Source of the DNA: Dehalococcoidia bacterium
Lineage (GTDB): Bacteria; Chloroflexota; Dehalococcoidia; DSTF01; JALHUB01
Assembly: GCA_030018455.1 (NCBI GenBank)
Contig: JASEFU010000005.1
Location: 1-64,000, forward strand
Length of the DNA stretch: 64,000 nucleotides
Direction: 5' to 3'
The notes under the pieces were generated by a model. The model was given only the letters and a program-made list of their open reading frames with translations. It was not told where the DNA came from and searched no databases. Each line of letters begins with the position of its first letter. Within the stretch, counting starts at the first letter, position 1. Both the position numbers and the translations under genes were made by a program. Below, piece after piece: positions 1 to 64,000 of the stretch.

Positions 1-11
1 TGAATCGCATA

Positions 12-33
12 GTGACACCATTCTAGGTGTCAC
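12..33. promoter_or_regulatory. Perfect inverted repeat upstream of the AOR gene
   Basis: GTGACACC (12-19) and its exact reverse complement GGTGTCAC (26-33) are separated by 6 bases. No T-run follows, so it is not an obvious terminator. It lies about 70 bases upstream of the -35 box at 103, so it could be an operator for a dimeric regulator, or belong to an upstream gene outside the window. Function is inferred only from symmetry. Confidence 0.4.
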
Positions 34-102
34 CAATGTTTCTGAACGAGCACAGACAGCGCATCCGATGATACCACATCGGCGAAGGCCGGGAAGGTGC
101 GT

Positions 103-131
103 TTGATTGGCGTTACCCGCTCAAATATAAT
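103..131 (+). promoter_or_regulatory. Sigma70-type promoter for the AOR gene
   Basis: TTGATT (103-108), a 17-base spacer and TATAAT (126-131). Transcription would start near 138, leaving a leader of about 47 bases with a GGAGGTG ribosome site at 174-180. The near-consensus match and position fit the GTG start at 185. Confidence 0.75.
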
Positions 132-184
132 TGTCGAAGTCGGGATCGGTACGTGATTCAGGTTTTCCCAAGCGGAGGTGAAGC

Positions 185-2047
185 GTGGCTTCTGGAGAGG
201 TGTGCTTTAACGGCAAGATACTGAACGTGGACCTCACGCAGGAGCGCGTCGAGCCGGAAGCCCTTGCGCCTCCGGCCTACCGTACATACCTCGGGGGCTA
301 CGGGCTCGGTGCGCGCCTCCTCTTCGATCGCATCCCAAAAGGCGCCGATCCTCTCGGCCCCGACAACGTGCTCGGACTGATGCCCGGTCTCCTCACCGGC
401 ACCCCCTTCTTCGGCAACCGCTACCAGGTCGTCGGCAAGTCGCCGAAGACCGGCGGCTGGGGCGACGCCAACTCCGGCGGCGATTTCGGCCCCTGGCTCA
501 AGAACGCCGGCTGGGACGGCGTCCTCTTCAGCGGCATCTCCCAGCGGCCGGTCTATCTCTTCATTCACGACGATAAAGCTGAGTTGCGCGACGCCGCCGA
601 TCTCTGGGGCCTCGACGCCATAACCGCCGAGGCGAAACTGAAAGAACGGCACGGGAAGAAGACCAGCGTCTCCTGTATCGGGCAGGCGGGCGAGAAGCTC
701 TCCCTCATGGCCGGCGTCTGCAACGAGTACGGCCGCGTTGCCGCCCGCAGCGGCCTGGGGGCAGTGATGGGCGCCAAGAAGGTGAAAGCGGTCGCCGTTC
801 TCTCGTCGCGCGCGGGCATACTCTCGCGCGACAGAGAAGCGCAGGCGAAGGTCAAGGCCGCGCTCGACGCCTTCATTCAGCCGCTCGTCGGGTTCTTTCA
901 CAGCATGGGGACGCCCGGCATCACCAACAGCTCGGCGATGTCCGGCGATGCGCCCGTGAAGAACTGGGGCGGCGCTGGCTCCGTCGACTTCCCCCAGGGC
1001 GCCGAGCTTAGCGGCGCCAACTTCGTCGCCAAGATGGACCGGACGTACGCCTGCTGGCGCTGCCCCGTGGCCTGCGGCGCCGAGAGCAAGGCCTCCGACA
1101 ACCCGAAGTTCCCTTACCCGCGTCACACGCACCGCCCGGAGTACGAGACGGCCACCAGCTTCGGCGCCCTGTGCCTCAACGGCGACATGGACTCGCTGAT
1201 CTACGCCAACCACCTCTGCAACGCTTACGGCCTCGATACGATAGCCGCGGGGGCCGTCATCGCCTTCGCGATCGAGTGCTACGAAAACGGCCTGATAACG
1301 AAAGAGGACACCGACGGCATCGAGCTCCGCTGGGGCAACGCGGACGGGATAATCGCCATGCTTGACAAGATAGGCAAGCGGGAAGGGTTCGGCGACGTGC
1401 TCGCGGACGGCATCCGCGTGGCGGCGCAGCGAATCGGCCCGGCGTCGGCTCCGTTCGCGATGGAGATCGGCGGCGAGGAGCTGCCGATGCACGACCCGAA
1501 GCTCACGCCCGACTACTTCACCACCTACAAGCTCGACCCCACTCCTGCGCGCCACACGCAGTGGGAAGGCGGCCTGCGCGGGCCCTGGCAGGTGGGCGAG
1601 CGCGTGAGCGAGCGCGAGCAAGCCGCGGGCCGCGGCGTGCTGCACAAGGCGGCCGCCGAGTACATGCACGTCGTCAACAGCACCGGGCTCTGCATGTTCG
1701 TCACGTTCTGCGGGCCGAACGAGCAGATTCCGGACTGGATAAACGCCGCTACGGGCTGGGACATGACGCTCGGAGAGCTGAGGCAGACCGGCGAGCGCAT
1801 CGGCAACCTGCGGATGGCCTTCGAAGTGCGAGAGGGGAACAACCCTGCGCAGCGGGCGGTCCCCGGCCGCGTATTCGGCAGCCCACCCCTCGAAGCGGGG
1901 CCGCACGCCGGCATCACGCTCGATACCGAGACGTTGCAGCGCGAGTTCCTGGAGGCCTGCGACTGGGACCAGGAGACGTGCCGTCCCAGCCGCGCCAAGC
2001 TGGAAGAACTGGGGCTGTCCGACGTCGCGGACGTGCTCTACGGCTAG
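185..2047 (+). CDS. Aldehyde ferredoxin oxidoreductase family protein (tungsten/molybdopterin)
   Basis: This 620-residue protein matches the aldehyde:ferredoxin oxidoreductase (AOR) family over its whole length; members oxidise aldehydes to acids with ferredoxin as acceptor, using a bis-pterin tungsten or molybdenum cofactor and one [4Fe-4S] cluster. The N-terminal half has the family's glycine-rich pterin-binding region (GGYGLGARLLFD near residue 37, then a GNRYQVVGKSPKTGGWGDANSGG-like stretch). The cluster ligands are visible as CxxCxxxC at C290, C293 and C297, and the distal cysteine at C503 in NSTGLCMF. The GTG start at 185 is chosen for the GGAGGTG site 4 bases upstream. It has its own promoter and a hairpin downstream, so it is probably monocistronic. 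No cofactor-biosynthesis or electron-transfer partner gene adjoins it inside the window. The substrate cannot be told from sequence. Confidence 0.9.
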   Translation: MASGEVCFNGKILNVDLTQERVEPEALAPPAYRTYLGGYGLGARLLFDRIPKGADPLGPDNVLGLMPGLLTGTPFFGNRYQVVGKSPKTGGWGDANSGGDFGPWLKNAGWDGVLFSGISQRPVYLFIHDDKAELRDAADLWGLDAITAEAKLKERHGKKTSVSCIGQAGEKLSLMAGVCNEYGRVAARSGLGAVMGAKKVKAVAVLSSRAGILSRDREAQAKVKAALDAFIQPLVGFFHSMGTPGITNSSAMSGDAPVKNWGGAGSVDFPQGAELSGANFVAKMDRTYACWRCPVACGAESKASDNPKFPYPRHTHRPEYETATSFGALCLNGDMDSLIYANHLCNAYGLDTIAAGAVIAFAIECYENGLITKEDTDGIELRWGNADGIIAMLDKIGKREGFGDVLADGIRVAAQRIGPASAPFAMEIGGEELPMHDPKLTPDYFTTYKLDPTPARHTQWEGGLRGPWQVGERVSEREQAAGRGVLHKAAAEYMHVVNSTGLCMFVTFCGPNEQIPDWINAATGWDMTLGELRQTGERIGNLRMAFEVREGNNPAQRAVPGRVFGSPPLEAGPHAGITLDTETLQREFLEACDWDQETCRPSRAKLEELGLSDVADVLYG

Positions 2048-2185
2048 ACGGCGGCGTGTCTGCGACGGTGGTGGGGCAGCGTCCTGATAGGCCGCGCGAT
2101 CGTCAGGAAAAGCAGAAGACGGCCGGGGGAGCCGAGCCGCCTTCCGCCAATCCAACACCGCCTTCAGAACCCCGCATCAGGTAGG

Positions 2186-2213
2186 AGGCGGTTTCCTTGG
2201 TAGGAGGTCGCCT
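2186..2213 (+). terminator. Possible terminator hairpin after the AOR gene
   Basis: Bases 2186-2196 pair with 2203-2213 in RNA over 11 positions (three are G-U), with a 6-base loop. No U-run follows, so it may be a processing or pausing hairpin rather than a classical terminator. Confidence 0.4.
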
Positions 2214-2364
2214 ATATCATCTCGCGCAGGTGTTTAGCGCCTATAGCAACCTTGTAAAATATCGGTAAAAAGCGGGGATTCTGAACGATGAGGCGGCCCC
2301 GCGTCTGCCGAGGAGTAGGGCCGGCGCACCAGCGCCAGCGGGCGCGGGCAGTGTCGTGCCGTCA

Positions 2365-2393
2365 TTGACTTGCCCAATTGCGGGGACTATAAT
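2365..2393 (+). promoter_or_regulatory. Promoter of the rpsF-ssb-rpsR operon
   Basis: TTGACT (2365-2370), a 17-base spacer and a perfect TATAAT (2388-2393). Predicted start near 2400 gives a leader of about 70 bases before the TTG codon at 2473. Strength suits a ribosomal protein operon. Confidence 0.85.
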
Positions 2394-2472
2394 TTCGCCG
2401 CCCTCACTCCTGTGAGAATATGTAATTTGGTCCGGAAACCATCCCTGCCATTTGTAGAAAAGAGGTGGTTAG

Positions 2473-2760
2473 TTGCGTGAGTACGAATTAGTTGTCGTTA
2501 TCGACCCCGAACTCGAGGAAGAGCAGCTTGCCGCGGCGCTCGACAAGATAGGTCAGTCTGTCAGCGTTCGCGGGGGAGAGGTGGTCGAGGTCGATCGCTG
2601 GGGCAGGAGGAAGCTGGCATACCCCATCAAAGGCCGGACGGAAGGCGACTACGTCATAAACCACATACGGTTGGACCCCGCTCGGGCTGCCGAATTGGAG
2701 TCCAGCCTCCGGCTATCTGAGGAGGTGCTGCGCCATCTGCTCATCAGATCAGACGAATAG
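2473..2760 (+). CDS. rpsF: 30S ribosomal protein S6
   Basis: This 95-residue protein binds the central domain of 16S rRNA as a partner of S18 in the small ribosomal subunit. It opens with the S6 signature REYELVVVIDPELEEEQ and contains the RWGRRKLAYPIKGRTEGDY segment and a GDYVINHIRLD strand; the length is normal for the family. The start is TTG at 2473, chosen because an AAAGAGGTGG ribosome site (2459-2468) lies just upstream and no ATG or GTG fits. It is first in an operon with ssb (67-base gap) and rpsR, the common bacterial order. Some bacteria autoregulate this operon through an S6:S18 leader RNA; I did not recognise that structure in the leader here. Confidence 0.96.
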   Translation: MREYELVVVIDPELEEEQLAAALDKIGQSVSVRGGEVVEVDRWGRRKLAYPIKGRTEGDYVINHIRLDPARAAELESSLRLSEEVLRHLLIRSDE

Positions 2761-2827
2761 AGGGCGCGGGCAAAAGAAGCCTGCGGTCTTCTCGTGGTAG
2801 AAAGCGTTGGCGAAAGGAGCTTTTGAA

Positions 2828-3229
2828 ATGGCGGGGCTCAACAAGGTAATGATAATAGGTAACGTCGGAACAGAGCCCGAAATGCGCTACACAGCCAACG
2901 GCAACCCTGTTACCACTTTTCGGATCGCTACCAGCCGCACTTTCACATCGCCGGAGGGAGAACGACGTGAGGAGACCGAATGGTTCAACGTAGTCACGTG
3001 GGCCCGTCTGGCCGAGACATGCAGCCAGTTCCTGCAAAAGGGACGGCGCGCGTACGTGGAAGGGCGTCTGCGCACTCGCTCCTGGGAGGGGCAGGACGGG
3101 CAACGGCGATTCCGCACCGAGATCATCGCCAACACGGTCCTCTTTCTCGACCGCGCCCAGGGAATGCCCTTGCCCGAAGAGGAGACGACGCACGAAATAT
3201 CCGAGCCTGACGACCTGCCTTTCGACTAG
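2828..3229 (+). CDS. ssb: Single-stranded DNA-binding protein
   Basis: SSB coats single-stranded DNA in replication, recombination and repair. The 133 residues start MAGLNKVMIIGNVGTEPEMRY, the typical beginning of the OB-fold, continue with GNPVTTFRIATSR and TEWFNVVTW, and end with the acidic tip EPDDLPFD that recruits partner proteins. The spacer between fold and tip is short, so the protein is compact for a bacterial SSB. ATG at 2828 is preferred to an in-frame TTG at 2807 because AAAGGAG (2813-2819) sits 8 bases before the ATG. It lies between rpsF and rpsR, as in most bacteria. Confidence 0.95.
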   Translation: MAGLNKVMIIGNVGTEPEMRYTANGNPVTTFRIATSRTFTSPEGERREETEWFNVVTWARLAETCSQFLQKGRRAYVEGRLRTRSWEGQDGQRRFRTEIIANTVLFLDRAQGMPLPEEETTHEISEPDDLPFD

Positions 3230-3232
3230 GGG

Positions 3233-3261
3233 TTCAGCGAATCTGGCTACGCAGGTATACT
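3233..3261 (+). promoter_or_regulatory. Possible internal promoter before rpsR
   Basis: TTCAGC (3233-3238), 17 bases, TATACT (3256-3261) in the ssb-rpsR gap. The -35 is weak, so this would at most supplement transcription from 2365. Confidence 0.35.
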
Positions 3262-3313
3262 ATCAACGGTACGGAAGTGACCGCATTGCGGAGAGAGGTG
3301 TGAATAAAGCGAC

Positions 3314-3691
3314 GTGAACGAAAGTCGGGAAGAGACAACCGAGGAACCGGCCGGCGAGCAGGAAAGCCCGGAGGCTCCGGCCGCAGAAGCAGCCCCAGAG
3401 CAAGGAGAAGCGCCCGCGCGGGTAGAGAGAAGGCGTTCTCGCTACGTTTCCCGCCGGAAGGTCTGCTTCTTCTGCGCGGAAAAAGTCGAGGACATCACGT
3501 ACAAGAACGTCGATCTGCTCCGCCGCTATCTTTCTGATAGAGGTAAGATAGAGCCGCGGCGGAAGACAGGCACCTGCGCCAAGCATCAGCGCCGCCTGAC
3601 GTCGGCCCTAAAGCATGCCCGCCACCTGGCGCTCTTACCCTACACCGCGGAACACATCCGTATCTCAGGCTTCCCTACCGCACGAGGCTGA
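3314..3691 (+). CDS. rpsR: 30S ribosomal protein S18, zinc-binding form, N-terminally extended
   Basis: S18 pairs with S6 on the small-subunit platform. The conserved core lies in the C-terminal 80 residues: [47 protein letters not shown]. The CFFC pair and the later CAKH give cysteine and histidine ligands of the zinc-binding type of S18. About 45 acidic, Pro/Ala/Glu-rich residues precede the core, which is longer than most S18 proteins; this tail is probably disordered. The start is GTG at 3314, with AGAGAGGTG at 3292-3300 rather far upstream, so the exact start is uncertain. The rplI gene, which often follows rpsR, is absent here; an unrelated isomerase gene follows. Confidence 0.94.
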
Positions 3692-3758
3692 TTCTTCGCT
3701 GTGGGCGGGAGCATGACGTTCTCCCTCACTTCATCGCATACGGAAGGGGACGGGTGAA

Positions 3759-4820
3759 ATGGGCATCTTCGGCCGCGGGCCTACCATAGGCGGCAGGCCC
3801 TCGCGCCAGGACAGGCGCCGCCTGCGGGCGCGGCGTCCCACCCCGGCGCGTCGCCAGGAGACGGAGCGAAGAGTCCAGCTCTTCCTCGGCGCAATGATGG
3901 CTATCGTCGTCGTCGCCGTGCTCGGCCTCGGCGCCTACGGCTACTACGACGCGAACATCAGGCCCAAGCATGAGCGCGTCCTTGCAGCGGGTGAGCGCGA
4001 GTTCTCCCTGGCGTACCTGGAGCGGCATCTTCGTTACGTCATCCGTACGGCGTCCCCCACCGACCCCGTGCGTTACGATGCAAACACCGCTCTCCAGAAC
4101 ACCGTCGATCAGGTGCTGGACGCCGAGATGGAGCGTATCGGCGCTCCTGCCCTCGGCATCTCGATCTCCGAAGAAGAAATAGACGCCGAGGTGCGGGAGC
4201 AACTGCGCATACCCGCGGAAGACAAGGATGCCTTCGCCGCCGCCTATCGAAAAGAGGTGCAGGATAGCGGCCTGAAGCCCGATGAGTACCGGGAAGCCAT
4301 CGCGGCAAAGCTCCGCAATGAGAAGCTGAGACAGTACTTCCGCGATCAGGTGCCGGCAACCGCCGACCAGGTGAGGGCCAGGGTGATCCAAGTCGGCACG
4401 GAGGAGGAGGCGCAGAAGGTCCTGGAAAGGCTGGGAGCGGGAGAGGACTTTGCCGCCCTCGCCGCGGAGCTCTCGCTCGACGCTTCGACGAAGGACAAGG
4501 GCGGCGAGATGGACTGGGTGGCGCGAGGCGGCGTGGCGGCCGAAGTCGAGAATGTGCTCTTTGCTCTCGAAGCCGGCCAAACAAGCAAGCCTCTCGAAGT
4601 GAACGGGAAATACGAGATATACCAGGTGCTGGAGAAAGCGGCGGCGAGAGAGGTCACCCCCGATCAACGCGCCCTGATGGAAGACCGCCTCTACGCCGAG
4701 TGGCGCACGGAAATCAGCCAAGAGCACCCCGTCACCACTTACCTGACGACGGAGCAGATCCAGCATCTGTTGCAGATCGCCAGCGAAGAAGGAGCGCGGC
4801 TAAGTGGCGTACAACCGTGA
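3759..4820 (+). CDS. Membrane-anchored parvulin-type peptidylprolyl isomerase (SurA/PrsA-like)
   Basis: This 353-residue protein has a basic N-terminus (residues 1-38), one membrane helix at about 40-62 (LFLGAMMAIVVVAVLGLGAYGY) and a large extracytoplasmic part. A SurA-N-like helical region (about 70-200) precedes a rotamase (parvulin) domain (about 205-305), recognisable from the GEDFAALAAELS segment followed by KGGEMDWVARG and the LEVNGKYEIYQVLE end strand. Such proteins assist folding of exported proteins by proline isomerisation or as chaperones. It ends 17 bases inside hom, suggesting translational coupling, although no functional link to threonine synthesis is evident. Given the many exported proteins encoded at 46-64 kb, a secretion-chaperone role is reasonable but inferred. 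Confidence 0.82.
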   Translation: MGIFGRGPTIGGRPSRQDRRRLRARRPTPARRQETERRVQLFLGAMMAIVVVAVLGLGAYGYYDANIRPKHERVLAAGEREFSLAYLERHLRYVIRTASPTDPVRYDANTALQNTVDQVLDAEMERIGAPALGISISEEEIDAEVREQLRIPAEDKDAFAAAYRKEVQDSGLKPDEYREAIAAKLRNEKLRQYFRDQVPATADQVRARVIQVGTEEEAQKVLERLGAGEDFAALAAELSLDASTKDKGGEMDWVARGGVAAEVENVLFALEAGQTSKPLEVNGKYEIYQVLEKAAAREVTPDQRALMEDRLYAEWRTEISQEHPVTTYLTTEQIQHLLQIASEEGARLSGVQP

Positions 4821-6105
4821 GCGGCCGGTCAAAATCGGGTTAATGGGCCTCGGCGTCATCGGCAGCGGCGTTGCGCGTGTGCTGACTGAGAAAGCGGACA
4901 TGCTTTCGCAGCGCATCGGCGCCCCCCTGTCGCTCGCGCGCGTACTCGAGAAGGACTCCTCGAAAGCGCGCGCCCTCTCACTCGGGCCTATCACGACCGC
5001 CGATGCCGAGGCGTTCCTGGCGGACCCCGACCTCGATATCGTGATCGAACTGCTGGGCGGCGAAGAGCCTGCCCATCAATACATCGTGCGGTCGCTGGAG
5101 GCCGGACGCTACGTCGTCACCGCCAACAAGGAGGTGATGGCCAAGCACGGCGTCGACCTCCTCTCGCTGGCGAGAACAAAGCGGGCCGACATCTTCTACG
5201 AAGGCAGCGTCGGCGGCGGCATCCCCATAATCGCCCCCTTGAAGCGCGACCTCCTTGCCAACGATATTACGGCGATCTCCGCAATCATAAACGGCACCAC
5301 CAACTACATTCTGACGCAGATGAGCCGGGAAGGACGCGACTTCGCCGACGCCCTCGCCCGCGCGCAGTCGCTTGGCTACGCCGAAGCCGACCCGACGAAC
5401 GACATCGAAGGGATCGACGCGTCGTACAAGCTGGCCATCCTCGCCGGCCTTGCCTTCCACGTCCGCGTCACGCCCGATCAGATCTACCGCGAAGGCATAT
5501 CGCGCCTCACTTCCAAAGACTTCCGCTACGCGGGGGAGATGGGCTACGCGATCAAGCTGCTGGCCGTCGCGAAGCGGGAAGACGAGAGGCTGCAGCTTCG
5601 CGTGCATCCTGTCCTGCTGCCTGAGGGCGAACCCCTCGCAAAGGTCGACGGCGTGCTGAACGCGGTGCAGGTGGAGGGCGACCTCATCGGCCGCGCCATG
5701 TTCCAGGGCCCCGGCGCAGGCTCGCTGCCAACATCGGGCGCCGTCGTCGCCGATGTCGTCAACGCCGCTCATGCCCTCGTAAACGGTCGCCACGAGCCGA
5801 TACGCCGGCTGCGGCGCAGAAGACTGTCCGTCCGCCCAATGGACGAGCTTCGCACCCGCTACTACATTCGCATGACGGTGACCGACCGGCCGGGAGTGCT
5901 CGCGCAGATCGCGAGCGTGCTGGGGCGCAACAACATATCCATCGCGACCGTCATCCAGAAGGAGGCGGACGAGGCCGCTCAGACGGCGGAAATCGTAATA
6001 ACCACGCACGAGGCGCGCGAGCGTTCCGTTCAGGTCGCCTTGCAGAAGACGGCGGCCCTAGAGGTGGTAACCGAGGTTGGCGGCTTTATAAGGGTGGAAG
6101 GCTGA
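4804..6105 (+). CDS. hom: Homoserine dehydrogenase with ACT domain
   Basis: The enzyme reduces aspartate semialdehyde to homoserine with NAD(P)H, the branch step to threonine and methionine. The 433 residues show the nucleotide-binding GLMGLGVIGSGVARVL near residue 12, the TANKEVMAKHG segment, the YEGSVGGGIPII substrate region with the INGTTNYIL signature, and YAEADPTNDIEG. The last 80 residues (from TRYYIRMTVTDRPGVLAQI) form an ACT domain, typical of feedback inhibition by threonine. The start is GTG at 4804, overlapping the upstream gene by 17 bases. thrC lies two genes downstream, so most of the threonine branch is here; no homoserine kinase gene (thrB) is visible in the window. Confidence 0.95.
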   Translation: MAYNRERPVKIGLMGLGVIGSGVARVLTEKADMLSQRIGAPLSLARVLEKDSSKARALSLGPITTADAEAFLADPDLDIVIELLGGEEPAHQYIVRSLEAGRYVVTANKEVMAKHGVDLLSLARTKRADIFYEGSVGGGIPIIAPLKRDLLANDITAISAIINGTTNYILTQMSREGRDFADALARAQSLGYAEADPTNDIEGIDASYKLAILAGLAFHVRVTPDQIYREGISRLTSKDFRYAGEMGYAIKLLAVAKREDERLQLRVHPVLLPEGEPLAKVDGVLNAVQVEGDLIGRAMFQGPGAGSLPTSGAVVADVVNAAHALVNGRHEPIRRLRRRRLSVRPMDELRTRYYIRMTVTDRPGVLAQIASVLGRNNISIATVIQKEADEAAQTAEIVITTHEARERSVQVALQKTAALEVVTEVGGFIRVEG

Positions 6106-6116
6106 GGCTGCTGGGG

Positions 6117-7127
6117 ATGCCCGAGAAGCAAGAGACGCCGGTCGCGCCCGATACCGTCAAATGGCTCCAGGACGAGGCGCACAACGTCAGGGCGCAGCTC
6201 ACGAGGCTTGAGCAGCAGGTTGAGCAGTTGCAGGCGCTGTTCTCCGAGCTGTCAGACAGGGCGCGCCACTTCGACGAGACCCTTTCCGCACTTGCCGCCC
6301 AGACCGCGACTATTGCCTCCGTGCAGGAAGGAATGCTCGAAGCGAGGGCAACCGCCGCCAGAATTCGCGAGGAGCAAGAGAAGGCGCGCGCTCAGGTGGA
6401 AGAGGTGGTGCGCCAGCACCAGGCCGACATCGAGAAGACGCGCCAGGAACGGGCAGAGGTCGCGCGGTCGGTGGAGCTGATCGAGCGGCAGGTGGCGTCC
6501 TCGCTCGAGCGCCAGGCCGGCGTCGAAGACGCGGTGCAGCGTCAGCAGCAGGCAGCGGCCCAGTCCGAGCTGCGGATCAACACCCTCGAGCAGGAGATCG
6601 AAGAGCTGAAGACGAGGGCGGGCCGCGCTACGGAGGCGGCCAATCGCCTGGAGCAGCGGTTGGCCGAGCTGGAAAGCGGGCTGGAGGGCGCCGTACGGGC
6701 CAACGAGAGCCAGAGTGAGCGCGTTCGCCTCGCGGCGGAAGTCGCGCGGCGGGTGGAAGCCGAACTAGACAAGCAGAAAAGACAGGCGGAGAGCCTCACC
6801 GCTCTCGTGGAGGGGCTGGAGCTGCAGCGGCTGCAGCGTCAGCGGCTGGAAGCCCGCACGTCGCAGCTCGACGAGGCGATAGACGGCCTGAGAGCGCAGG
6901 TGGAAGAGCAGCAGCGGCTCGTTTCCGCCATCGAAGGCAAGCATCACGGCTATGAGGGTCGCCTCGATGCCCTCAGCGAGCGGCTCGACCAGTACCGCCA
7001 GCAACTTGCCGATTATCTCCTAAGACTCACCCAGAGCCAGGAGCAGTTGAAACGCCGCCAGATTGACGACTTGGAGCGGGAGATAAAGGAGTTGGAACAG
7101 TATGCCCTCAATCTTTTCGGAGAGTGA
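6117..7127 (+). CDS. Long coiled-coil protein of unknown function
   Basis: I do not recognise a named family. The 336 residues are almost entirely charged, heptad-type helix rich in Glu, Gln, Arg and Ala (for example [31 protein letters not shown] and [20 protein letters not shown]), without signal peptide, membrane helix or cysteine. It should form an elongated cytoplasmic coiled coil, like domains of SMC-type or myosin-like proteins but lacking any ATPase. It lies between hom and thrC, starting 11 bases after hom and overlapping thrC by 26 bases, so it is co-transcribed with threonine genes. The end overlap carries the thrC ribosome site (AAAGGAG near 7086). A metabolic role is not implied by sequence. 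Confidence 0.75.
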
Positions 7128-8220
7128 CGAATTCCCGCGTATTCGAAGCCGCGGCAGCCAGGCCGCCGGCCCCGGCGTTCTTCGCCGCTACCGGCGGTAC
7201 CTTCCCCTGACCGATGCCACGCCCCTGGTGTACATGGGCGAGGGAGCCACCCCCATGGTCCGCTCGCAGCGGATCGAAAAGGAGGCCGGATGCGGCGCCC
7301 TCTACTTCAAGCTGGAGTCCTGCAATCCCACCGGCTCGTTCAAAGATAGAGGGATGGTAGTCGCGACCGCGAAGGCCGTGGAAGAGGGAAACACGGCCGT
7401 TATGTGCGCTTCTACCGGCAATACGAGCGCCTCGGCCTCCGCATACGCGGCCCACTGCGGCCTCAAGGCCTTCGTCCTCGTTCCCTACGGACGGATTGCG
7501 CAGGGGAAGCTTGCGCAGGCGGTTGCCCACGGCGCCACCATCATCGCCGTCGACGATAACTTCGACGCCGCCCTGCGGCTGGCCCGCGCCGTCACCGAGA
7601 AGCACCCGATTGCACTCGTCAATTCTCTCAACCCCTATCGCATAGAAGGCCAGAAGACGGCCGCCTTCGAGATCGTCGACGCGCTGGGCGACGCGCCCGA
7701 TTACCTGTTTATCCCTGTGGGCAACGCCGGAAACATCACGGCCTACTGGAAAGGCTTCACCGAATACTACCGGCTCCGTGAATCACAGAGGCGCCCGCGC
7801 ATGATGGGGTTCCAAGCCGCCGGCGCCGCACCCATCGTCCTCGGCCACCCCGTCGATGACCCCCAGACGGTCGCGACCGCCATCCGCATCGGCAACCCAG
7901 CAAGCTGGCAGGGCGCCGTTGCCGCGCGCGACGAATCGATGGGGGTCATAGAGTCGGTGACGGACGAAGAGATAATGGACGCGTACTACAAGCTGGCGCG
8001 GGAAGAAGGCATCTTCGGCGAGCCGGCGTCCGCCGCCTGTGTCGCCGGCCTGCTGAAATTGACCCGCGAAGGCCTGTCGTTGAGAGACAGGACGGTGGTC
8101 TGTGTCATCACGGGCAGCGGGCTAAAAGACCCGGAGACGGCCGTCAGCATCCAGCCCGAGTTGCACAAGGTCCCCGCCGATCTGAAGGCTGTCGAGGAAG
8201 TCATCGCCTCAGCGATCTGA
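7102..8220 (+). CDS. thrC: Threonine synthase
   Basis: This pyridoxal-phosphate enzyme converts O-phosphohomoserine to threonine. The 372 residues match the shorter fold-type II threonine synthases: the cofactor lysine is K81 in [11 protein letters not shown], followed by the [16 protein letters not shown] phosphate-binding segment, the [14 protein letters not shown] loop and [12 protein letters not shown] near the C-terminus. The ATG at 7102 is preceded by AAAGGAGTTGG (7086-7096). It is the last plus-strand gene of this operon, and the hairpin at 8253-8280 lies downstream. Confidence 0.94.
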
Positions 8221-8252
8221 CCTCTGCGTCCTGGAGCGTTTGCGGCGCATGC

Positions 8253-8280
8253 AAAAACCGCCTGCCGGGGCGGCATGCGG
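8253..8280 (-). terminator. Intrinsic terminator for the minus-strand zinc-ribbon gene
   Basis: Read on the minus strand, 8280-8271 pairs with 8267-8258 over ten positions with one mismatch and a 3-base loop, followed by five T residues (8257-8253). It lies 150 bases past the stop at 8433. On the plus strand the hairpin also follows thrC, with a poor T-tract, so it may work in both directions. Confidence 0.65.
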
Positions 8281-8432
8281 TCTTCGTCGCGACGGCTGGG
8301 AACGTTAGCGGCGCGGGCAACACTCTCCCTTGCAGCAGATTCCCTCGACCCTAAAGAGAGGTCCCTGACTTCCCTGGCCCAGAGTCCGGGGGCGTTCGCC
8401 GTTGCTTGTCCTTGACGAGCTCAAACGTTGTC

Positions 8433-8639
8433 TTACGCCCTGAGTCCGTTCTGACGCTGCAACTCGTTGAACTTGTCGATCTCGGCGTTTTGCAGAGGTC
8501 CGTAGTCTTCCGAACGCTCGCCCCACTCATAGGGCAGGCACCTCTCGCAGAACACCATCTTGGGCACTCCCGCGCCCAGCAGCACGACCCAACGGCCGGG
8601 CTGCTCCCTGCACCGCTCGCAGGTTCGCCACTCCGTCAT
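8433..8639 (-). CDS. Small zinc-ribbon-like protein
   Basis: A 68-residue protein beginning MTEWRTCERCREQPG with a second pair in MVFCERCLPYEWGE: the two CxxC knuckles about 28 residues apart are typical of a zinc ribbon. The C-terminal part is a polar helix (LQNAEIDKFNELQRQNGLRA). The start at 8639 is favoured because GGAGGGGGG lies 7-8 bases upstream on the minus strand. It has its own near-consensus promoter (8785-8813) and a terminator, so despite its size it looks like a genuine single-gene unit. Such zinc ribbons bind nucleic acid or protein partners; which applies here is unknown. Confidence 0.7.
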   Translation of the reverse strand: MTEWRTCERCREQPGRWVVLLGAGVPKMVFCERCLPYEWGERSEDYGPLQNAEIDKFNELQRQNGLRA

Positions 8640-8784
8640 GATCTGGCCCCCCTCCAAATAACTGAGCGAGATCACGCCCCATTAATGCGTGGGCTTTGCC
8701 GGCGTATTCGGCTCCACCGGCGTTGCCCAGGACGGCGCGCAACTTCGGAATAGCATTTCCGGTGTCGCCCGTCGCTATGGCGCG

Positions 8785-8813
8785 ATTTTATGCCTCCTGA
8801 CAAGAAATTGCAA
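8785..8813 (-). promoter_or_regulatory. Promoter of the small zinc-ribbon gene
   Basis: On the minus strand TTGCAA (8813-8808), 17 bases, TAAAAT (8790-8785). The transcript would have a leader of about 140 bases before the ATG at 8639. Confidence 0.7.
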
Positions 8814-9112
8814 GCCCTTTTTCCAACGTTCTTCTGACCAATCTGTGACATTTCGCACAACCCTGAATCTATCCCCGTTCAGGGGGCACGATTGCAGAGC
8901 AAACGCGGCTGCCCGCCCTCGCCCGAGGCGCCCGACGGCGGGGCCCCGAGGCGTTCGCGCCGCGCCGCGCAGTGTCTCGACCCTCCAGATCAGCTTCGAC
9001 TGCTTCGTCTTCGTCTGAAGGCGCAGGCCGCGAAAGTCTTCCGACCCGCTAAGCGGAGGCGCGGGCGCGTCTTGTCGGGCTGGCAGGGCAGCCTCCGGCA
9101 AAGCGGTTTTTC

Positions 9113-9142
9113 TTGTCCGGCGGCGTTGCTAGCTGGTACAAT
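9113..9142 (+). promoter_or_regulatory. Promoter of folE
   Basis: TTGTCC (9113-9118), an 18-base spacer and TACAAT (9137-9142). Predicted start near 9149 leaves a short leader to the ATG at 9193. Confidence 0.65.
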
Positions 9143-9192
9143 CAATAGAGAACGTGCCCGCCGGGCGCGCTTTACTTGAAAAGGACAGTTGC

Positions 9193-9795
9193 ATGGAATC
9201 CCAGACTGCGAACGCGGGTGTCGCTGCGAGATCGGGTATCGACGGGGAGCGGGTAGCCGCCGCCATAAGGGAGCTCCTGGCGGCTATCGGCGACGATCCT
9301 GAGCGGCCCGGCGTCAGGGCCACCCCGGACCGCATTGCCCGCATGTACCGGGAAGTCTTTGCCGGTCTCCACTGCGACCCGCGAGAGCTCCTCAAGGACG
9401 GTCTTGACGAAGCGCACGACGAGATGGTGATCGTGCGCGACATCCCCTTCTACTCCATGTGCGAGCACCACTTGCTGCCCTTTTACGGCGTTGCCCACAT
9501 CGGGTATATCCCTGCCGGCCACGTTGTCGGTATCAGCAAGCTGGCCCGCGTGGTCGACGCCTTCGCGAAGCGTCCGCAGGTGCAGGAGCGCCTGACGACA
9601 CAGGTGGCGGAGTGCATTCAGGAGTGTCTTGAGCCGGAAGGCGTTGCGGTGCTTATTGAGGCGGAGCACCTTTGCATGACCATGCGCGGCGTCAAGAAGC
9701 CGGGCGGCCGCGTCGTGACCTCCGCCGTCCGCGGCTCCTTCCGCAGGCGGGCTGTTACGCGCTCGGAGTTCCTCGCGCTCGTTCGCGGCAGGTGA
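9193..9795 (+). CDS. folE: GTP cyclohydrolase I (type IA)
   Basis: The enzyme opens GTP to 7,8-dihydroneopterin triphosphate, the first step of folate and other pterin synthesis. The 200 residues contain the family landmarks: [41 protein letters not shown] with the zinc ligands C and [22 protein letters not shown], and [19 protein letters not shown] with the second zinc cysteine. The ATG at 9193 is preceded by AAAAGGA at about 9179; an in-frame GTG at 9154 overlaps the transcription start region and is rejected. It heads a five-gene run (folE to thpR) with tight spacing and overlaps. Confidence 0.96.
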
Positions 9796-9800
9796 TTCCC

Positions 9801-10781
9801 ATGGGCTATGAGGTCATCCGCCAGGGCCTCGACGAGTTGCGGGCGGAATGGCGGGTGCTTCTCGGCGGCGGACGGGCGGGCCGCCTGTTCCAGCATCCGG
9901 CCTGGCAGGAGCTGTGGCTGGAAGAGTTCGGCGAAGGCGGCGAGGCCTACTTCCTCACCGTGCGCGACGACGCTGCCCTCCTCGGCGTGGCGCCTCTTTT
10001 CAAGTCCAACGATATCTTCTCCTTTATAGGCGATCCCGATATCTGCGACTACATGGACTTCGTGCTCGCGCCGGGCCACGAGGAAAAGGTCCTCTCCGTT
10101 CTCCTGTACGCGCTGTACGAAGAGGACTGGTCGCAGATCGATTTTCGGGGACTGAAGGCGGGCTCGCCCACGCTCCAGCATCTCCCGTCGCTCGCGGCCA
10201 GGCTTCGCTTTCGGGTGGAGGTGGAGAAAGAGGCGGTCTGCCCGCAACTGGACCTGCCGGCGACATGGGAGGGCTACCTGGCGCTGCTGGACAAGAAGCA
10301 CCGTCATGAGCTGCGACGCAAGCTGCGGCGGCTCGAGCGCGTTGCGCCCGGCGCCCGCCTCGTCGCGTTCCGCCGCCCGGCCGAGGTCGCCGCCGGGATG
10401 GACGATTTCCTCCGGCTCATGAGAATGAAGTCGGACAAGGCGCGGTTCATGACCCCTCAGATGGAACGTTTCTTCCGCCGGGCGGCGGAGGCGCTTGCCG
10501 GCGAGGGACTCGTCGCGCTGTACGCGCTGGAGGTGGAAGCCCGCCGCGTTGCCGCTGCCCTGTGCTTCGAGGACGCGCAGGAGCTTCTCGTCTACAATAG
10601 CGGTTATGACCCCGCGTTCGCTTCTCTGGCGGCCGGACTCATCTCCAAGGCCCTCATTGTCCGGAGCGCCATCGAGAAGGGACGCGCGCACTTCGACTTC
10701 CTTCGCGGCGCTGAGCCCTACAAGTACGACCTGGGCGGCAAGGACGTAGAGGTCTATCGTTGCCTTATCGAGAGGCCTTGA
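9801..10781 (+). CDS. GNAT-fold acyltransferase, CelD/BcsL-like
   Basis: This 326-residue protein resembles the group of GNAT-like proteins named after CelD/BcsL (often annotated acetyltransferase, BioF2-like), which transfer acyl or aminoacyl groups in envelope or polysaccharide pathways. Features seen: a FQHPAWQELWLEEFG N-terminal segment, KKHRHELRRKLRRLERVAPG in the middle (the KxRxELRRK signature of this family), and a C-terminal acyl-CoA-type fold with ALYALEVEARRVAAALCFE, YNSGYDPAFASLAAGLISKALIVRSAIEKG and FDFLRGAEPYKYDLGG. No signal peptide. ATG at 9801 is 5 bases after folE. The neighbouring glycosyltransferase gene fits a glycan or lipid-modification role, but the substrate is unknown. 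Confidence 0.75.
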   Translation: MGYEVIRQGLDELRAEWRVLLGGGRAGRLFQHPAWQELWLEEFGEGGEAYFLTVRDDAALLGVAPLFKSNDIFSFIGDPDICDYMDFVLAPGHEEKVLSVLLYALYEEDWSQIDFRGLKAGSPTLQHLPSLAARLRFRVEVEKEAVCPQLDLPATWEGYLALLDKKHRHELRRKLRRLERVAPGARLVAFRRPAEVAAGMDDFLRLMRMKSDKARFMTPQMERFFRRAAEALAGEGLVALYALEVEARRVAAALCFEDAQELLVYNSGYDPAFASLAAGLISKALIVRSAIEKGRAHFDFLRGAEPYKYDLGGKDVEVYRCLIERP

Positions 10782-10798
10782 GGTTATCATTAGGGAAG

Positions 10799-12046
10799 AT
10801 GAACGCCTTAAGAGTAGCGGTTATAAGCGCCCACACTTCGCCGCTCGCGACCCCCGGCTGCCGCGAGACCGGCGGCATGAACGTGTACGTGCGCGAGCTG
10901 AGCCGCGAAATGGGGCGCCGCGGGTACGTCATCGACATCTTTACCCGCCGGGCCGACAGGTCCAGCCCCGATGTCCTTCACCCGTACCCTAACGTCCGCG
11001 TGGTTCACATTCGCAGCGGCCCGCCTGAAGACGGCGGCAAGCGGAACCTCTGTCGTCATCTCGGCGAGTTCGAGAGGGATGTGCTTGCTTTCCAGGTCTC
11101 GCAGGGGCTCCAGTACGACCTGATTCACGCCCACTACTGGCTCTCAGGCTGGGTCGGCCTCTCGTTGAGAGAGCGCTGGGGCGTCCCCCTCCTCGCGATG
11201 GCGCACACGCTGGGGGAGGTGAAGAGGCGGCTGGGCATGGCGGAGCCTGAGCCGCCCTGTCGGATAGAGGTGGAGCGTTTGATTGCGGCGCGGGCGGACG
11301 GCCTGATATGCGCCAGCGACGACGAGCGCCGCGCCCTCGAGGACTGCTACGGCGCCGACCCCGGGCGCATCCGCGTCATTCCCTGCGGCGTCGACCTGCT
11401 GCGGTTCCGGCAGATGGACACCGAGACGGCGCGCCGCTCTCTCAGCCTCAACGGCGAGAAGCTGGTCCTTTTCGTCGGACGCATCGAGGCGGCGAAAGGG
11501 ATCGAGCTGTTGCTTTCCGCCGCCGCCGAACTCGCGCCGGAGCCGCCCTTCCAGGTGCTGATCGTAGGCGGAGACGGCACGGGCAACGGCGAGATCGAAC
11601 GTCTCCGGCACATGGCGCTCAGCCTCGGTCTCGGACGCCGCGTCAGCTTCCTCGGCCCCGTTGAGCACGACCGGCTGCCCCTGTTCTACAACGCCGCCGA
11701 CGTCTGCGTCGTCCCGTCGTTCCACGAGAGCTTCGGCCTTGTCGCCCTTGAGGCGATGGCATGCGGCACGCCCGTCGTTGCCTCCGACGTCGGTGGGCTG
11801 AGGGAGACGGTAAAAGACGGCAAGACCGGCTATCTCATCGCCGGCCGCTCACCGCAGTCCTTTGCGCGGCGCATCACGTCGCTGCTCGCGGACGGCCCGC
11901 TGAGGCGCAGTTTGGGACGCACTGCCCGTCAGGAGGCCGCCAGATTCGGCTGGGGGAACATCGCCGACGCCATCGAGACGGCGTACGCAGACGTCAGGCG
12001 CGGACCGGCGCAGGCGGCGACGGGAAGCAAGGCCATCGCCGTATGA
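10799..12046 (+). CDS. GT4-family glycosyltransferase (MshA/sucrose-phosphate-synthase-like)
   Basis: A retaining GT-B glycosyltransferase of 415 residues. The N-terminal domain has ISAHTSPLATPGCRETGGMNVYVRELSREMGRRG, the donor-loop region seen in MshA and sucrose-phosphate-synthase-like enzymes, then HAHYWLSGWVG. The C-terminal domain has VIPCGVDLLRF, FVGRIEAAKGIELLLSAAAEL, and the E-x7-E catalytic region HESFGLVALEAMACGTPVVASDVGGL. It uses an activated sugar nucleotide; acceptor unknown. The ATG at 10799 is 17 bases after the acyltransferase, with AGGGAA directly upstream. It overlaps the amidohydrolase start by 4 bases (ATGA), a sign of coupled translation. Confidence 0.85.
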   Translation: MNALRVAVISAHTSPLATPGCRETGGMNVYVRELSREMGRRGYVIDIFTRRADRSSPDVLHPYPNVRVVHIRSGPPEDGGKRNLCRHLGEFERDVLAFQVSQGLQYDLIHAHYWLSGWVGLSLRERWGVPLLAMAHTLGEVKRRLGMAEPEPPCRIEVERLIAARADGLICASDDERRALEDCYGADPGRIRVIPCGVDLLRFRQMDTETARRSLSLNGEKLVLFVGRIEAAKGIELLLSAAAELAPEPPFQVLIVGGDGTGNGEIERLRHMALSLGLGRRVSFLGPVEHDRLPLFYNAADVCVVPSFHESFGLVALEAMACGTPVVASDVGGLRETVKDGKTGYLIAGRSPQSFARRITSLLADGPLRRSLGRTARQEAARFGWGNIADAIETAYADVRRGPAQAATGSKAIAV

Positions 12047-12888
12047 TCATCGACTTCCACACGCACGTCTTCCCGCCGAAGATCTGCGCGCAGCGGGAGG
12101 ACTATTTGCGGCGCGACCCCACGTTTCGCGCCCTCTACAGCGACCCCCGCGCGCGCATGGGCGCCGCTCCCGACCTGCTGAGGAGCATGGACGCCGCGGG
12201 CATCGACGCGTCCGTCGTGCTGAGCTTTGCCTGGCGAGATGCCGAAGCCCTGAATCGCACGAATGACTACATCCTCGAACAGGCGGCGAAGAGTGGCGGG
12301 CGCCTGATCCCTTTCTGCATGATCGATCCGTCATCGCCCGATGCCGCCGCCGAAGTGGAGCGCTGCGCGAAGGCGGGGGCCCGTGGGCTGGGCGAGTTGC
12401 GTCCCGACGATCAGGGGTACGACCTCTCGCCGGGCGGACCGGCGGACCTTCTCGTCGCGGCGGCGGCGGAGCACGGCCTGATCATCCTCTTCCACGTGAG
12501 CGAGCCGGTGGGCCACGAGTACCCCGGCAAGAAGGGGCTTTCGCTGGAGTCCTTCTACCGCTTTGTGGAAAGGGCTGCCCATGCCAATGTGGTGGGCGCG
12601 CACTGGGCGGGCGGACTGCCCTTCTACGCCCTGATGCCGCGAACGAGGACGAACTTCGCCAACGTCTACTTCGACTCCGCGGGCACCGGCCTTCTGTACG
12701 AGGCCTCCGTGTACCGTCACGCCGTCGATATCGCCGGCGCGGAGCGAGTGCTCTTCGGCAGCGACTTTCCGTTCTTCTCCCAGACGCGCAGCCGCCGCGA
12801 GGTCGATGCCGGGCGCCTGAGCGAGGAGGAGAAGCGTCTCGTGCTGGGGGAGAACGCCCGCCGTCTCCTGGGGCTGAGCGATGGCTGA
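12043..12888 (+). CDS. Metal-dependent amidohydrolase (Amidohydro_2-like TIM barrel)
   Basis: 281 residues with the ligands of amidohydrolase family 2: the opening IIDFHTHVFP (HxH), histidine in LIILFHVSEP, histidine in VVGAHWAGGLP, and aspartate in VLFGSDFPFFS. This family includes decarboxylases of the ACMSD/gamma-resorcylate type and lactone hydrolases; the reaction cannot be assigned from sequence. The start overlaps the glycosyltransferase stop (ATGA at 12043-12046), and the 3' end overlaps thpR by 8 bases. Confidence 0.85.
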   Translation: MIIDFHTHVFPPKICAQREDYLRRDPTFRALYSDPRARMGAAPDLLRSMDAAGIDASVVLSFAWRDAEALNRTNDYILEQAAKSGGRLIPFCMIDPSSPDAAAEVERCAKAGARGLGELRPDDQGYDLSPGGPADLLVAAAAEHGLIILFHVSEPVGHEYPGKKGLSLESFYRFVERAAHANVVGAHWAGGLPFYALMPRTRTNFANVYFDSAGTGLLYEASVYRHAVDIAGAERVLFGSDFPFFSQTRSRREVDAGRLSEEEKRLVLGENARRLLGLSDG

Positions 12889-13480
12889 CGAGCGCGAGCG
12901 CCATCTGCGGCTATTCGTGGCCTGCGAGCTGCCGCAGACTGCGCGCGACGCCCTGGCGCAGGTGCAGGACGAGCTGCGGGCGAAGGGCGGCGCGCCGCTG
13001 CGATGGGTGCGGCCGGAGGGCATCCACCTCACGCTTAAGTTCCTCGGCAGCGTGCCCGAAGCGCAGCGACGCGCCATCGAGAACGCGCTTGCCGCCGCCA
13101 TCGACGCCCCTTTTCACCTTTCGCTCCGTCTCGGCGCCGTGGGTAGCTTCGGCGGCAGACAGCGGCTGCGGGTGGTGTGGGTCGGCCTGGAGGGAGACGT
13201 GGAGGAGCTGGCGCGGCTCGCCGACGCGGTGGAGCGGGCGCTGGAGCCGCTGGGCTTCCCGCGCGAGAAGCGTCCGTACTCGCCTCACCTGACGCTCGCC
13301 CGCGTGCCCGACCACGCGACCGTCGACCAGCGGCTGCGGCTGGCGTCACTGCTCGAATCGTACCGGCCGCCGCCGCCCGTGGACTTCGACGTGCGCAGCG
13401 TCAGCCTGATGCAGAGCCTCCTCGAGCCGGGAGGCGCGCGCTACCAGCGCCTCGCCTCGTTCCCTCCCGCCGCCGCCTGA
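12881..13480 (+). CDS. thpR: RNA 2',3'-cyclic phosphodiesterase
   Basis: A 199-residue member of the 2H phosphoesterase superfamily, ThpR/LigT type, which opens 2',3'-cyclic phosphates to 2'-phosphates on RNA. Both catalytic HxTx motifs are present: HLTLKFLG near residue 48 and HLTLARV near residue 138, with the RLFVACELP opening and WVRPEGIHLTLKFLGSVPE as in the family. The start overlaps the amidohydrolase by 8 bases. It ends the folE operon; no clear terminator was seen in the 218 bases before amtB. Confidence 0.93.
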   Translation: MADERERHLRLFVACELPQTARDALAQVQDELRAKGGAPLRWVRPEGIHLTLKFLGSVPEAQRRAIENALAAAIDAPFHLSLRLGAVGSFGGRQRLRVVWVGLEGDVEELARLADAVERALEPLGFPREKRPYSPHLTLARVPDHATVDQRLRLASLLESYRPPPPVDFDVRSVSLMQSLLEPGGARYQRLASFPPAAA

Positions 13481-13593
13481 CGCGGAGGTGCCCCTGCAAG
13501 TCAGCCCTGGTTGCACATCGCACCTGCGGGTATGCGGCGCGTGATGCCGCGTCCTTCAGGGCGCGGTTAAGAGCATGCACATTTCCCCCCAGG

Positions 13594-13647
13594 GTAACCA
13601 CAACTTAACCCCTGCGTAATACTGTCGTAACGGCGCTTCTCTAGACT
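13594..13647 (+). promoter_or_regulatory. GlnR-like direct-repeat operator and -10 box of amtB-glnK-glnA
   Basis: Four pentamers sit at exact 11-base steps: GTAAC (13594-13598), TTAAC (13605-13609), GTAAT (13616-13620) and GTAAC (13627-13631), each separated by 6 bases. This is the geometry of actinobacterial GlnR (OmpR-family) boxes, gTnAC-n6-GaAAC repeated. A TAGACT -10 candidate (13642-13647) begins 11 bases after the last repeat, and no good -35 exists, as expected for a promoter activated by an OmpR/PhoB-type regulator. The regulator gene is not in the window; identity of the regulator is inferred. Confidence 0.7.
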
Positions 13648-13698
13648 TCTCCTTGTGAACACCATCGGGATCGGGAAGGAAGTGGAAGGAACTCCCCC

Positions 13699-15021
13699 AT
13701 GTCCGCCGACGCAGTAAGCTCCGGGGATACCGCCTGGGTCCTCATATCCTCCGCGCTCGTCATGCTCATGACCCCCGGGCTTGCTTTCTTCTACGGCGGC
13801 CTTGTCCGCAACAAGAACGTCCTCGGCACCATAATGCACAGCTTCATCGTCATCGCCCTCGTGAGCGTCATCTGGGTCGTCGCCGGCTACAGCCTCGCCT
13901 TCAGCCCTGGCCACGGCTTCATCGGCGGGCTCGACTGGCTGGGGCTGAAGGGCGTCGGCCAGGAACCCAACCCCGACTACTCGTCGACGGTGCCGCACAT
14001 GGCGTTCATGATCTTCCAGGGCATGTTCGCGATCATCACCCCCGCGCTCATCACCGGCGCCTTCGCCGAGCGCGCCAAGTTCAGCTCCTTCCTTATCTTC
14101 ATGGGTCTGTGGTCGCTCCTCGTCTACGCGCCGGTTGCCCACTGGGTGTGGGCGCCCGACGGCTGGCTGCGCGAAAAGGGCGCGCTCGACTTCGCGGGCG
14201 GGACGGTAGTGCACGTGAACGCGGGCGCGGCGGCGCTGGCGGCGGCGCTCCTCTACGGGCGCCGCATCGGCTTCGGGCGCGAGGCGATGGAGCCGCATGA
14301 CATCTCGATGGTGGTGCTGGGGGCGGCGCTGCTCTGGTTCGGTTGGTTTGGTTTCAACGCCGGCAGCGCCATTGCTTCCGGGGGTCTGGCGACCAACGCC
14401 TTCGTCGTAACCCACGTCTCGACGGCAGCCGCCGCCCTCACCTGGACGGTGCTGAGCTGGCTATTCCTCAAGAAGCCGAGCGTCGTTGGCGCTGCGGCAG
14501 GCGCGGTAGCGGGCCTGGTGGCGATAACCCCCGCTGCGGGCTACGTCGATGCCATGCCCGCTCTCGTTATCGGCGCCGGCGCGGGCCTGCTCTGCTTCTT
14601 CGCCGTGCGGCTGCGGGGCCGCATGATGCTCGACGATTCGCTGGACGTCGTCGGCGTCCACGGCGCGGGCGGCGTCTGGGGCGCGCTGGCGACGGGCATG
14701 TTCGCCAGTCTGGCGGTGAACGCCGCCGGCAGCGACGGGCTCATCGCGGGGAACCTGTCGCTTGTGGGGACGCAGGCGCTGGCCATCGCCGTTACCGCCG
14801 CCTTCTCCTTCGTCGCGACGGCCGTCATTCTCAAAGTGCTCGATGTGACCATGGGGCTGCGCGTGAGCGAGGAGGAGGAGCTGATGGGCCTCGACGCGAC
14901 GCAGCACGGCGAGCGGGCGTATGCCTTCGAGGGGTTTGGCGCCGTGCCCGTCCAGGAAGCGGCGGTGCAGCCGAGAAGCGGGCCGCGGCGCCTGAGCCTG
15001 GAGGAAGCCGACATGACTTAG
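13699..15021 (+). CDS. amtB: Ammonium transporter
   Basis: A 440-residue Amt-family channel that brings ammonium across the membrane. About 11 membrane helices are visible. It has GLAFFYGGLVRNKNVLG in the first helix region, the conserved FAGGTVVHVNAGAAALAAAL segment with one pore histidine, and VHGAGGVWGALATGMFAS with the second. A cytoplasmic tail of about 55 residues (EEEELMGLDATQHGERAYAFEGF) follows, the part that in the family meets the P-II protein. ATG at 13699 has AAGGAA close upstream. glnK follows after 28 bases, the classical pairing, under the operator at 13594. Confidence 0.95.
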   Translation: MSADAVSSGDTAWVLISSALVMLMTPGLAFFYGGLVRNKNVLGTIMHSFIVIALVSVIWVVAGYSLAFSPGHGFIGGLDWLGLKGVGQEPNPDYSSTVPHMAFMIFQGMFAIITPALITGAFAERAKFSSFLIFMGLWSLLVYAPVAHWVWAPDGWLREKGALDFAGGTVVHVNAGAAALAAALLYGRRIGFGREAMEPHDISMVVLGAALLWFGWFGFNAGSAIASGGLATNAFVVTHVSTAAAALTWTVLSWLFLKKPSVVGAAAGAVAGLVAITPAAGYVDAMPALVIGAGAGLLCFFAVRLRGRMMLDDSLDVVGVHGAGGVWGALATGMFASLAVNAAGSDGLIAGNLSLVGTQALAIAVTAAFSFVATAVILKVLDVTMGLRVSEEEELMGLDATQHGERAYAFEGFGAVPVQEAAVQPRSGPRRLSLEEADMT

Positions 15022-15049
15022 CCGGCGGACAGCCGGACAGGAGCAGCTC

Positions 15050-15427
15050 TTGAAGAAAGTGGAAGCGATTATCAGGCCGGAAAAGCTGCACGAGGCCAAG
15101 GAGGCGCTGGCCCAGGCCGGCTTCGTGGGGCTGAACGTGACGTCGGTGAGCGGCCGCGGCGTCCAGAAGGGGGTCACCCGCTCCGGTCGCGGCGCGCAGG
15201 TGCAGACCGTCGATATGCTGCCCAAGGTCAAGCTGGAGGTGGTCGTCAACGATGCCGCCGTCGAGAGGGCGGTCCAGGCGATCGTAAGAGCGGCGTGGAC
15301 GGGCGAGATCGGCGACGGCAAGATATTCGTCCTGCCCGTGGAGGACGCCGTGCGGGTGAGGACGGGGGAGCGCGGCGCCATCGCCGTCGAGCCCAGCCTC
15401 TCCGTCGCCTCTTCCGGGCATCGGTGA
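15050..15427 (+). CDS. glnK: P-II nitrogen regulatory protein with an atypical T-loop
   Basis: P-II trimers bind ATP/ADP and 2-oxoglutarate and gate AmtB and other nitrogen proteins. The 125 residues have the family opening [19 protein letters not shown], the [15 protein letters not shown] stretch and the C-terminal [23 protein letters not shown] signature. The T-loop (residues 36-55, [20 protein letters not shown]) differs from the enteric form: the position of uridylylated Tyr51 is Val51, Tyr46 is Gly46, and there is one extra residue. Uridylylation or adenylylation at Tyr51 is therefore not possible. The C-terminal 15 residues extend past the usual end. TTG start at 15050 is fixed by AGGAG at 15039-15043. 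Confidence 0.92.
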
Positions 15428-15468
15428 ACAAGGGCGAGGGACTAATAGATTTTCGAGGAGGCAAGAAC

Positions 15469-16902
15469 ATGTCACCCCAGGACGTAGCCAAGTTCATCAA
15501 GGACAAGAATGTGCAGATCGTTGACCTCAAGTTCAACGACCTGCCGGGGCTCTGGCAGCACTTCTCCATGCCCGTCTCGGAGCTGACGGAGATGGACGAT
15601 CTGACAAAGAGCATCTGGGTGGAAGGCGTAGGGTTCGATGGCTCGAGCATCCGCGGGTTCCAGAAGATCCAGGAAAGCGACATGATCCTGATCCCCGACC
15701 CGTCGACGGCGCGCATCGACCCCGTATGCGCCGCGCCTACCCTCAGCGTCATCTGCGACATCTACGACCCGTTGACCAGAAAGCCGTACACGCGCGACCC
15801 CCGCTACATCGCCAAGAAGGCGGAGTCGTACATGCGGGCGACAGGCATCGCCGACGCCAGCTACTGGGGGCCCGAGGCCGAGTTCTTCATTTTCGATGAC
15901 GTCCGCTTCGATCAGACGGAGAACTCCTCGTTCTACTTCGTCGACTCCGTCGAGGGCGAGTGGAACACGGGCCGTGACGAGAAGCCGAACCTGGGCTATA
16001 AGCCGCGCTACAAGGAAGGGTACTTCCCCGTGCCGCCCCACGACGCCTTCCAGGACCTGCGCAGCGAGATGATCCTCACGATGATGCAGGCGGGAATGCC
16101 CGTCGAGGTCCACCATCACGAGGTGGCCACCGGCGGCCAGGCAGAGATCGACCTCAAGTTCGACACGCTGGTCGATATGGCCGACAAGATGATGTGGTAC
16201 AAGTACATCGTGAAGAACGTCGCCCGCCGCCATGGGAAGGTGGTGACCTTCATGCCCAAGCCCCTCTACGGCGACAACGGCTCCGGCATGCACTGCCACC
16301 AGAGCCTGTGGAAGGACGGGGAGAACATCTTCTACGACCCCGAGGGCTACGCCCTGATAAGCCGCGAGGCGAAGTACTACATCGGCGGGCTGCTCAAGCA
16401 CTCGCCGGCGCTGATGGCCCTCTGCGCCCCGACGACGAACTCCTACAAGCGGCTCGTCCCCGGCTACGAGGCGCCCGTGAACCTCATCTACTCAGCGCGC
16501 AACCGCAGCGCCGCCATCCGCATTCCCGTCTACACCGATAACCCGCGCACGAAGCGCATCGAGTACCGCCCGCCCGACGCCACCTGTAACCCCTACCTCG
16601 CCTTCGCGGCGATGCTGATGGCAGGGCTCGACGGCATCGAGAACGAGATCGACCCCGGGCCGCCGTTCGACAATAACACCTACGCCCTCACGCCCGACGA
16701 GGCGATGTCGCTGAAGACGGTGCCCGGCTCGCTCGAGGAGGCGATTGACGCGCTGGAGGAAGACCACGAGTTCCTCCTGAAGGGCGACGTGTTCACGAAG
16801 GACGTCATCGATGTGTGGATTGAGTACAAGCGGGAGCACGAGATCGACCAGTTGCGTTTGCGCCCGCACCCGTACGAGTTCTACATGTACTTCGACGTCT
16901 AG
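15469..16902 (+). CDS. glnA: Glutamine synthetase type I (first copy)
   Basis: Makes glutamine from glutamate, ammonia and ATP. The 477 residues show the GS-I hallmarks: [20 protein letters not shown], the [13 protein letters not shown] metal-binding strand, [39 protein letters not shown], the [19 protein letters not shown] loop and NRSAAIRIP. Tyr405 in [10 protein letters not shown] aligns with the adenylylation site of the enteric enzyme (KNLYDLPPE), so regulation by adenylylation is possible, although no glnE is in view. ATG at 15469 follows GAGGAGG (15455-15461). It is the third gene of the amtB operon and is followed by a strong terminator (16915-16948). Confidence 0.95.
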
Positions 16903-16914
16903 CAGCCGCGCGAC

Positions 16915-16948
16915 CGGTAGGGGGAGGCGAGACCTCCCCCTGCCGTTT
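16915..16948 (+). terminator. Terminator of the amtB-glnK-glnA operon
   Basis: A 13-base stem (16915-16927 with 16933-16945, one G-U pair), 5-base loop, then TTT. It lies 13 bases after the glnA stop. Confidence 0.85.
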
Positions 16949-16982
16949 CGTCAGTCTTGGCAAAGGAGAGACCGCGCTCCCC

Positions 16983-17011
16983 TTGACTGCTGCGATCACG
17001 CAAAGTAAGCT
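16983..17011 (+). promoter_or_regulatory. Promoter of the second glnA
   Basis: TTGACT (16983-16988), 17 bases, TAAGCT (17006-17011). A small GC hairpin (17021-17038, 7-base stem, 4-base loop) lies in the leader, about 20 bases ahead of the ribosome site. No GlnR-like repeat is seen here, so this copy may be expressed independently of the amtB operon. Confidence 0.65.
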
Positions 17012-17070
17012 TTGAGAAGGGCCGGGCGGTTGCCCGGCTCGCTGATGTAGCAGCCGTTGGAGGGGGCGCC

Positions 17071-18402
17071 ATGAGCGTGGAAGAGGACAAAGAATACGTC
17101 CTTCGCACCTGCAAAGACCAGGATATCAAGTTCATCTGGCTCTGGTTCACCGACATCCTGGGCTCGTTGAAGAGCTTCGCTATCACCGTCGAAGAGCTGG
17201 AGGCCGCCCTGGCCGAGGGCATGGGTTTCGACGGCTCGTCCGTCGAGGGCTTCGCCCGCATCGACGAGAGCGATATGGTGGCGATGCCCGACCCGGCGAC
17301 GTTCCAGCTCATACCCTGGCGCCCGGCCGAACGGGGCGTCGGCCGCATGTTCTGCGACATCTTCCAGCCTGACGGCACACCATTCACCGGCGATCCCCGC
17401 TACGTGCTCAAGCGCAATCTGAAACGCGCCATCGACCTCGGTTTCACGTTCTACGTCGGGCCCGAGATGGAGTACTTCTACTTCAAGACGCCGGGCGGAA
17501 CTGAGGGTCTCGACGCCGGCGGCTACTTCGACCTGACGCCGCTTGACGCCGCCACCGACCTGCGCCGCGAGACCGTCCTTGCCCTTGAGGACGTGGGTAT
17601 CGGCGTGGAGACGAGCCATCACGAGGGCGCGCCCAGCCAGCACGAGATCGACCTCCGCTACACGGACGCCCTCACGATGGCCGACAGCGTCATGACCTGC
17701 CGCCTCGTCGTGAAGGAGGTCGCCCTCAGGAACGGCTACTACGCTACCTTTATGCCCAAGCCCCGCGCCGGGCAGAACGGCAGCGGCATGCACTGCCACA
17801 TGTCGCTCTTTAAGGGGCAGCGCAACGCCTTTTTCGACCCGAAGGACGAGTACCACCTCTCGGCGCTGGCGAAGTCGTTCCTCGCCGGGCTGCTGCGGCA
17901 CGCCCGCGAGACGGCGCTCGTCTACAACCAGTGGGTCAACTCCTACAAGCGGCTCATCCCCGGCTACGAGGCGCCGGTCTATGTCACCTGGGCGCGGCGC
18001 AATCGCTCCGACCTCATCCGGGTACCGGAGTACAAGCCGGGGAAGGAGACGGCCACCCGTATCGAGTGCCGCTCTCCCGATCCGGCGTGCAACCCCTACC
18101 TGGCGTTCGCCGCCATGCTCGCCTCGGGCCTCGAGGGGATCGAGAAGGAGTACCCGCTGCCCGATCCGGTGGAGGAGAACGTATTCGCGATGGGCGAGGA
18201 GCGCCGGCAGGAGTTGGGGATCGAGACGCTGCCGGGCAGCCTCAACCAGGCCATCGAGGCGGCTGAAGGCAGCGACCTGCTGCGCCGCTGCCTCGGCGAT
18301 CACGTGTTCGAGACGTTGATCGCCAACAAGAAGATCGAGTGGAACCTCTACCGGGCGCAGGTCACGAACTACGAGTTGGAGCGCTACCTGCCCATTCTGT
18401 AA
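17071..18402 (+). CDS. glnA: Glutamine synthetase type I, alpha-like (second copy)
   Basis: A second, divergent GS of 443 residues, shorter than the first. It keeps [88 protein letters not shown] and the arginines of RNRSDLIRVP. The region corresponding to the adenylylation loop (PVEENVFAMGEERRQELGIETLPGSL) has no tyrosine at the site, as in GS-I-alpha enzymes that are regulated by inhibitors or protein partners. ATG at 17071 has GGAGGGGG just upstream. It has its own promoter. The last 41 bases overlap the convergent methyltransferase gene. Confidence 0.92.
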   Translation: MSVEEDKEYVLRTCKDQDIKFIWLWFTDILGSLKSFAITVEELEAALAEGMGFDGSSVEGFARIDESDMVAMPDPATFQLIPWRPAERGVGRMFCDIFQPDGTPFTGDPRYVLKRNLKRAIDLGFTFYVGPEMEYFYFKTPGGTEGLDAGGYFDLTPLDAATDLRRETVLALEDVGIGVETSHHEGAPSQHEIDLRYTDALTMADSVMTCRLVVKEVALRNGYYATFMPKPRAGQNGSGMHCHMSLFKGQRNAFFDPKDEYHLSALAKSFLAGLLRHARETALVYNQWVNSYKRLIPGYEAPVYVTWARRNRSDLIRVPEYKPGKETATRIECRSPDPACNPYLAFAAMLASGLEGIEKEYPLPDPVEENVFAMGEERRQELGIETLPGSLNQAIEAAEGSDLLRRCLGDHVFETLIANKKIEWNLYRAQVTNYELERYLPIL

Positions 18403-19027
18403 GGGCGACGAAGTTCATCGTGAAGCCGCCCGGCCGCCGGTACAGCTCCGTCCACTGGAAGCCCGCGCCCTCGCATAGTCTGCGCACCGTCGCCTGCGTC
18501 TGGTAGTCGGGGTCGGGCAGACTTTCGGTTATCGATAGCACGCCTCCCGGCTTCATCGCCCGCCGCAGCTCGCCGATAGCGCGCTGCTTGTCGGTGGTCT
18601 CTCCCAGCACCGTCACCAGGAACGCGCCGTCGAGCATCCTCTCTTTGAGAGGAAGGTTGCAGGCGTCTCCCACGAGGATGCGCGAGTTGTCAATGCCCTG
18701 ACGCTGGAACCGTTGGCTGAGGAAGCGCGCCGTCTCCGGCAGGATGTCGATGCAGATAAGGCGTCCGCGTTCGCCAACCCTCGAAGCCGCCTCGGCCGTG
18801 AAGTAGCCGGAACCGGGGCCGAGCTCCAACACCGTTCCCCCCTTGCGGATACGGAACTTGTCCACCGTCGGCCCCACGGGATGGACGGCGCGGCGGACCG
18901 GGTTTTCGAGCAGGAAGCGAAGACGCAGGGAACAGGGGCGGCGCAGCCGGTAGCGAAGGAGAAGCCAGAAGGATACCGGGCCGACAACAGCCGAGACGAG
19001 AAGCGGAAGACGCCCGGGCAGGCGCAT
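18362..19027 (-). CDS. SAM-dependent methyltransferase with N-terminal hydrophobic segment
   Basis: 221 residues. Residues 1-25 contain a hydrophobic stretch (LPLLVSAVVGPVSFWLLL), so it may sit at the membrane. The class I methyltransferase fold follows: VLELGPGSGYFTAEAA (motif I), ICIDILPE (acidic end of strand 2), ILVGDACNLPLKERMLDGAF and ELRRAMKPGGVLSITE. The C-terminal region (RLCEGAGFQWTELYRR) resembles ubiquinone/menaquinone-type and phospholipid methyltransferases, but the substrate is not determined. It begins 3 bases after nuoN and is thus the last gene of the nuo operon; a quinone or lipid target would make sense but is inference. It overlaps the second glnA tail to tail by 41 bases. 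Confidence 0.82.
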   Translation of the reverse strand: MRLPGRLPLLVSAVVGPVSFWLLLRYRLRRPCSLRLRFLLENPVRRAVHPVGPTVDKFRIRKGGTVLELGPGSGYFTAEAASRVGERGRLICIDILPETARFLSQRFQRQGIDNSRILVGDACNLPLKERMLDGAFLVTVLGETTDKQRAIGELRRAMKPGGVLSITESLPDPDYQTQATVRRLCEGAGFQWTELYRRPGGFTMNFVALTEWAGSAPTRSS

Positions 19028-19030
19028 CTG

Positions 19031-20503
19031 TCAGGGGCCGCCGCTCACCACGGAGACCGCTTGCGCGGTCTGGAACACCGCGTCGGCTATGTTGTCCGTG
19101 ACGTCGAACAGGGGCTGCGGGAAGAGCCCCACGAAGAAGATGCCGGCCAGGAGCGCGAAGGTCACGCCGTTCATCAGCACGGGGATGCGCAGCCGTCCCG
19201 GCTCCTCCGGCTCGACGACGTACATTTGCCGTATGACCAGCAGATAGTAGTAGAGTGAGATGAAGCTGTTGACGACCGCCAGCGCCGCCAGCCACAAGAA
19301 CCCTTCGTCGGCGACGGCCTGGAAGAGGATGAACTTGGTGGCGAAGCCGGCGAACAGCGGCATCCCCGCCAGCGAGAAGAGGGCGATGGTCAGCGCGAGG
19401 GCGAGGAAGGGCGCCCGTTCCGCGAGGCCGCGGTAGTCCGGTATCTCGTCTTTCCCGGTCGCGTTGAAATAGGCGATTATCACCACGAATGCCGCCAGGT
19501 TGGTGACGATGTAGCCGGTCATGTGCAGCACGAGGGCGCTCGTCGTCTGTTCGGAGAGGGCGGCGATACCCATTAGCATGAAGCCCACCTGCACTATCGA
19601 CGAGTAGGCGAGCAGCCGCTTGATGTTGTGCTGCTGGATCGCCACCAGGTTGCCCACGGTCATGCTAGCCGCCGCCAGCGCCGCAATCATCCACTGCCAG
19701 TCGTCGAGCACGGGCTGGAACGCGCCCGCGAACAGGCGGATCAGCAGCGCGAAGCCCGCGGCCTTCGATGTCGCCGAGAGGTAGGCGGTGATGGGAAGGG
19801 GCGCCCCTTCATAGGCGTCGGGCGTCCACATGTGGAAGGGGACGGCCGCCACCTTGAAGCCGAGCGCCGCCACGATGAGCACCAGCCCCATGAGCATCGC
19901 CAGGTCGAAGTCGGCGATGCCGCTGCTGAGGGCGGCGCTGATGTCGGCGTAGAACGTGGAGCCGGCGACCCCGTATATGAGGCTCATGCCGTAGAGGAAG
20001 ATAGCGGAGGAGAAGGCGCCCAGCAGCATGTACTTCAGTCCGCCCTCGTTCGATTTCGCGTCCATCTTGGCGAAGGAGACGAGGACGTACAGGCTGAAGC
20101 TGAGCACCTCGAGGGAGATGTAGGCGGTGAGCAGCTCGCGCGCCGCCGCCATGTATATCGCGCCGATGGTCGAGAGGATGAGCAGGGCGTAGTACTCGCC
20201 GGCGTGCCGCAGGCGGTCGCGCACGAAGTGAGCGGACGCCAGACAGACGGCGCCGGCGATGGCGATGAAGAACACGCGGAAGAACGTGGTGTAGTTGTCG
20301 ACGACGAGAAGATCGCCGAACGACTCCGGAGTGTCGTTCACATAGACGAGAGAGACGCCGAGGGCCAGAGCCAGCCCGGCGACGGCGACGTACGGCAGGT
20401 AGGGGCGCAACCGCCGCCCGAAGAAGAGGTCGAGCGTCGCCACTAGGGCCGCAAGGCCGGCGAGCAGGTACTCCGGAATCAGCAGGGCGTAGTCAAGGTT
20501 CAT
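19031..20503 (-). CDS. nuoN: NADH-quinone oxidoreductase subunit N
   Basis: One of the three antiporter-like proton-pumping subunits of complex I. The 490 residues form about 14 membrane helices. Recognisable segments are AREELLTAYISLEVLSFSLYVLVSF, with the glutamate of the pumping channel, and KVAAVPFHMWTPDAYEGAPLPITAYLSATSKAAGFALL, with the conserved lysines. The gene overlaps the end of nuoM by 4 bases and is followed after 3 bases by the methyltransferase. Confidence 0.95.
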   Translation of the reverse strand: MNLDYALLIPEYLLAGLAALVATLDLFFGRRLRPYLPYVAVAGLALALGVSLVYVNDTPESFGDLLVVDNYTTFFRVFFIAIAGAVCLASAHFVRDRLRHAGEYYALLILSTIGAIYMAAARELLTAYISLEVLSFSLYVLVSFAKMDAKSNEGGLKYMLLGAFSSAIFLYGMSLIYGVAGSTFYADISAALSSGIADFDLAMLMGLVLIVAALGFKVAAVPFHMWTPDAYEGAPLPITAYLSATSKAAGFALLIRLFAGAFQPVLDDWQWMIAALAAASMTVGNLVAIQQHNIKRLLAYSSIVQVGFMLMGIAALSEQTTSALVLHMTGYIVTNLAAFVVIIAYFNATGKDEIPDYRGLAERAPFLALALTIALFSLAGMPLFAGFATKFILFQAVADEGFLWLAALAVVNSFISLYYYLLVIRQMYVVEPEEPGRLRIPVLMNGVTFALLAGIFFVGLFPQPLFDVTDNIADAVFQTAQAVSVVSGGP

Positions 20504-22002
20504 CTGATCGCCGCCAAAGTGAGAACGCTATCCGATATGCGGTCGATAAACGGGGCCGGCCAGAGTCCCATGAAGAGCAGGAAGAATATGAGGACGGCGC
20601 CTGCCGCCTGCTCCCAGCGGGTCATCTCCGTCAGGTGCGACCAGCGTTCGTTGAACGGACCGAAGAAGGCCATTGCCAGCATGCGGAGGATGTAGGCAGC
20701 GGTGATGGCGGCGCCGAATATCGCCAGGGCGCCGAACGCCGGGTAGGTCTGGAACGTGCCGACGAAAATGTGGAACTCGGCGACGAAGCCGGAGAGCCCC
20801 GGCAGCCCCAGGGAGGCGAGGCCGGCAATCGCGAAGAAGGCGGCGAAGCGCGGCATCTGGTTCGCGAGCCCGCCGAAGATCGACATGTCGCGCACGTGCG
20901 CCTGGTCGTAGATGGCGCCTACCATAGCGAACATGAGGGCCGTCATGATGCCGTGCGAGAACATCTGGAGGACCGCCCCGTTCATCCCGATCGAGTTCAG
21001 CGTCGCCAGGCCCATGAGCACGTAGCCCATGTGGCTTACGCTGGAGTACCCCACCATGTACTTGAAGTCGCGCTGCGCCATCGCCGAGACGGCGCCGTAG
21101 ATGACGTTGGTGGTCGCCAGGATCATGAGGCCGGGCATCCAGAACTCCGCCCCCTCCGGCAGGAGCTGGATGCCGAGGCGGATTATGCCGAACGCGCCCA
21201 GCTTCATCAGCACGCCGGCGTGGAGCATGCTAACGGCCGTCGGCGCGGCCACATGGCCGTCGGGCGACCACGTGTGGAAGGGCCAGAGGCCCGCCAGCAC
21301 GCCGCAGCCGACGAGGAAGACGGGGAAGACTATCTTCTGGAAGTCCTCCGAGAACTGCACCTGGTACAGCGTCGGCAGGTCGAAGGTGCCGCGGTCGGCC
21401 TCGATGAAGACGGCGAAGATGCCGATGAAGATGAGTATGCTCGCCGCCACCAGGTAGAGCGTCAGCTTCATCGCCCCGTACTCCTTCGTGCGCACGAAGG
21501 TGGGGAACCGGCTGCTGGACCCCCAGACGGCGATGAGGAGGAACATCGGCAGCACTGCGAGCTCGTAGAAGAAGAAGAAGAAGAACAGGTCGAGTGAGGT
21601 GAAGGTGCCGAAGACGCCCGCGATAAGGGCAAACAGGAGAACGAAGAAGTCCTTGTTGCGATGGTCAATCTTCCAGGAGACGAGGACGCCGGTGAAAGCG
21701 ACGATGCCGTTCAGCAGCACCATCGGCGCGCCGATGCCGTCGAGTCCCAGGTGGAACGTTATGCCGTCCTCGCCGAGGAAGCCAACGTTCTCGAGCCAGG
21801 GCCAGCGCAACTGGAACTGGAACGCCTCGCCGTTGTCGAGCTCATAGGCGAAGAAGAGGTAGAGCGAGAGTCCGAAGAGGGCGAACCCGGAGACCGCTGA
21901 GATGTAGCGCACCACGTTCGGGTAGCGCGAGGGGACGGCGACCAGCACGATCGAGGTCGCCAGCGGCAGCCCGATCAACGCCAGAAGAAGGTACTTCTCC
22001 AT
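20500..22002 (-). CDS. nuoM: NADH-quinone oxidoreductase subunit M
   Basis: Antiporter-like subunit of complex I, 500 residues, about 14 membrane helices. Features include FFFFFYELAVLPMFLLIAVWG (channel glutamate), LAGLWPFHTWSPDGHVAAPTAVSMLHAGVLMKLGAFGIIR (lysine-bearing broken helix region) and GYSSVSHMGYVLMGLATLN. The start overlaps nothing upstream; nuoL ends 9 bases earlier. The stop overlaps the nuoN start (ATGA). Confidence 0.95.
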   Translation of the reverse strand: MEKYLLLALIGLPLATSIVLVAVPSRYPNVVRYISAVSGFALFGLSLYLFFAYELDNGEAFQFQLRWPWLENVGFLGEDGITFHLGLDGIGAPMVLLNGIVAFTGVLVSWKIDHRNKDFFVLLFALIAGVFGTFTSLDLFFFFFFYELAVLPMFLLIAVWGSSSRFPTFVRTKEYGAMKLTLYLVAASILIFIGIFAVFIEADRGTFDLPTLYQVQFSEDFQKIVFPVFLVGCGVLAGLWPFHTWSPDGHVAAPTAVSMLHAGVLMKLGAFGIIRLGIQLLPEGAEFWMPGLMILATTNVIYGAVSAMAQRDFKYMVGYSSVSHMGYVLMGLATLNSIGMNGAVLQMFSHGIMTALMFAMVGAIYDQAHVRDMSIFGGLANQMPRFAAFFAIAGLASLGLPGLSGFVAEFHIFVGTFQTYPAFGALAIFGAAITAAYILRMLAMAFFGPFNERWSHLTEMTRWEQAAGAVLIFFLLFMGLWPAPFIDRISDSVLTLAAIR

Positions 22003-22011
22003 GCTCCCCCT

Positions 22012-23910
22012 CTATGTCCCCACGACGAAGGCAACGACGGCCAGCACAACGACGCCCGCGATCATGAAGAGGGCGTAGTTGGGCATGCGGCCCGTCTCGT
22101 GATATTTGAGCAGGAACCCGCTGTAGCGCGTCAGGTCGGCGGGGCCGTTGACTCCCGTGTCGTTCACGACGGCGCGGTCGTACCAGGCGACGATGCCCGC
22201 GACCACCAGGACGACACGGTCGATGATCGCCTGGTACAGGTCGTCCATGTAGTACTTGTTGCGGAGCACCACGTACGCCTGCCGGAACCTCGCGCCCATC
22301 GCCTTCGCGGGGAGGGCCTCGCCCGACCAAAAGTAGAGGCCGCCGGCCACGCCCGCGACGGCGAGGAGAATCGCCGACGCCATGAGGGCGGCGTTGACGT
22401 GGAAGACCTCGCCCTCGTGACTGAAGACGAACTCGCCGAAGCCGCCGGGGAAGCCGAGAAGGCGTCCCACCTGGTCGAAGACGACGAGACCGGCGAAGAC
22501 GGTGAGCACTCCCAGGAAGACGGTGGTCAGCCTCATCGGCGGGCCCGGGTCGTGGGCGTGCTCATAGGCGTGCGGGTTGCGCGGCTTCCCCGTAAACACG
22601 AGGAGGACGAGCCGCGTCATGTAGAGAGCGGTCAGCACCACGCTGGCGAGCACGAGCGCCAGCACGAACGGGTTCTGGTGGTTGGCCGTCGTCAGTATGA
22701 GGTCGTCCTTGGCCCAGAACCCGGCGAGCGGCGGCAGACCGGCCATCGACAGAGCGCCGATCGTGAATACGGCGGCGGTTATCGGCATCTTGCGCCCGAG
22801 CCCTCCCATCTGCTCGACATCGAGCTCCTCGGTTGCGTGGTAGACGGACCCCGCCGAGAGGAAGAGCAACGCCTTGAAGAAGGCGTGGGTGAACAGATAG
22901 AGCATCGCCGCCGTCACCAGCCCGGAGCCGAGGGCGACGAACATCAGCCCCAGGCTGTTGAGCGTCGAGTAAGCGATGACGCGCTTTATGTCCGACATTA
23001 CGAGGCCCATCGTCGCCGACATGATGGTGGTGATGAGGCCGACGGTGGTGACGACAATGAGCGCGCTGTCCGCCGCCTCGAAGAGGGGCATCGTGCGGGC
23101 GACCAGATACACGCCGGCGACGACCATCGTCGCCGCGTGGATGAGGGCGCTGACCGGCGTGGGGCCTTCCATGGCGTCGGGCAGCCACACGTGGAACGGG
23201 AACTGCGCCGACTTGCCCATGGCGCCCAGCAGCAGGAGGATGACGCTTACCGTAAGGTAGGCGTTGTCGATCTCTCCCGCGGTCGCCGCCTCGAAGATCT
23301 CCGACATGTCGAAGGTGCCGACGGAGCGCCAGAGCAGGATGGCGCCGATGAGCAGCCCCACGTCGCCTAGACGCGTCGTCACGAACGCTTTCTTCGCCGC
23401 CTCCGCCGCCGAGCGCCGCTCATGGTAGTGGCCGATGAGCAGGAACGAGCAGAGCCCCACGCCCTCCCACGCGAAGTAGAGGAGCAGAAAGTTGTCGGCG
23501 AGGACGAGGGTGAGCATCGACGCTGCGAACAGCGACTGCACGGCGAAGTACCAGCCGTAGCGGGAATCGCCCTTCATGTATTCGAGCGAGTAGATCTGGA
23601 CGAGGAGAGAGATGAGGCTGACGACGACGAGCATGACGGCGCTGAGCTGGTCGACCATGAAGCCGATGCGCAGGCTGAACGTGTCGAAGCTGAGCCACTC
23701 CCTGCCCGAGTGCACCGGCTCGAACTCGCCGCCCGCCGCCAGGGCGTCCGTCAGGTCCTTGAGCACGAAGAAGAAGATGACGAACGAGCCCAAGATGGCG
23801 AGCACCGACAGCCAGTCGCCCTTGCGCGGCAGGTACTTGCCGACGAGTATAAGTATCGCCGCCGACGCTGCCGGCAGGGCGGGTATCAGCCAGGCCTGCT
23901 CCATGCCCAT
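22012..23910 (-). CDS. nuoL: NADH-quinone oxidoreductase subunit L
   Basis: The most distal antiporter-like subunit of the complex I membrane arm, with the long lateral helix at its C-terminus. 632 residues; landmarks are NFLLLYFAWEGVGLCSFLLIGHY, GAMGKSAQFPFHVWLPDAMEGPTPVSALIHAATMVVAGVYL and IKRVIAYSTLNSLGLMFVALG. The gene begins 28 bases after nuoK; a second in-frame ATG six bases later is equally possible as the start, since the ribosome site is weak. Confidence 0.95.
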   Translation of the reverse strand: MGMEQAWLIPALPAASAAILILVGKYLPRKGDWLSVLAILGSFVIFFFVLKDLTDALAAGGEFEPVHSGREWLSFDTFSLRIGFMVDQLSAVMLVVVSLISLLVQIYSLEYMKGDSRYGWYFAVQSLFAASMLTLVLADNFLLLYFAWEGVGLCSFLLIGHYHERRSAAEAAKKAFVTTRLGDVGLLIGAILLWRSVGTFDMSEIFEAATAGEIDNAYLTVSVILLLLGAMGKSAQFPFHVWLPDAMEGPTPVSALIHAATMVVAGVYLVARTMPLFEAADSALIVVTTVGLITTIMSATMGLVMSDIKRVIAYSTLNSLGLMFVALGSGLVTAAMLYLFTHAFFKALLFLSAGSVYHATEELDVEQMGGLGRKMPITAAVFTIGALSMAGLPPLAGFWAKDDLILTTANHQNPFVLALVLASVVLTALYMTRLVLLVFTGKPRNPHAYEHAHDPGPPMRLTTVFLGVLTVFAGLVVFDQVGRLLGFPGGFGEFVFSHEGEVFHVNAALMASAILLAVAGVAGGLYFWSGEALPAKAMGARFRQAYVVLRNKYYMDDLYQAIIDRVVLVVAGIVAWYDRAVVNDTGVNGPADLTRYSGFLLKYHETGRMPNYALFMIAGVVVLAVVAFVVGT

Positions 23911-23938
23911 CGTTATCCGACCGTCCTGTTCGAATGCG

Positions 23939-24247
23939 TTACCACTTCAGCTCATGCACCTCGTCGACGTTCGCCGTCGTGCGGTTGCGGAAGAGGCGGA
24001 GGATTATCGCCAGGCCGAGGCCGACTTCGGCGGCGGCGATGGTGATGATGAACACCGCGAAGATCAGCCCCACGAACCGCTCCGGCGCCGTGTAGACGGC
24101 GAACGCGACCATGTTGATGCTGGCTGCGTTCAGCATAAGCTCGATCGACATGAGGATGAGCACGGCGTGGCGCCGCGCCAGCACCCCGTAGACGCCTAGT
24201 GAGAAGAGTATGGCGCTGAGGACGAGGAAGTGCTCGAGCCCTATCAT
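23939..24247 (-). CDS. nuoK: NADH-quinone oxidoreductase subunit K
   Basis: A 102-residue, three-helix membrane subunit of the proton path in complex I. Signature: GLEHFLVLSAILFSLGVYGVLARRHAVLILMSIELMLNAASINMVAF, containing both conserved membrane glutamates (MSIELMLNA). The start overlaps the nuoJ stop (ATGA); its ribosome site is the GGAGGAGG run that encodes the polyglutamate tail of NuoJ. Confidence 0.96.
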   Translation of the reverse strand: MIGLEHFLVLSAILFSLGVYGVLARRHAVLILMSIELMLNAASINMVAFAVYTAPERFVGLIFAVFIITIAAAEVGLGLAIILRLFRNRTTANVDEVHELKW

Positions 24248-24750
24248 TCCTCCTCCTCCTCCTCCTCAGAGCGGGCAAGCACAATACCGCCCACGAGCGC
24301 GATCAGCAGGACGAGCGAGGCGACCTCGAACGGGACCACCCAGGTGCGGAAAAGGGAATCGCCGATTGTTTCGAAGCCGATGAGCGCCGGCTCCGAGGCC
24401 TCCCGCGGCCAGGTGGTCAGGACCGTGGTCGCTATCAGGACGCCCAGGAGCGCGAGGCCGGCGACGACGGCCAAAGGCTTCTGCGCGTTGTCGAGCGTCT
24501 GCGACAGGTCGCGGGCGCGGGTGAGCATGAGCGCGAACAGCAGCAAAATGGCGACGCCGCCGGCGTAGAGGAGCACCTGCACCAGGGCCAGGAATTCCGT
24601 CGCCAAAAGGATGTACAGGGCCGCCACCGAAAGCAAGGTGAAGACCAGCGATAGCGCCGCATAGGCGACGTTCCGGCTGCCCACGACGCCCACGCCGGCG
24701 ACGACGGTGATCGCGGCGATGAAATAGAAGATGACGTCCGTGACTGTCAT
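24244..24750 (-). CDS. nuoJ: NADH-quinone oxidoreductase subunit J with polyglutamate tail
   Basis: A five-helix membrane subunit, 168 residues from the ATG at 24750 (MTVTDVIFYFIAAITVVAGVG); the open frame extends 24 codons further up, but those codons overlap nuoI. Conserved segment: FLALVQVLLYAGGVAILLLFALMLTR, including the pi-bulge helix region. The protein ends ARSEEEEEEE, seven glutamates written as GAG/GAA codons, and the same bases supply the Shine-Dalgarno sequence of nuoK. Confidence 0.94.
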   Translation of the reverse strand: MTVTDVIFYFIAAITVVAGVGVVGSRNVAYAALSLVFTLLSVAALYILLATEFLALVQVLLYAGGVAILLLFALMLTRARDLSQTLDNAQKPLAVVAGLALLGVLIATTVLTTWPREASEPALIGFETIGDSLFRTWVVPFEVASLVLLIALVGGIVLARSEEEEEEE

Positions 24751-25211
24751 GGTTCCACCCAGGGCGTTATCTCCCCCGCCTTCGACTTGGCCAACAGTTG
24801 CTCGAGGTCGAGGACGAGGCACGTGCGGTCATAGCAGGACAGCTCATGGCCGTCCCAGGTGTTGTTCATGGCGATGGCGCTGAAGTTGCAGGTCTCCACG
24901 CAGATGCGGCAGCGGATGCAGCGCCCGTAGTCGAGCAGGAACTTATCGACGATCTTGCGGCGCTTGCTCTTCCCCTCGGCTGCCAGCGGGTTGTCCTTCA
25001 TCACCACCGATATGCACTGCGCCGGGCAGGCGCGCTCGCAGGCGTGGCAGCCGGTGCAGAAAGGCTCGCCTACCTCGTGGTCCCAGAGCAGCAGGGGGTA
25101 GCCGCGCTCGCGCTCGGGAATCTCGCGCTTGATCGTTGGGTACTGTATGGTGACCGGCCGGCGGGTCATCGTCCGGAAGGTCGTGCCAAGCCCCTTCAGC
25201 ACACCCAGCAT
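24747..25211 (-). CDS. nuoI: NADH-quinone oxidoreductase subunit I
   Basis: The 2x[4Fe-4S] ferredoxin-like subunit of the peripheral arm, passing electrons to NuoB. 154 residues from ATG 25211. Two binding motifs are seen: FCTGCHACERACPAQCI and CIRCRICVETCNFSAI; the second has Asn where Pro is usual after the last cysteine. The tail (LVLDLEQLLAKSKAGEITPWVEP) resembles short NuoI forms. Start and nuoH stop overlap as TGATG; the stop overlaps the nuoJ start (ATGA). Confidence 0.95.
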   Translation of the reverse strand: MLGVLKGLGTTFRTMTRRPVTIQYPTIKREIPERERGYPLLLWDHEVGEPFCTGCHACERACPAQCISVVMKDNPLAAEGKSKRRKIVDKFLLDYGRCIRCRICVETCNFSAIAMNNTWDGHELSCYDRTCLVLDLEQLLAKSKAGEITPWVEP

Positions 25212-26323
25212 CAGGCTTCGCTCCTTGCGGCGATCCTCACCTCCGTCGGCGCCCGCAGGGAGGCGTAGATGACGTACGCGCCCGCCAGCAGCGTGAGGCC
25301 GGAGGTGACGAGGAGTGTCCAGTCGGGCCATTCGTAGACGAGGATGAGTCCGTTGACGAATATCTGCACGAGGGCGAGAGGGAGCAGGATCTTCCAGCAA
25401 AACGCCATTAGCTGGTCGACGCGTACGCGCGGGAAGCTGGCCGTCGCCCACATGATCATGAGAATAAGGGCTGTGGTCTTGACGAAGATGAGGACGAGCT
25501 GCCACCACCAGCCGAGCTCGCGTCCCAGCGGCCAGTCCCAGCCGCCGAGGAAAAGGAGCGAGCCGAGCACGGAGAGGGCGAACATGTTCGTGTATTCGGT
25601 GAGGGCGTAGAGGATGCTCCATCGTATGCCGCTGAACTCGATCCAGGGGCCGCCCGCCACTTCAGACTCAGCGGCGGCGACATCAAACGGGCGGCGCGTG
25701 AGGTCGGAGATGGCGGCTGCCATGAAGATGAAGAAGCCGAGCGGCTGCCAGACGATGAACGGCACCCTGCCCTGCTTTTCGACGATCTCCACCAGATTGA
25801 GCGAGGAGGCGAGCATCGCCAGGGCGAGGACGGCCAGCACCATCGGTATTTCGTAGCTTATGAGCTGGGCGGCGGCGCGCATGGCGCCGAGCAGCCCGTA
25901 TTTGCTGTCCGATGCCCAGCCGGCGATGATGTAGCCGAGCACGGTGAGGCCGGAGACGGCGAAGAAGTAGAGGAGCCCCAGTCCCAGAATGCGCACGCCC
26001 CAACTTTCAGTGAACGGGAGCGCGAGCAGCGTGAGGAAGACCGGCACGAACGTCAGGAACGGCGCCAGCTCAAAGGCGATACGGTCGGCGGTCAGGGGCC
26101 GCAGGTCTTCTTTCAGCAGCACCTTCACGGTATCGGCGAGAGGCTGGAGAATGCCGTAGGGCCCGGTCCGCATGGGGCCGAGGCGCATCTGGATGCGACC
26201 GATGAACTTGCGCTCGACGTAGGTGAGCACGAGCACGACGAGGACGACGAGGGCGAAGACGACGAGCAGCCGCCAGAAGGCGTCGACCCAGACGTTGTCG
26301 AAGAAGCGCTCGAGCTGGTTCAC
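25211..26323 (-). CDS. nuoH: NADH-quinone oxidoreductase subunit H
   Basis: Membrane subunit forming much of the quinone chamber. 370 residues, about 8-9 helices. Landmarks: LTYVERKFIGRIQMRLGPMRTGPYGILQPLADTVKVLLKED (quinone-site loop), GLLGAMRAAAQLISYEIPM, and RPFDVAAAESEVAGGPWIEFSGI, the conserved acidic loop. The start overlaps nuoD's stop by 4 bases and the stop overlaps nuoI. Confidence 0.96.
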   Translation of the reverse strand: MNQLERFFDNVWVDAFWRLLVVFALVVLVVLVLTYVERKFIGRIQMRLGPMRTGPYGILQPLADTVKVLLKEDLRPLTADRIAFELAPFLTFVPVFLTLLALPFTESWGVRILGLGLLYFFAVSGLTVLGYIIAGWASDSKYGLLGAMRAAAQLISYEIPMVLAVLALAMLASSLNLVEIVEKQGRVPFIVWQPLGFFIFMAAAISDLTRRPFDVAAAESEVAGGPWIEFSGIRWSILYALTEYTNMFALSVLGSLLFLGGWDWPLGRELGWWWQLVLIFVKTTALILMIMWATASFPRVRVDQLMAFCWKILLPLALVQIFVNGLILVYEWPDWTLLVTSGLTLLAGAYVIYASLRAPTEVRIAARSEA

Positions 26324-27444
26324 CGGTCCACCTCTCCCAGCACGATATCGAAGGAGCCGAGGATAACGACGGCGTCGGCGACGTAGTGGCCGATGACCAT
26401 TTGTCGCAGCGACGTCAGGTTGCAGAAGCAGGAGGAGCGTATCTTCAGCCGGTAGGGCTGCTCGCCGCCCTTGGAGACGAGGTAGATGCCGTACTCGCCG
26501 CGCGGGTTCTCGGTGCGCATGTAGACCTCGCCCGGAGGCAGCCGCAGCCGCCGCGGCATCTTCTCCGGCATGATGGGGCCGTCGTCCGGCATCTGCTCCA
26601 GCGCCTGCTCGACGATGCGGAGCGACTGCCGCATCTCCTCCATGCGGACGAGGTAGCGGTCGTAGGAATCGCCCCTGGTGCCGATGGGAATGTCGAAGTC
26701 AAAGCGGTCGTAGATCGAGTAGGGCTCCTCGCGGCGGAGGTCGACAGGGACGCCGGCGGCGCGCAGCATGGGGCCGGAGAGCCCGTAGTCGATCGCGTCC
26801 TCGGCGGAGAGCCTGCCGATGTCGCGGCAGCGGGCGACGAAGATCTCGTTGCGGGTGAGCAACCGGTCGATGTCGTCGATGCCGATGCGCGTCTGTCCGC
26901 AGACCCAGCGCACGCGCTCCTTGAAGTTCTCGGGCACGTCCCAGACGACGCCGCCGGGCCGGAAGTAGCCGTACATCATGCGGTCGCCGGTTATTTCTTC
27001 GAAGAGCCGCTGGATGTTTTCGCGCTCGCGGAAAGCGTAGGTGAACGCCGTCCCGAACACGCCGATGTCGGTAGCGAAAGCGCCGACGAACATGTAGTGG
27101 CTGGTGATGCGGTTGAGCTCGGTGAGGATGACGCGTATGTACTCGGCGCGCTCCGGCACTTCGAAGCCGCCCAGCTTTTCGATTGCCATGCAGTAGCACT
27201 GCTCGGCGTTGAACTGCGCCAGGTACTCGGTGCGGTCCTGGTAAATGATCCCCTGGCGGTAGTCCATATTCTCGGAGAGCTTCTCGGCGCCGCGGTGCAT
27301 GTAGCCGATGTGGGGCACGACATCGACGACCTTCTCGCCGCTGACGGTGAGGACCATGCGGAAGACGCCGTGGGTCGCCGGGTGCTGCGGGCCCACGTTG
27401 ACGTTTATGTCGAGGGTCTCGAGCTCGCGCTCGTCGACAGCCAT
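26320..27444 (-). CDS. nuoD: NADH-quinone oxidoreductase subunit D (49 kDa)
   Basis: Subunit derived from the large [NiFe]-hydrogenase subunit, forming the quinone site with NuoB. 374 residues from ATG 27444 ([30 protein letters not shown]). The GPQHPATHG quinone-site motif, [12 protein letters not shown], FSxxRxCxx-type ligand remnants, and the ending [38 protein letters not shown] are all present. TGATG overlap with nuoC. Confidence 0.96.
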   Translation of the reverse strand: [374 protein letters not shown]

Positions 27445-28055
27445 CAGGCCTCTCCCTCTTCTTCCGCCGCCTTCTTGTCGGCGAGATGTTCGTAGCCGGC
27501 GGCGATGCGCCCGGCTTCCGCAACGGCGTCGCCCAGGAGCGCTCCCTGCCACTCTTCTATCTGCTGCAGCGGGTTGTCCTTGCGCAGCGGGTGATGGTCC
27601 GTCATGTCCTCGGGCAAGAGGAGCGGCACCAGGTTAGGGTGTCCCTCGAAGACGATGCCGAACATCTCCGCCGTCTCCCGCTCGAGCCAGTCGGCGCCCT
27701 TCCAGACCGGCGTCGCGGAAGCGACGCGCGGGTCATCCTGAGGGAGGCGCGTCTTTATGGTCACGCCGTGCTTCTTGTTGAAGGAGTAGAGCTGGTACAC
27801 GACCTCGAGCCCCTGCTCCATGTGGTCGACGCCGCAGAGGCAGCGCAGGTACTTCAGGTCGAGGCGCGGGTCGTCTTTTGCCGTCCGCAAGACGCGCGCG
27901 ATCTCCTCGCGGGGAACGGTGAGGATGACGTCCATCGGCCCCTGAGAGGCAACGAACTGCACGTCGGGGAAGACCTCAGCGAATACGTCGGCAATGGTTC
28001 CAGGGGGAGGCGGGACTATCTCGGCTTCTTGCGGGCCTTCCGGGTGCGGGCTCAT
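27444..28055 (-). CDS. nuoC: NADH-quinone oxidoreductase subunit C (30 kDa)
   Basis: 203-residue peripheral-arm scaffold subunit. Signature segment: [44 protein letters not shown], nearly the PROSITE pattern of the 30 kDa subunit. The N-terminal 25 residues are a Pro/Glu-rich extension. Separate from nuoD, unlike fused enteric nuoCD. The start overlaps the nuoB stop by 4 bases. Confidence 0.95.
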
Positions 28056-28663
28056 CCGATCTTGTTCCGTTCTTCCATTATCTTGTTCTGCAGGGCGATA
28101 AAGCCGTCCATCAAAGCCTCGGGCCGCGGCGGGCAGCCGGGCACGTAGACATCGACAGGAATTATCTTGTCCACCCCCTGGACCACGCGGTCGTACTGGG
28201 TGTAGGGGCCGCCGTTGGTGGCGCAGGCGCCCATGGCGATCACCCATTTCGGGTTGGGCATCTGCTCGTAGAGCAGCTTCACAGCAGGCGCCATCTTCTT
28301 GGTGACGGTGCCGGCGACGATCATGACGTCGGCCTGTCGCGGTGAAGCCCAGGGGACGATCCCGAAGCGGTCGAGATCGTGGTGGGACATGTAGGCCGAC
28401 ATCATCTCGATGGCGCAGCAGGCGAGCCCGAAGGTGATGGGCCACAGCGATGACTTGCGCGCGAGGGCGAGGAGGTAGTCTGCGGGCGCCTGGACGATCC
28501 CCGGGAGGACCTGCCGGTAGAGGGCCTTCGCGTCGGGCCTTTCGACCGGTTTCAGTCTTTCCGCTTCTCTTAATACGCTGTCAGGGATCCGCCGGGGCGC
28601 CGGAGCCGCCTCTTCTCTTTCCGTGCGCTCCTCTATCGCCACTCCAGCGCTCCCTTCTTCCAA
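28052..28663 (-). CDS. nuoB: NADH-quinone oxidoreductase subunit B (PSST)
   Basis: Carries cluster N2, which reduces quinone. 203 residues as written. Cluster ligands: the tandem cysteines in [21 protein letters not shown] and [12 protein letters not shown]. The N-terminus is extended by about 40 charged residues. The longest start is a TTG at 28663 inside nuoA; a GTG at 28642 with GGGAG just upstream is a realistic alternative, removing 7 residues. Confidence 0.95.
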
Positions 28664-28998
28664 GCGTAGATGAGGCCGCCGCCGAGGACACCGAGGAAGA
28701 GAACCATTTCAAAGAAGGCGGCCTTGCCTACCCCCAGGAAGCTGACCGCCCAGGGGAAGATGAAGACCGCTTCGACGTCGAAGATGAGGAAGAGGATGGC
28801 GTAGAGGTAGTAGCGGACGTTCATCTGGGTGCGGACGCGCCCGATGGGGAGCATGCCGCACTCGTAGGGAGTGCTCTTAGCGGATGACGAGGAAAATGGA
28901 GCGAGTATCCGGGCGGTGATGAGCGCCGCCAGTACGATTGCGGCGCCCAGGCCGAGGGCAAGCAGGACAGCCGCGTAGTTGTCCAGTAGGGACTGCAC
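28633..28998 (-). CDS. nuoA: NADH-quinone oxidoreductase subunit A
   Basis: Three-helix membrane subunit, 121 residues, first gene of the nuo operon. Landmarks: [42 protein letters not shown], including the cysteine loop facing the quinone site. GTG start at 28998. nuoB begins inside its 3' end. Promoter at 29065-29093. Confidence 0.95.
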
Positions 28999-29064
28999 CC
29001 GATGTAGCCTCGGGAGATAGATTAGAGAGGACTAGAAAACTGGCTGTTGTCCCTCCACGCGACG

Positions 29065-29093
29065 AATTTACCAAGAGGGGATTTTGTGGTCAA
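29065..29093 (-). promoter_or_regulatory. Promoter of the nuoA-N operon
   Basis: On the minus strand TTGACC (29093-29088), 17 bases, TAAATT (29070-29065). Predicted start near 29058, about 60 bases upstream of nuoA. It would transcribe the 10 kb run of eleven nuo genes plus the methyltransferase. The 170 bases beyond it, to 29269, hold nothing I recognise. Confidence 0.75.
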
Positions 29094-29269
29094 GCCTTTG
29101 GCCAGCTTCGCGCGTACTTTATTTCACGAATGCCCCGAAGAAAAAGAGTGCTTCCCGCGCATGCCGGGCATAGTGTTGGGGCGCAGCAAGCCTGTGGTGA
29201 AGAGGCAGGACTATGAGGGGAACCTGCAATTCCCGGCTTCCAAAGGCGTTGCCCTACGCGGCCGGCGCT

Positions 29270-29533
29270 CTAGGGCTGGCTTTCCGGGCGGCGCCGGGCG
29301 GCGCGACCGGCAGACCGGCGGCGTCCGCGGGCCCTCGGCGCTTGCGGCTCCGGCGGGGTCTCCGCTTCGGGCGGCTCCGGCCGCTCCTCGTCCGGCGGTG
29401 CCTTCGCCTCCAGGCGCTGCTTCTTCTCTTCGAGGCGCTGGATGCGGCGGTCGATACGCGCGCGCATCCGCTCGAGGCGACGCCGCACGAAGCCGCGCCA
29501 GCGACGCCGCATTCCCATCATCCCCTGTGCCAT
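29270..29533 (-). CDS. Hypothetical small charged protein
   Basis: 87 residues, no recognised family. An arginine-rich helix (MRRRWRGFVRRRLERMRARIDRRIQRLEEKKQRLEAK) is followed by a Pro/Glu-rich stretch and an arginine-rich end. GGAAGG sits 7-8 bases ahead of the ATG at 29533. Composition this extreme can come from GC-rich DNA by chance, so coding status is uncertain. It lies between the membrane-protein gene (gap about 105 bases) and the nuo promoter. Confidence 0.4.
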   Translation of the reverse strand: MAQGMMGMRRRWRGFVRRRLERMRARIDRRIQRLEEKKQRLEAKAPPDEERPEPPEAETPPEPQAPRARGRRRSAGRAARRRPESQP

Positions 29534-29638
29534 CTCATGCCTTCCTTTCCGTTCGCCCCGGGCAATGCGCGGGCTATGTTACGAACGCGGGCAACATGCC
29601 CGGGCTATCCGGTGACTTGCCGTCGCTTCCGTTCGCTG

Positions 29639-30031
29639 TCACAGTCCGAACAGCCGGCCCATCATGATGGGCGCAACGAACTCGGACAGGAGCACGAGGC
29701 TCCATATCCTCCCCTTGGAGATATTATAGTCCGCCAGAAGCCGTTCCCACGGCGCGCCCATCACGAAGTGCCCGAAAACAAACTCGAACAGCACGGTCGC
29801 AATCACCCACGTGAACGAGACGGTGAGCAGGTCGCGGAGGGCCTGCTCATCCGGCACGATCCACAGGAAGACGGCGGCGAAAAGGAAGAGGAACGCGGAG
29901 AGCATGAACGTGCTCGCGACGTGTCCCGCCCGATCGCCGAATCGCGGGACGAGGACAGCCTGGCGGAAAACGCCGTTACCGATCGCGAAGGGGACGAGCG
30001 CGGCCCATCCCGCGAGCGCGTAGGGGACCAT
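29639..30031 (-). CDS. Hypothetical four-helix membrane protein
   Basis: 130 residues with four hydrophobic segments (MVPYALAGWAALVPFAIGNGVF, STFMLSAFLFLFAAVFLWIV, LLTVSFTWVIATVLFEFVFGHFVM, IWSLVLLSEFVAPIMMGRLFGL). I recall no firm family, though the end (LLADYNISKGRIWSLVLL) resembles conserved unnamed membrane proteins. The ATG at 30031 is chosen because the frame upstream runs through the palindromic repeat region. It is the next gene after clpC in the same direction. Confidence 0.65.
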   Translation of the reverse strand: MVPYALAGWAALVPFAIGNGVFRQAVLVPRFGDRAGHVASTFMLSAFLFLFAAVFLWIVPDEQALRDLLTVSFTWVIATVLFEFVFGHFVMGAPWERLLADYNISKGRIWSLVLLSEFVAPIMMGRLFGL

Positions 30032-30067
30032 GCCGTCGAGGCGCCTCCTTTCGTCACGTTCAGGTGA

Positions 30068-30150
30068 GCCCTGGTCGGGCGCGGAGGCCTGACCCTGCCG
30101 GGACAAGGCAGCGTGTTGAGGCCTGGTCGGGCACGGAGGCCCGACCAGGC
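30068..30150. repeat. Two related palindromic repeats downstream of clpC
   Basis: The second copy is a perfect 12-base stem (30121-30132 with 30139-30150) around a 6-base loop. The first copy (about 30068-30096) has the same core, GGTCGGGC...GCCTGACC, with a mismatch. No T-run follows. They look like REP-type intergenic palindromes and could protect the clpC mRNA 3' end. Confidence 0.6.
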
Positions 30151-30163
30151 CGGGCATGAAGCG

Positions 30164-32611
30164 TTAGCTGGCGGCGGCGGTGATCCGCTCCTTGCGGGAA
30201 AAGACGTACTCATCGCCGCTGACGTCCATTACCACCGCGTCGCCTTCCTTGAACTCGCCCGCCAGTATGCGCTTCGACAGTTCGTTCTCCACCGCGCGCG
30301 TGATCAGCCGTCGCAGCGGCCGCGCCCCGAAGACGGGGTCGTACCCCTGCTTGACGAGCCGCTCCTTTGCGGCGTCCGTCAGCTCCAGCGAGATGTTGCG
30401 GTCGGCGAGGCGCTTGCGGACGTCGTTGACCATGAGCTCGACGATTTCCAGCAGCTCCTTCTCGGTGAGCGGGTCGAAGACGATGATCTCGTCAATCCGG
30501 TTGAGGAACTCGGGGCGGAAGAACTCGCGCAGTGCCCGCTCCGTCCGCTCGCGTAGCTTCTCGCGCTCTGACTTGGTCGCGGACGCGCCGCTCACGAAGC
30601 CGACGCCGGCGCGGGTCTCCGTGCTCGTGCCCAGGTTGCTGGTCATGATGACGACCGTGTTGCGGAAGTCGACCGTGCGGCCGTGGCCGTCGGTGAGGCG
30701 GCCGTCGTCCATGATCTGCAGGAGGACGTTGAGCACTTCGGGGTGCGCCTTCTCGATCTCGTCGAAGAGGACGACGCGGTAAGGCCGGCGGCGCACGGCC
30801 TCGGTGAGGCTGCCCGCCTCCTCGTAGCCGATGTAGCCGGGGGGCGCGCCGATAAGACGCGAGACGGTGTGCCGCTCGCCGTACTCCGACATGTCGAGCC
30901 GGATCATCGCGTCCTCGTCGTCGAACATATACTCGGCGAGAGTCTTCGCGAGCTCCGTCTTACCGACGCCTGTCGGCCCGAGGAATATGAAGCTGCCAAT
31001 GGGCCGGCGAGGGTCCTTGAGGCCGGCGCGGGCGCGGCGAATGGCGTCGGAGACGACGCGGATCGCCTGTTCTTGGCCGATGACGCGTTCGTGCAGCCGC
31101 TCCTCCATGTGCAGCAGCTTCTCCGCCTCGCCTTCCATGAGGCGGGAGACGGGGATGCCGGTGGTTGCGGCTACGAGGGCTGCGATGTCCTGCTCGGTGA
31201 CCACGCTGCTGATCTGGTGTTCCTTCTCCCACTGCGACTTCTGCGCCTCGTAGTCGGCTCTGATGCGCTCGACCTCCGCCTTGATGCGGGCGGCGGCCTC
31301 GTAGTCCTGGCGCTGGGCGGCGGCTTCCGTTTCCATGGCAAGCTCGTCGAGGCGGCGCTTCATCTGGCGCAGCTCCGGCGTCATGCTCTGGCTCTCGATG
31401 ACGTGCTTGCTGGCGGCCTCGTCGATGAGGTCGATCGCTTTGTCGGGCTGGTGGCGCTCGGTGATGTAGCGGTCGGAAAGACGCGCGGCGGCGACAATCG
31501 CCTCGTCGCTGATCTGGACCTTGTGATGGGCCTCGTAGCGGGGCTTGAGGGCGCGCAGCATCTCGATAGTCTGCTCGACGCTGGGCTCGTCGACGTAGAC
31601 GGGGGCGAAGCGGCGCTCGAGGGCGGGGTCCTTCTCGATGTACTGGCGGTAGTCGTCGAGGGTGGTGGCGCCGATGGCCTGGAGTTCGCCGCGCGCGAGG
31701 GCGGGCTTCATCATTGTGCTGGCGTCGATTGCGCCCTCGGCGGCGCCGGCGCCCACGACCTGGTGCACCTCGTCGATGAATAGGATAATCTCGCCGCTGC
31801 CGCGCTTGATCTCGTCGATGACGGCCTTCAAACGCTCCTCGAACTCGCCGCGGAACTTGCTTCCGGCGACCATGCTCCCCATGTCGAGGGCGAGGACGCG
31901 GCGGCCTTTGATGTTCTCCGGCACGTCGCCGGCGACGATGCGCTGGGCGAGGCCCTCGACGATTGCCGTCTTGCCGACGCCGGTCTCGCCGATGATGACG
32001 GGGTTGTTCTTGGAGCGGCGGTTGAGGATCTGCATGACCCGCTTGATCTCTTCCTCGCGTCCGATAACGGGATCGAGCTTGCCTTCTCGGGCCATCTGCG
32101 TGAGGTCGACGCTGTACTTTTCGAGGGCGCCATAGCGGCTCTCGGCCGTCGGGCTGTCGACTCGGGCGCCGCCGCGCAGCTCCTGGAGGGCGCGGTAGAT
32201 GCGCTCCTTGTCGACCTCGAACTCGCGCAGGATGCGGGCCGACTCGCCGTCGCGTTCATCGGCGATGGCGACCAGCAGGTGCTCGACGCCGACGTACTCG
32301 TCTTTGAGGCGGTCGGCCTCCGCGTTCGCGGCCTCGAGGAGGCGTACGATGCGGGGCGTCGTGTAGATCTGGACGACGTCGTAGGCGAGCCGGGGGGCGC
32401 GCGCCAGGGTATCGGCGACGCGGCCGCGCAGGCGCTCGATATCGACGCCCAGCCTCTGGAATATCTGCCGCGCCAGGCCGTCGGGGTGCTGGAGCAGCGC
32501 GAGGAATATGTGCTCGACGTCCCACTGGGAGTGTCGTTGTTGCCGCACCATCTCCTGGGAGGCGGCGAGCACCTCCTGGGCCTGTTGTGTGAACCTATCT
32601 TGTCTCATCAT
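30164..32611 (-). CDS. clpC: ClpC-type AAA+ chaperone/protease ATPase
   Basis: 815-residue Hsp100 unfoldase. The double Clp N-domain (about 1-150, [18 protein letters not shown]... [13 protein letters not shown]) is followed by AAA-1 with Walker [10 protein letters not shown] and Walker B ILFIDEVH, a short middle region with a UVR-like helix ([20 protein letters not shown]), and AAA-2 with [19 protein letters not shown] and [14 protein letters not shown]. The short middle region, lacking the long ClpB coiled coil, and a VGF tripeptide in AAA-2 where the ClpP-docking loop lies, favour ClpC over ClpB. It lies downstream of the hspR operon, consistent with a heat-shock role. Its start region is duplicated upstream (see the repeat at 32604-32769). 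Confidence 0.9.
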
Positions 32612-32769
32612 GATAAGCTACCTCGCCCGTTTTCGGGTCAATCGTTTTTTCCTTGCGAAACTTGCCCTGTACCCCGACCTAAAAGTCGGGGCATAGTTGC
32701 GTCTTTCATGCGCCAGCCTTCAGGCTGGGGTGCCGCGACTCCCGCACACTCATCATGATTACCTACCTC
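32604..32769. repeat. Imperfect duplication of the clpC start region flanking palindromes
   Basis: Bases 32604-32624 and 32749-32769 agree at 19 of 21 positions and both contain, on the minus strand, a GAGGTAG ribosome site and ATGATG. Between them are two palindromes: CCCCGAC...GTCGGGG near 32665-32690 and CCAGCC-TTCA-GGCTGG at about 32714-32729. The arrangement resembles a REP-like element inserted with duplication of its target. Confidence 0.65.
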
Positions 32770-33209
32770 TTATCGTTTCTGTCAGCGAATGGGAGAGCGG
32801 AGAAACAGTCCGATTCGATTTCCGTTTGTCCATTTTCCTATCCGTTGACAGGTTGTCGGTGGGCGGATCTGTCAACGGATTTTGAGCGGATAAGCGGATG
32901 CGTAAAGCTGCGCCCCACGCGTTTATCCGTTTTCCTCCGTCGACAGGTTGCTTTTCCCTCCGTCGGCCACGTCGCACGTCCTTCTTCGAAGGACGGCTCG
33001 CGGCCTCGTTTCCTGAGAAATTAGGGGACACCCCCAAGGCCTCCGCCGGGGAGCTTCGCTCCTGGACCCCGGTTTCCCCATGCCGAGTTTCGCTGCCAGC
33101 ATCGTCGTTCTCGCATTCCGCTCCCGCCTGCCCTGCGCCTCCCCTTCTCCCCCCGTCGGCGGGACCCGCCCGCCCGCCCTCTCGCTGCCGCGGGCGCTCT
33201 CAGGAGAAG
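32612..33209. other. Intergenic region upstream of clpC
   Basis: About 600 bases without a convincing gene. It holds the duplication above and a perfect 12-base inverted repeat (ATCCGTTGACAG at 32840-32851, complement at 32869-32880, 17-base spacer). It also holds further GC palindromes near 33045-33075 (GGAGC-TTC-GCTCC). I could not place a convincing clpC promoter or an HspR operator of the CTTGA-N11-TCAAG type here. Confidence 0.5.
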
Positions 33210-33773
33210 TTACGTTGCCTTACTGTCGACTGCCTCTTGCGTCGTGGGTGGTTCCTCGGAGGTGTCCGACGGCGCGAGCTTGGCCAATAGCCTTTTCTCC
33301 TCACCTTCTCTGTTGCGTTTCAAGAGTCTTAGCATTAAAGGTAGGCGCCCACTGTACTCGATGTCGCTAAGCACTTTTCTTCGATCGTGAAGATCCGATT
33401 GCCAGATCTCAAGGTGCTGCCGCGCAATTCCTTGTGCTTTTCCATTCACAAGAGTGTCAATCCATAGTTGCGCCTGCGCCATGAATCCTACGTCACGGCA
33501 GAGTTCAAACCATTCAGATTCAGGCACCAGTAGCGCGACGGCTAGCCGATGGCTCCTCCAACCCTCATCTGACAGATTGAGGTCTCCGGTCTTCCCAGCC
33601 AACGCCAAATCCACCTTTGCCGTGTTGAGCAGCAGCTCGTAACGTATGACCCTAGCGGCGGCCTGCCCATCAACCACCGTCTTCCAGACAGTGAACAACC
33701 ACACAGCAAGGCTGCCCAGTAGTGCCGCGCCGAATCCGACGATCAATGTTACCGTAATCTCGATGGCGGTCAT
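33210..33773 (-). CDS. Hypothetical protein with N-terminal membrane helix
   Basis: 187 residues, no recognised family. One membrane helix at about 5-28 (IEITVTLIVGFGAALLGSLAVWLFTVW) is followed by a soluble, mainly helical domain with many charged residues (WFELCRDVGFMAQAQLWIDTLVNG, EIWQSDLHDRRKVLSDIEYSGRLPLMLRLLKR). Its base composition and codon use look less GC-biased than its neighbours, which may indicate later acquisition. It overlaps the hspR stop by 4 bases (ATGA), so it is read as the last gene of the dnaJ-htrA-hspR operon. Confidence 0.65.
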   Translation of the reverse strand: MTAIEITVTLIVGFGAALLGSLAVWLFTVWKTVVDGQAAARVIRYELLLNTAKVDLALAGKTGDLNLSDEGWRSHRLAVALLVPESEWFELCRDVGFMAQAQLWIDTLVNGKAQGIARQHLEIWQSDLHDRRKVLSDIEYSGRLPLMLRLLKRNREGEEKRLLAKLAPSDTSEEPPTTQEAVDSKAT

Positions 33774-34135
33774 GGCTGCTCCTGCGTCGCGGCCGGCAGG
33801 CGCAGGTCGCGCAGGCGCTGCAGATCCCGCTCCAGCCGCTCCACCTGTTCTGTCAGCGCCTGAATGCGCTCGTTCATGCGCATGATCACTTCCGCGCCCG
33901 CCAGGTTCACGCCGAGGTCGTTTATCAGACGCTGGATCTGGCGCAGACGGTTGATGTCGGCGACCGAGTACAGGCGGATGCGGCCCCGCGAGCGCGACGG
34001 CTTGAGCAGGCCCACGCGCTCGTAGTAGCGGAGCGTCTGGGCGTGCATGCCGACCATGCGCGCCGCCACGCTGATCACGAATGCCGGCTCGTCTTCGCGC
34101 TGCAACTCGTCGTCTCTCTCGTTCAAAATGCTCAC
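33770..34135 (-). CDS. hspR: HspR-like MerR-family heat-shock repressor
   Basis: 121 residues. The winged-helix segment FVISVAARMVGMHAQTLRYYERVGLLKPSRSRGRIRLYSVADINRLRQIQRL and the following DLGVNLAGAEVIMRM closely follow actinobacterial HspR, which binds CTTGA-N11-TCAAG type operators (HAIR) with DnaK as corepressor. A C-terminal coiled coil (NERIQALTEQVERLERDLQRLRDL) should dimerise it. GTG start overlapping the htrA stop (GTGA). Matching palindromes occur at 36049-36069 and 36202-36222, in front of dnaJ and hsp20, so this regulator probably controls its own operon and hsp20. Confidence 0.88.
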   Translation of the reverse strand: MSILNERDDELQREDEPAFVISVAARMVGMHAQTLRYYERVGLLKPSRSRGRIRLYSVADINRLRQIQRLINDLGVNLAGAEVIMRMNERIQALTEQVERLERDLQRLRDLRLPAATQEQP

Positions 34136-35076
34136 CTCGATGTCACAAGAGTCGTGCGCCGCAGCTTCCCTTCGCGGATGAATGCGACGGGGAGGCGCCC
34201 GTCGGCGGCCGCGTTGGCGGCGGCCAGCAGCTCTTCGCCGGAGCCCACCGCCTGCCGGTTCGCTTCCACCAGTACGTCGGAAGGGCGGAGGCTCGCGCGG
34301 TCGGCCGCGCTGCCGGGCACGACCTCGAGCAGCAGCAGTCCCTGTCGCTGCGGGATGCCCAGCCGCTGCCGCAGCGCCTCGTCGATTGTCGTTGGAATGC
34401 CGCCGATGCCCAGCCGCCGCGATTGGCGTTCGCGCAACTGTTCCAGGCGCGCCAGCGCCTCGATCACCGTCTTCACGGGTACTGCAAAGCCGACGCCGCG
34501 GGCGAACGGCATGACGGCGGTAGTGATGCCGACGACGCGGCCGTGGGCATCGACCAGGGGGCCGCCGGAGTTGCCCGGGTTCACGGGCGTGTCCATCTGC
34601 ACGAGGTCGACAAGCTCGACGCCGGGGGCGCGCAGGCTGCGGCCGAGGGCGCTTACGACGCCCGCCGTCACCGTGAAGTCGAGTCCGAACGGGTTTCCGA
34701 TGGCGATGACGAGCTGGCCCACTCGCGGCGTCTCGGTCGTGAGCTGGGCGACGGGCAGGTGGGTGGCGCCGACGCGCAGCACCGCCAGGTCGGTCGAGGG
34801 GTCGGCGTACTCGACCCCCGCCTGAAAGCGGCGCCCGTCGGGCAGCGTCACCTGGACGGTGCGTGCGCCGCGCACCACGTGTTCGTTCGTCAGGATGCGC
34901 CCGTCGGAGGCGAAGATGACGCCGGAGCCGGTGCCCGTGCCTTCGCCGGTAGGGCCGCGGCCGGGCCGTCCCGCCACGTCCACGCGCACGACAGCGGGGC
35001 CTGCGGTCTCAGCGGCGCCGCTGACCGCCTCCGAATAGGCGTCCAGCGCTTTTCTCTCGGTGTTATTCGCAGCCAT
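34132..35076 (-). CDS. HtrA/DegP-like serine protease without signal peptide
   Basis: 314 residues: trypsin-like domain with the catalytic triad H66 (LTNEHVV), D96 (STDLAVL) and S170 (PGNSGGP), then a PDZ domain (about 220-310, GLLLLEVVPGSAADRASLRPSDVLVEANRQ). HtrA family members degrade or refold damaged proteins. Unlike most, this one has neither signal peptide nor membrane helix: it starts MAANNTERKALDAYSEAV, directly before the protease domain, so it should act in the cytoplasm. It lies between dnaJ (3-base gap) and hspR (4-base overlap), in a chaperone operon. Confidence 0.9.
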   Translation of the reverse strand: MAANNTERKALDAYSEAVSGAAETAGPAVVRVDVAGRPGRGPTGEGTGTGSGVIFASDGRILTNEHVVRGARTVQVTLPDGRRFQAGVEYADPSTDLAVLRVGATHLPVAQLTTETPRVGQLVIAIGNPFGLDFTVTAGVVSALGRSLRAPGVELVDLVQMDTPVNPGNSGGPLVDAHGRVVGITTAVMPFARGVGFAVPVKTVIEALARLEQLRERQSRRLGIGGIPTTIDEALRQRLGIPQRQGLLLLEVVPGSAADRASLRPSDVLVEANRQAVGSGEELLAAANAAADGRLPVAFIREGKLRRTTLVTSR

Positions 35077-35079
35077 TCT

Positions 35080-36030
35080 TTATACTCCGGCGCGCGCCGC
35101 CTTCAACTCCTGGAACAGCTTCTCTTCACGCTCTGACAGCTTCTCCGGCAGCACCACCTTCACTTTCGCGTACAGGTTGCCGTGTCCGCTGCCGTTCAGC
35201 CGCGGCATCCCTCTTCCCGACAGGCGGAAGACGCGGCCGTTCTGGGTCAGGCGGGGGATTGTGAGGACGACGTCGCCCTTGAGGGTGGGCACGCGCGCCT
35301 CGCCGCCGAGCACAGCGTCGACGAGGGGGACTTCGACCTCCGTGTGAAGGTCATCGCCGCGCCTCTCGAAACGGGGGTGCGGGCGGACGGCGACCCGCAG
35401 GTAGGCGTCGGCGCCGTCCACGCCGATGTGGATGCGGGAGCCGTCGCTGACCCCGGGCGGAATTTTGGCCTCGATACGCCGCGGCCTGAGGACCGTTCCC
35501 TCGCCGCGACACGTGTGGCAGACGGCGCCCGCGATCTCGCCGCTGCCGCCGCATGTGGGGCACCGCTCGGCGCCCTGCAACTGGAGGGCCCGCAGGCTGC
35601 CGTGGTAGGCCTCTTCCAGGGTTATCTCTACCGGTACCTCGACCGCTTGCGACGCCGGCCGGGCCCGCCGACCGCCGAAGCCGCGGAAAAGCTCGTCGAA
35701 TATACTCCCAAGGCCGCCGCCGACATCGAAGGAGAACTCGCGGGCGCCGCCCTCCGGTCGCCAGCGGAAGGCGCCCTGGCGGCGCGCGGCCTCGAACTGG
35801 TCGGCGTGCTGCCACTGCTCGCCGTAGAGGTCGTACTTCCTGCGCTTCTCGGCGTCGGAGAGCACTTCATAGGCGGCGTTTATCTCCTTGAACCTCGCCT
35901 CAGCGGACTTATCGCCGGGGTTAACGTCGGGGTGGTATTTTCGGGCAAGCCTGCGGTAAGCCTGGCGAATCTCTTTCGCTGAGGCGTCGCGCTTCACTCC
36001 CAGGATTTCGTAGTAGTCTTTGCCGCGCAT
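35080..36030 (-). CDS. dnaJ: DnaJ-family co-chaperone with a reduced zinc domain
   Basis: 316 residues. J-domain (5-70) with HPD at 33-35, which stimulates DnaK. A Gly/Phe-rich linker (about 80-125) follows. The zinc region has only two CxxCxGxG-type motifs (CPTCGGSG from C157, CHTCRGEG from C171) instead of four, so it can build one zinc centre. The C-terminal substrate-binding domain ([23 protein letters not shown]... [39 protein letters not shown]) is complete. It is therefore between canonical DnaJ and CbpA. First gene of the minus-strand heat-shock operon, with an HspR-type palindrome just upstream of its start codon. Confidence 0.9.
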
Positions 36031-36048
36031 CTATTCTCGTTCAATCAA

Positions 36049-36069
36049 CTTGACAAAGTCTTTGTCAAG
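36049..36069. promoter_or_regulatory. HAIR-type HspR operator in the dnaJ leader
   Basis: A perfect 21-base palindrome: CTTGACAAAG (36049-36058), one central base, and its reverse complement (36060-36069). It matches CTTGA-N11-TCAAG exactly. Located 19 bases upstream of the dnaJ ATG and about 90 bases downstream of the predicted transcription start, so it could also block elongation, or, as an RNA hairpin, influence translation. Confidence 0.8.
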
Positions 36070-36167
36070 TACCCCCAATGATAGCACATTCTTGCGCTCG
36101 CCGGCCTGCCTGGCGGTCAATGACTTGGCTGGTGGGCAGAGGCAAGAATAGCCTGTAACCACTAATT

Positions 36168-36196
36168 ATTGTAGTCAACAGAACCGAGGAAGTCAA
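36168..36196 (-). promoter_or_regulatory. Promoter of the dnaJ-htrA-hspR operon
   Basis: On the minus strand TTGACT (36196-36191), 17 bases, TACAAT (36173-36168). Its -35 lies 5 bases from the operator at 36202. Confidence 0.75.
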
Positions 36197-36201
36197 GATA
36201 A

Positions 36202-36222
36202 ATTGATAATACCATTATCAAG
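36202..36222. promoter_or_regulatory. HspR-type operator between the divergent dnaJ and hsp20 promoters
   Basis: ATTGA-N11-TCAAG (36202-36206 and 36218-36222), inside an 8-base perfect palindrome TTGATAAT (36203-36210)/ATTATCAA (36214-36221). It sits between the two -35 boxes (36196 and 36227), so one bound repressor could shut both promoters. Confidence 0.75.
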
Positions 36223-36226
36223 GGAC

Positions 36227-36255
36227 TTGACAAGATAGGAGTCACTCACTATAAT
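36227..36255 (+). promoter_or_regulatory. Consensus promoter of hsp20
   Basis: Perfect TTGACA (36227-36232), 17 bases, perfect TATAAT (36250-36255). A full-consensus promoter fits a gene normally held off by a repressor. Confidence 0.9.
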
Positions 36256-36317
36256 CAAGACCGGAAGAAAGGTTTCGACTGGCGATAGCCAGCAGTAATC
36301 TTCAAGGAGGTGTGGAG

Positions 36318-36788
36318 ATGGCCAACATAATCCGCTGGGACCCGTTCGGTGAGATGACCAGCCTGCGCCGGGCAATGGACCGCTGGCTGGAAGAAGGAAT
36401 GCGACCCTGGCGTCTGCCGTTCTTCGACGGCGAGGGCTATGCCCCGATCGACATGTACGAGACGGACAACGAGATCGTCGTCAAGGCGTCGCTGCCCGGG
36501 GTCAAGCCTGAAGACGTGGACATCACGATAGCGGGCGAGACTCTGACCATCAAGGGCGAGACCAAGCACGAGGAGGAGGAGAAGAAGGCGAACTACTACC
36601 GCAAGGAGAACTGGTACGGCACGTTCGCCCGCTCGATCTCGCTCCCGTCGCAGGTCGAGGCCGAGAAGGCACACGCCGAGTTCGAGAACGGCATGCTCAG
36701 GCTTACTATCCCCAAGGCGGAGCAGGTCAGGCCGAAGTCCATCAAGGTCACCGCCAAGGGAATGATAGAAGGCGAAAAGAAGAGCTAA
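36318..36788 (+). CDS. Small heat-shock protein (Hsp20/alpha-crystallin)
   Basis: ATP-independent holdase that binds unfolding proteins. 156 residues: N-terminal RWDPFGEMTSLRRAMDRWLEEG, alpha-crystallin domain (about 45-140: PIDMYETDNEIVVKASLPGVKPEDVDITIAGETLTIKGE, then YGTFARSISLPSQVEAEKAHAEFENGMLRLTIPK) and a short C-terminal tail. The linked GMLRLTIPK is the family signature. The start is ATG 36318 with AAGGAGG (36304-36310); an in-frame GTG at 36312 is too near the ribosome site. Controlled by the promoter and operator at 36202-36255. Confidence 0.95.
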   Translation: MANIIRWDPFGEMTSLRRAMDRWLEEGMRPWRLPFFDGEGYAPIDMYETDNEIVVKASLPGVKPEDVDITIAGETLTIKGETKHEEEEKKANYYRKENWYGTFARSISLPSQVEAEKAHAEFENGMLRLTIPKAEQVRPKSIKVTAKGMIEGEKKS

Positions 36789-36842
36789 ACAAGACGGGCG
36801 CAGATGCTGAAGGGGACCGCGCAGTCTGCGCCCTGACGTGGG

Positions 36843-36870
36843 GGCCGGGTTGAAGCGACCCGGCCTCTTC
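36843..36870 (+). terminator. Terminator of hsp20
   Basis: GGCCGGGT (36843-36850) pairs with ACCCGGCC (36858-36865), 7-base loop, then TCTTC. 55 bases after the hsp20 stop. Confidence 0.65.
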
Positions 36871-36963
36871 ACGTTCCAGATTTGACCCACCCCAGACTGA
36901 ATGGCAAACTTCCTGTTTGAAGAATATGTCTGACGCTGTTCCCCGCCGCCTTAGAGGACAGGC

Positions 36964-38148
36964 ATGAGCCGGAGCTCCGGGATGGAGAGGTACCTGCTTC
37001 TCCGGCGGAGCTGGCCTCTTCTCCCCGCCTTCGCGGTTATTCTGCTGGTATCGCTCTGGTTCGCCTTCACCACCTACGGGCGGGCCGCCGTCTCCGCCGC
37101 CTTCTTCCTCCCCGACCTCATGACCGACCTGCCGGTCCGTCCCGTTACCTGGGTCACAGATGAGCCGCGCGTGGAGCGCATCCTCCTCCCCTACGAAGAC
37201 CGCTACATGCCCGCCGATGTCTATTCCCCCGCCGATGAGGGCCCGCATGGCGCCCTCATACTGTCGCCGGGCGCGCCGCCCCTCGAGCCCGACGACCCCC
37301 GCCTCGTGCGTCTCGCCGGCGACATCGCGCGCGCGGGCATCGTCATGCTCGTCCCCTTCTCGCCCGACCTCGAGGACGAGCTGATACAGCCGCGCGAGGT
37401 GGAGGCGCTGATTTCAGCGTTCGAGTACCTGGAGGCGCGGCCCGATGTGGACGGAGAGAAGATCGGCTATATCGGCGTCAGCATCGGGTCGCCGCTGGCG
37501 CTGCTCGCGGCGAGCGACTCCCGGATCAACGAGGACGTGTTCTTTGTCGTCTCCTTCGGCGGCTACTACGACCTCCACGACCTCATCAAGAGCATCACCA
37601 CCGGCGTCATCTCATACGACGGGACGGACGAGAGCTGGGAACCGCGGCGGCACACGGTAAAGGTCATGTCGAAGAACATCATCGCCCGTCTCGACGAGCC
37701 GCAGGACAGGCGCATACTCACCGATCTGCTGGTGGAGCGAGAGCCGGGAGCGGAAGCGAAGCTGAATGCTCTGACGGCGCAGGGACGGGCAGCGTACGAC
37801 TTGCTGACGAATCGCGACCCTGCGCGCTTCGACGCGCTCCTCGCCCGGCTTCCGTCCGACGCCGTCGCCTTTCTCGATACGCTGTCGCTGCCCGGCCGCC
37901 TGGAGGGCCTGCGCGCCGAGACGTTCGTCCTCCACGACCGCTCCGACCGCTACGTGCCGTACGTGGAGTCGCGCCGTCTGCGCGACGCCATAGAGGGCCG
38001 TGTGAAGCTGCACTACACGGAAGTGAACATCTTCGAGCACGTGGAGCCGACGGCCCAAAGGGCGGCGCACGTGCTGGTGACGGACAGCTCAAAGCTGCTC
38101 TTTCACCTCTATCAGATCCTGCTTCTGTTTGAAAACCAGGCAGGTTGA
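36964..38148 (+). CDS. Membrane-anchored alpha/beta hydrolase
   Basis: 394 residues. A membrane helix at about 17-37 (WPLLPAFAVILLVSLWFAF) is followed by an alpha/beta hydrolase fold. The nucleophile elbow is GVSIGS with S173; an acid (VLHDRSDRYVPY) and a histidine (NIFEHVEP) lie in the expected C-terminal positions. The oxyanion-type strand GALILSPGAPP is visible near residue 97. It could be an esterase, lipase or peptidase; substrate unknown. Stands alone between hsp20 and a regulator; its start has only a weak ribosome site. Confidence 0.78.
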   Translation: MSRSSGMERYLLLRRSWPLLPAFAVILLVSLWFAFTTYGRAAVSAAFFLPDLMTDLPVRPVTWVTDEPRVERILLPYEDRYMPADVYSPADEGPHGALILSPGAPPLEPDDPRLVRLAGDIARAGIVMLVPFSPDLEDELIQPREVEALISAFEYLEARPDVDGEKIGYIGVSIGSPLALLAASDSRINEDVFFVVSFGGYYDLHDLIKSITTGVISYDGTDESWEPRRHTVKVMSKNIIARLDEPQDRRILTDLLVEREPGAEAKLNALTAQGRAAYDLLTNRDPARFDALLARLPSDAVAFLDTLSLPGRLEGLRAETFVLHDRSDRYVPYVESRRLRDAIEGRVKLHYTEVNIFEHVEPTAQRAAHVLVTDSSKLLFHLYQILLLFENQAG

Positions 38149-38185
38149 TCGTTCGCGGCAGGAAAAGGGAAAATGGACACCGGAA

Positions 38186-38473
38186 ATGGGAAAGTGGAGT
38201 CTCCTTACTAATCATGCCCTGGTCCTGATCCACGTCGGACGGAGCCCGCGTTCCACACTGCGTGAGATCGCCGCCGCCGTCGGGATAACCGAGCGGGCGG
38301 CCCTATCGATCTTGCGCGCGCTGGAGCAGGACGGGCTGATCAGCCGCCAAAAGGAAGGCCGCCGCAACCGCTACTGGCTCGACTACGGGGCCATACTGCG
38401 GGAACACAGGGAAGCGGGCCTGACGACGCTGGAGCTGGCTGAGATGCTCGCCGACATAGCGAAGCGGTCCTGA
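38186..38473 (+). CDS. Winged-helix transcriptional regulator (MarR/ArsR-like)
   Basis: 95 residues from ATG 38186 (an earlier in-frame TTG at 38129 lies inside the hydrolase gene). The helix-turn-helix reads STLREIAAAVGITERAALSILRALEQDGLISRQKEGRRNRYWLDYGAIL, a MarR/ArsR-type winged helix with a basic wing. No metal-binding cysteines are present. It follows the hydrolase by 37 bases and could regulate it. Ligand and targets unknown. Confidence 0.7.
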   Translation: MGKWSLLTNHALVLIHVGRSPRSTLREIAAAVGITERAALSILRALEQDGLISRQKEGRRNRYWLDYGAILREHREAGLTTLELAEMLADIAKRS

Positions 38474-38493
38474 GGGCAAAAGCGGAGCCTCTA

Positions 38494-38517
38494 CCAAAGG
38501 AGGACTCTTTCCTTTGG
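38494..38517 (+). terminator. Hairpin after the winged-helix gene
   Basis: CCAAAGGA (38494-38501) pairs with TCCTTTGG (38510-38517), 8-base loop. No U-run, so termination is uncertain. Confidence 0.4.
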
Positions 38518-38572
38518 GCGTCGTAGGGCGCCCTCTTTCTTGCCGCCGGCTTTCCCTCACCGTAGCCTTCGG

Positions 38573-38601
38573 TTGTCTCGGCCCTCGACGGGTGATATAG
38601 T
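38573..38601 (+). promoter_or_regulatory. Promoter of the prs-secA operon
   Basis: TTGTCT (38573-38578), 17 bases, TATAGT (38596-38601). Start near 38608, leaving a leader of about 137 bases. Confidence 0.7.
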
Positions 38602-38638
38602 AGAGTTGTCTACCGGACAAGCGTTATCTCCAGGCAAG

Positions 38639-38679
38639 GGCCGGGGCGAGACGTCTGAGTTGTCTCGGCTCGGCCTTTT
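38639..38679 (+). promoter_or_regulatory. Terminator-like hairpin in the prs leader (possible attenuator)
   Basis: Bases 38639-38652 pair with 38662-38675 at 12 of 14 positions, with a 9-base loop, and TTTT follows at once (38676-38679). It lies between the promoter (38573) and the prs start (38745), so it could cut off the transcript at about 70 bases unless overridden. Confidence 0.55.
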
Positions 38680-38744
38680 GGCGAGAAACGGTCGCGCCAT
38701 AAGAGGAGGACTGTCAAAGAGTAGCCGCCGAAAGGGAGGAACCG

Positions 38745-39692
38745 GTGTTTTCTGAACTAAGGATCTTCACGGGAAACGCGCATCCGGAGCTGGCCCTGAA
38801 CATTACCAGGTATCTGGAGGCGCCGCTGGGTGAGTGTGAGGTCTTCGAGTTCAGCAACGAGAACATTTTTGTGCGGATCTGCGAGAACGTGCGCCAGCGC
38901 GACGTCTTCATCGTGCAGCCGCTGGCCTCGCCGGTGAACACACGTCTCATGGAACTGCTCATCATGATCGACGCCTTCCGTCGCGCTTCCGCGGGACGCA
39001 TCACCGCCGTCATCCCTTACTTCGCGTACGGTCGCAGCGACAAGAAAGACCAGCCGCGCGTGCCGATAACCGCCCGTCTGCTGGCTGACCTGATAACGAC
39101 GGCCGGCGCCGACCGCGTGCTCACCGTCGACTTGCACGTGCCCCAGATACAGGGCTTCTTCCGGATACCCGTGGACGAGCTTACCGCCTTCCCCAGTCTC
39201 GGCGACTATTTCCGCGACCGCGACCACGACAACCTGGTCGTCGTCGCGCCCGACCTGGCCCGCGCCAAGGACGCGCGCAACATCGCCGCCAAGCTGGATG
39301 TTCCCCTCGCCATCGTCGAGAAGAGGCGCACAGGGAACGTGCAATCGGCGGAGGCGATACAGCTCATCGGCGAGGTGAAAGGCAGGAACGCCCTCATAGT
39401 GGACGATGAGATAGACCGCGGCTCCACCCTGACCGAAGTGGTGAAGCTCCTCCTCAAGAAGGGCTGCGGCCAGGTGCTGGCGGCGGCGGTGCACGGCGTC
39501 TTCTCGGGGCCGGCAATCGAGCGGCTGCGCGAGAGCCCTGTCGAGGAGGTCGTGATAACCGATACCCTGCCGCAGCCGGCGGAGAAACGTCTCGATAAGA
39601 TTCGCACGCTATCGGTGGCGCCCCTGCTCGGTGAAGCGATAAGGCGAATCCATAGCGGGCAATCGGTGGGAGCGCTGTTCGAACAGGTATAA
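38745..39692 (+). CDS. prs: Ribose-phosphate pyrophosphokinase
   Basis: Makes PRPP from ribose 5-phosphate and ATP for nucleotide, His and Trp synthesis. 315 residues with FTGNAHPELALNITRYL, SNENIFVRICENVRQRDVFIVQPLASPVNTRLMELLIMIDAFRRASAGRITAVIPYFAYGRSDKKDQPRVPITARLLAD, DLHVPQIQGFF, and the PRPP loop in IVDDEIDRGSTLTE. Compared with the usual DDMIDTGGT loop, this one reads DDEIDRGST, and the catalytic loop reads YGRSDKKDQPR; both are mild variants. GTG start at 38745 with AAAGGGAGGA directly upstream. secA follows without a gap. Confidence 0.93.
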   Translation: MFSELRIFTGNAHPELALNITRYLEAPLGECEVFEFSNENIFVRICENVRQRDVFIVQPLASPVNTRLMELLIMIDAFRRASAGRITAVIPYFAYGRSDKKDQPRVPITARLLADLITTAGADRVLTVDLHVPQIQGFFRIPVDELTAFPSLGDYFRDRDHDNLVVVAPDLARAKDARNIAAKLDVPLAIVEKRRTGNVQSAEAIQLIGEVKGRNALIVDDEIDRGSTLTEVVKLLLKKGCGQVLAAAVHGVFSGPAIERLRESPVEEVVITDTLPQPAEKRLDKIRTLSVAPLLGEAIRRIHSGQSVGALFEQV

Positions 39693-42391
<2,699 letters not shown>

Positions 42392-42395
<4 letters not shown>

Positions 42396-43117
42396 GAGGA
42401 AAGGCCAAAGGGCGAGAGCGAGCGGCGGAGGAGAAGCGGCGCGATACCTTCGGCTGTGAAGAGGCGGCGGCCTACCTGCGCCGGAGAGTGGCCGGGGGCG
42501 AGGAGTGGTTCTCCGCCCTGCTCGACGCGATCGCGTTGTGGCACCTCCCCGAGGAAGAGGACGGCGAACGCCGGTACTGCTACCTAATAGGCGGCGAGGC
42601 GTTCGACTGGCTGCTGCTCGCAGAGCGCCTGACGGAACACCTCGACGGCGCCATCCCGACGGAAGAGCGGGAGACGCTGCTCTTCTCCGGGCAGCCTCCA
42701 TGTGAGATCGATGAGGACGAGTTCAAGAGGCGCATCGGGAAGGTCAAGCACAGCGCCCACCTCAACTACTACTATGGCGTGACGGTTGAGGAGGCGCTAC
42801 AGACCGCTGTCGAAGAAGAGGTGTACAAGGAGCGGCGGTCGCACATGGCCGAGCGGCGGGAGCCGGTGGACGAGGAGGTGTTCCGCCGCATCTACGGTAA
42901 GGGCTGGTCGGAGATGCTGGCCTTGTTCCGGGAGAAGCGTCGCCTTCCCGCAGGCGACTCCATTTCTTACAGCGACCTCAAGGACTTCACGTACTGGCTG
43001 TTCAAGTACCGCGTAGACAACTGCGACCCTGCCCGCATCGCCTCGGACACGCGAAAGGCGCTGCTCCAGCTCTCGAAGATGGAGGACTGCCGGCGCCGCC
43101 GCATTTCCCCCCCATAG
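42392..43117 (+). CDS. Hypothetical protein downstream of secA
   Basis: 241 residues from GTG 42392, whose start overlaps the secA stop (GTGA); an ATG at 42374, inside secA, would add 6 residues. No family recognised. It is soluble and charged, with [37 protein letters not shown] near the start, [22 protein letters not shown], a middle acidic region and a helical end [36 protein letters not shown]. No signal peptide or membrane helix. Coupled translation with secA suggests it is expressed with the translocase, though its role is unknown. Confidence 0.75.
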
Positions 43118-43669
43118 GGCGAACATCGTGCCCGCCGCGCATCTTTTCTCGTCGACCTAACGGAGCTCCCCGTACCCACCCAGAGTTCCCAAGCGCCGCC
43201 CCCCGACATAATGGGGCGGGCAATTTGATCGATGCCTGGACGGGCGCCCTGCCCGCCGGCAAGCGGGGAGTCCTGTTCCCGCGCGGGTCACGGAAGCGGA
43301 TAAACGGATGGCGTTCGCCCGCCTGTCCGCGTGTGCCGTGCCAGGCTCTGGGTTGCGCGGTGCGCGGGCGACGCGAGCGCCTGCGGCGCTCAGGGCTGTC
43401 GCTTCGCGGCAGCCCGCTCGCTTCGCGAGCGCGTCGCCCGCCATCGAGCAGCGGATCCGAGAGCGGGTAACAAAGCGCACAAACGGATGGCGGGCAGTAC
43501 GTGCGGCTTCGGGCGTTTGCGCGGGCTCGATGCCCGGGCGGGCGCACCTGCCCGCCGCCAGGCGGGGAGGCCCGCCCCTGCGTGGGGCGCGGGCGCTGGG
43601 GCGCACTTGCCTTAACCCCCTGCCGACCCTATGCTAGATTTGATCCCCGGCCTCATCAGCGGAGAAAGC
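43118..43669. other. Repeat-rich intergenic region before valS
   Basis: No convincing gene in 552 bases. It has a 7-base-stem hairpin (43196-43202/43213-43219) that may end the secA operon. It also has two degenerate copies of a GC-rich unit (about 43228-43320 and 43525-43590), sharing GCGGGCGC...CTGCCCGCCG...GCGGGGAG, and two AAACGGATGGCG stretches (about 43303 and 43481). The valS promoter is at 43608-43635. Frames here are shadows of repeats. Confidence 0.5.
43608..43635 (+). promoter_or_regulatory. Promoter of valS
   Basis: TTGCCT (43608-43613), 16 bases, TATGCT (43630-43635). The leader of about 28 bases has no room for a T-box. Confidence 0.55.
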
Positions 43670-46381
43670 ATGGCGAAAACAACAAAGGATAAGGAAATCT
43701 CCAAAGCCTACAACCCCCGCGACGTGGAGCAGAGGCTCTACCGCTTCTGGGAAGACGGGGGCTTCTTCACGCCCGAAATCGACCCCGCGCGCGAGCCCTT
43801 CACCATCATCATGCCCCCGCCTAACGTCTCCGGCGACCTTCATCTGGGGAGCGTCATCTTCGTCACCCTCGAAGACATTCTCACCCGCTGGCACCGCATG
43901 CTCGGCGAGCCCACCCTCTGGCTGCCCGGCGAAGACCACGCCGCCATCGCCACCCAGAACGTCGTCGAGCGCGAGCTGGCGGCGGAAGGCGTGAGCCGCC
44001 ACGACCTCGGGCGCGAGAAGTTCCTCGAACGCGTCGCCGTCTGGGTCGACGAGTACCGCGGAAAGATACGCGAACAGCTCAAGCGCCTCGGCTCATCTTG
44101 CGACTGGACGCGCGAGCGCTTCACCCTCGATCCCGGGCCGGCGCGCGCCGTCCGCCAGACGTTTGTCAATCTGTACAACGACGGCCTGATCTACCGCGGG
44201 GAACGCATCGCCAACTGGTGCCCCCGCTGCCAGACGGCCCTCTCCGACCTCGAGGTCGAGCACCACGAGGTGCAGGGCCACCTGTGGTACGTCCGGTACC
44301 CGCTGCTCGACGACGCCGGACGGGAGACGGGCGATTACATAACGATAGCGACGACGCGCCCCGAGACCATCCTCGCCGACGTCGCCGTCTCCGTCAGCCC
44401 CGGCGATGCCCGGTACGAGGAGATCGTCGGACGCACCGCGCTCCTGCCCATCGTCGGGCGCCACATACCGGTCATCGCCGACGAACTCGTCGACCCCGCC
44501 TTCGGCACCGGCGCGCTCAAGATAACCCCCGGACACGACGCGGTCGACTTCGACATCGGGCAGCGCCACGGGCTGGAGACGATCATGTGCGTCGGCCCCG
44601 ACGCGAAGATGACGAAAGAAGGCGCGCCCTACGAGGGGATGGACCGCTTCGAGTGCCGCGATGCCATCGTAAAGGACCTCAAAGAGCGCGGCTACCTCGT
44701 CAAGACAGAGCCGTACGTCCACAGCGTAGGGCATTGCCAGCGCTGCCACACCATGATAGAGCCGCTGGTAAGCAAGCAGTGGTTCGTGCGCATGGAGCCG
44801 CTGTCGAAGCCGGCAATCGAGGCGGTGACCGACGGGCGCATCCGCTTCGTCCCCGAGCGCTTCACGAGAGTCTATCTCAACTGGATGGAGAACATCCGCG
44901 ACTGGTGCATCTCGCGCCAGCTCTGGTTCGGGCACCCGATACCCGTCTGGTACTGCCGCGACTGCGAAGGACAGACGGTCACCGTCGACGACCCGGAGGT
45001 CTGCCAGCACTGCGGCTCCTCTCGCATCGAGCGCGACCCTGACGTGCTGGACACCTGGTTCTCGTCGGCGCTGTGGCCGCACTCGACGCTCGGCTGGCCG
45101 GAAGACACGCCGGACCTCCGCTACTTCTACCCCACGTCCGTCATGGAGACCGGCTACGACATCATCTTCTTCTGGGTCGCCCGCATGATCATGATGGGCT
45201 TCTACAACATGAAGGAGATACCGTTTCGCTGGGTCTTCCTGCACGGGCTCGTGCGCGACGAGCGCGGCGAGAAGATCAGCAAGTCGAAGATAACGGCGGG
45301 CCGGCACTACATCGCCAGCCCGGTGGAAGCCGTCGAGGCGTACGGCGCCGACGCCGTCCGCTACTCGCTCGTCACCGGCAGCACCCCGGGAAACGACCTG
45401 CGCATCTCCGAGCAGCGGATGGAGGCGGGGCGCAACTTCGCCAACAAGCTGTGGAACGCCGCCCGCTTCGTCATTGGCAGGCTGGACGACGAGAAGCTAT
45501 CGCCGCCGGCGCCTGCGGAGCGCGCGGGCATGCCGCTGGAGGACCGCTGGATCATGTCGCGGCTCAACCGGCTGGTGGCGAACGCCTCGCAGCTCATGAA
45601 CGACTTCCAGTTCGGCATCGCCGCCCGCGAGATCAACGACTTCCTCTGGGGCGAGTACTGCGACTGGTACCTGGAGATGTCGAAGGTGCGGCTGGCGGCC
45701 GACGACCGCTCTCCGTTACCCGTGCTCGTGCACGTCCTTGACGCGGCGCTGCGCCTACTCCACCCGTACATGCCGTTTGTCACCGAGGAGATATGGCAGG
45801 CGCTGCGTCCTCACCTGGCGGAAGAGCGGGCGGAGGCGCTGATCATAGCGCCGTTCCCCGTCGCGCGGCCGGAGTGGCTGGACGAGGAGGCGGAGCGGCA
45901 GGCCGAGGCGGTCATCGAGGCCATCAGGGCGGTCCGCAACATCAGGGCGGAGCACCGGGTGGAGCCGGCCCGGTTCGTCGAGGCATACATTATCGGTTCC
46001 TCATCCGAAGGACGCGGATCGATCGAGGCGAGCCGCCTGCTCATCGTGGCCCTGGCGCGGGCGCGTCCACTGCACATCGTCTCGCGGGCGGACGAAGCTC
46101 CACGCGAGGCGGTGGTGACGGCGGTGCTCAAGGACGCGCAGGTGGTGCTGCCGATGGCGGGGCTGTTCGATGTCGAAGCGGAGCGCAGCCGCCTGGGCCG
46201 GCAGATCGCGCAGGCCGAGGGGGAAGTAGAGCGGCTACGAACGCGACTGGCCAACGAGGAGTTCACGGCGAAGGCGCCGGCGACGGTTGTGCAGAAGGAG
46301 CGCGAAAAGCTCGAGAAGGCGGAGGGCCGGCTCGAAGGGTTGCGCCGCCGGCTGCGGGAGCTGGGATCGCCTGCCCGCTAG
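43670..46381 (+). CDS. valS: Valyl-tRNA synthetase with variant HIGH motif
   Basis: Charges tRNA-Val. 903 residues from ATG 43670 (GGAGA at 43661). Class I core with PPPNVSGDLHLGSVIFVTLEDILTRWHRM, editing domain with TTRPETILADVAV, WCISRQLWFGHPIPVWYC, zinc-like CxxC pairs (CRDCEGQTV, CQHCGSSRI), KISKS at 535-539, anticodon domain, and the C-terminal coiled-coil arm (AERSRLGRQIAQAEGEVERLRTRL). The HIGH motif reads HLGS (residues 58-61), with Ser in place of the second catalytic His, and the next landmark reads GEDHAAIATQ instead of GxDHAGIATQ. The rest is intact. Monocistronic, converging on the surface-protein block 24 bases later. Confidence 0.93.
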   Translation: MAKTTKDKEISKAYNPRDVEQRLYRFWEDGGFFTPEIDPAREPFTIIMPPPNVSGDLHLGSVIFVTLEDILTRWHRMLGEPTLWLPGEDHAAIATQNVVERELAAEGVSRHDLGREKFLERVAVWVDEYRGKIREQLKRLGSSCDWTRERFTLDPGPARAVRQTFVNLYNDGLIYRGERIANWCPRCQTALSDLEVEHHEVQGHLWYVRYPLLDDAGRETGDYITIATTRPETILADVAVSVSPGDARYEEIVGRTALLPIVGRHIPVIADELVDPAFGTGALKITPGHDAVDFDIGQRHGLETIMCVGPDAKMTKEGAPYEGMDRFECRDAIVKDLKERGYLVKTEPYVHSVGHCQRCHTMIEPLVSKQWFVRMEPLSKPAIEAVTDGRIRFVPERFTRVYLNWMENIRDWCISRQLWFGHPIPVWYCRDCEGQTVTVDDPEVCQHCGSSRIERDPDVLDTWFSSALWPHSTLGWPEDTPDLRYFYPTSVMETGYDIIFFWVARMIMMGFYNMKEIPFRWVFLHGLVRDERGEKISKSKITAGRHYIASPVEAVEAYGADAVRYSLVTGSTPGNDLRISEQRMEAGRNFANKLWNAARFVIGRLDDEKLSPPAPAERAGMPLEDRWIMSRLNRLVANASQLMNDFQFGIAAREINDFLWGEYCDWYLEMSKVRLAADDRSPLPVLVHVLDAALRLLHPYMPFVTEEIWQALRPHLAEERAEALIIAPFPVARPEWLDEEAERQAEAVIEAIRAVRNIRAEHRVEPARFVEAYIIGSSSEGRGSIEASRLLIVALARARPLHIVSRADEAPREAVVTAVLKDAQVVLPMAGLFDVEAERSRLGRQIAQAEGEVERLRTRLANEEFTAKAPATVVQKEREKLEKAEGRLEGLRRRLRELGSPAR

Positions 46382-46405
46382 CGCGTTTGCCGGCGGACAA
46401 CAGGC

Positions 46406-47176
46406 CTAGCGGCGGCGTCGCAGGTAGAGCGGCACGGAGACGGCGCCGATGACTACGGCCGCGACACCCAGGCCGATGCCGAGGAGCGCCGGCCAGCCGA
46501 GGCCGCTTCCCTCTTTGGTCACGTGAATGGTAGCCCCGTTGCAGGGCATCGGGTAGCGCACCTCGGGATCGCAGGTGCCTAACTCTTCAGCCCAGGCGTC
46601 GCCCAGTACGGTGTTGGTGAAGGCGAGCTCGCTGGTGCCCTTGCCTTTGCCCTGCATGGTGATCACGGCCAGCACCCCCTCGGTCTCATCATCGCCAAGC
46701 CACCAGGGACCGTCGATGGTAGTACAGGTTATGAAGGCGACGCCTACTCGGTTGGCTCTGCCGGTTGAAGGACGGTTCCCCTTCGGGTAGGCGACGCCGC
46801 CGTAGCTGCAATCGAAATCGTCGCCGAGAGGGTCGCCCCAGGTGGTGTCGCCAGCGTTGGCGTCCGGGTTGTCATCGGTCGCCAGCCCCTGGTCGGGGAC
46901 CTCGGGCACTGAGATGACGTCCAGGTCGTAGAAGACGTCGATTTCAAAGACGCCAATTTCGCTCGACAGGTCTTTGACGCAGACCGCCACCTCGAACGTC
47001 TCGCCCACCTCCACCGTCCGCTCGGAGTCAATGTCGACGCAGGGGCCGTCGCTGGTATCGACGTCGAGGTAGATGGCGACCTGTTCTTCGGCGGACACGT
47101 GAGAAAGGCCGGCGACGGGGAGCATTGCGGCAGCAAGCGCGGCGGGCGGTAGGAGCAGACGGGAGAGTTTCTTCAT
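46406..47176 (-). CDS. Membrane-anchored surface protein with a type-B cohesin-like domain
   Basis: 256 residues from ATG 47176. Signal peptide (MKKLSRLLLPPAALAAAMLPVAGLSHVSA), a single beta-rich domain (about 32-220) and a C-terminal membrane helix followed by RRRR (WPALLGIGLGVAAVVIGAVSVPLYLRRRR), so it stays on the outer face of the membrane. The domain has the ETFEVAVCVKDLSSEIGVFEIDVFYDLDVISV strand pattern of cohesin folds and the block DDNPDANAGDTTW...DCSYGGVAYPKG...FITCTTIDGPWWLGDDE, which recurs in the N-terminal domain of the 50717-52684 protein. I call this module type B. Last of the six minus-strand surface genes; starts 55 bases after its neighbour. Confidence 0.8.
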   Translation of the reverse strand: MKKLSRLLLPPAALAAAMLPVAGLSHVSAEEQVAIYLDVDTSDGPCVDIDSERTVEVGETFEVAVCVKDLSSEIGVFEIDVFYDLDVISVPEVPDQGLATDDNPDANAGDTTWGDPLGDDFDCSYGGVAYPKGNRPSTGRANRVGVAFITCTTIDGPWWLGDDETEGVLAVITMQGKGKGTSELAFTNTVLGDAWAEELGTCDPEVRYPMPCNGATIHVTKEGSGLGWPALLGIGLGVAAVVIGAVSVPLYLRRRR

Positions 47177-47231
47177 TCCTCTTCCTCTCGGGACTACATT
47201 CTGCTGTTCGGGAGCAGCGCACAAGGGCGCG

Positions 47232-49397
47232 CTAGCTCGGGCACCATGAATTGAGTATTCCGAACATCGGCACTACGTCCAGTGTGTTCAAAACGCCGTT
47301 ATTGTCCGTGTCTCTGGGGTCGGTGTAGCCTTTCTTGCCGTCGAAATTGCCGTCGATGGTCGCGATGTAAATGCCGGTCCCTGCGGCGTGCGGTTTGATC
47401 GTGGTCGGGTAGCCGGGTACGTTATAGAGGCCGCGGGTCACCTCGATTGTGGCCGGCGGTCCGGCGGAAACGGCATTCACCTGCATGTGCTCGTTGTCGA
47501 TAGCGATTATTTGGCCCACGGCGAGCGAGCCGAGGCCGCTGACCGGGAGCGTGGTCTGTACCGTATCGATAGCTTGGGCCAGCGTTGCGCCGCTGTTTTG
47601 CCCACGGTCATTTGTGTGTAGCCAGACGGACGTGGCGTCGAGGGAAGTGACGCGGCCGTCGAGGTTGGCGTCGGGGCAGAGGATGGTGCGGACAAATCCG
47701 CCCTGCAACGACGCGCTGATGAGCGTGGAGGTGATATCGAGGATTTTCGAGCCGGTAAGAAGCAGGGAGCGCGAGACAAGGTCTTCATTCTTCACCTTGA
47801 ACCAGACGGTGGCTATTCGCCCGGACCCTGTGGGGCCCAACGGATAGGGCTCTCCGGGGTTCCCAGTCGTGGAGCAGCTCGCGACGACGAGGCCGCTGCT
47901 GGGGGTAGGGCCGCTGCACCAGGCAGTGCGGCCGGTGCTCTGGATCCAGGTGAGGTCGAGGGTCAGCTGAAGGTATTCGAGCTGATTGGGATTGAAGGAC
48001 AGGCGCACCTCGAAGCCGCCGAGGCCGTACGGATGGCTGGCGGGGATATTGCGAACCCAAATGTCTGTCTTCATTATGTGATCGCGAACGGGAGCGCCGG
48101 CGCTGTGGCTGTCGGCGACGCCGTTTACCCAGCGGGTAACGACAAGCGTATCCAGGGTACTGTTTTCCTTATAGGGGCAGCCGTCGTTGACCTTGCCGTC
48201 GCCGTCGTCATCGATGGCGTTAGTGCAGGCGGCGTATGTCTCGGGGGTGCCCACCTTAGGGCAGCCGTCGTTGACGCGGCTGTCACCGTCGTCGTCGATG
48301 GCGTTGTTGCATTGGCTGCCTGACTCAGGGCTGTCGGGGGGGCAGCCGTCGTTGACCTTGCCGTCGCCGTCGTCATCGATGGCGTTGGCGCAGGCGGCGC
48401 CGGTCTCCGCCTCAACGTCGTACTGGGGGCAGCCGTCATTGACCTTGGTGTCGCCGTCATCGTCGAGGCTGTTCTGACACTGGAGAATAGGCGGCGGCGG
48501 ATTGCTGGAAAAGTAGATGTCGCGCTCGTATTCGATGTCGACGGTTGGGCAGCCGTCGTTGGCGTAGCCGTCGCCGTCGTCGTCCAGGTCCTGGAGGCTG
48601 GTCTGACCGAGGTCGGTGCAATAGGCGGTACCTTCCGGCGTGGCTACGGCGGGACAACCGTCGTTTATCTTGCCGTCGCCGTCATCGTCGACGTTGTACT
48701 TGCACTGGTCGCCCGTCTCGGGGTCGCCGACGGCGGGGCAGCCGTCATTGACCTTGAGGTCGTCGTCATCGTCCCAGTTGTTGTCGCATTGCGCGCCGGT
48801 CTCCGGAAGCGGAATGCCACCGGGGTCCATTGCGGGGCAGCCGTCGTTCACGTACTCGTCGAGGTCGTCGTCCACGGTGTCGCCCTGCGCGCACTGGCCG
48901 CCGGTCTCCGGGTTGGGGACGCCGTCGTCGATGGTGGGGCAGCCATCGTTTATCTTGCCGTCGCCGTCGTCGTCGATGGCGTTGTCGCACTGGTCGCCCG
49001 TTTCGGGATGGGGGATGCCGTCGTCGATGGTGGGGCAGCCCTCGTTCACGAGCGTGTCGCCATCGTCGTCCACCGCGTTGTCACAGTCGCTAAGGATGGA
49101 GTTGATGATCATGCGTTCCGGAACGGGCCCGTGGTCGCTGACCACCTCTATAGTCCAACCGGTGCGGAGCAGAGAGGCGTTGCTGACCTTCACCTTATTG
49201 TCGTAGTAGGAGCCGGTCATGCTGTTGAGGAGCACGGCGTCACTGTCGTACCAGGCGCCCTGGACGAAGTAAGTTACGGCGGGTTCGAGGCCAATATAAG
49301 TGGAATCGGCGTAAACGGGCGTCTCCATGCCCAGCAGAGCGATGACGACGGCGTAGGCAAGGAGCGGAAGCCTGTACCGGAATGGGACTCGTGCCAT
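47232..49397 (-). CDS. Exported protein with ten Cys-framed calcium-type repeats, cohesin-like domain and split dockerin
   Basis: 721 residues from ATG 49397 (GAGGAGGG upstream). A signal peptide (PLLAYAVVIALLGMETPVYA) and a short beta domain (to about 100) precede ten repeats (about 102-409) of the form C-x-NAIDDDGDGKVNDGCP. Each has an acidic DxDxDG-like loop between two cysteines and is separated from the next by a short Pro/Glu/Thr linker. Then comes a cohesin-like domain (about 445-570, GLGGFEVRLSFNPNQLEYLQL). The end has two dockerin-type loops, DANLDGRVTSLD (about 577) and DTDNNGVLNTLD (about 693), separated by an insertion of roughly 100 residues. No enzyme domain. It likely forms a rigid, calcium-bound, disulfide-stabilised stalk. 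I know of no named family for the repeat array. Confidence 0.8.
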   Translation of the reverse strand: MARVPFRYRLPLLAYAVVIALLGMETPVYADSTYIGLEPAVTYFVQGAWYDSDAVLLNSMTGSYYDNKVKVSNASLLRTGWTIEVVSDHGPVPERMIINSILSDCDNAVDDDGDTLVNEGCPTIDDGIPHPETGDQCDNAIDDDGDGKINDGCPTIDDGVPNPETGGQCAQGDTVDDDLDEYVNDGCPAMDPGGIPLPETGAQCDNNWDDDDDLKVNDGCPAVGDPETGDQCKYNVDDDGDGKINDGCPAVATPEGTAYCTDLGQTSLQDLDDDGDGYANDGCPTVDIEYERDIYFSSNPPPPILQCQNSLDDDGDTKVNDGCPQYDVEAETGAACANAIDDDGDGKVNDGCPPDSPESGSQCNNAIDDDGDSRVNDGCPKVGTPETYAACTNAIDDDGDGKVNDGCPYKENSTLDTLVVTRWVNGVADSHSAGAPVRDHIMKTDIWVRNIPASHPYGLGGFEVRLSFNPNQLEYLQLTLDLTWIQSTGRTAWCSGPTPSSGLVVASCSTTGNPGEPYPLGPTGSGRIATVWFKVKNEDLVSRSLLLTGSKILDITSTLISASLQGGFVRTILCPDANLDGRVTSLDATSVWLHTNDRGQNSGATLAQAIDTVQTTLPVSGLGSLAVGQIIAIDNEHMQVNAVSAGPPATIEVTRGLYNVPGYPTTIKPHAAGTGIYIATIDGNFDGKKGYTDPRDTDNNGVLNTLDVVPMFGILNSWCPS

Positions 49398-49497
49398 CAC
49401 GCGTGCCCTCCTCTTGCGTATGATACTAAACCGAGCCTGCCCTTGGATTCCTAAAATGCCGTCTGCTTTCGAGATTCCTTCGTTGTTCCTTCGAGAA

Positions 49498-50463
49498 TCA
49501 GCCTCGTTTTTGCCGTTGTGGAGGACGGATAGAGTATGCCAGTGAGAGAAGAACGATGCCGCCGGCGGCGAGCAGCCCTCCCGCGAGGGTGGGCCACCAG
49601 GCGGTCTCATACTGCGGCGGGCCCGTGCCCGCACGCGGCGAGCCATCGGCGTTCGTCTGGGCCGTCCCGCCGGATCTCGCGGCGCTGCCGCTGCCTCCCG
49701 TGCGGCCCGCTGCGCCGCTTCCCGAGGGGTCGGCGTCGCTTACGAGGCGGGCCATGGGTGTTTCGCCCGGCTGCGGGGTAAGCCAGGAAAGCGCATCAGG
49801 GTGACGCGTGGGGGTGGCCTGCTGGATTGGCGGCGGCGGTTGCGTTGGTATGGGCGTCGGTTCGTCGGCTCGGGGTGTGGACGTTGGCGTCGTTATGCTC
49901 CCCTCGACAGTTACCGAGCCACTCTGGGCCGTCACATAGAGCCCATTCCCGAATATGTCAGCTATTCCATATACCTCATTGGAGAGACCGAGCCCGAGCA
50001 CCGACTGGCCGGGCGCCCTGGCCGCGAACTGCAAATTGGCCACGACTCCGCTCCCGCTAGCCCCGGGCGTACCCGCGCCCTGGTCGGAGCTGACACAGCC
50101 GAATCGCACCGCATCGAGCGCGGGGTCGCCGGACGATGGGCTATAGTGCAGTGGCCGAGGGCAGTAGAGTTCGCGCCCGGTGCTTCCCAGAAAAGGACCT
50201 GGGCCTACGCCCACAAACCTGACGATGTCGGGGTCGAAGCTGAGGGTGAACTCGAAGGCGCCGAGGTTGGAGACGTTTTCCAGCACAATGTCGACATTGA
50301 ACGTGGGGCCGGCCATTTGCACCGTTTGGCTTGCCGGGGCTACCTTCATGACCGGCGACTGACCGTACGCAGGGCGGCTGCCAGGCGACAACGCTGCTGC
50401 CAGGCAGAACAGGCCGATGCCAGCGGTGCAAAGAAGCAGAGAGAGCGCGTTCCTTCTACTCAT
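49498..50463 (-). CDS. Membrane-anchored single-cohesin surface protein
   Basis: 321 residues: signal peptide (LLLCTAGIGLFCLAAALSPGSRPAYG), one cohesin-like domain (about 37-185; NLGAFEFTLSFDPDIVRFVGVGPGPFLGSTGRELYC, VRFGCVSS), a Pro/Thr/Ser/Gly-rich linker (about 190-285) and a C-terminal membrane helix with a basic end (WWPTLAGGLLAAGGIVLLSLAYSIRPPQRQKRG). The domain is clearly the same as the five domains of the gene at 61225. This is the architecture of an anchoring cohesin receptor. Gap of 100 bases to the next gene; a 250-base gap with a large hairpin separates it from the upstream one. Confidence 0.85.
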   Translation of the reverse strand: MSRRNALSLLLCTAGIGLFCLAAALSPGSRPAYGQSPVMKVAPASQTVQMAGPTFNVDIVLENVSNLGAFEFTLSFDPDIVRFVGVGPGPFLGSTGRELYCPRPLHYSPSSGDPALDAVRFGCVSSDQGAGTPGASGSGVVANLQFAARAPGQSVLGLGLSNEVYGIADIFGNGLYVTAQSGSVTVEGSITTPTSTPRADEPTPIPTQPPPPIQQATPTRHPDALSWLTPQPGETPMARLVSDADPSGSGAAGRTGGSGSAARSGGTAQTNADGSPRAGTGPPQYETAWWPTLAGGLLAAGGIVLLSLAYSIRPPQRQKRG

Positions 50464-50609
50464 GTGCCTTGATGGCCTCCTTCGCTAGAGCATGTGACTT
50501 GCGCTCGGGCGGGGTCATGTCGACGTAGGTGAACATAAGTCTACTCCGGCAAAGGCGCGTCCGACAACCTCATTCTCGCCCGTCAAGCTCCTCTAATCTT
50601 CCTAATTTA

Positions 50610-50658
50610 TTGGCGGGGGAGCCGCCCGATTTTCATCGGTTCAGCGCTCCCCCGCCAA
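50610..50658 (-). terminator. Large inverted repeat after the DUF11/dockerin gene
   Basis: A perfect 13-base stem (50610-50622 with 50646-50658) encloses a smaller CCGAT/ATCGG hairpin. Located 59 bases past the minus-strand stop at 50717. No T-run on the minus strand, so it may stabilise mRNA or terminate with assistance. Confidence 0.55.
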
Positions 50659-50716
50659 ATTGTCCAGGTTAAACCCGGATGTCCAGGTCTAGCCCGTACG
50701 CCGGGTCAAGGACCGA

Positions 50717-52684
50717 CTAGGGTAGTCCCTGTGGCGGCGGTACAGGTTTGGCCTGGTCGTCCGGTATCGGCGCCTGGCAGGTGCTGTAGTTGCGGCCAAA
50801 GACGAACTGGAGGTCCTTGATGTCGATGTCAAAGTCGGTGTACTTGGGCTCCAGGTCGAACCACTGGTCGTAGAGCTGCAGACCAAAGAAGCTGCCGTAC
50901 CGGAACGCTATTGCCTGATCGTCCAGGACGTCGACGTCGCAGTCGAGGTCGAGGTCGCCCTCGAGCATCCTGACGGTGATGAAGGCATCGCCGCAGGTCT
51001 GCGTGAGGCCGCCGGGCAGCGTGCCGGGGATCTCCTCGGCCAGCGTGTCGGTGACTTCACAGTTCTCGTCGATGATGTCGGCGATGACGCCGTTCATCTT
51101 CGTCGGGCGGAAGCCGTCGCGGTAGATCAGGTCGTTCGTGTCGGGTACCACAAGGATCGTCTCGATAAGGCCATCACCGTTAGGACCGAGCTGCATGCCG
51201 GGCTCAGCCGGGTCGTCCTTGGTGACGCAGCCGGTGAGTATCCAGTTCTCGGTCATGATGGTCATCGTGCAGTTGGCGATGCGTCCGCCGCTCTCCAGCC
51301 ATGCGTTGTCAGGAGAAGCGATGACATCGACGATCTTGTGGGGGTACTTAATCTGCTCTTCCCAGGCACCCACGCCCTCGGGATCCTCGTCGGAGTCGTT
51401 CGGCGAGTCGATGTCAACAGCGTTGAAGACCCACTTCTCGATGAGCAGGCAGCCCTTGCCCTCCTCGGGGACGACACAGCCGCTCTTCATGATCCAGAGG
51501 TTGGCGGCGGTCTGCACGCCCTCAACGAGAACGTTGGCGTCCTTCTCCATGCGGACACCGGAGCTGACTTCAGCAGTGTCCTCGGAGTCGCTGTTGTCCG
51601 CCGGTGTCGACTCGACCAGCTCGTGCGAGACGACGGCGGTTGTGGTGTGCGTGCCGATTGTCGTGGCGTTGGCCGTGATGTTGCAGACCTTCTGCTCGTC
51701 CACGGCGAGCGCGCCGATGGCGCAGGTCACAACTCCGCCAGCCACTTCGCAGCCGCAGTCGTCGGAGACGTAGACCTTGGCCGGCGGCAGCGTTACCACC
51801 AGGTTGGCGGCAGTCACGTCGTTGGGTCCCTTGTTGGTGACGGTGGCCGTGTAGACGACATCGCTGCCGACTACGACCGGGTCCGGCGCGTCGGTTAGCG
51901 TGACCGACAGGTCTGTCGCCGGAGGCGGCGTCGGCGTCGGCGGAGGCGGTATCTTGTGGTCGATACCGACTTCACACGGCATCGGGACCAGGACCGACGG
52001 GTTGCAGGTGCCCATTTCCGAGGCGTCGGTGTAGCCGAGAACCGCCCAGGAGAGAGTCATCACGTCCGTGGCGGCCGTGCCCAGCGCCTGGAAGTTTATG
52101 ACGGCAATCGTGCCCCAGTCCTCGTTATCGCCGAGACGGAAGGGCCCCGTGAGGCTCGAGCAGGACAGGAAGGCGCGGCCGTTGCCCGGTCCGGTGGCCG
52201 GGTTCTTGTCACCCATGGGGAAAGCGAGACCGCCGGACGAGCAGTCCCAGCCGTCGCCCAGGTCGCGTCCGGCGCCGTTGAACGTGGTTGCGCCTGCGTT
52301 GGCGTCGGGGTTGTCATCGAGGCCGACCCCACTGTCGGCCACCTCAGGCGCCAGGTTCAGCGTGTCGTCGTACAGCACGTCGAACGCTACGGTGCCGATC
52401 GGGAAGCCGATGTACAGCCCGTAGACACAAACGGCGACGCCATAGTTGTCGTTGTATCCGTGGCTGGCCTCCCAGTCGACAGGATCACACGGGCCGTTGC
52501 CGTTGGTGATGTCCATGTCGATTTCCATGTGGAGGTCGGTCAGGGTGTCGCCGTCGTAGTCCCAAATGTGGGCGTACGCGGTGTAGTCGAGACCGCCCTG
52601 CGAGATCCGGAAACCAACAAGCGCCACAGCCAGAATAGCGGTTCCGGCTATCGCTGCCAGAGTTAACAGTAACGAACGCTTCAT
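50717..52684 (-). CDS. Exported protein: type-B cohesin-like domain, DUF11-like repeat, degenerate dockerin
   Basis: 655 residues. Signal peptide (MKRSLLLTLAAIAGTAILAVALVGF). Domain 1 (about 30-245) is homologous to the 46406-47176 protein (DDNPDANAGATTF...DCSSGGLAFPMGDKNP...LSCSSLTGPFRLGDNEDWG). A PPPPTPTPPP linker leads to a DUF11-type domain (about 256-375, DLSVTLTDAPDPVVVGSDVVYTATVTNKGPNDVTAANLVVTLP), then a region of unrecognised fold. The C-terminus has DLDLDCDVDVLD and, 30 residues on, YTDFDIDIKDLQFVFGRNY, a dockerin-like pair whose second loop is degenerate. No anchor helix, so it should be secreted or held through its dockerin. GGTAGGAGG ribosome site. Confidence 0.75.
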   Translation of the reverse strand: MKRSLLLTLAAIAGTAILAVALVGFRISQGGLDYTAYAHIWDYDGDTLTDLHMEIDMDITNGNGPCDPVDWEASHGYNDNYGVAVCVYGLYIGFPIGTVAFDVLYDDTLNLAPEVADSGVGLDDNPDANAGATTFNGAGRDLGDGWDCSSGGLAFPMGDKNPATGPGNGRAFLSCSSLTGPFRLGDNEDWGTIAVINFQALGTAATDVMTLSWAVLGYTDASEMGTCNPSVLVPMPCEVGIDHKIPPPPTPTPPPATDLSVTLTDAPDPVVVGSDVVYTATVTNKGPNDVTAANLVVTLPPAKVYVSDDCGCEVAGGVVTCAIGALAVDEQKVCNITANATTIGTHTTTAVVSHELVESTPADNSDSEDTAEVSSGVRMEKDANVLVEGVQTAANLWIMKSGCVVPEEGKGCLLIEKWVFNAVDIDSPNDSDEDPEGVGAWEEQIKYPHKIVDVIASPDNAWLESGGRIANCTMTIMTENWILTGCVTKDDPAEPGMQLGPNGDGLIETILVVPDTNDLIYRDGFRPTKMNGVIADIIDENCEVTDTLAEEIPGTLPGGLTQTCGDAFITVRMLEGDLDLDCDVDVLDDQAIAFRYGSFFGLQLYDQWFDLEPKYTDFDIDIKDLQFVFGRNYSTCQAPIPDDQAKPVPPPQGLP

Positions 52685-53050
52685 CTAGTCGTTACCTCCT
52701 ACCATAATAGGGAATGACTAGGCGGGGTCCGAACGTCCTTTAATTTCCCCTCGCATCCCCCCTTTCCGATTTCTGAAGCGCGAGCGCCTCAGCCAAGAAT
52801 GCTTACTTCCCTAACCGGCGCTTCCCGAAGCTCGGGCTGCGCAAGATGACGCCGTCTTTGCGTGGGCATGGGTTTAGGCCCTCTGCCTGCTTCAAACTAT
52901 ATAAACGGCCTGCGCACGTGTGCATAACGCTTAACAGGTGACTGCTCTGTTATCACCTTTGGGTACCGCCCGACCGGTGTTCGCCGTACCGGGCGGTACC
53001 CTTGCTATTCAGTTGTTGTTCCAGCTACCTCCCGACCGCAGCGTTCTGTT
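52685..53050. other. Leader and intergenic region before the DUF11/dockerin gene
   Basis: Contains an inverted repeat (12-base stem, 52961-52972/52990-53001) past the stop of the upstream gene. A moderate minus-strand promoter lies at TGCACA (52924-52919), 17 bases, TATAGT (52901-52896). A structured leader of about 205 bases follows. In it, CCUAA near 52878-52874 pairs with UUAGG near 52814-52810 around an ACGCAAAG stretch. No gene seen. Confidence 0.45.
52961..53001 (-). terminator. Inverted repeat after the first large dockerin gene
   Basis: GGGTACCGCCCG (52961-52972) and its complement (52990-53001) with a 17-base loop. It is the degenerate counterpart of the terminator at 57014-57044, but on the minus strand it is followed by AAAGG rather than a T-run. 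Confidence 0.45.
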
Positions 53051-56000
53051 CTACGGGAGCGAGCGGTGGAGGTCGGAAGTCAGCGGCAGGCAGGATGCCG
53101 GCGACTTCGTGGCGCTGGAGTTGAGTCCGACGAATGTGCCGTCGAGCGCGGTCAACACGCCGTCCTTGTTGACGTCGAATATGGCGTCGCTTACAGGGTC
53201 GGCGGGTATGAGGTTGTTGACGCGCTGGAGGACGGCTGTCCTGTCGAGGGGGCTGGCGACGCGGTCGCCGTTGACGTCGGCGATCTCGATCCAGTCCTCA
53301 CAGCCTTGCGCGCAGCTCCACGGGGCGGTGCCGCTAACGCACTCGTCGCCGTCGCTGTTCGCTTGAGACGCAAAGGTGTTGTAGCCCTTTATCTCGACTG
53401 TGTCCTCGACCTCTGTCAAGTTGCCGTACGCGCTTGCCGCATTGTCCGCGTCCTTGTCACCGGAGCCGGGAGGCGGAGTGCTGACGCGCGGGCAGAGAAT
53501 CCCGTCGCCATCAGGGTCGAGCTCGGTGTCGTCGTCGATGCCGTCGTACTCGGCGTCCCATATGCCACCGTCGTAGCCGTTGGGCGGGAGGTTCCAGTGG
53601 CAGGCGCGGAAGTAAGCCTGCTGAGCGGGGGAGAGCGTCGCCGGGCACTTGGAACTTGGGTCTGTGGGGATGCTGCCGAGCAGTAGTTCGGCGCCGTCCA
53701 GGCAGCGGTCCCCGTCGGTGTCGGCGTTGTACGGGTCGGTGGGGGCCGGGGCGCTTAGCGGCTCCGCTCCATCTAGAACACGGTCGTTGTCATCGTCCGT
53801 GTCGCAGGCGTCGCCCTGAATGTCGGCTACGGGGTTGCTGGAGACACCACCGGCGAGGAAGGGGCCGTTAGGCCTGCCGCGGCCCTCGTTGTTGGCCTGG
53901 TCAGGGTTGTAGACGAGGGGGCAGTTGTCGTCGCTGTCCGCGGCCTCGCCGGCCTCGTTCAGGTAGATGGAGCCGAGACCGACCTCGTCAACGTCTGTCT
54001 TGCCGTCGCCGTCCGTGTCGGTAGCCTTGCAGCCGGGGTCGGCGGGAGGAGTGTTGTCCTTCTTGCCGTCCAGGTCGTTATCGATGCCGTCGGCGCAGGT
54101 GCCCGCAATCCACGCCTCCGGCTTGCTTGCGGCATTGTAGGGGTTGGAGTCGAGGGCGCGCTCGTCAGCGTCGGAGGCGCCGTCGCCGTCGGAGTCGGTG
54201 GCGTCGCAGCCGGGGTCGGCGGCGTCGGTGCGGCCGTCGGTGTCGTTGTCGATACCGTCGGCGCAGTTGCCGGCAACCCGGGCCTCGGGGACGCTGTTGG
54301 CGGCGCCGCCCGCGGGCGCTGCGGCGTAGTCGTCTTCCGGCTTGTCGAGGAGGCCGTCACCGTCGGTGTCGGGGTTCAACGGGTTGGTGAAGTTGAACAT
54401 CTCCTCGAAGTCGTTAGCCCCGTCGCCGTCGGAGTCGGCTGCGTACGGGTTGGAGCCCCACGCCATCTCGATGCCGTCGAGGAGGCCGTCGCAGTCCATG
54501 TCGGCGGCGGTGTCGTAGACGACGACGTTCGGGACGCCGCTGTAGGGCACAGGCGGGCAGCTAACGCCGTTGGGCGAGTCGTCCAGGTCAACGGGGCGGC
54601 CGGGCTGCGCGAACGCCGGATCGATCAAGCAGTCGTGGTCGTCGTCGGCGCCGGCAGGCATGTCGTCCATGCTCTCGCCGGGGAGCCACGTTCCGGTCTC
54701 GTCCCACGTGCCGGGCTCGATGTAACCGTTGCCGTTGTCGTCTGTTGCCCCGTTGCCGTCGATCCAGTAGCACTGGAGGTCGATTGTGCGCTCGCCGAAG
54801 CGGGTGTCGCCGCGGGAGTCGGGCGGGATCGCAAACGGCATGCGGTCATCGGGGTTGCTGCGGAAGGCGGTCCAGCGCGGGTAGAGACCCGTGTTGTCGT
54901 CGATGCCATCGGGAGACACGGGGCTGGCGCCGCACCAAACCTTGATCACGGCGCGCTGCGCGTTGTCGGCGGGCTTGGACTCGCCGAGAGGCGCGGCCGG
55001 AGCGTCGATGGCCTTGATAACGACAGACTGGAGGCCAGGCACGAGGCAGCCCACGTTCAACTGGGCGTGGACGTCGCTCTGGCCCCAGGGCTCATCGACC
55101 TGGAAGGTGATGCAGGCGTCGCCGGCGGCGCAGGAGGTCGTCGGCACAATGACGGGAGTGCTCCCCTCCCCCTGGTCAACCATAACGCCAGGCGACCACG
55201 CGACTTCGAGGGCGCCGGGCGCGACCTCGGCGACCAGCCACTCGTTCCCGAGCACGTTGCTGGGCTCGTGGTTCGCCTTCAGCTCGTCGATCATCACCGG
55301 TATCGGCGGCCCGAGAACGGTGGCGACGATCGGGTCGGGGTTCGCCTTGATCCAGATGACCTCTTTGTCCACCAGCGTGGCCGCGCCGTCGCCGGAGCAG
55401 ATCACGCGCACGACAAAGGTTGCGGCGTTGTTCTCCGGGTAGGTCTCCACCGTTGGGGCTACCGGCCAGAGAACGTTCTTTATTACAACCAGGCCCTCGG
55501 CAGCTCCCGCGGCGCAGGAAATGCTGAGGTTCTCAGTCGCCGGCGCGCTGGGTCCCGACGGAACGGCAACCGCTTGGTCGAGCACGCTGGTGCCGCTGTC
55601 CACCCAGGTCGCGGTGATGTTGGGCGCCGTAACCTCAGCCTCCCAGTGCTCGATGAAGTTGCCGGCGAGGCCGTTGTTCGCCTTGACCTTTACGACGGTC
55701 ACGGTCTTGGGAGCGACGACAGTGTTGTCGGTCCAGAGACCGACTATGGACGCGTCAGACCCCACGATGACGCCGCTGTTGTCGCCCGCGTTGGGAGGCG
55801 TGCCGTACATGGTGGTCAGCGACACGCTGTTCTGCGGGCTGTCGAGGCAGACGGCGGAGGACGTGCTCATGGCCGTTGCGCCCGCCACGTTAGTGGTGGT
55901 GGCGATGAAGCCGGCCCCGTTAGGCGATATGGGCACGTTGGTGTAGACGGTGTTCAGGGGGGTGGTAATGGGCAGCGGGTTGATGCCGCCCAGCCAGATC

Positions 56001-56509
56001 GTGTCCAGGTCGGCGCGGTGGCGCAGCAGCCAGGAGAAGGGCGGTATCAGCGCCTTCAGGTACTCCTCGCTCGTTCCCTCTACCTTCGTTGTCCGCTCGT
56101 ACCAGGTGTACGGGATGAAGTTCGGCGGTTGGGAGGCGGCCGTCGCTAGGACGTCTGCGTCGGCAGGGCTGCTGGAGTTGCACAGGGCGTCGAGGTCGGC
56201 GGTAACGCTGCCCAGGACGAAGCCGTCTTCCAGCTCCTTGTCCACCTGAAGCTGGAACCCCGGCGGGGTGTATATCCACGGAAGGGTGAGGCGTTCGCCG
56301 CGGATAACTTCTGTGATGGTGTAGTTAGTCAGCGCGCCGGGAGCTACGCCCAGAGCGGTGCTGCTGAGGCCGCCCTTCTCGTTCGGCCCAAAGGGCTGAA
56401 GCGGGTCGGGCATGAGTGCTCGTGTAGGGCTGACGTCGCGGAGTATGCCCGCTAGCGCCAGCGTCATGGCTACGGCAACCGTTGCCGCTAACAGGAGTCT
56501 ACTCTTCAT
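53051..56509 (-). CDS. Large exported dockerin protein with thrombospondin-3-like repeats (copy A)
   Basis: 1152 residues from ATG 56509 (AGGAGGAAACCAG upstream). A signal peptide (LLLAATVAVAMTLALAGI) is followed by about 600 residues of beta-rich, Ig-like modules that end in similar strands (ENNAATFVVRVICSG, ADNAQRAVIKVWCGA). From about 665 a calcium-binding array begins: DSDGDGANDFEEM, DTDGDGLLDKPEDD, DSDGDGASDADE, DTDGDGKTDVDE, DDNCPLVYNPDQANN and DTDGDRCLDGAE, the pattern of thrombospondin type 3 repeats. A dockerin pair closes the protein: DVNGDRVASPLD (about 1077) and DVNKDGVLTALD (about 1111), with D1-N3-D5-x-D12 calcium ligands. No enzyme or anchor. Paralogue of the next gene; identity is highest in the repeats and dockerin. 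Confidence 0.85.
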   Translation of the reverse strand: MKSRLLLAATVAVAMTLALAGILRDVSPTRALMPDPLQPFGPNEKGGLSSTALGVAPGALTNYTITEVIRGERLTLPWIYTPPGFQLQVDKELEDGFVLGSVTADLDALCNSSSPADADVLATAASQPPNFIPYTWYERTTKVEGTSEEYLKALIPPFSWLLRHRADLDTIWLGGINPLPITTPLNTVYTNVPISPNGAGFIATTTNVAGATAMSTSSAVCLDSPQNSVSLTTMYGTPPNAGDNSGVIVGSDASIVGLWTDNTVVAPKTVTVVKVKANNGLAGNFIEHWEAEVTAPNITATWVDSGTSVLDQAVAVPSGPSAPATENLSISCAAGAAEGLVVIKNVLWPVAPTVETYPENNAATFVVRVICSGDGAATLVDKEVIWIKANPDPIVATVLGPPIPVMIDELKANHEPSNVLGNEWLVAEVAPGALEVAWSPGVMVDQGEGSTPVIVPTTSCAAGDACITFQVDEPWGQSDVHAQLNVGCLVPGLQSVVIKAIDAPAAPLGESKPADNAQRAVIKVWCGASPVSPDGIDDNTGLYPRWTAFRSNPDDRMPFAIPPDSRGDTRFGERTIDLQCYWIDGNGATDDNGNGYIEPGTWDETGTWLPGESMDDMPAGADDDHDCLIDPAFAQPGRPVDLDDSPNGVSCPPVPYSGVPNVVVYDTAADMDCDGLLDGIEMAWGSNPYAADSDGDGANDFEEMFNFTNPLNPDTDGDGLLDKPEDDYAAAPAGGAANSVPEARVAGNCADGIDNDTDGRTDAADPGCDATDSDGDGASDADERALDSNPYNAASKPEAWIAGTCADGIDNDLDGKKDNTPPADPGCKATDTDGDGKTDVDEVGLGSIYLNEAGEAADSDDNCPLVYNPDQANNEGRGRPNGPFLAGGVSSNPVADIQGDACDTDDDNDRVLDGAEPLSAPAPTDPYNADTDGDRCLDGAELLLGSIPTDPSSKCPATLSPAQQAYFRACHWNLPPNGYDGGIWDAEYDGIDDDTELDPDGDGILCPRVSTPPPGSGDKDADNAASAYGNLTEVEDTVEIKGYNTFASQANSDGDECVSGTAPWSCAQGCEDWIEIADVNGDRVASPLDRTAVLQRVNNLIPADPVSDAIFDVNKDGVLTALDGTFVGLNSSATKSPASCLPLTSDLHRSLP

Positions 56510-56824
56510 CTGGTTTCCTCCTACCAGGGACTTGGAATGCACGCACGTGCAGGCCTGGTCTCTTGTTCCAGATACGGAGTCCTCAACGATAAGTCCCTCG
56601 CTCTCTCCCTCCTTTCTCAATCAAGTTGGGAGGGGGCTCCCCCCGCGAAAACATGTCCCTCAACTGTGCGTGGGCTGTGATCGGAGGGATGCAAAAAGCG
56701 CCCCCTAACCGAGACCATCCAAAGGGAAATCTCCCTCCTTGTCGGGACTGAAGGGCAATCCCTTGCGCGACTATTCAGTTAGGTCAGGCGGGGAATTAAA
56801 TGAGTGAACCACCAGGTGAGGCCT

Positions 56825-56853
56825 GTTTTATCACTTCCCACCGGTTTTGTCAA
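56825..56853 (-). promoter_or_regulatory. Promoter of large dockerin gene A
   Basis: On the minus strand a perfect TTGACA (56853-56848), 17 bases, TAAAAC (56830-56825). Start near 56818, giving a leader of roughly 310 bases. Confidence 0.7.
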
Positions 56854-57006
56854 GTACCTCTGAGCGAGAATGCCGGAAACAGAGATAGTAGTGACAAAGA
56901 AGCCGTCGACCGAATATGCGCGTATCTTTCGGGGGTCGGGCCGCTGCTTCGGTCGCTTGCGAGACGGGCGCTGAAAAAAACGGCGAGACTGAGGACGCCG
57001 CCCTGC

Positions 57007-57044
57007 AAGAAAAGAGTACCGCCCGGATTTTCCGGGCGGTACTC
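57007..57044 (-). terminator. Intrinsic terminator of large dockerin gene B
   Basis: A perfect 14-base stem (57014-57027 with 57031-57044), 3-base loop, and on the minus strand TTTTCTT directly after. 43 bases past the stop at 57087. Separates the transcription units of copies A and B. Confidence 0.9.
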
Positions 57045-57086
57045 GCTATTCAGTTGTTGTTCCAGCTACCTCCAGACCGCAGCGTT

Positions 57087-60000
57087 CTACTCGAGCGAGC
57101 GGTGGAGGTCGGAAGTCAGCGGCAGGCAGGATGCCGGCGACTTCGTGGCGCTGGAGTTGAGTCCGACGAATGTGCCGTCGAGCGCGGTCAACACGCCGTC
57201 CTTGTTGACGTCGAATATGGCGTCGCTTACAGGGTCGGCGGGTACGAGGTTGTTGACGCGCTGGAGGACGGCTGTCCTGTCGAGGGGGCTGGCGACGCGG
57301 TCGCCGTTAATGTCGGCGATCTCGATCCAGTCCTCGCAGGCCTCACCGTCGCTGTCGGGAACGGCGCCGCCGGTGTAGTAGCCCTTGATCTCCACCGTGT
57401 CCTCGACCTCGGTGTTGCAGGTCGGCGGGCACGACGGACCGGCGTAGGCGCTGGCGCCGTTATCGGAGTCCTTGTCACCGGAGCCGGGAGGCGGAGTGCT
57501 GACGCGCGGGCAGTTGATCCCGTCGCCGTCGGGGTCCATCTCCACGTACTGGTTCCCGCTGTAGCCGGGCGAGAAGTCCGACCACGCGGAGCCGGGCAGG
57601 TTCAGGTGGCAAAGTCGGAACGTTGACTGAGCCGATTCAGACAGCGTAGCCGGGCACTTGGAGCCGCTGTTTGCCGGGTCTGTGCCGAGGATGGACTCGA
57701 CACCGTCGACGCAGCGGTCACCGTCGGTGTCGGCGACGTACGGGTCGGTGCTCACTGTGGCTTCGGCAACGTCGACTATGGCGTCGTTGTCGTCGTCCTG
57801 GTCGCAAGCGTCCCCCTGGGTGTCGGCGGTGGGGTTGCTGGAGACACCACCGGCGAGGAAGGGGCCGTTAGGCCTGCCGCGGCCCTCGTTGTTGGCCTGG
57901 TCGGGGTTGAAGATGAGCGGGCAGTTATCGTCGCTGTCCGCGGCCTCGCCGGCCTCGTTCAGGTAGATGGAGCCGAGACCGACCTCGTCAACGTCTGTCT
58001 TGCCGTCGCCGTCCGTGTCGGTAGCCTTGCAGCCGGGGTCGGCGGGAGGAGCGGCGTCCTTCTTGCCGTCCAGGTCGTTATCGATGCCGTCGGCGCAGGT
58101 GCCCGCAATCCACGCCTCCGGCTTGCTTGCGGCATTGTAGGGGTTGGAATCGAGGGCGCGCTCGTCAGCGTCGGAGGCGCCATCGCTGTCGGAGTCGGTG
58201 GCGTCGCAGCCGGGGTCGGCGGCGTCGGTGCGGCCGTCGGTGTCGTTGTCGATACCGTCGGCGCAGTTGCCGGCAACCCGGGCCTCGGGGACGCTGTTGG
58301 CGGCGCCGCCTAGAGGCGCTGCGGCGTAGTCGTCTTCCGGCTTGTCGAGGAGGCCGTCACCGTCGGTGTCGGGGTTCAGCGGGTTGGAGAACTGGAACAA
58401 CTCGAGGTAGTCGGAAGCGCCGTCGCCGTCGGAGTCGGCGAGGAGCGGGTTGGAGCCCCAGGCGACTTCGAGACCGTCCGGCAGGCCGTCGCAGTCCATG
58501 TCGGCTGCGGTATCGAATTGGATCTTCTGCGCGGACGGCGCGGTGGAGCCCTCATTCAGCTCGATGGCAGGGCAGAGGACTCCGTTCGGTGAGTCGTCCG
58601 CGTCGACCGGGCGGCCGGGCTGGGCGAAAGCGGGATCGGCCAGGCAGTCGCCGTCGTCGTCGATGCCCGCGGGCATGTCGGGATCTGCGCGGCTTTCAGC
58701 GGCGCTGATCCAGCCGTAGCCGGGCGCGTTGGGGTCAGTGTCGAGGTCGACAGCGCCGTCGTCGTCGAACCACGTGCAGCGCCAGGTGTACCAGCGCTCG
58801 ACGTAGCGGACGTCGCTGCGGCTGGCTGTGTCGGCGGCGCTGCCAGGCTTGTACGACATGCGGGCGTCTGCAACGGACTCGTGGGTTATCCACGCCGGGA
58901 AGAGGCCGGTGTTGTCGTCCTTGCCGTCGGCGTCATTCGCGCTGTCCCAGCAGCGGACGGTGATGGTGTCCCACTGGACGTTGTTGCTGGGGTTGGAGTC
59001 GGCGTTGCCCACGGGGACCTCAACGGCCTTTATCGGGACAAGGTAAGTGCCCTCGGTGGCGGGACACGTAATATCGAGCTCAGCCGTGAGGGCGATCTGG
59101 GGGCCGTTGGGCTCGTTGAGACCGACCTTGAGCCCCGCGCAAGCGCTTCCGCCGCCGGCTATGCAGCTAACAGACGTCGGCGTGAGGGGAGCGTTGGTGT
59201 CGGGGTCTGAGCCGTAGACTGCCGCGACCGAGGTGTTGTCGAAGTTGACGGTGATGTCGTAGGTGCCGCCGCCGTCGAGGTCGGGCGCTTCGGCTACCAG
59301 GTAGACATCGCTGGAGGCGCCGTTGGTGTGGCTGTAGTTGCGCAGCAGCGCCGTCATCTTCACGGTCGCCGTGTCGTTCAGCAGGAGCTGGACCTGGTCA
59401 GCAACCGACCTGCCGTCGGTCGTGATGGGCGGGTTCAGGCTTGAGCTTCCGCCGTAGGATACGGGCGCCCCCTCAAGCGTGATGACCTGCTTGTCAACGC
59501 TGCTGGCGGTGGAGCTGCAGTTCACGCGGATGGCAAAGCCGGCGACGTTGCTCTCGAGGTCGCTGTCGAAGGTGCCGGCCTTGGGGTAGGCGACATCCTT
59601 GATGGCGACGATGTAGTCGCCAGTGGCCTGGCAGTCGATGTTCAGCGTGCCGGTGTACTCGATCGCCGTGGCGACGGCGAGGTTATCCTCTGAGAAGCTG
59701 ATCTGGGCGGTGCCGCCGCCGGCGACGGCCGGATCGCTGTCGTCCACCCAGGCGGTGCCGTTCCAGTGCTTCTGGTCGACGCTGCCGCCCCAGGTGGCGG
59801 CCACGCCGGCTGGAGCCTCGACGTGCCAGACGTCCTTGAAGTCGCCTGCCTCGGGTCCGGTGTTGACCACGCGCTTGACCACGTTAACGGTGCTGTCGCC
59901 GGAAACGAGGTTGGGCGAGGCCCACCAGCCGCGCACCTGCTTGTCGGAGCACTCGTAGACGCCGGTGTCACAGGGGGCGGCGCCGTCGCCGCGCAGAGGC

Positions 60001-60704
60001 GGCGTACCGGTCATGCCGACAGGCGTGGTCCATGTGCCCATGGTGTGGGACTTGGCCTCGCCGCCGCCTTGCGAGCAGGTGTTCGTGGGCGGCTCGGGGC
60101 CGCCGCCGGTCCAGACCATGCTTGCGCCCGTGCCCGGGTGCCACGGGAGCTGCATCGTCAGGATCTCCAGCGGCAGTGGGTTGGGGAGCGGATACGCGGT
60201 GGTTTTCGCCAGCCAGATGTGCGTGATGTCGGTCGTGAAGCGGGCCGACATTGGGAAGATGGCTCCCCTGGCCACCAGGTACTCCTTGCCCGCCGCTATG
60301 ATGTCTGTGCTCCCCTCGTCAAACGTGTAGGGGGTGCAGCAGCTGGTGCCGGGCGCCGCCACGGCATCCCACTCGGCAGGGCTGGCGGAGTTGCAGAACA
60401 GGTCGACGCCCGTGAGGAAGTCGCCGAGCGGGTCCCCGTCGTTGACGGCGATGTCGGGGCTTCCCAGCATCCCGTGGCTGTAGGTGGCGTAACTGTCCGT
60501 GCGCTTCCCGAAGGACACCGTCTCCGGGGTGAAGCTGTACGCGTCTGTCCACTGTCCGAGGGCGGTGGTGCTCGTTCCCTGGTCGCCCTCGAAGATGCCT
60601 ACGGGCTGGACGGGGCGGGTAATGCTGCCGCCCGCCGAGGCGCTAAATGCCCATAGGGCTGCTAATAGAATCGCTGCAAGTACGACTAGATAGCTACGTC
60701 TCAT
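57087..60704 (-). CDS. Large exported dockerin protein with thrombospondin-3-like repeats (copy B)
   Basis: 1205 residues from ATG 60704; AAGGAGG stands 9 bases before it (a two-codon ATG GAA TGA frame overlaps the start). Signal peptide (YLVVLAAILLAALWAFSASA). The N-terminal 650 residues resemble copy A in layout (QPVGIFEGDQGTSTTALGQW compares with QPFGPNEKGGLSSTALGVA; strands SNVAGFAIRVNCSS and SNNVQWDTITVRCW) but are diverged. The calcium-repeat array (from about 725) and the dockerin (DVNKDGVLTALD about 1164, preceded by DINGDRVASPLD about 1130) are nearly identical to copy A. No enzyme domain or anchor. Longest-leader gene of the block nearest the divergent scaffoldin. Confidence 0.85.
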   Translation of the reverse strand: MRRSYLVVLAAILLAALWAFSASAGGSITRPVQPVGIFEGDQGTSTTALGQWTDAYSFTPETVSFGKRTDSYATYSHGMLGSPDIAVNDGDPLGDFLTGVDLFCNSASPAEWDAVAAPGTSCCTPYTFDEGSTDIIAAGKEYLVARGAIFPMSARFTTDITHIWLAKTTAYPLPNPLPLEILTMQLPWHPGTGASMVWTGGGPEPPTNTCSQGGGEAKSHTMGTWTTPVGMTGTPPLRGDGAAPCDTGVYECSDKQVRGWWASPNLVSGDSTVNVVKRVVNTGPEAGDFKDVWHVEAPAGVAATWGGSVDQKHWNGTAWVDDSDPAVAGGGTAQISFSEDNLAVATAIEYTGTLNIDCQATGDYIVAIKDVAYPKAGTFDSDLESNVAGFAIRVNCSSTASSVDKQVITLEGAPVSYGGSSSLNPPITTDGRSVADQVQLLLNDTATVKMTALLRNYSHTNGASSDVYLVAEAPDLDGGGTYDITVNFDNTSVAAVYGSDPDTNAPLTPTSVSCIAGGGSACAGLKVGLNEPNGPQIALTAELDITCPATEGTYLVPIKAVEVPVGNADSNPSNNVQWDTITVRCWDSANDADGKDDNTGLFPAWITHESVADARMSYKPGSAADTASRSDVRYVERWYTWRCTWFDDDGAVDLDTDPNAPGYGWISAAESRADPDMPAGIDDDGDCLADPAFAQPGRPVDADDSPNGVLCPAIELNEGSTAPSAQKIQFDTAADMDCDGLPDGLEVAWGSNPLLADSDGDGASDYLELFQFSNPLNPDTDGDGLLDKPEDDYAAAPLGGAANSVPEARVAGNCADGIDNDTDGRTDAADPGCDATDSDSDGASDADERALDSNPYNAASKPEAWIAGTCADGIDNDLDGKKDAAPPADPGCKATDTDGDGKTDVDEVGLGSIYLNEAGEAADSDDNCPLIFNPDQANNEGRGRPNGPFLAGGVSSNPTADTQGDACDQDDDNDAIVDVAEATVSTDPYVADTDGDRCVDGVESILGTDPANSGSKCPATLSESAQSTFRLCHLNLPGSAWSDFSPGYSGNQYVEMDPDGDGINCPRVSTPPPGSGDKDSDNGASAYAGPSCPPTCNTEVEDTVEIKGYYTGGAVPDSDGEACEDWIEIADINGDRVASPLDRTAVLQRVNNLVPADPVSDAIFDVNKDGVLTALDGTFVGLNSSATKSPASCLPLTSDLHRSLE

Positions 60705-61224
60705 TCCATTGTTCCTCCTTGTTTGAACCGTGGACGCTTGTACAAACAGAAAAGCCGACCGCGGGGCCGGCCTCCCTTCCTGATTGCTGAAGCATTCCAG
60801 TGCTTGACTCCGGCGGCCCCGCCATCCGCCGGACATCGCTGTTCCGCAATCGGCTCAACTGTTGTGTTCGAGATTATACAACTACTGTCAACTTTCGTCC
60901 AGCAGGCGCCGGGAGTCTTTTCCGCTGCCCGCGGGGAGCCCGGCAGCCGCAGATCCCGAACGAAAAACGGGCAGAGATTTTAACGTCTTTTCTGACATTA
61001 CATAACAGGCGGCGCCGAACGAAGGGCTATAATTAAGCCGCGAAGTTGCGCCCGGAGAGAGGCGCGCTTCTCTTGAACGCAGCGCTTGCAGCGATTATGG
61101 TAAGTGACAGCGCCCTGCCGCCGGCTGGTAGACAGGCAGCGAGCCTCTCAACGATACCCCCGCCAGCGCGAAGAATGGAGACGGCGGCGGTTTCGGCCGA
61201 CTAACATACTAGGGGTCTCGCTTC
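60705..61224. other. Divergent regulatory region between dockerin gene B and the five-cohesin gene
   Basis: Minus strand: TGGACG (60901-60896), 17 bases, TATAAT (60878-60873), then a leader of about 160 bases containing a hairpin with U-run (60747-60771). Plus strand: TATAAT at 61028-61033 without a clear -35, about 190 bases ahead of the TTG start at 61225. No gene is evident. Confidence 0.5.
60747..60771 (-). promoter_or_regulatory. Hairpin plus U-run in the leader of dockerin gene B
   Basis: On the minus strand GCCGGCC (60771-60765) pairs with GGTCGGC (60760-60754), one G-U pair, 4-base loop, followed by TTTTCTG. It looks like an intrinsic terminator placed between the promoter and the start codon at 60704, as in attenuators or riboswitches. 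Confidence 0.55.
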
Positions 61225-64000
61225 TTGAAAGCGTGGCACTGGTTACTTGTTGTCTTTCTCGCGCTGCTGGCGCCGGGGCTGCTGCTGCTCGCCCAGAAGG
61301 ACAGGGCCTCGGCGCAGCAGGCGGTGATGCGCGTCGACCCGCCGTGGCAGGAAGTGACGCCGGGGAGCCAGTTCGTCGTGCGCATCATGGTCGACGACGT
61401 GTCGAACTTGGGGGCGTACGAATTCATCCTCCAGTATGATCCCGCAATCGTAAGCTATAACATCGTCGCCAACGGGCCCTTCCTCGGAAGCACGGGACGG
61501 AGCGTCTTCTGCCCCTCGCCCATCCTCGACGCGAACACCGTGCGCTTCGGCTGCGTCAGCAGCGACTCGGGGACGCCGGGACCCGACGGTTCGGGGCTGC
61601 TGGCGGAAGTCCTTCTCACCGCCGTCAACGAGGGCGCAAGCCCGCTCGACCTCATATTGGTCAGTCTGGCCGACCCATGGGCGGTGGATATTCCAGCCTA
61701 CCCGCAGAACGGCTCCGTGAGCGTCGTCGCCGGCACGCCGGGGCCGACGCTAACCCCCACGCTCAGCCCGACGCCCACCCTATCGCCCACGCCCACCCTG
61801 TCCCCGACGCCAACGCTCTCGCCCACGCCGGCGCCCCCGGTCACGTGCAACGCCGGCCCCGGCGATACGGTCGTCTGTCTCTACCCCACGGGACAGGTCG
61901 TGGAGAACGGACAGAACTTCAGCGTGAACGTGGTTGTGGAGAACGTGACTAACCTCGGCGCCTATCAGTTAGCGCTCCAGTTCGACCCCCTGATCGTAAG
62001 CTATGTGACCGCCGCCAACGGGCCGTTCCTCGGCAGCACGGGACGCATCGTCGACTGCGACCCGCCGAGCCTTGCCAGCAACTACGTCCGGCTCATCTGC
62101 CGCACCCTGGGCGCCGAGCCCGATGGCCCGTCCGGGACCGGCATACTGTCGACCGTCTCCCTTCGCGGTATCAGGGAGGGGATCGGCATGATGAACCTTG
62201 CCGACATGGTGCTGGCGGACATCGCCGCCCACCCTATTCCCGCTGAGACGATGGGCGCGTCGGTAGTTGTGGTCCCGGCGCCCACGCCCACGCCGACCGC
62301 CACCGTGACACCGGGACCCAGCCCGACGCCGTCGATAACGCCTACGCCCAGCAACACGCCGCCCCCCACGGCTACACCGACGGTGGGGCCGACGCGCACG
62401 CCGACGCCGACGCCCGGGCCGGTGACCGTCAAGATCGATCCGGCTTCCCAGAGGGCGACGGTGGGGAACCCGTTCTCGGTGGACGTGGTGGTGGAGAACG
62501 TGGTCAATCTGGGCGCCTATGAGTTCCGGCTCGGCTTCGACCCCGCGATCGTGAGCTACATGAGCCTGGTCAACGGCCCCTTCCTCGGCAGTAGCGGCCG
62601 CGTCGTGGACTGCTCTCCGCCTATCGTCGAGACCGACTCCGCTGCCATCGTCTGCCGCACGCTGGGCGCGGAACCGGACGGCCCGAGCGGGACGGGCGTG
62701 CTGGCGACGGCAACTTTCCTGCCGGTCGCCACCGGCACAGCCTTCCTGGATATCAGAAACACAATCCTTGCCAGTCCGCGGGCGACGGTAATACCGGCGA
62801 ACGAGCAGGACGGGTCGGTCGCTGTCGATCCGGCGCCTACGCCTACGCCCACGCTCACCTATACCCCCGGCCCTTCGCCCACGCCGACGTCGACACCCTC
62901 GCCCACGGTCACGCGGACGCCTACCAGCACCCCCACCATCGGGCCGACGCCGACACGAACGCCAACGCCGGGCCCCGTCATCGTGAGGGTTGAGCCAGTG
63001 TGGCAGAGAGTGCCGGTGGGGACGCAGTTCACCGTCGATCTTGTGGTGGAGAACGTCATCAATCTGGGCGCGTATGAGTTCACGGTCGCATTCGACCCCA
63101 GCATTCTTCAATACGTTAGCGTGTCCAACGGGCCGTTCCTGGGGAGCAGCGGACGAAACGTCAACTGCCTGCCGCCGGAAAGCGACGGGGCAACGGTGAG
63201 GATGGTGTGCGTGACGTTGGGAGCGGAGCCGAACGGACCCAGCGGCACCGGCGTTCTGGCCACGATCAGGTTCCTTCCCATAGCCTTGGGAACGGGAATG
63301 ATCGATTTGAGGGAGGTGATCCTCACCGATCCCATGGCGAACGAGATCCCCGCCGGCCTTCAGGACGGTTCTGTGACCACCGAGCCGGCACACACTCCCA
63401 CACCGACCTCGCCTCCGACGAGCACTTATACGCCGGGGCCGAGCCCGACGCCGACCGTCACAGCGACGCCCGGCGGCCCCACGCTTACGCCCACCCCAAC
63501 GCCGACGCGCATCCCCGGACAGGCGCTGGTGAAGATCGACCCGGCGTCGCAGCAAGCGGCGCCCGGCGAGTACTTCGACGTGAACGTGCGCGTGGAGAAC
63601 GTCAACAACCTGGGCGCGTACGAGTTCACGCTCCAGTTTGATCCGCAGGTGATCAGCTACGTAACGGTAGCGAACGGAACATTCCTCGGCAGCAGCGGGA
63701 GATCGGTGTTCTGTCCTCCGCCCATCATCGACGTCGGCACCGTCCGCTTCGGCTGCGTCAGCTCCGACGGCTCGACCCCCGGCCCGAGCGGTTCGGGGCA
63801 GCTTGCCCAGATCGTCTTTCAGGCGGCGACGGAAGGGACGAGCCCGCTCAATTTCGTGATGGTGGCGCTGGCCGATCCCTGGGGCAACGATATTGGAGCC
63901 GGCGCAAGCGGAGGTTCGGTGACGGTGTCTTCCGGCTCGGTGCTGGCTGAGCCCGCCTTCCACATAGGGGTGCTGATGGCCGGAATCGGGCTTGCCGGCA
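61225..64000 (+). CDS. Multi-cohesin scaffoldin-like surface protein, runs off the window edge
   Basis: 925 codons are visible and the frame is still open at 64000. An in-frame TAG at 61210-61212 forces the start to TTG 61225, with AGGGG at 61211-61215. Signal peptide: KAWHWLLVVFLALLAPGLLLLAQKDRASA. Five cohesin-like domains follow at about residues 34-170, 207-352, 400-536, 585-722 and 768-905. Each has the core NLGAYEFTLQFDPxIVSY, then NGPFLGSSGR and, later, GxLA-type strands; each is joined to the next by a Thr/Pro/Ser linker of 35-50 residues (TPTLSPTPTLSPTP and similar). The last visible residues (FHIGVLMAGIGLAG) look like the start of a C-terminal membrane helix, as in the 49498-50463 protein. 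Five receptor modules on one chain are the hallmark of a scaffoldin. Confidence 0.88.
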   Translation, partial: MKAWHWLLVVFLALLAPGLLLLAQKDRASAQQAVMRVDPPWQEVTPGSQFVVRIMVDDVSNLGAYEFILQYDPAIVSYNIVANGPFLGSTGRSVFCPSPILDANTVRFGCVSSDSGTPGPDGSGLLAEVLLTAVNEGASPLDLILVSLADPWAVDIPAYPQNGSVSVVAGTPGPTLTPTLSPTPTLSPTPTLSPTPTLSPTPAPPVTCNAGPGDTVVCLYPTGQVVENGQNFSVNVVVENVTNLGAYQLALQFDPLIVSYVTAANGPFLGSTGRIVDCDPPSLASNYVRLICRTLGAEPDGPSGTGILSTVSLRGIREGIGMMNLADMVLADIAAHPIPAETMGASVVVVPAPTPTPTATVTPGPSPTPSITPTPSNTPPPTATPTVGPTRTPTPTPGPVTVKIDPASQRATVGNPFSVDVVVENVVNLGAYEFRLGFDPAIVSYMSLVNGPFLGSSGRVVDCSPPIVETDSAAIVCRTLGAEPDGPSGTGVLATATFLPVATGTAFLDIRNTILASPRATVIPANEQDGSVAVDPAPTPTPTLTYTPGPSPTPTSTPSPTVTRTPTSTPTIGPTPTRTPTPGPVIVRVEPVWQRVPVGTQFTVDLVVENVINLGAYEFTVAFDPSILQYVSVSNGPFLGSSGRNVNCLPPESDGATVRMVCVTLGAEPNGPSGTGVLATIRFLPIALGTGMIDLREVILTDPMANEIPAGLQDGSVTTEPAHTPTPTSPPTSTYTPGPSPTPTVTATPGGPTLTPTPTPTRIPGQALVKIDPASQQAAPGEYFDVNVRVENVNNLGAYEFTLQFDPQVISYVTVANGTFLGSSGRSVFCPPPIIDVGTVRFGCVSSDGSTPGPSGSGQLAQIVFQAATEGTSPLNFVMVALADPWGNDIGAGASGGSVTVSSGSVLAEPAFHIGVLMAGIGLAG

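Follow-up and report, generated by a model that had tools for sequence, protein, structure and literature searches.

The gene at the window edge and its neighbourhood

The window analysed here, the whole stretch of 64,000 nucleotides, opens a contig of 171,543 bases (positions 1-64000) from a Dehalococcoidia genome of 2.38 Mb (97.7% complete). Its last gene is an open plus-strand frame which starts from a TTG codon and reaches the window edge, as the initial annotation had described it, and the supposition that this gene runs over the edge proved right. Because the contig extends past 64000, the gene could be read through to a stop in the same contig at position 64137, that is 137 bases beyond the window, and it encodes 970 amino acids. 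We call its product the scaffold. It had been left to the continuation to reveal whether a membrane helix and more cohesins follow, and a frame break or an unrelated catalytic part had been named as findings that would speak against the proposed gene; reading on to 64137 in the scaffold frame revealed the C-terminal membrane helix, no further cohesin, no frame break and no catalytic part. Since the stop is reached without interruption and more contig sequence lies behind it, a truncation or frame-break artefact was rejected.

On inspection, the TTG codon is preceded by an AGGGG run at a distance of about 10 nt and followed by a hydrophobic, signal-peptide-like N-terminus, and it appears to be a reasonable start. 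At the other end, the hydropathy scan found a hydrophobic helix, HIGVLMAGIGLAGSVGLLMRR, followed by a basic tail, and attachment of the scaffold to the cell surface by these two elements is predicted. The coordinates of the scaffold, its modules and the neighbouring genes are collected in Table 1.

Table 1. Features of the scaffold locus (window positions unless marked as contig positions; TM, transmembrane)
Feature	Position	Strand	Evidence
Divergent single cohesin, C-terminal TM helix	46406-47224	-	Pfam 21.4 bits (cut-off 24.1); profile
Asp-rich DDDGD..NDGCP repeats, cohesin at 47691-48050, two dockerin-like half motifs (by eye)	47232-49646	-	cohesin E=1.7e-17
Single-cohesin membrane protein, cohesin at 49906-50352, C-terminal TM helix	49498-50463	-	E=7.6e-42
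Divergent N-terminal cohesin-like domain (by eye), DUF11, divergent cohesin, type B dockerin at 50783-50962	50717-52684	-	E=1.2e-31
Secreted TSP3-repeat protein, C-terminal type-I-like dockerin at 53105-53284	53051-56620	-	profile E=7e-20
Secreted TSP3-repeat protein, C-terminal type-I-like dockerin at 57141-57320	57087-60836	-	profile E=7e-19
Scaffoldin-like gene: signal peptide, five cohesins, Thr/Pro linkers, C-terminal TM helix (predicted)	61225-64000	+	Pfam, ORF, contig read-through
Signal-peptide-like hydrophobic N-terminus (MKAWHWLLVVFLALLAPGLLLLAQ...)	61225-61323	+	sequence, hydropathy scan
Cohesin 1, lineage 1/5	61324-61725	+	related-cohesin profile E=3.1e-53
Cohesin 2, own lineage, common with module 2 of G001	61870-62271	+	profile E=2.2e-50
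Cohesin 3, lineage 3/4	62425-62826	+	profile E=4.9e-51
Cohesin 4, lineage 3/4	62980-63378	+	profile E=4.3e-56
Cohesin 5, lineage 1/5	63529-63927	+	profile E=5.2e-54; AlphaFold2 pLDDT 97.7, best PDB match 2xdh
C-terminal TM helix, first part	63955-64000, on to about contig 64023	+	hydropathy
Divergent cohesin, type B dockerin, Thr/Pro linker, TM	contig 64122-65726		16-base overlap with scaffold gene
Single-cohesin membrane protein	contig 65822-66538		
ECF sigma factor	contig 66830-67423		
DUF5667 protein	contig 67425-68942		

The scaffold stands in a dense cluster of related genes: the cohesin profile gave 12 modules or module-like matches for the whole genome (with the weak gene at 46-47 kb taken once), and ten of them lie within about 20 kb around it. 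The idea of four dockerin proteins next door held for three of the minus-strand genes, namely the two TSP3-repeat proteins, whose type-I-like dockerins were found by profile, and the DUF11 protein with its divergent dockerin; the fourth, the gene with Asp-rich repeats, gave no dockerin-profile match and carries split half motifs seen by eye.

The five modules are cohesins by family and, for module 5, by predicted fold

Pfam assigned the scaffold to the cohesin family (PF00963) with 147.1 bits against a cut-off of 24.1 (E = 4.8e-43) over five separate stretches, and a profile of related cohesins recovered the same number of modules at E = 2e-50 to 4e-56, all of them separated by Thr/Pro linkers, so that the five linked cohesin domains proposed at the outset were recovered in full. 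We modelled module 5 with AlphaFold2 from an alignment with 31 related modules, and the mean pLDDT of the model is given in Table 1. When this model was compared with the PDB by Foldseek, the best 50 matches listed were all cohesins, the first being a non-cellulosomal cohesin of Archaeoglobus fulgidus (E=1.3e-13, TM 0.75). The cohesin sequence profile likewise led to cohesins in the PDB, with 3l8q as the best match (9.2e-12). Judged by family match and by the predicted fold of module 5, the five modules are true cohesins, and as such they would be expected to bind dockerins.

An FLGS-x-GR motif and a pair of cysteines, which in module 5 are C64 and C78, are invariant in 15 of 15 aligned modules, and the cysteines are still invariant in a wider set of 32 cohesin sequences. 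C64 and C78 may form a disulfide in module 5.

The modules had been described as five near-repeat domains. Their similarity is real, with pairwise identities of 45-60%, but the notion of five equal copies is too simple, because the modules belong to three lineages, {1,5}, {2} and {3,4}, each of which is common to the sister genus G001. In a maximum-likelihood tree of 59 cohesin modules, scaffold module 2 groups with module 2 of G001 (support 100/93), modules 3 and 4 with its module 3 (97/94), and modules 1 and 5 with its modules 1 and 4 (97/94); a similar position-by-position grouping was seen within each of the families f2 and f3. Since the grouping follows position across genera, the modules are old and have been maintained separately, and recent duplication or homogenisation was rejected.

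Gene order is retained in the sister genus

The order scaffold, single-cohesin protein, ECF sigma factor, DUF5667 protein is retained in G001, where the scaffold and the cohesin-dockerin part form one ORF of 1344 aa. The two parts are fused in G011, G013 and G009 as well. In G005-G007 the genes are separate (in G006 the four-cohesin gene and a gene for dockerin, cohesin and TM helix meet in an ATGA overlap, L067:4215-4240), and as this is the same arrangement as in our contig, the split between the scaffold gene and the cohesin-dockerin gene is probably real and a sequencing error an improbable cause.

Both genera of the family have the ECF sigma and DUF5667 genes behind the scaffold, which would fit a surface sensor, an operon which signals to the adjacent sigma pair in a role like the RsgI-type biomass sensing of cellulosome producers. 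We consider this highly unlikely, as the scaffold has a short cytoplasmic tail in which no anti-sigma domain was recognised, and the sigma pair was not seen, at the threshold used and on contigs many of which are short, beside the scaffolds of other families. The pair may simply regulate the operon.

Ordinary dockerins and a putative divergent class are encoded in the genome

Profile searches of this genome gave ten matches of ordinary dockerins and three of a putative divergent class, which we call type B. The ordinary dockerins (PF00404, type I, with two calcium-type repeats) match solved PDB dockerins at E=4.7e-14 by profile. Type B dockerins, with the consensus EGDxNxDCxVNVxDxQ...DxDIDIKDLQFVYGR, fall below the Pfam cut-off, and their matches to our first dockerin HMM are circular, because one type B sequence was among its seeds; their kinship with the ordinary class was taken from a separate profile-profile comparison (probability 94%, E=9.6e-8). 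Against the PDB, the type B profile gave weak matches (E 0.03-0.8), which are mostly dockerins, and two of them are the scaffold-borne dockerin of CipA (2b59_B and 3kcp_A). In an AlphaFold2 model of a cohesin-type B dockerin module, the cohesin part folds as a cohesin, while the dockerin part is mostly at pLDDT below 40. Each of the three type B copies in this genome lies directly behind a divergent cohesin. In family f3, the ordinary dockerins show the consensus GDVNCDGxVNSIDAALxLQ....

Most cohesin proteins end in a predicted membrane helix and most dockerins lie at the C-terminus

To describe topology, we counted ORFs uncut by contig ends, from loci chosen by domain matches, and predicted TM helices by a simple hydropathy scan. 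A C-terminal TM helix was found in 24 of 34 ORFs with cohesins only, and in 1 of 88 with dockerins only; in 82 of the latter 88 proteins the dockerin lies at most 40 residues from the C-terminus. Such a distribution is the pattern expected if the cohesin proteins were membrane receptors and the dockerin proteins their soluble secreted cargo. Several proteins carry a cohesin joined directly to a dockerin. Against the membrane-anchor reading stand the four-cohesin chains of G006 and G007, in which hydropathy and profiles found neither a TM helix nor a dockerin, and the same probably holds for the chain of G005, the ORF of which runs off its contig.

The cargo was surveyed by the Pfam domains of 70 dockerin proteins in the order. 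These include arylsulfotransferase-like (5 members), glucose/sorbosone dehydrogenase-like (3), purple acid phosphatase N-terminal (3) and NHL (3) domains, further FG-GAP, Kelch and RCC1 domains, S8 and C1 peptidases, an amidohydrolase, beta-lactamase-type serine hydrolases, solute-binding proteins of ABC transporters (SBP_bac_5 and Peripla_BP_6) and adhesion folds of the SpaA and SdrD types. In this genome, Pfam recognised arylsulfotransferase-like, NHL, FG-GAP and TSP3 proteins, and a protein with subtilase motifs was found by inspection. The cargo domains share no common theme, which we count against the reading that we prefer below. Dockerin-bearing Peripla_BP_6 and SBP_bac_5 proteins can be seen, for example, at L103:15009-16940 and other loci.

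A cohesin chain with dockerin partners consists of the same parts as a cellulosome, and one dockerin protein of the order bears an NPCBM domain, hence it might be supposed that the scaffold belongs to a true cellulosome, or to another polysaccharide-degrading complex, with genes for the enzymes at other places in the genome. We rejected this as improbable in the extreme. Neither a glycoside hydrolase nor a polysaccharide lyase is among the Pfam families listed for the 70 dockerin proteins of the order, a list which covers all but up to seven weaker families, nor was one found by Pfam and inspection on those dockerin proteins that were recognised in this genome; on the scaffold itself, only cohesins are above the Pfam cut-off, and neither a catalytic nor a carbohydrate-binding module was detected.

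Cohesins and dockerins occur together across relatives

In the order to which the window belongs, 16 of 18 genomes have both cohesins and dockerins, and profile searches of the other two, both of family f4, found neither. Among 148 genomes of the class, cohesins were found in 31 and dockerins in 30, and both in 23, against 6.3 expected. Outside the order, 15 genomes have both domains against 3.7 expected (Fisher p=1.2e-9, a value which takes the genomes as independent, though they are related by phylogeny and are not).

The co-occurrence bears on the idea that the cohesins might be beta-sandwich repeats with a structural or adhesive role and no binding of dockerins, as in a surface adhesin or a stalk with a fold derived from cohesins. 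The cohesin fold occurs in proteins outside scaffold systems (2jh2), and 8 cohesin-only and 7 dockerin-only genomes among the 148 of the class would agree with this idea. Yet the association with dockerins is strong, and perfect within the order, the topologies of the cohesin and dockerin proteins are complementary, and several proteins are direct cohesin-dockerin fusions; we thus regard an adhesin or a stalk as rather unlikely.

Families f1, f2 and f3 of the order have frames with at least three cohesins, and the largest, of 2025 aa, combines eight standard cohesins with a divergent cohesin and a dockerin. The six f3 genomes have 4-23 cohesin matches each, and five of them have 28-65 dockerin matches per genome (e.g. 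G013, L102-L118; G011; G015), the sixth (G010) having 4. Such dockerin numbers are comparable to those of cellulosome producers.

A profile search of the genome contigs with a tight cohesin alignment gave ten loci. 

A gene group recurs at L102, L108, L120, L129, L137 and L140: a large dockerin protein stands together with a single-cohesin membrane protein, and in several cases with a small cohesin-dockerin protein lacking a TM helix. The recurrence of these groups suggests that they are cognate sets.

The scaffold is probably a membrane-anchored, non-cellulosomal scaffoldin

The features of a scaffoldin that could be assessed here, a multi-cohesin, non-catalytic and (by its N-terminus) secreted chain and dockerin proteins in the same genome, are all present as far as sequence can tell. 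Five cohesins, neither a catalytic nor a carbohydrate-binding module, a C-terminal anchor and dockerin genes alongside thus uphold the scaffoldin-like character assigned to this gene at first sight. We find it quite likely that the scaffold is a non-cellulosomal scaffoldin anchored in the membrane, which would bind secreted dockerin proteins and display them on the cell.

The proposed mechanism is as follows. The chain would be exported, and its C-terminal helix would keep it in the cytoplasmic membrane, as the sequence supports, so that the five cohesins could project from the cell on flexible Thr/Pro linkers. Proteins of the secreted cargo, each with its dockerin at the C-terminus, would fold around calcium and clip onto the cohesins. 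Here, the captured cargo may comprise the subtilase, the arylsulfotransferase-like protein, the propeller-type NHL and FG-GAP proteins and the TSP3-repeat proteins. The cohesin-dockerin membrane protein may, like the membrane proteins with a single cohesin, add docking points to this network or act as an adaptor in it. Binding, its dependence on calcium and a benefit to the cell are what we infer from the established chemistry of cohesins and dockerins; the pairing itself, including which module would pair with which, is proposed in the same sense. One chain could, by the same analogy, hold several partners, as had been suggested from the number of its modules. Whether membrane-anchored cohesin chains are, in most families of the order, a general means of surface display for secreted proteins, both enzymes and ABC solute-binding proteins, unrelated to polysaccharide degradation, is a question on which we are evenly divided.

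Comparison with known systems

Cohesin-dockerin pairs are treated mainly as parts of cellulosomes. The classical scaffoldins (CipA of C. thermocellum with its X-dockerin, ScaA and ScaB of A. cellulolyticus) share with the present scaffold the cohesin fold, the multi-cohesin chain and, if the putative type B dockerin is one, a scaffold-borne dockerin of another class than the dockerins of the enzymes. In contrast to them, no CBM was detected on the present scaffold and no glycoside hydrolase among the families listed for the dockerin proteins, and a predicted membrane helix takes the place of SLH domains or a sortase; the scaffold dockerin stands behind a divergent cohesin, where CipA has an X module, and the cohesins bear the invariant cysteine pair and the FLGS-x-GR motif.

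Comparable systems already exist in ANME archaea and in Cloacimonadota. In ANME-1, -2a and -2c archaea, a system described from genomes only includes scaffoldin-like proteins that combine a dockerin with as many as five cohesins and have no role in cellulose degradation (PMC9012536), and as in the order studied here, dockerins are found there on substrate-binding proteins of ABC transporters (PMC9012536). ANME-2c archaea have dockerins linked to the S-layer (PMC9012536), whereas the anchors described here are predicted transmembrane helices. Unlike in ANME, the present chain ends in a helix of its own and the dockerin sits on the divergent cohesin, and the f3 relatives reach 65 dockerin matches and scaffolds with eight standard cohesins and a divergent one. 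In Ca. Stygibacter (Cloacimonadota), a large, non-catalytic, surface-attached protein with tandem cohesins and a dockerin-bearing S8 peptidase resemble what we describe here (PMC8542988), but that scaffold has CBM2/CBM3 and a C-terminal attachment domain, and the dockerin-bearing proteins include GH18 and GH57 enzymes (PMC8542988). The "planctosome", proposed from genomes of freshwater Planctomycetes (Nemodlikiaceae), is likewise a non-cellulosomal cohesin-dockerin network with TSP repeats and peptidases (PMC6461901); it differs in that its anchor and its adaptor have one cohesin each, and there is no multi-cohesin chain (PMC6461901). Single-cohesin proteins with a C-terminal TM helix were proposed to be cell-surface receptors in Lachnoclostridium sp. 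MSJ-17 and others (PMC11557425), MSJ-17 being, in contrast to our organism, a member of Bacillota (PMC11557425). As that survey (PMC11557425) required dockerin-fused glycoside hydrolases, systems like the present one were outside its scope. Six genomes of Anaerolineae were reported to have neither cohesin nor dockerin (PMC4877987), and in the open-licence literature we found no prior report of such a system in Dehalococcoidia or Chloroflexota.

A complete set of parts, with a multi-cohesin chain, an adaptor, single receptors and soluble plugs, appears to extend across an uncultured order of Chloroflexota, and as no cellulase was seen among the plugs listed, the role of non-cellulosomal cohesins and dockerins becomes directly testable. 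Such a system would change the view of how the secreted proteins of these organisms stay with the cell, and work on protein assembly would gain new candidate cohesin-dockerin pairs, marked by two conserved cysteines.

Further features of the cluster

About 390 bases (window 60837-61224) lie between the scaffold gene and the first dockerin gene, and both are transcribed outwards, in opposite directions, from this common region. Downstream of the scaffold, the cluster contains a pair of paralogous secreted proteins with a VLMGCDGL motif (contig 70357-71184 and 77741-78592; L003:9357-10184 and 16741-17592), for neither of which Pfam gave a match. Cys-flanked, Asp-rich tandem repeats (CDNAIDDDGDGKINDGCP) are found both in the window gene at 47232-49646 and at contig 69586-70338 (L003:8586-9338); they belong to no recognised family and probably bind calcium.
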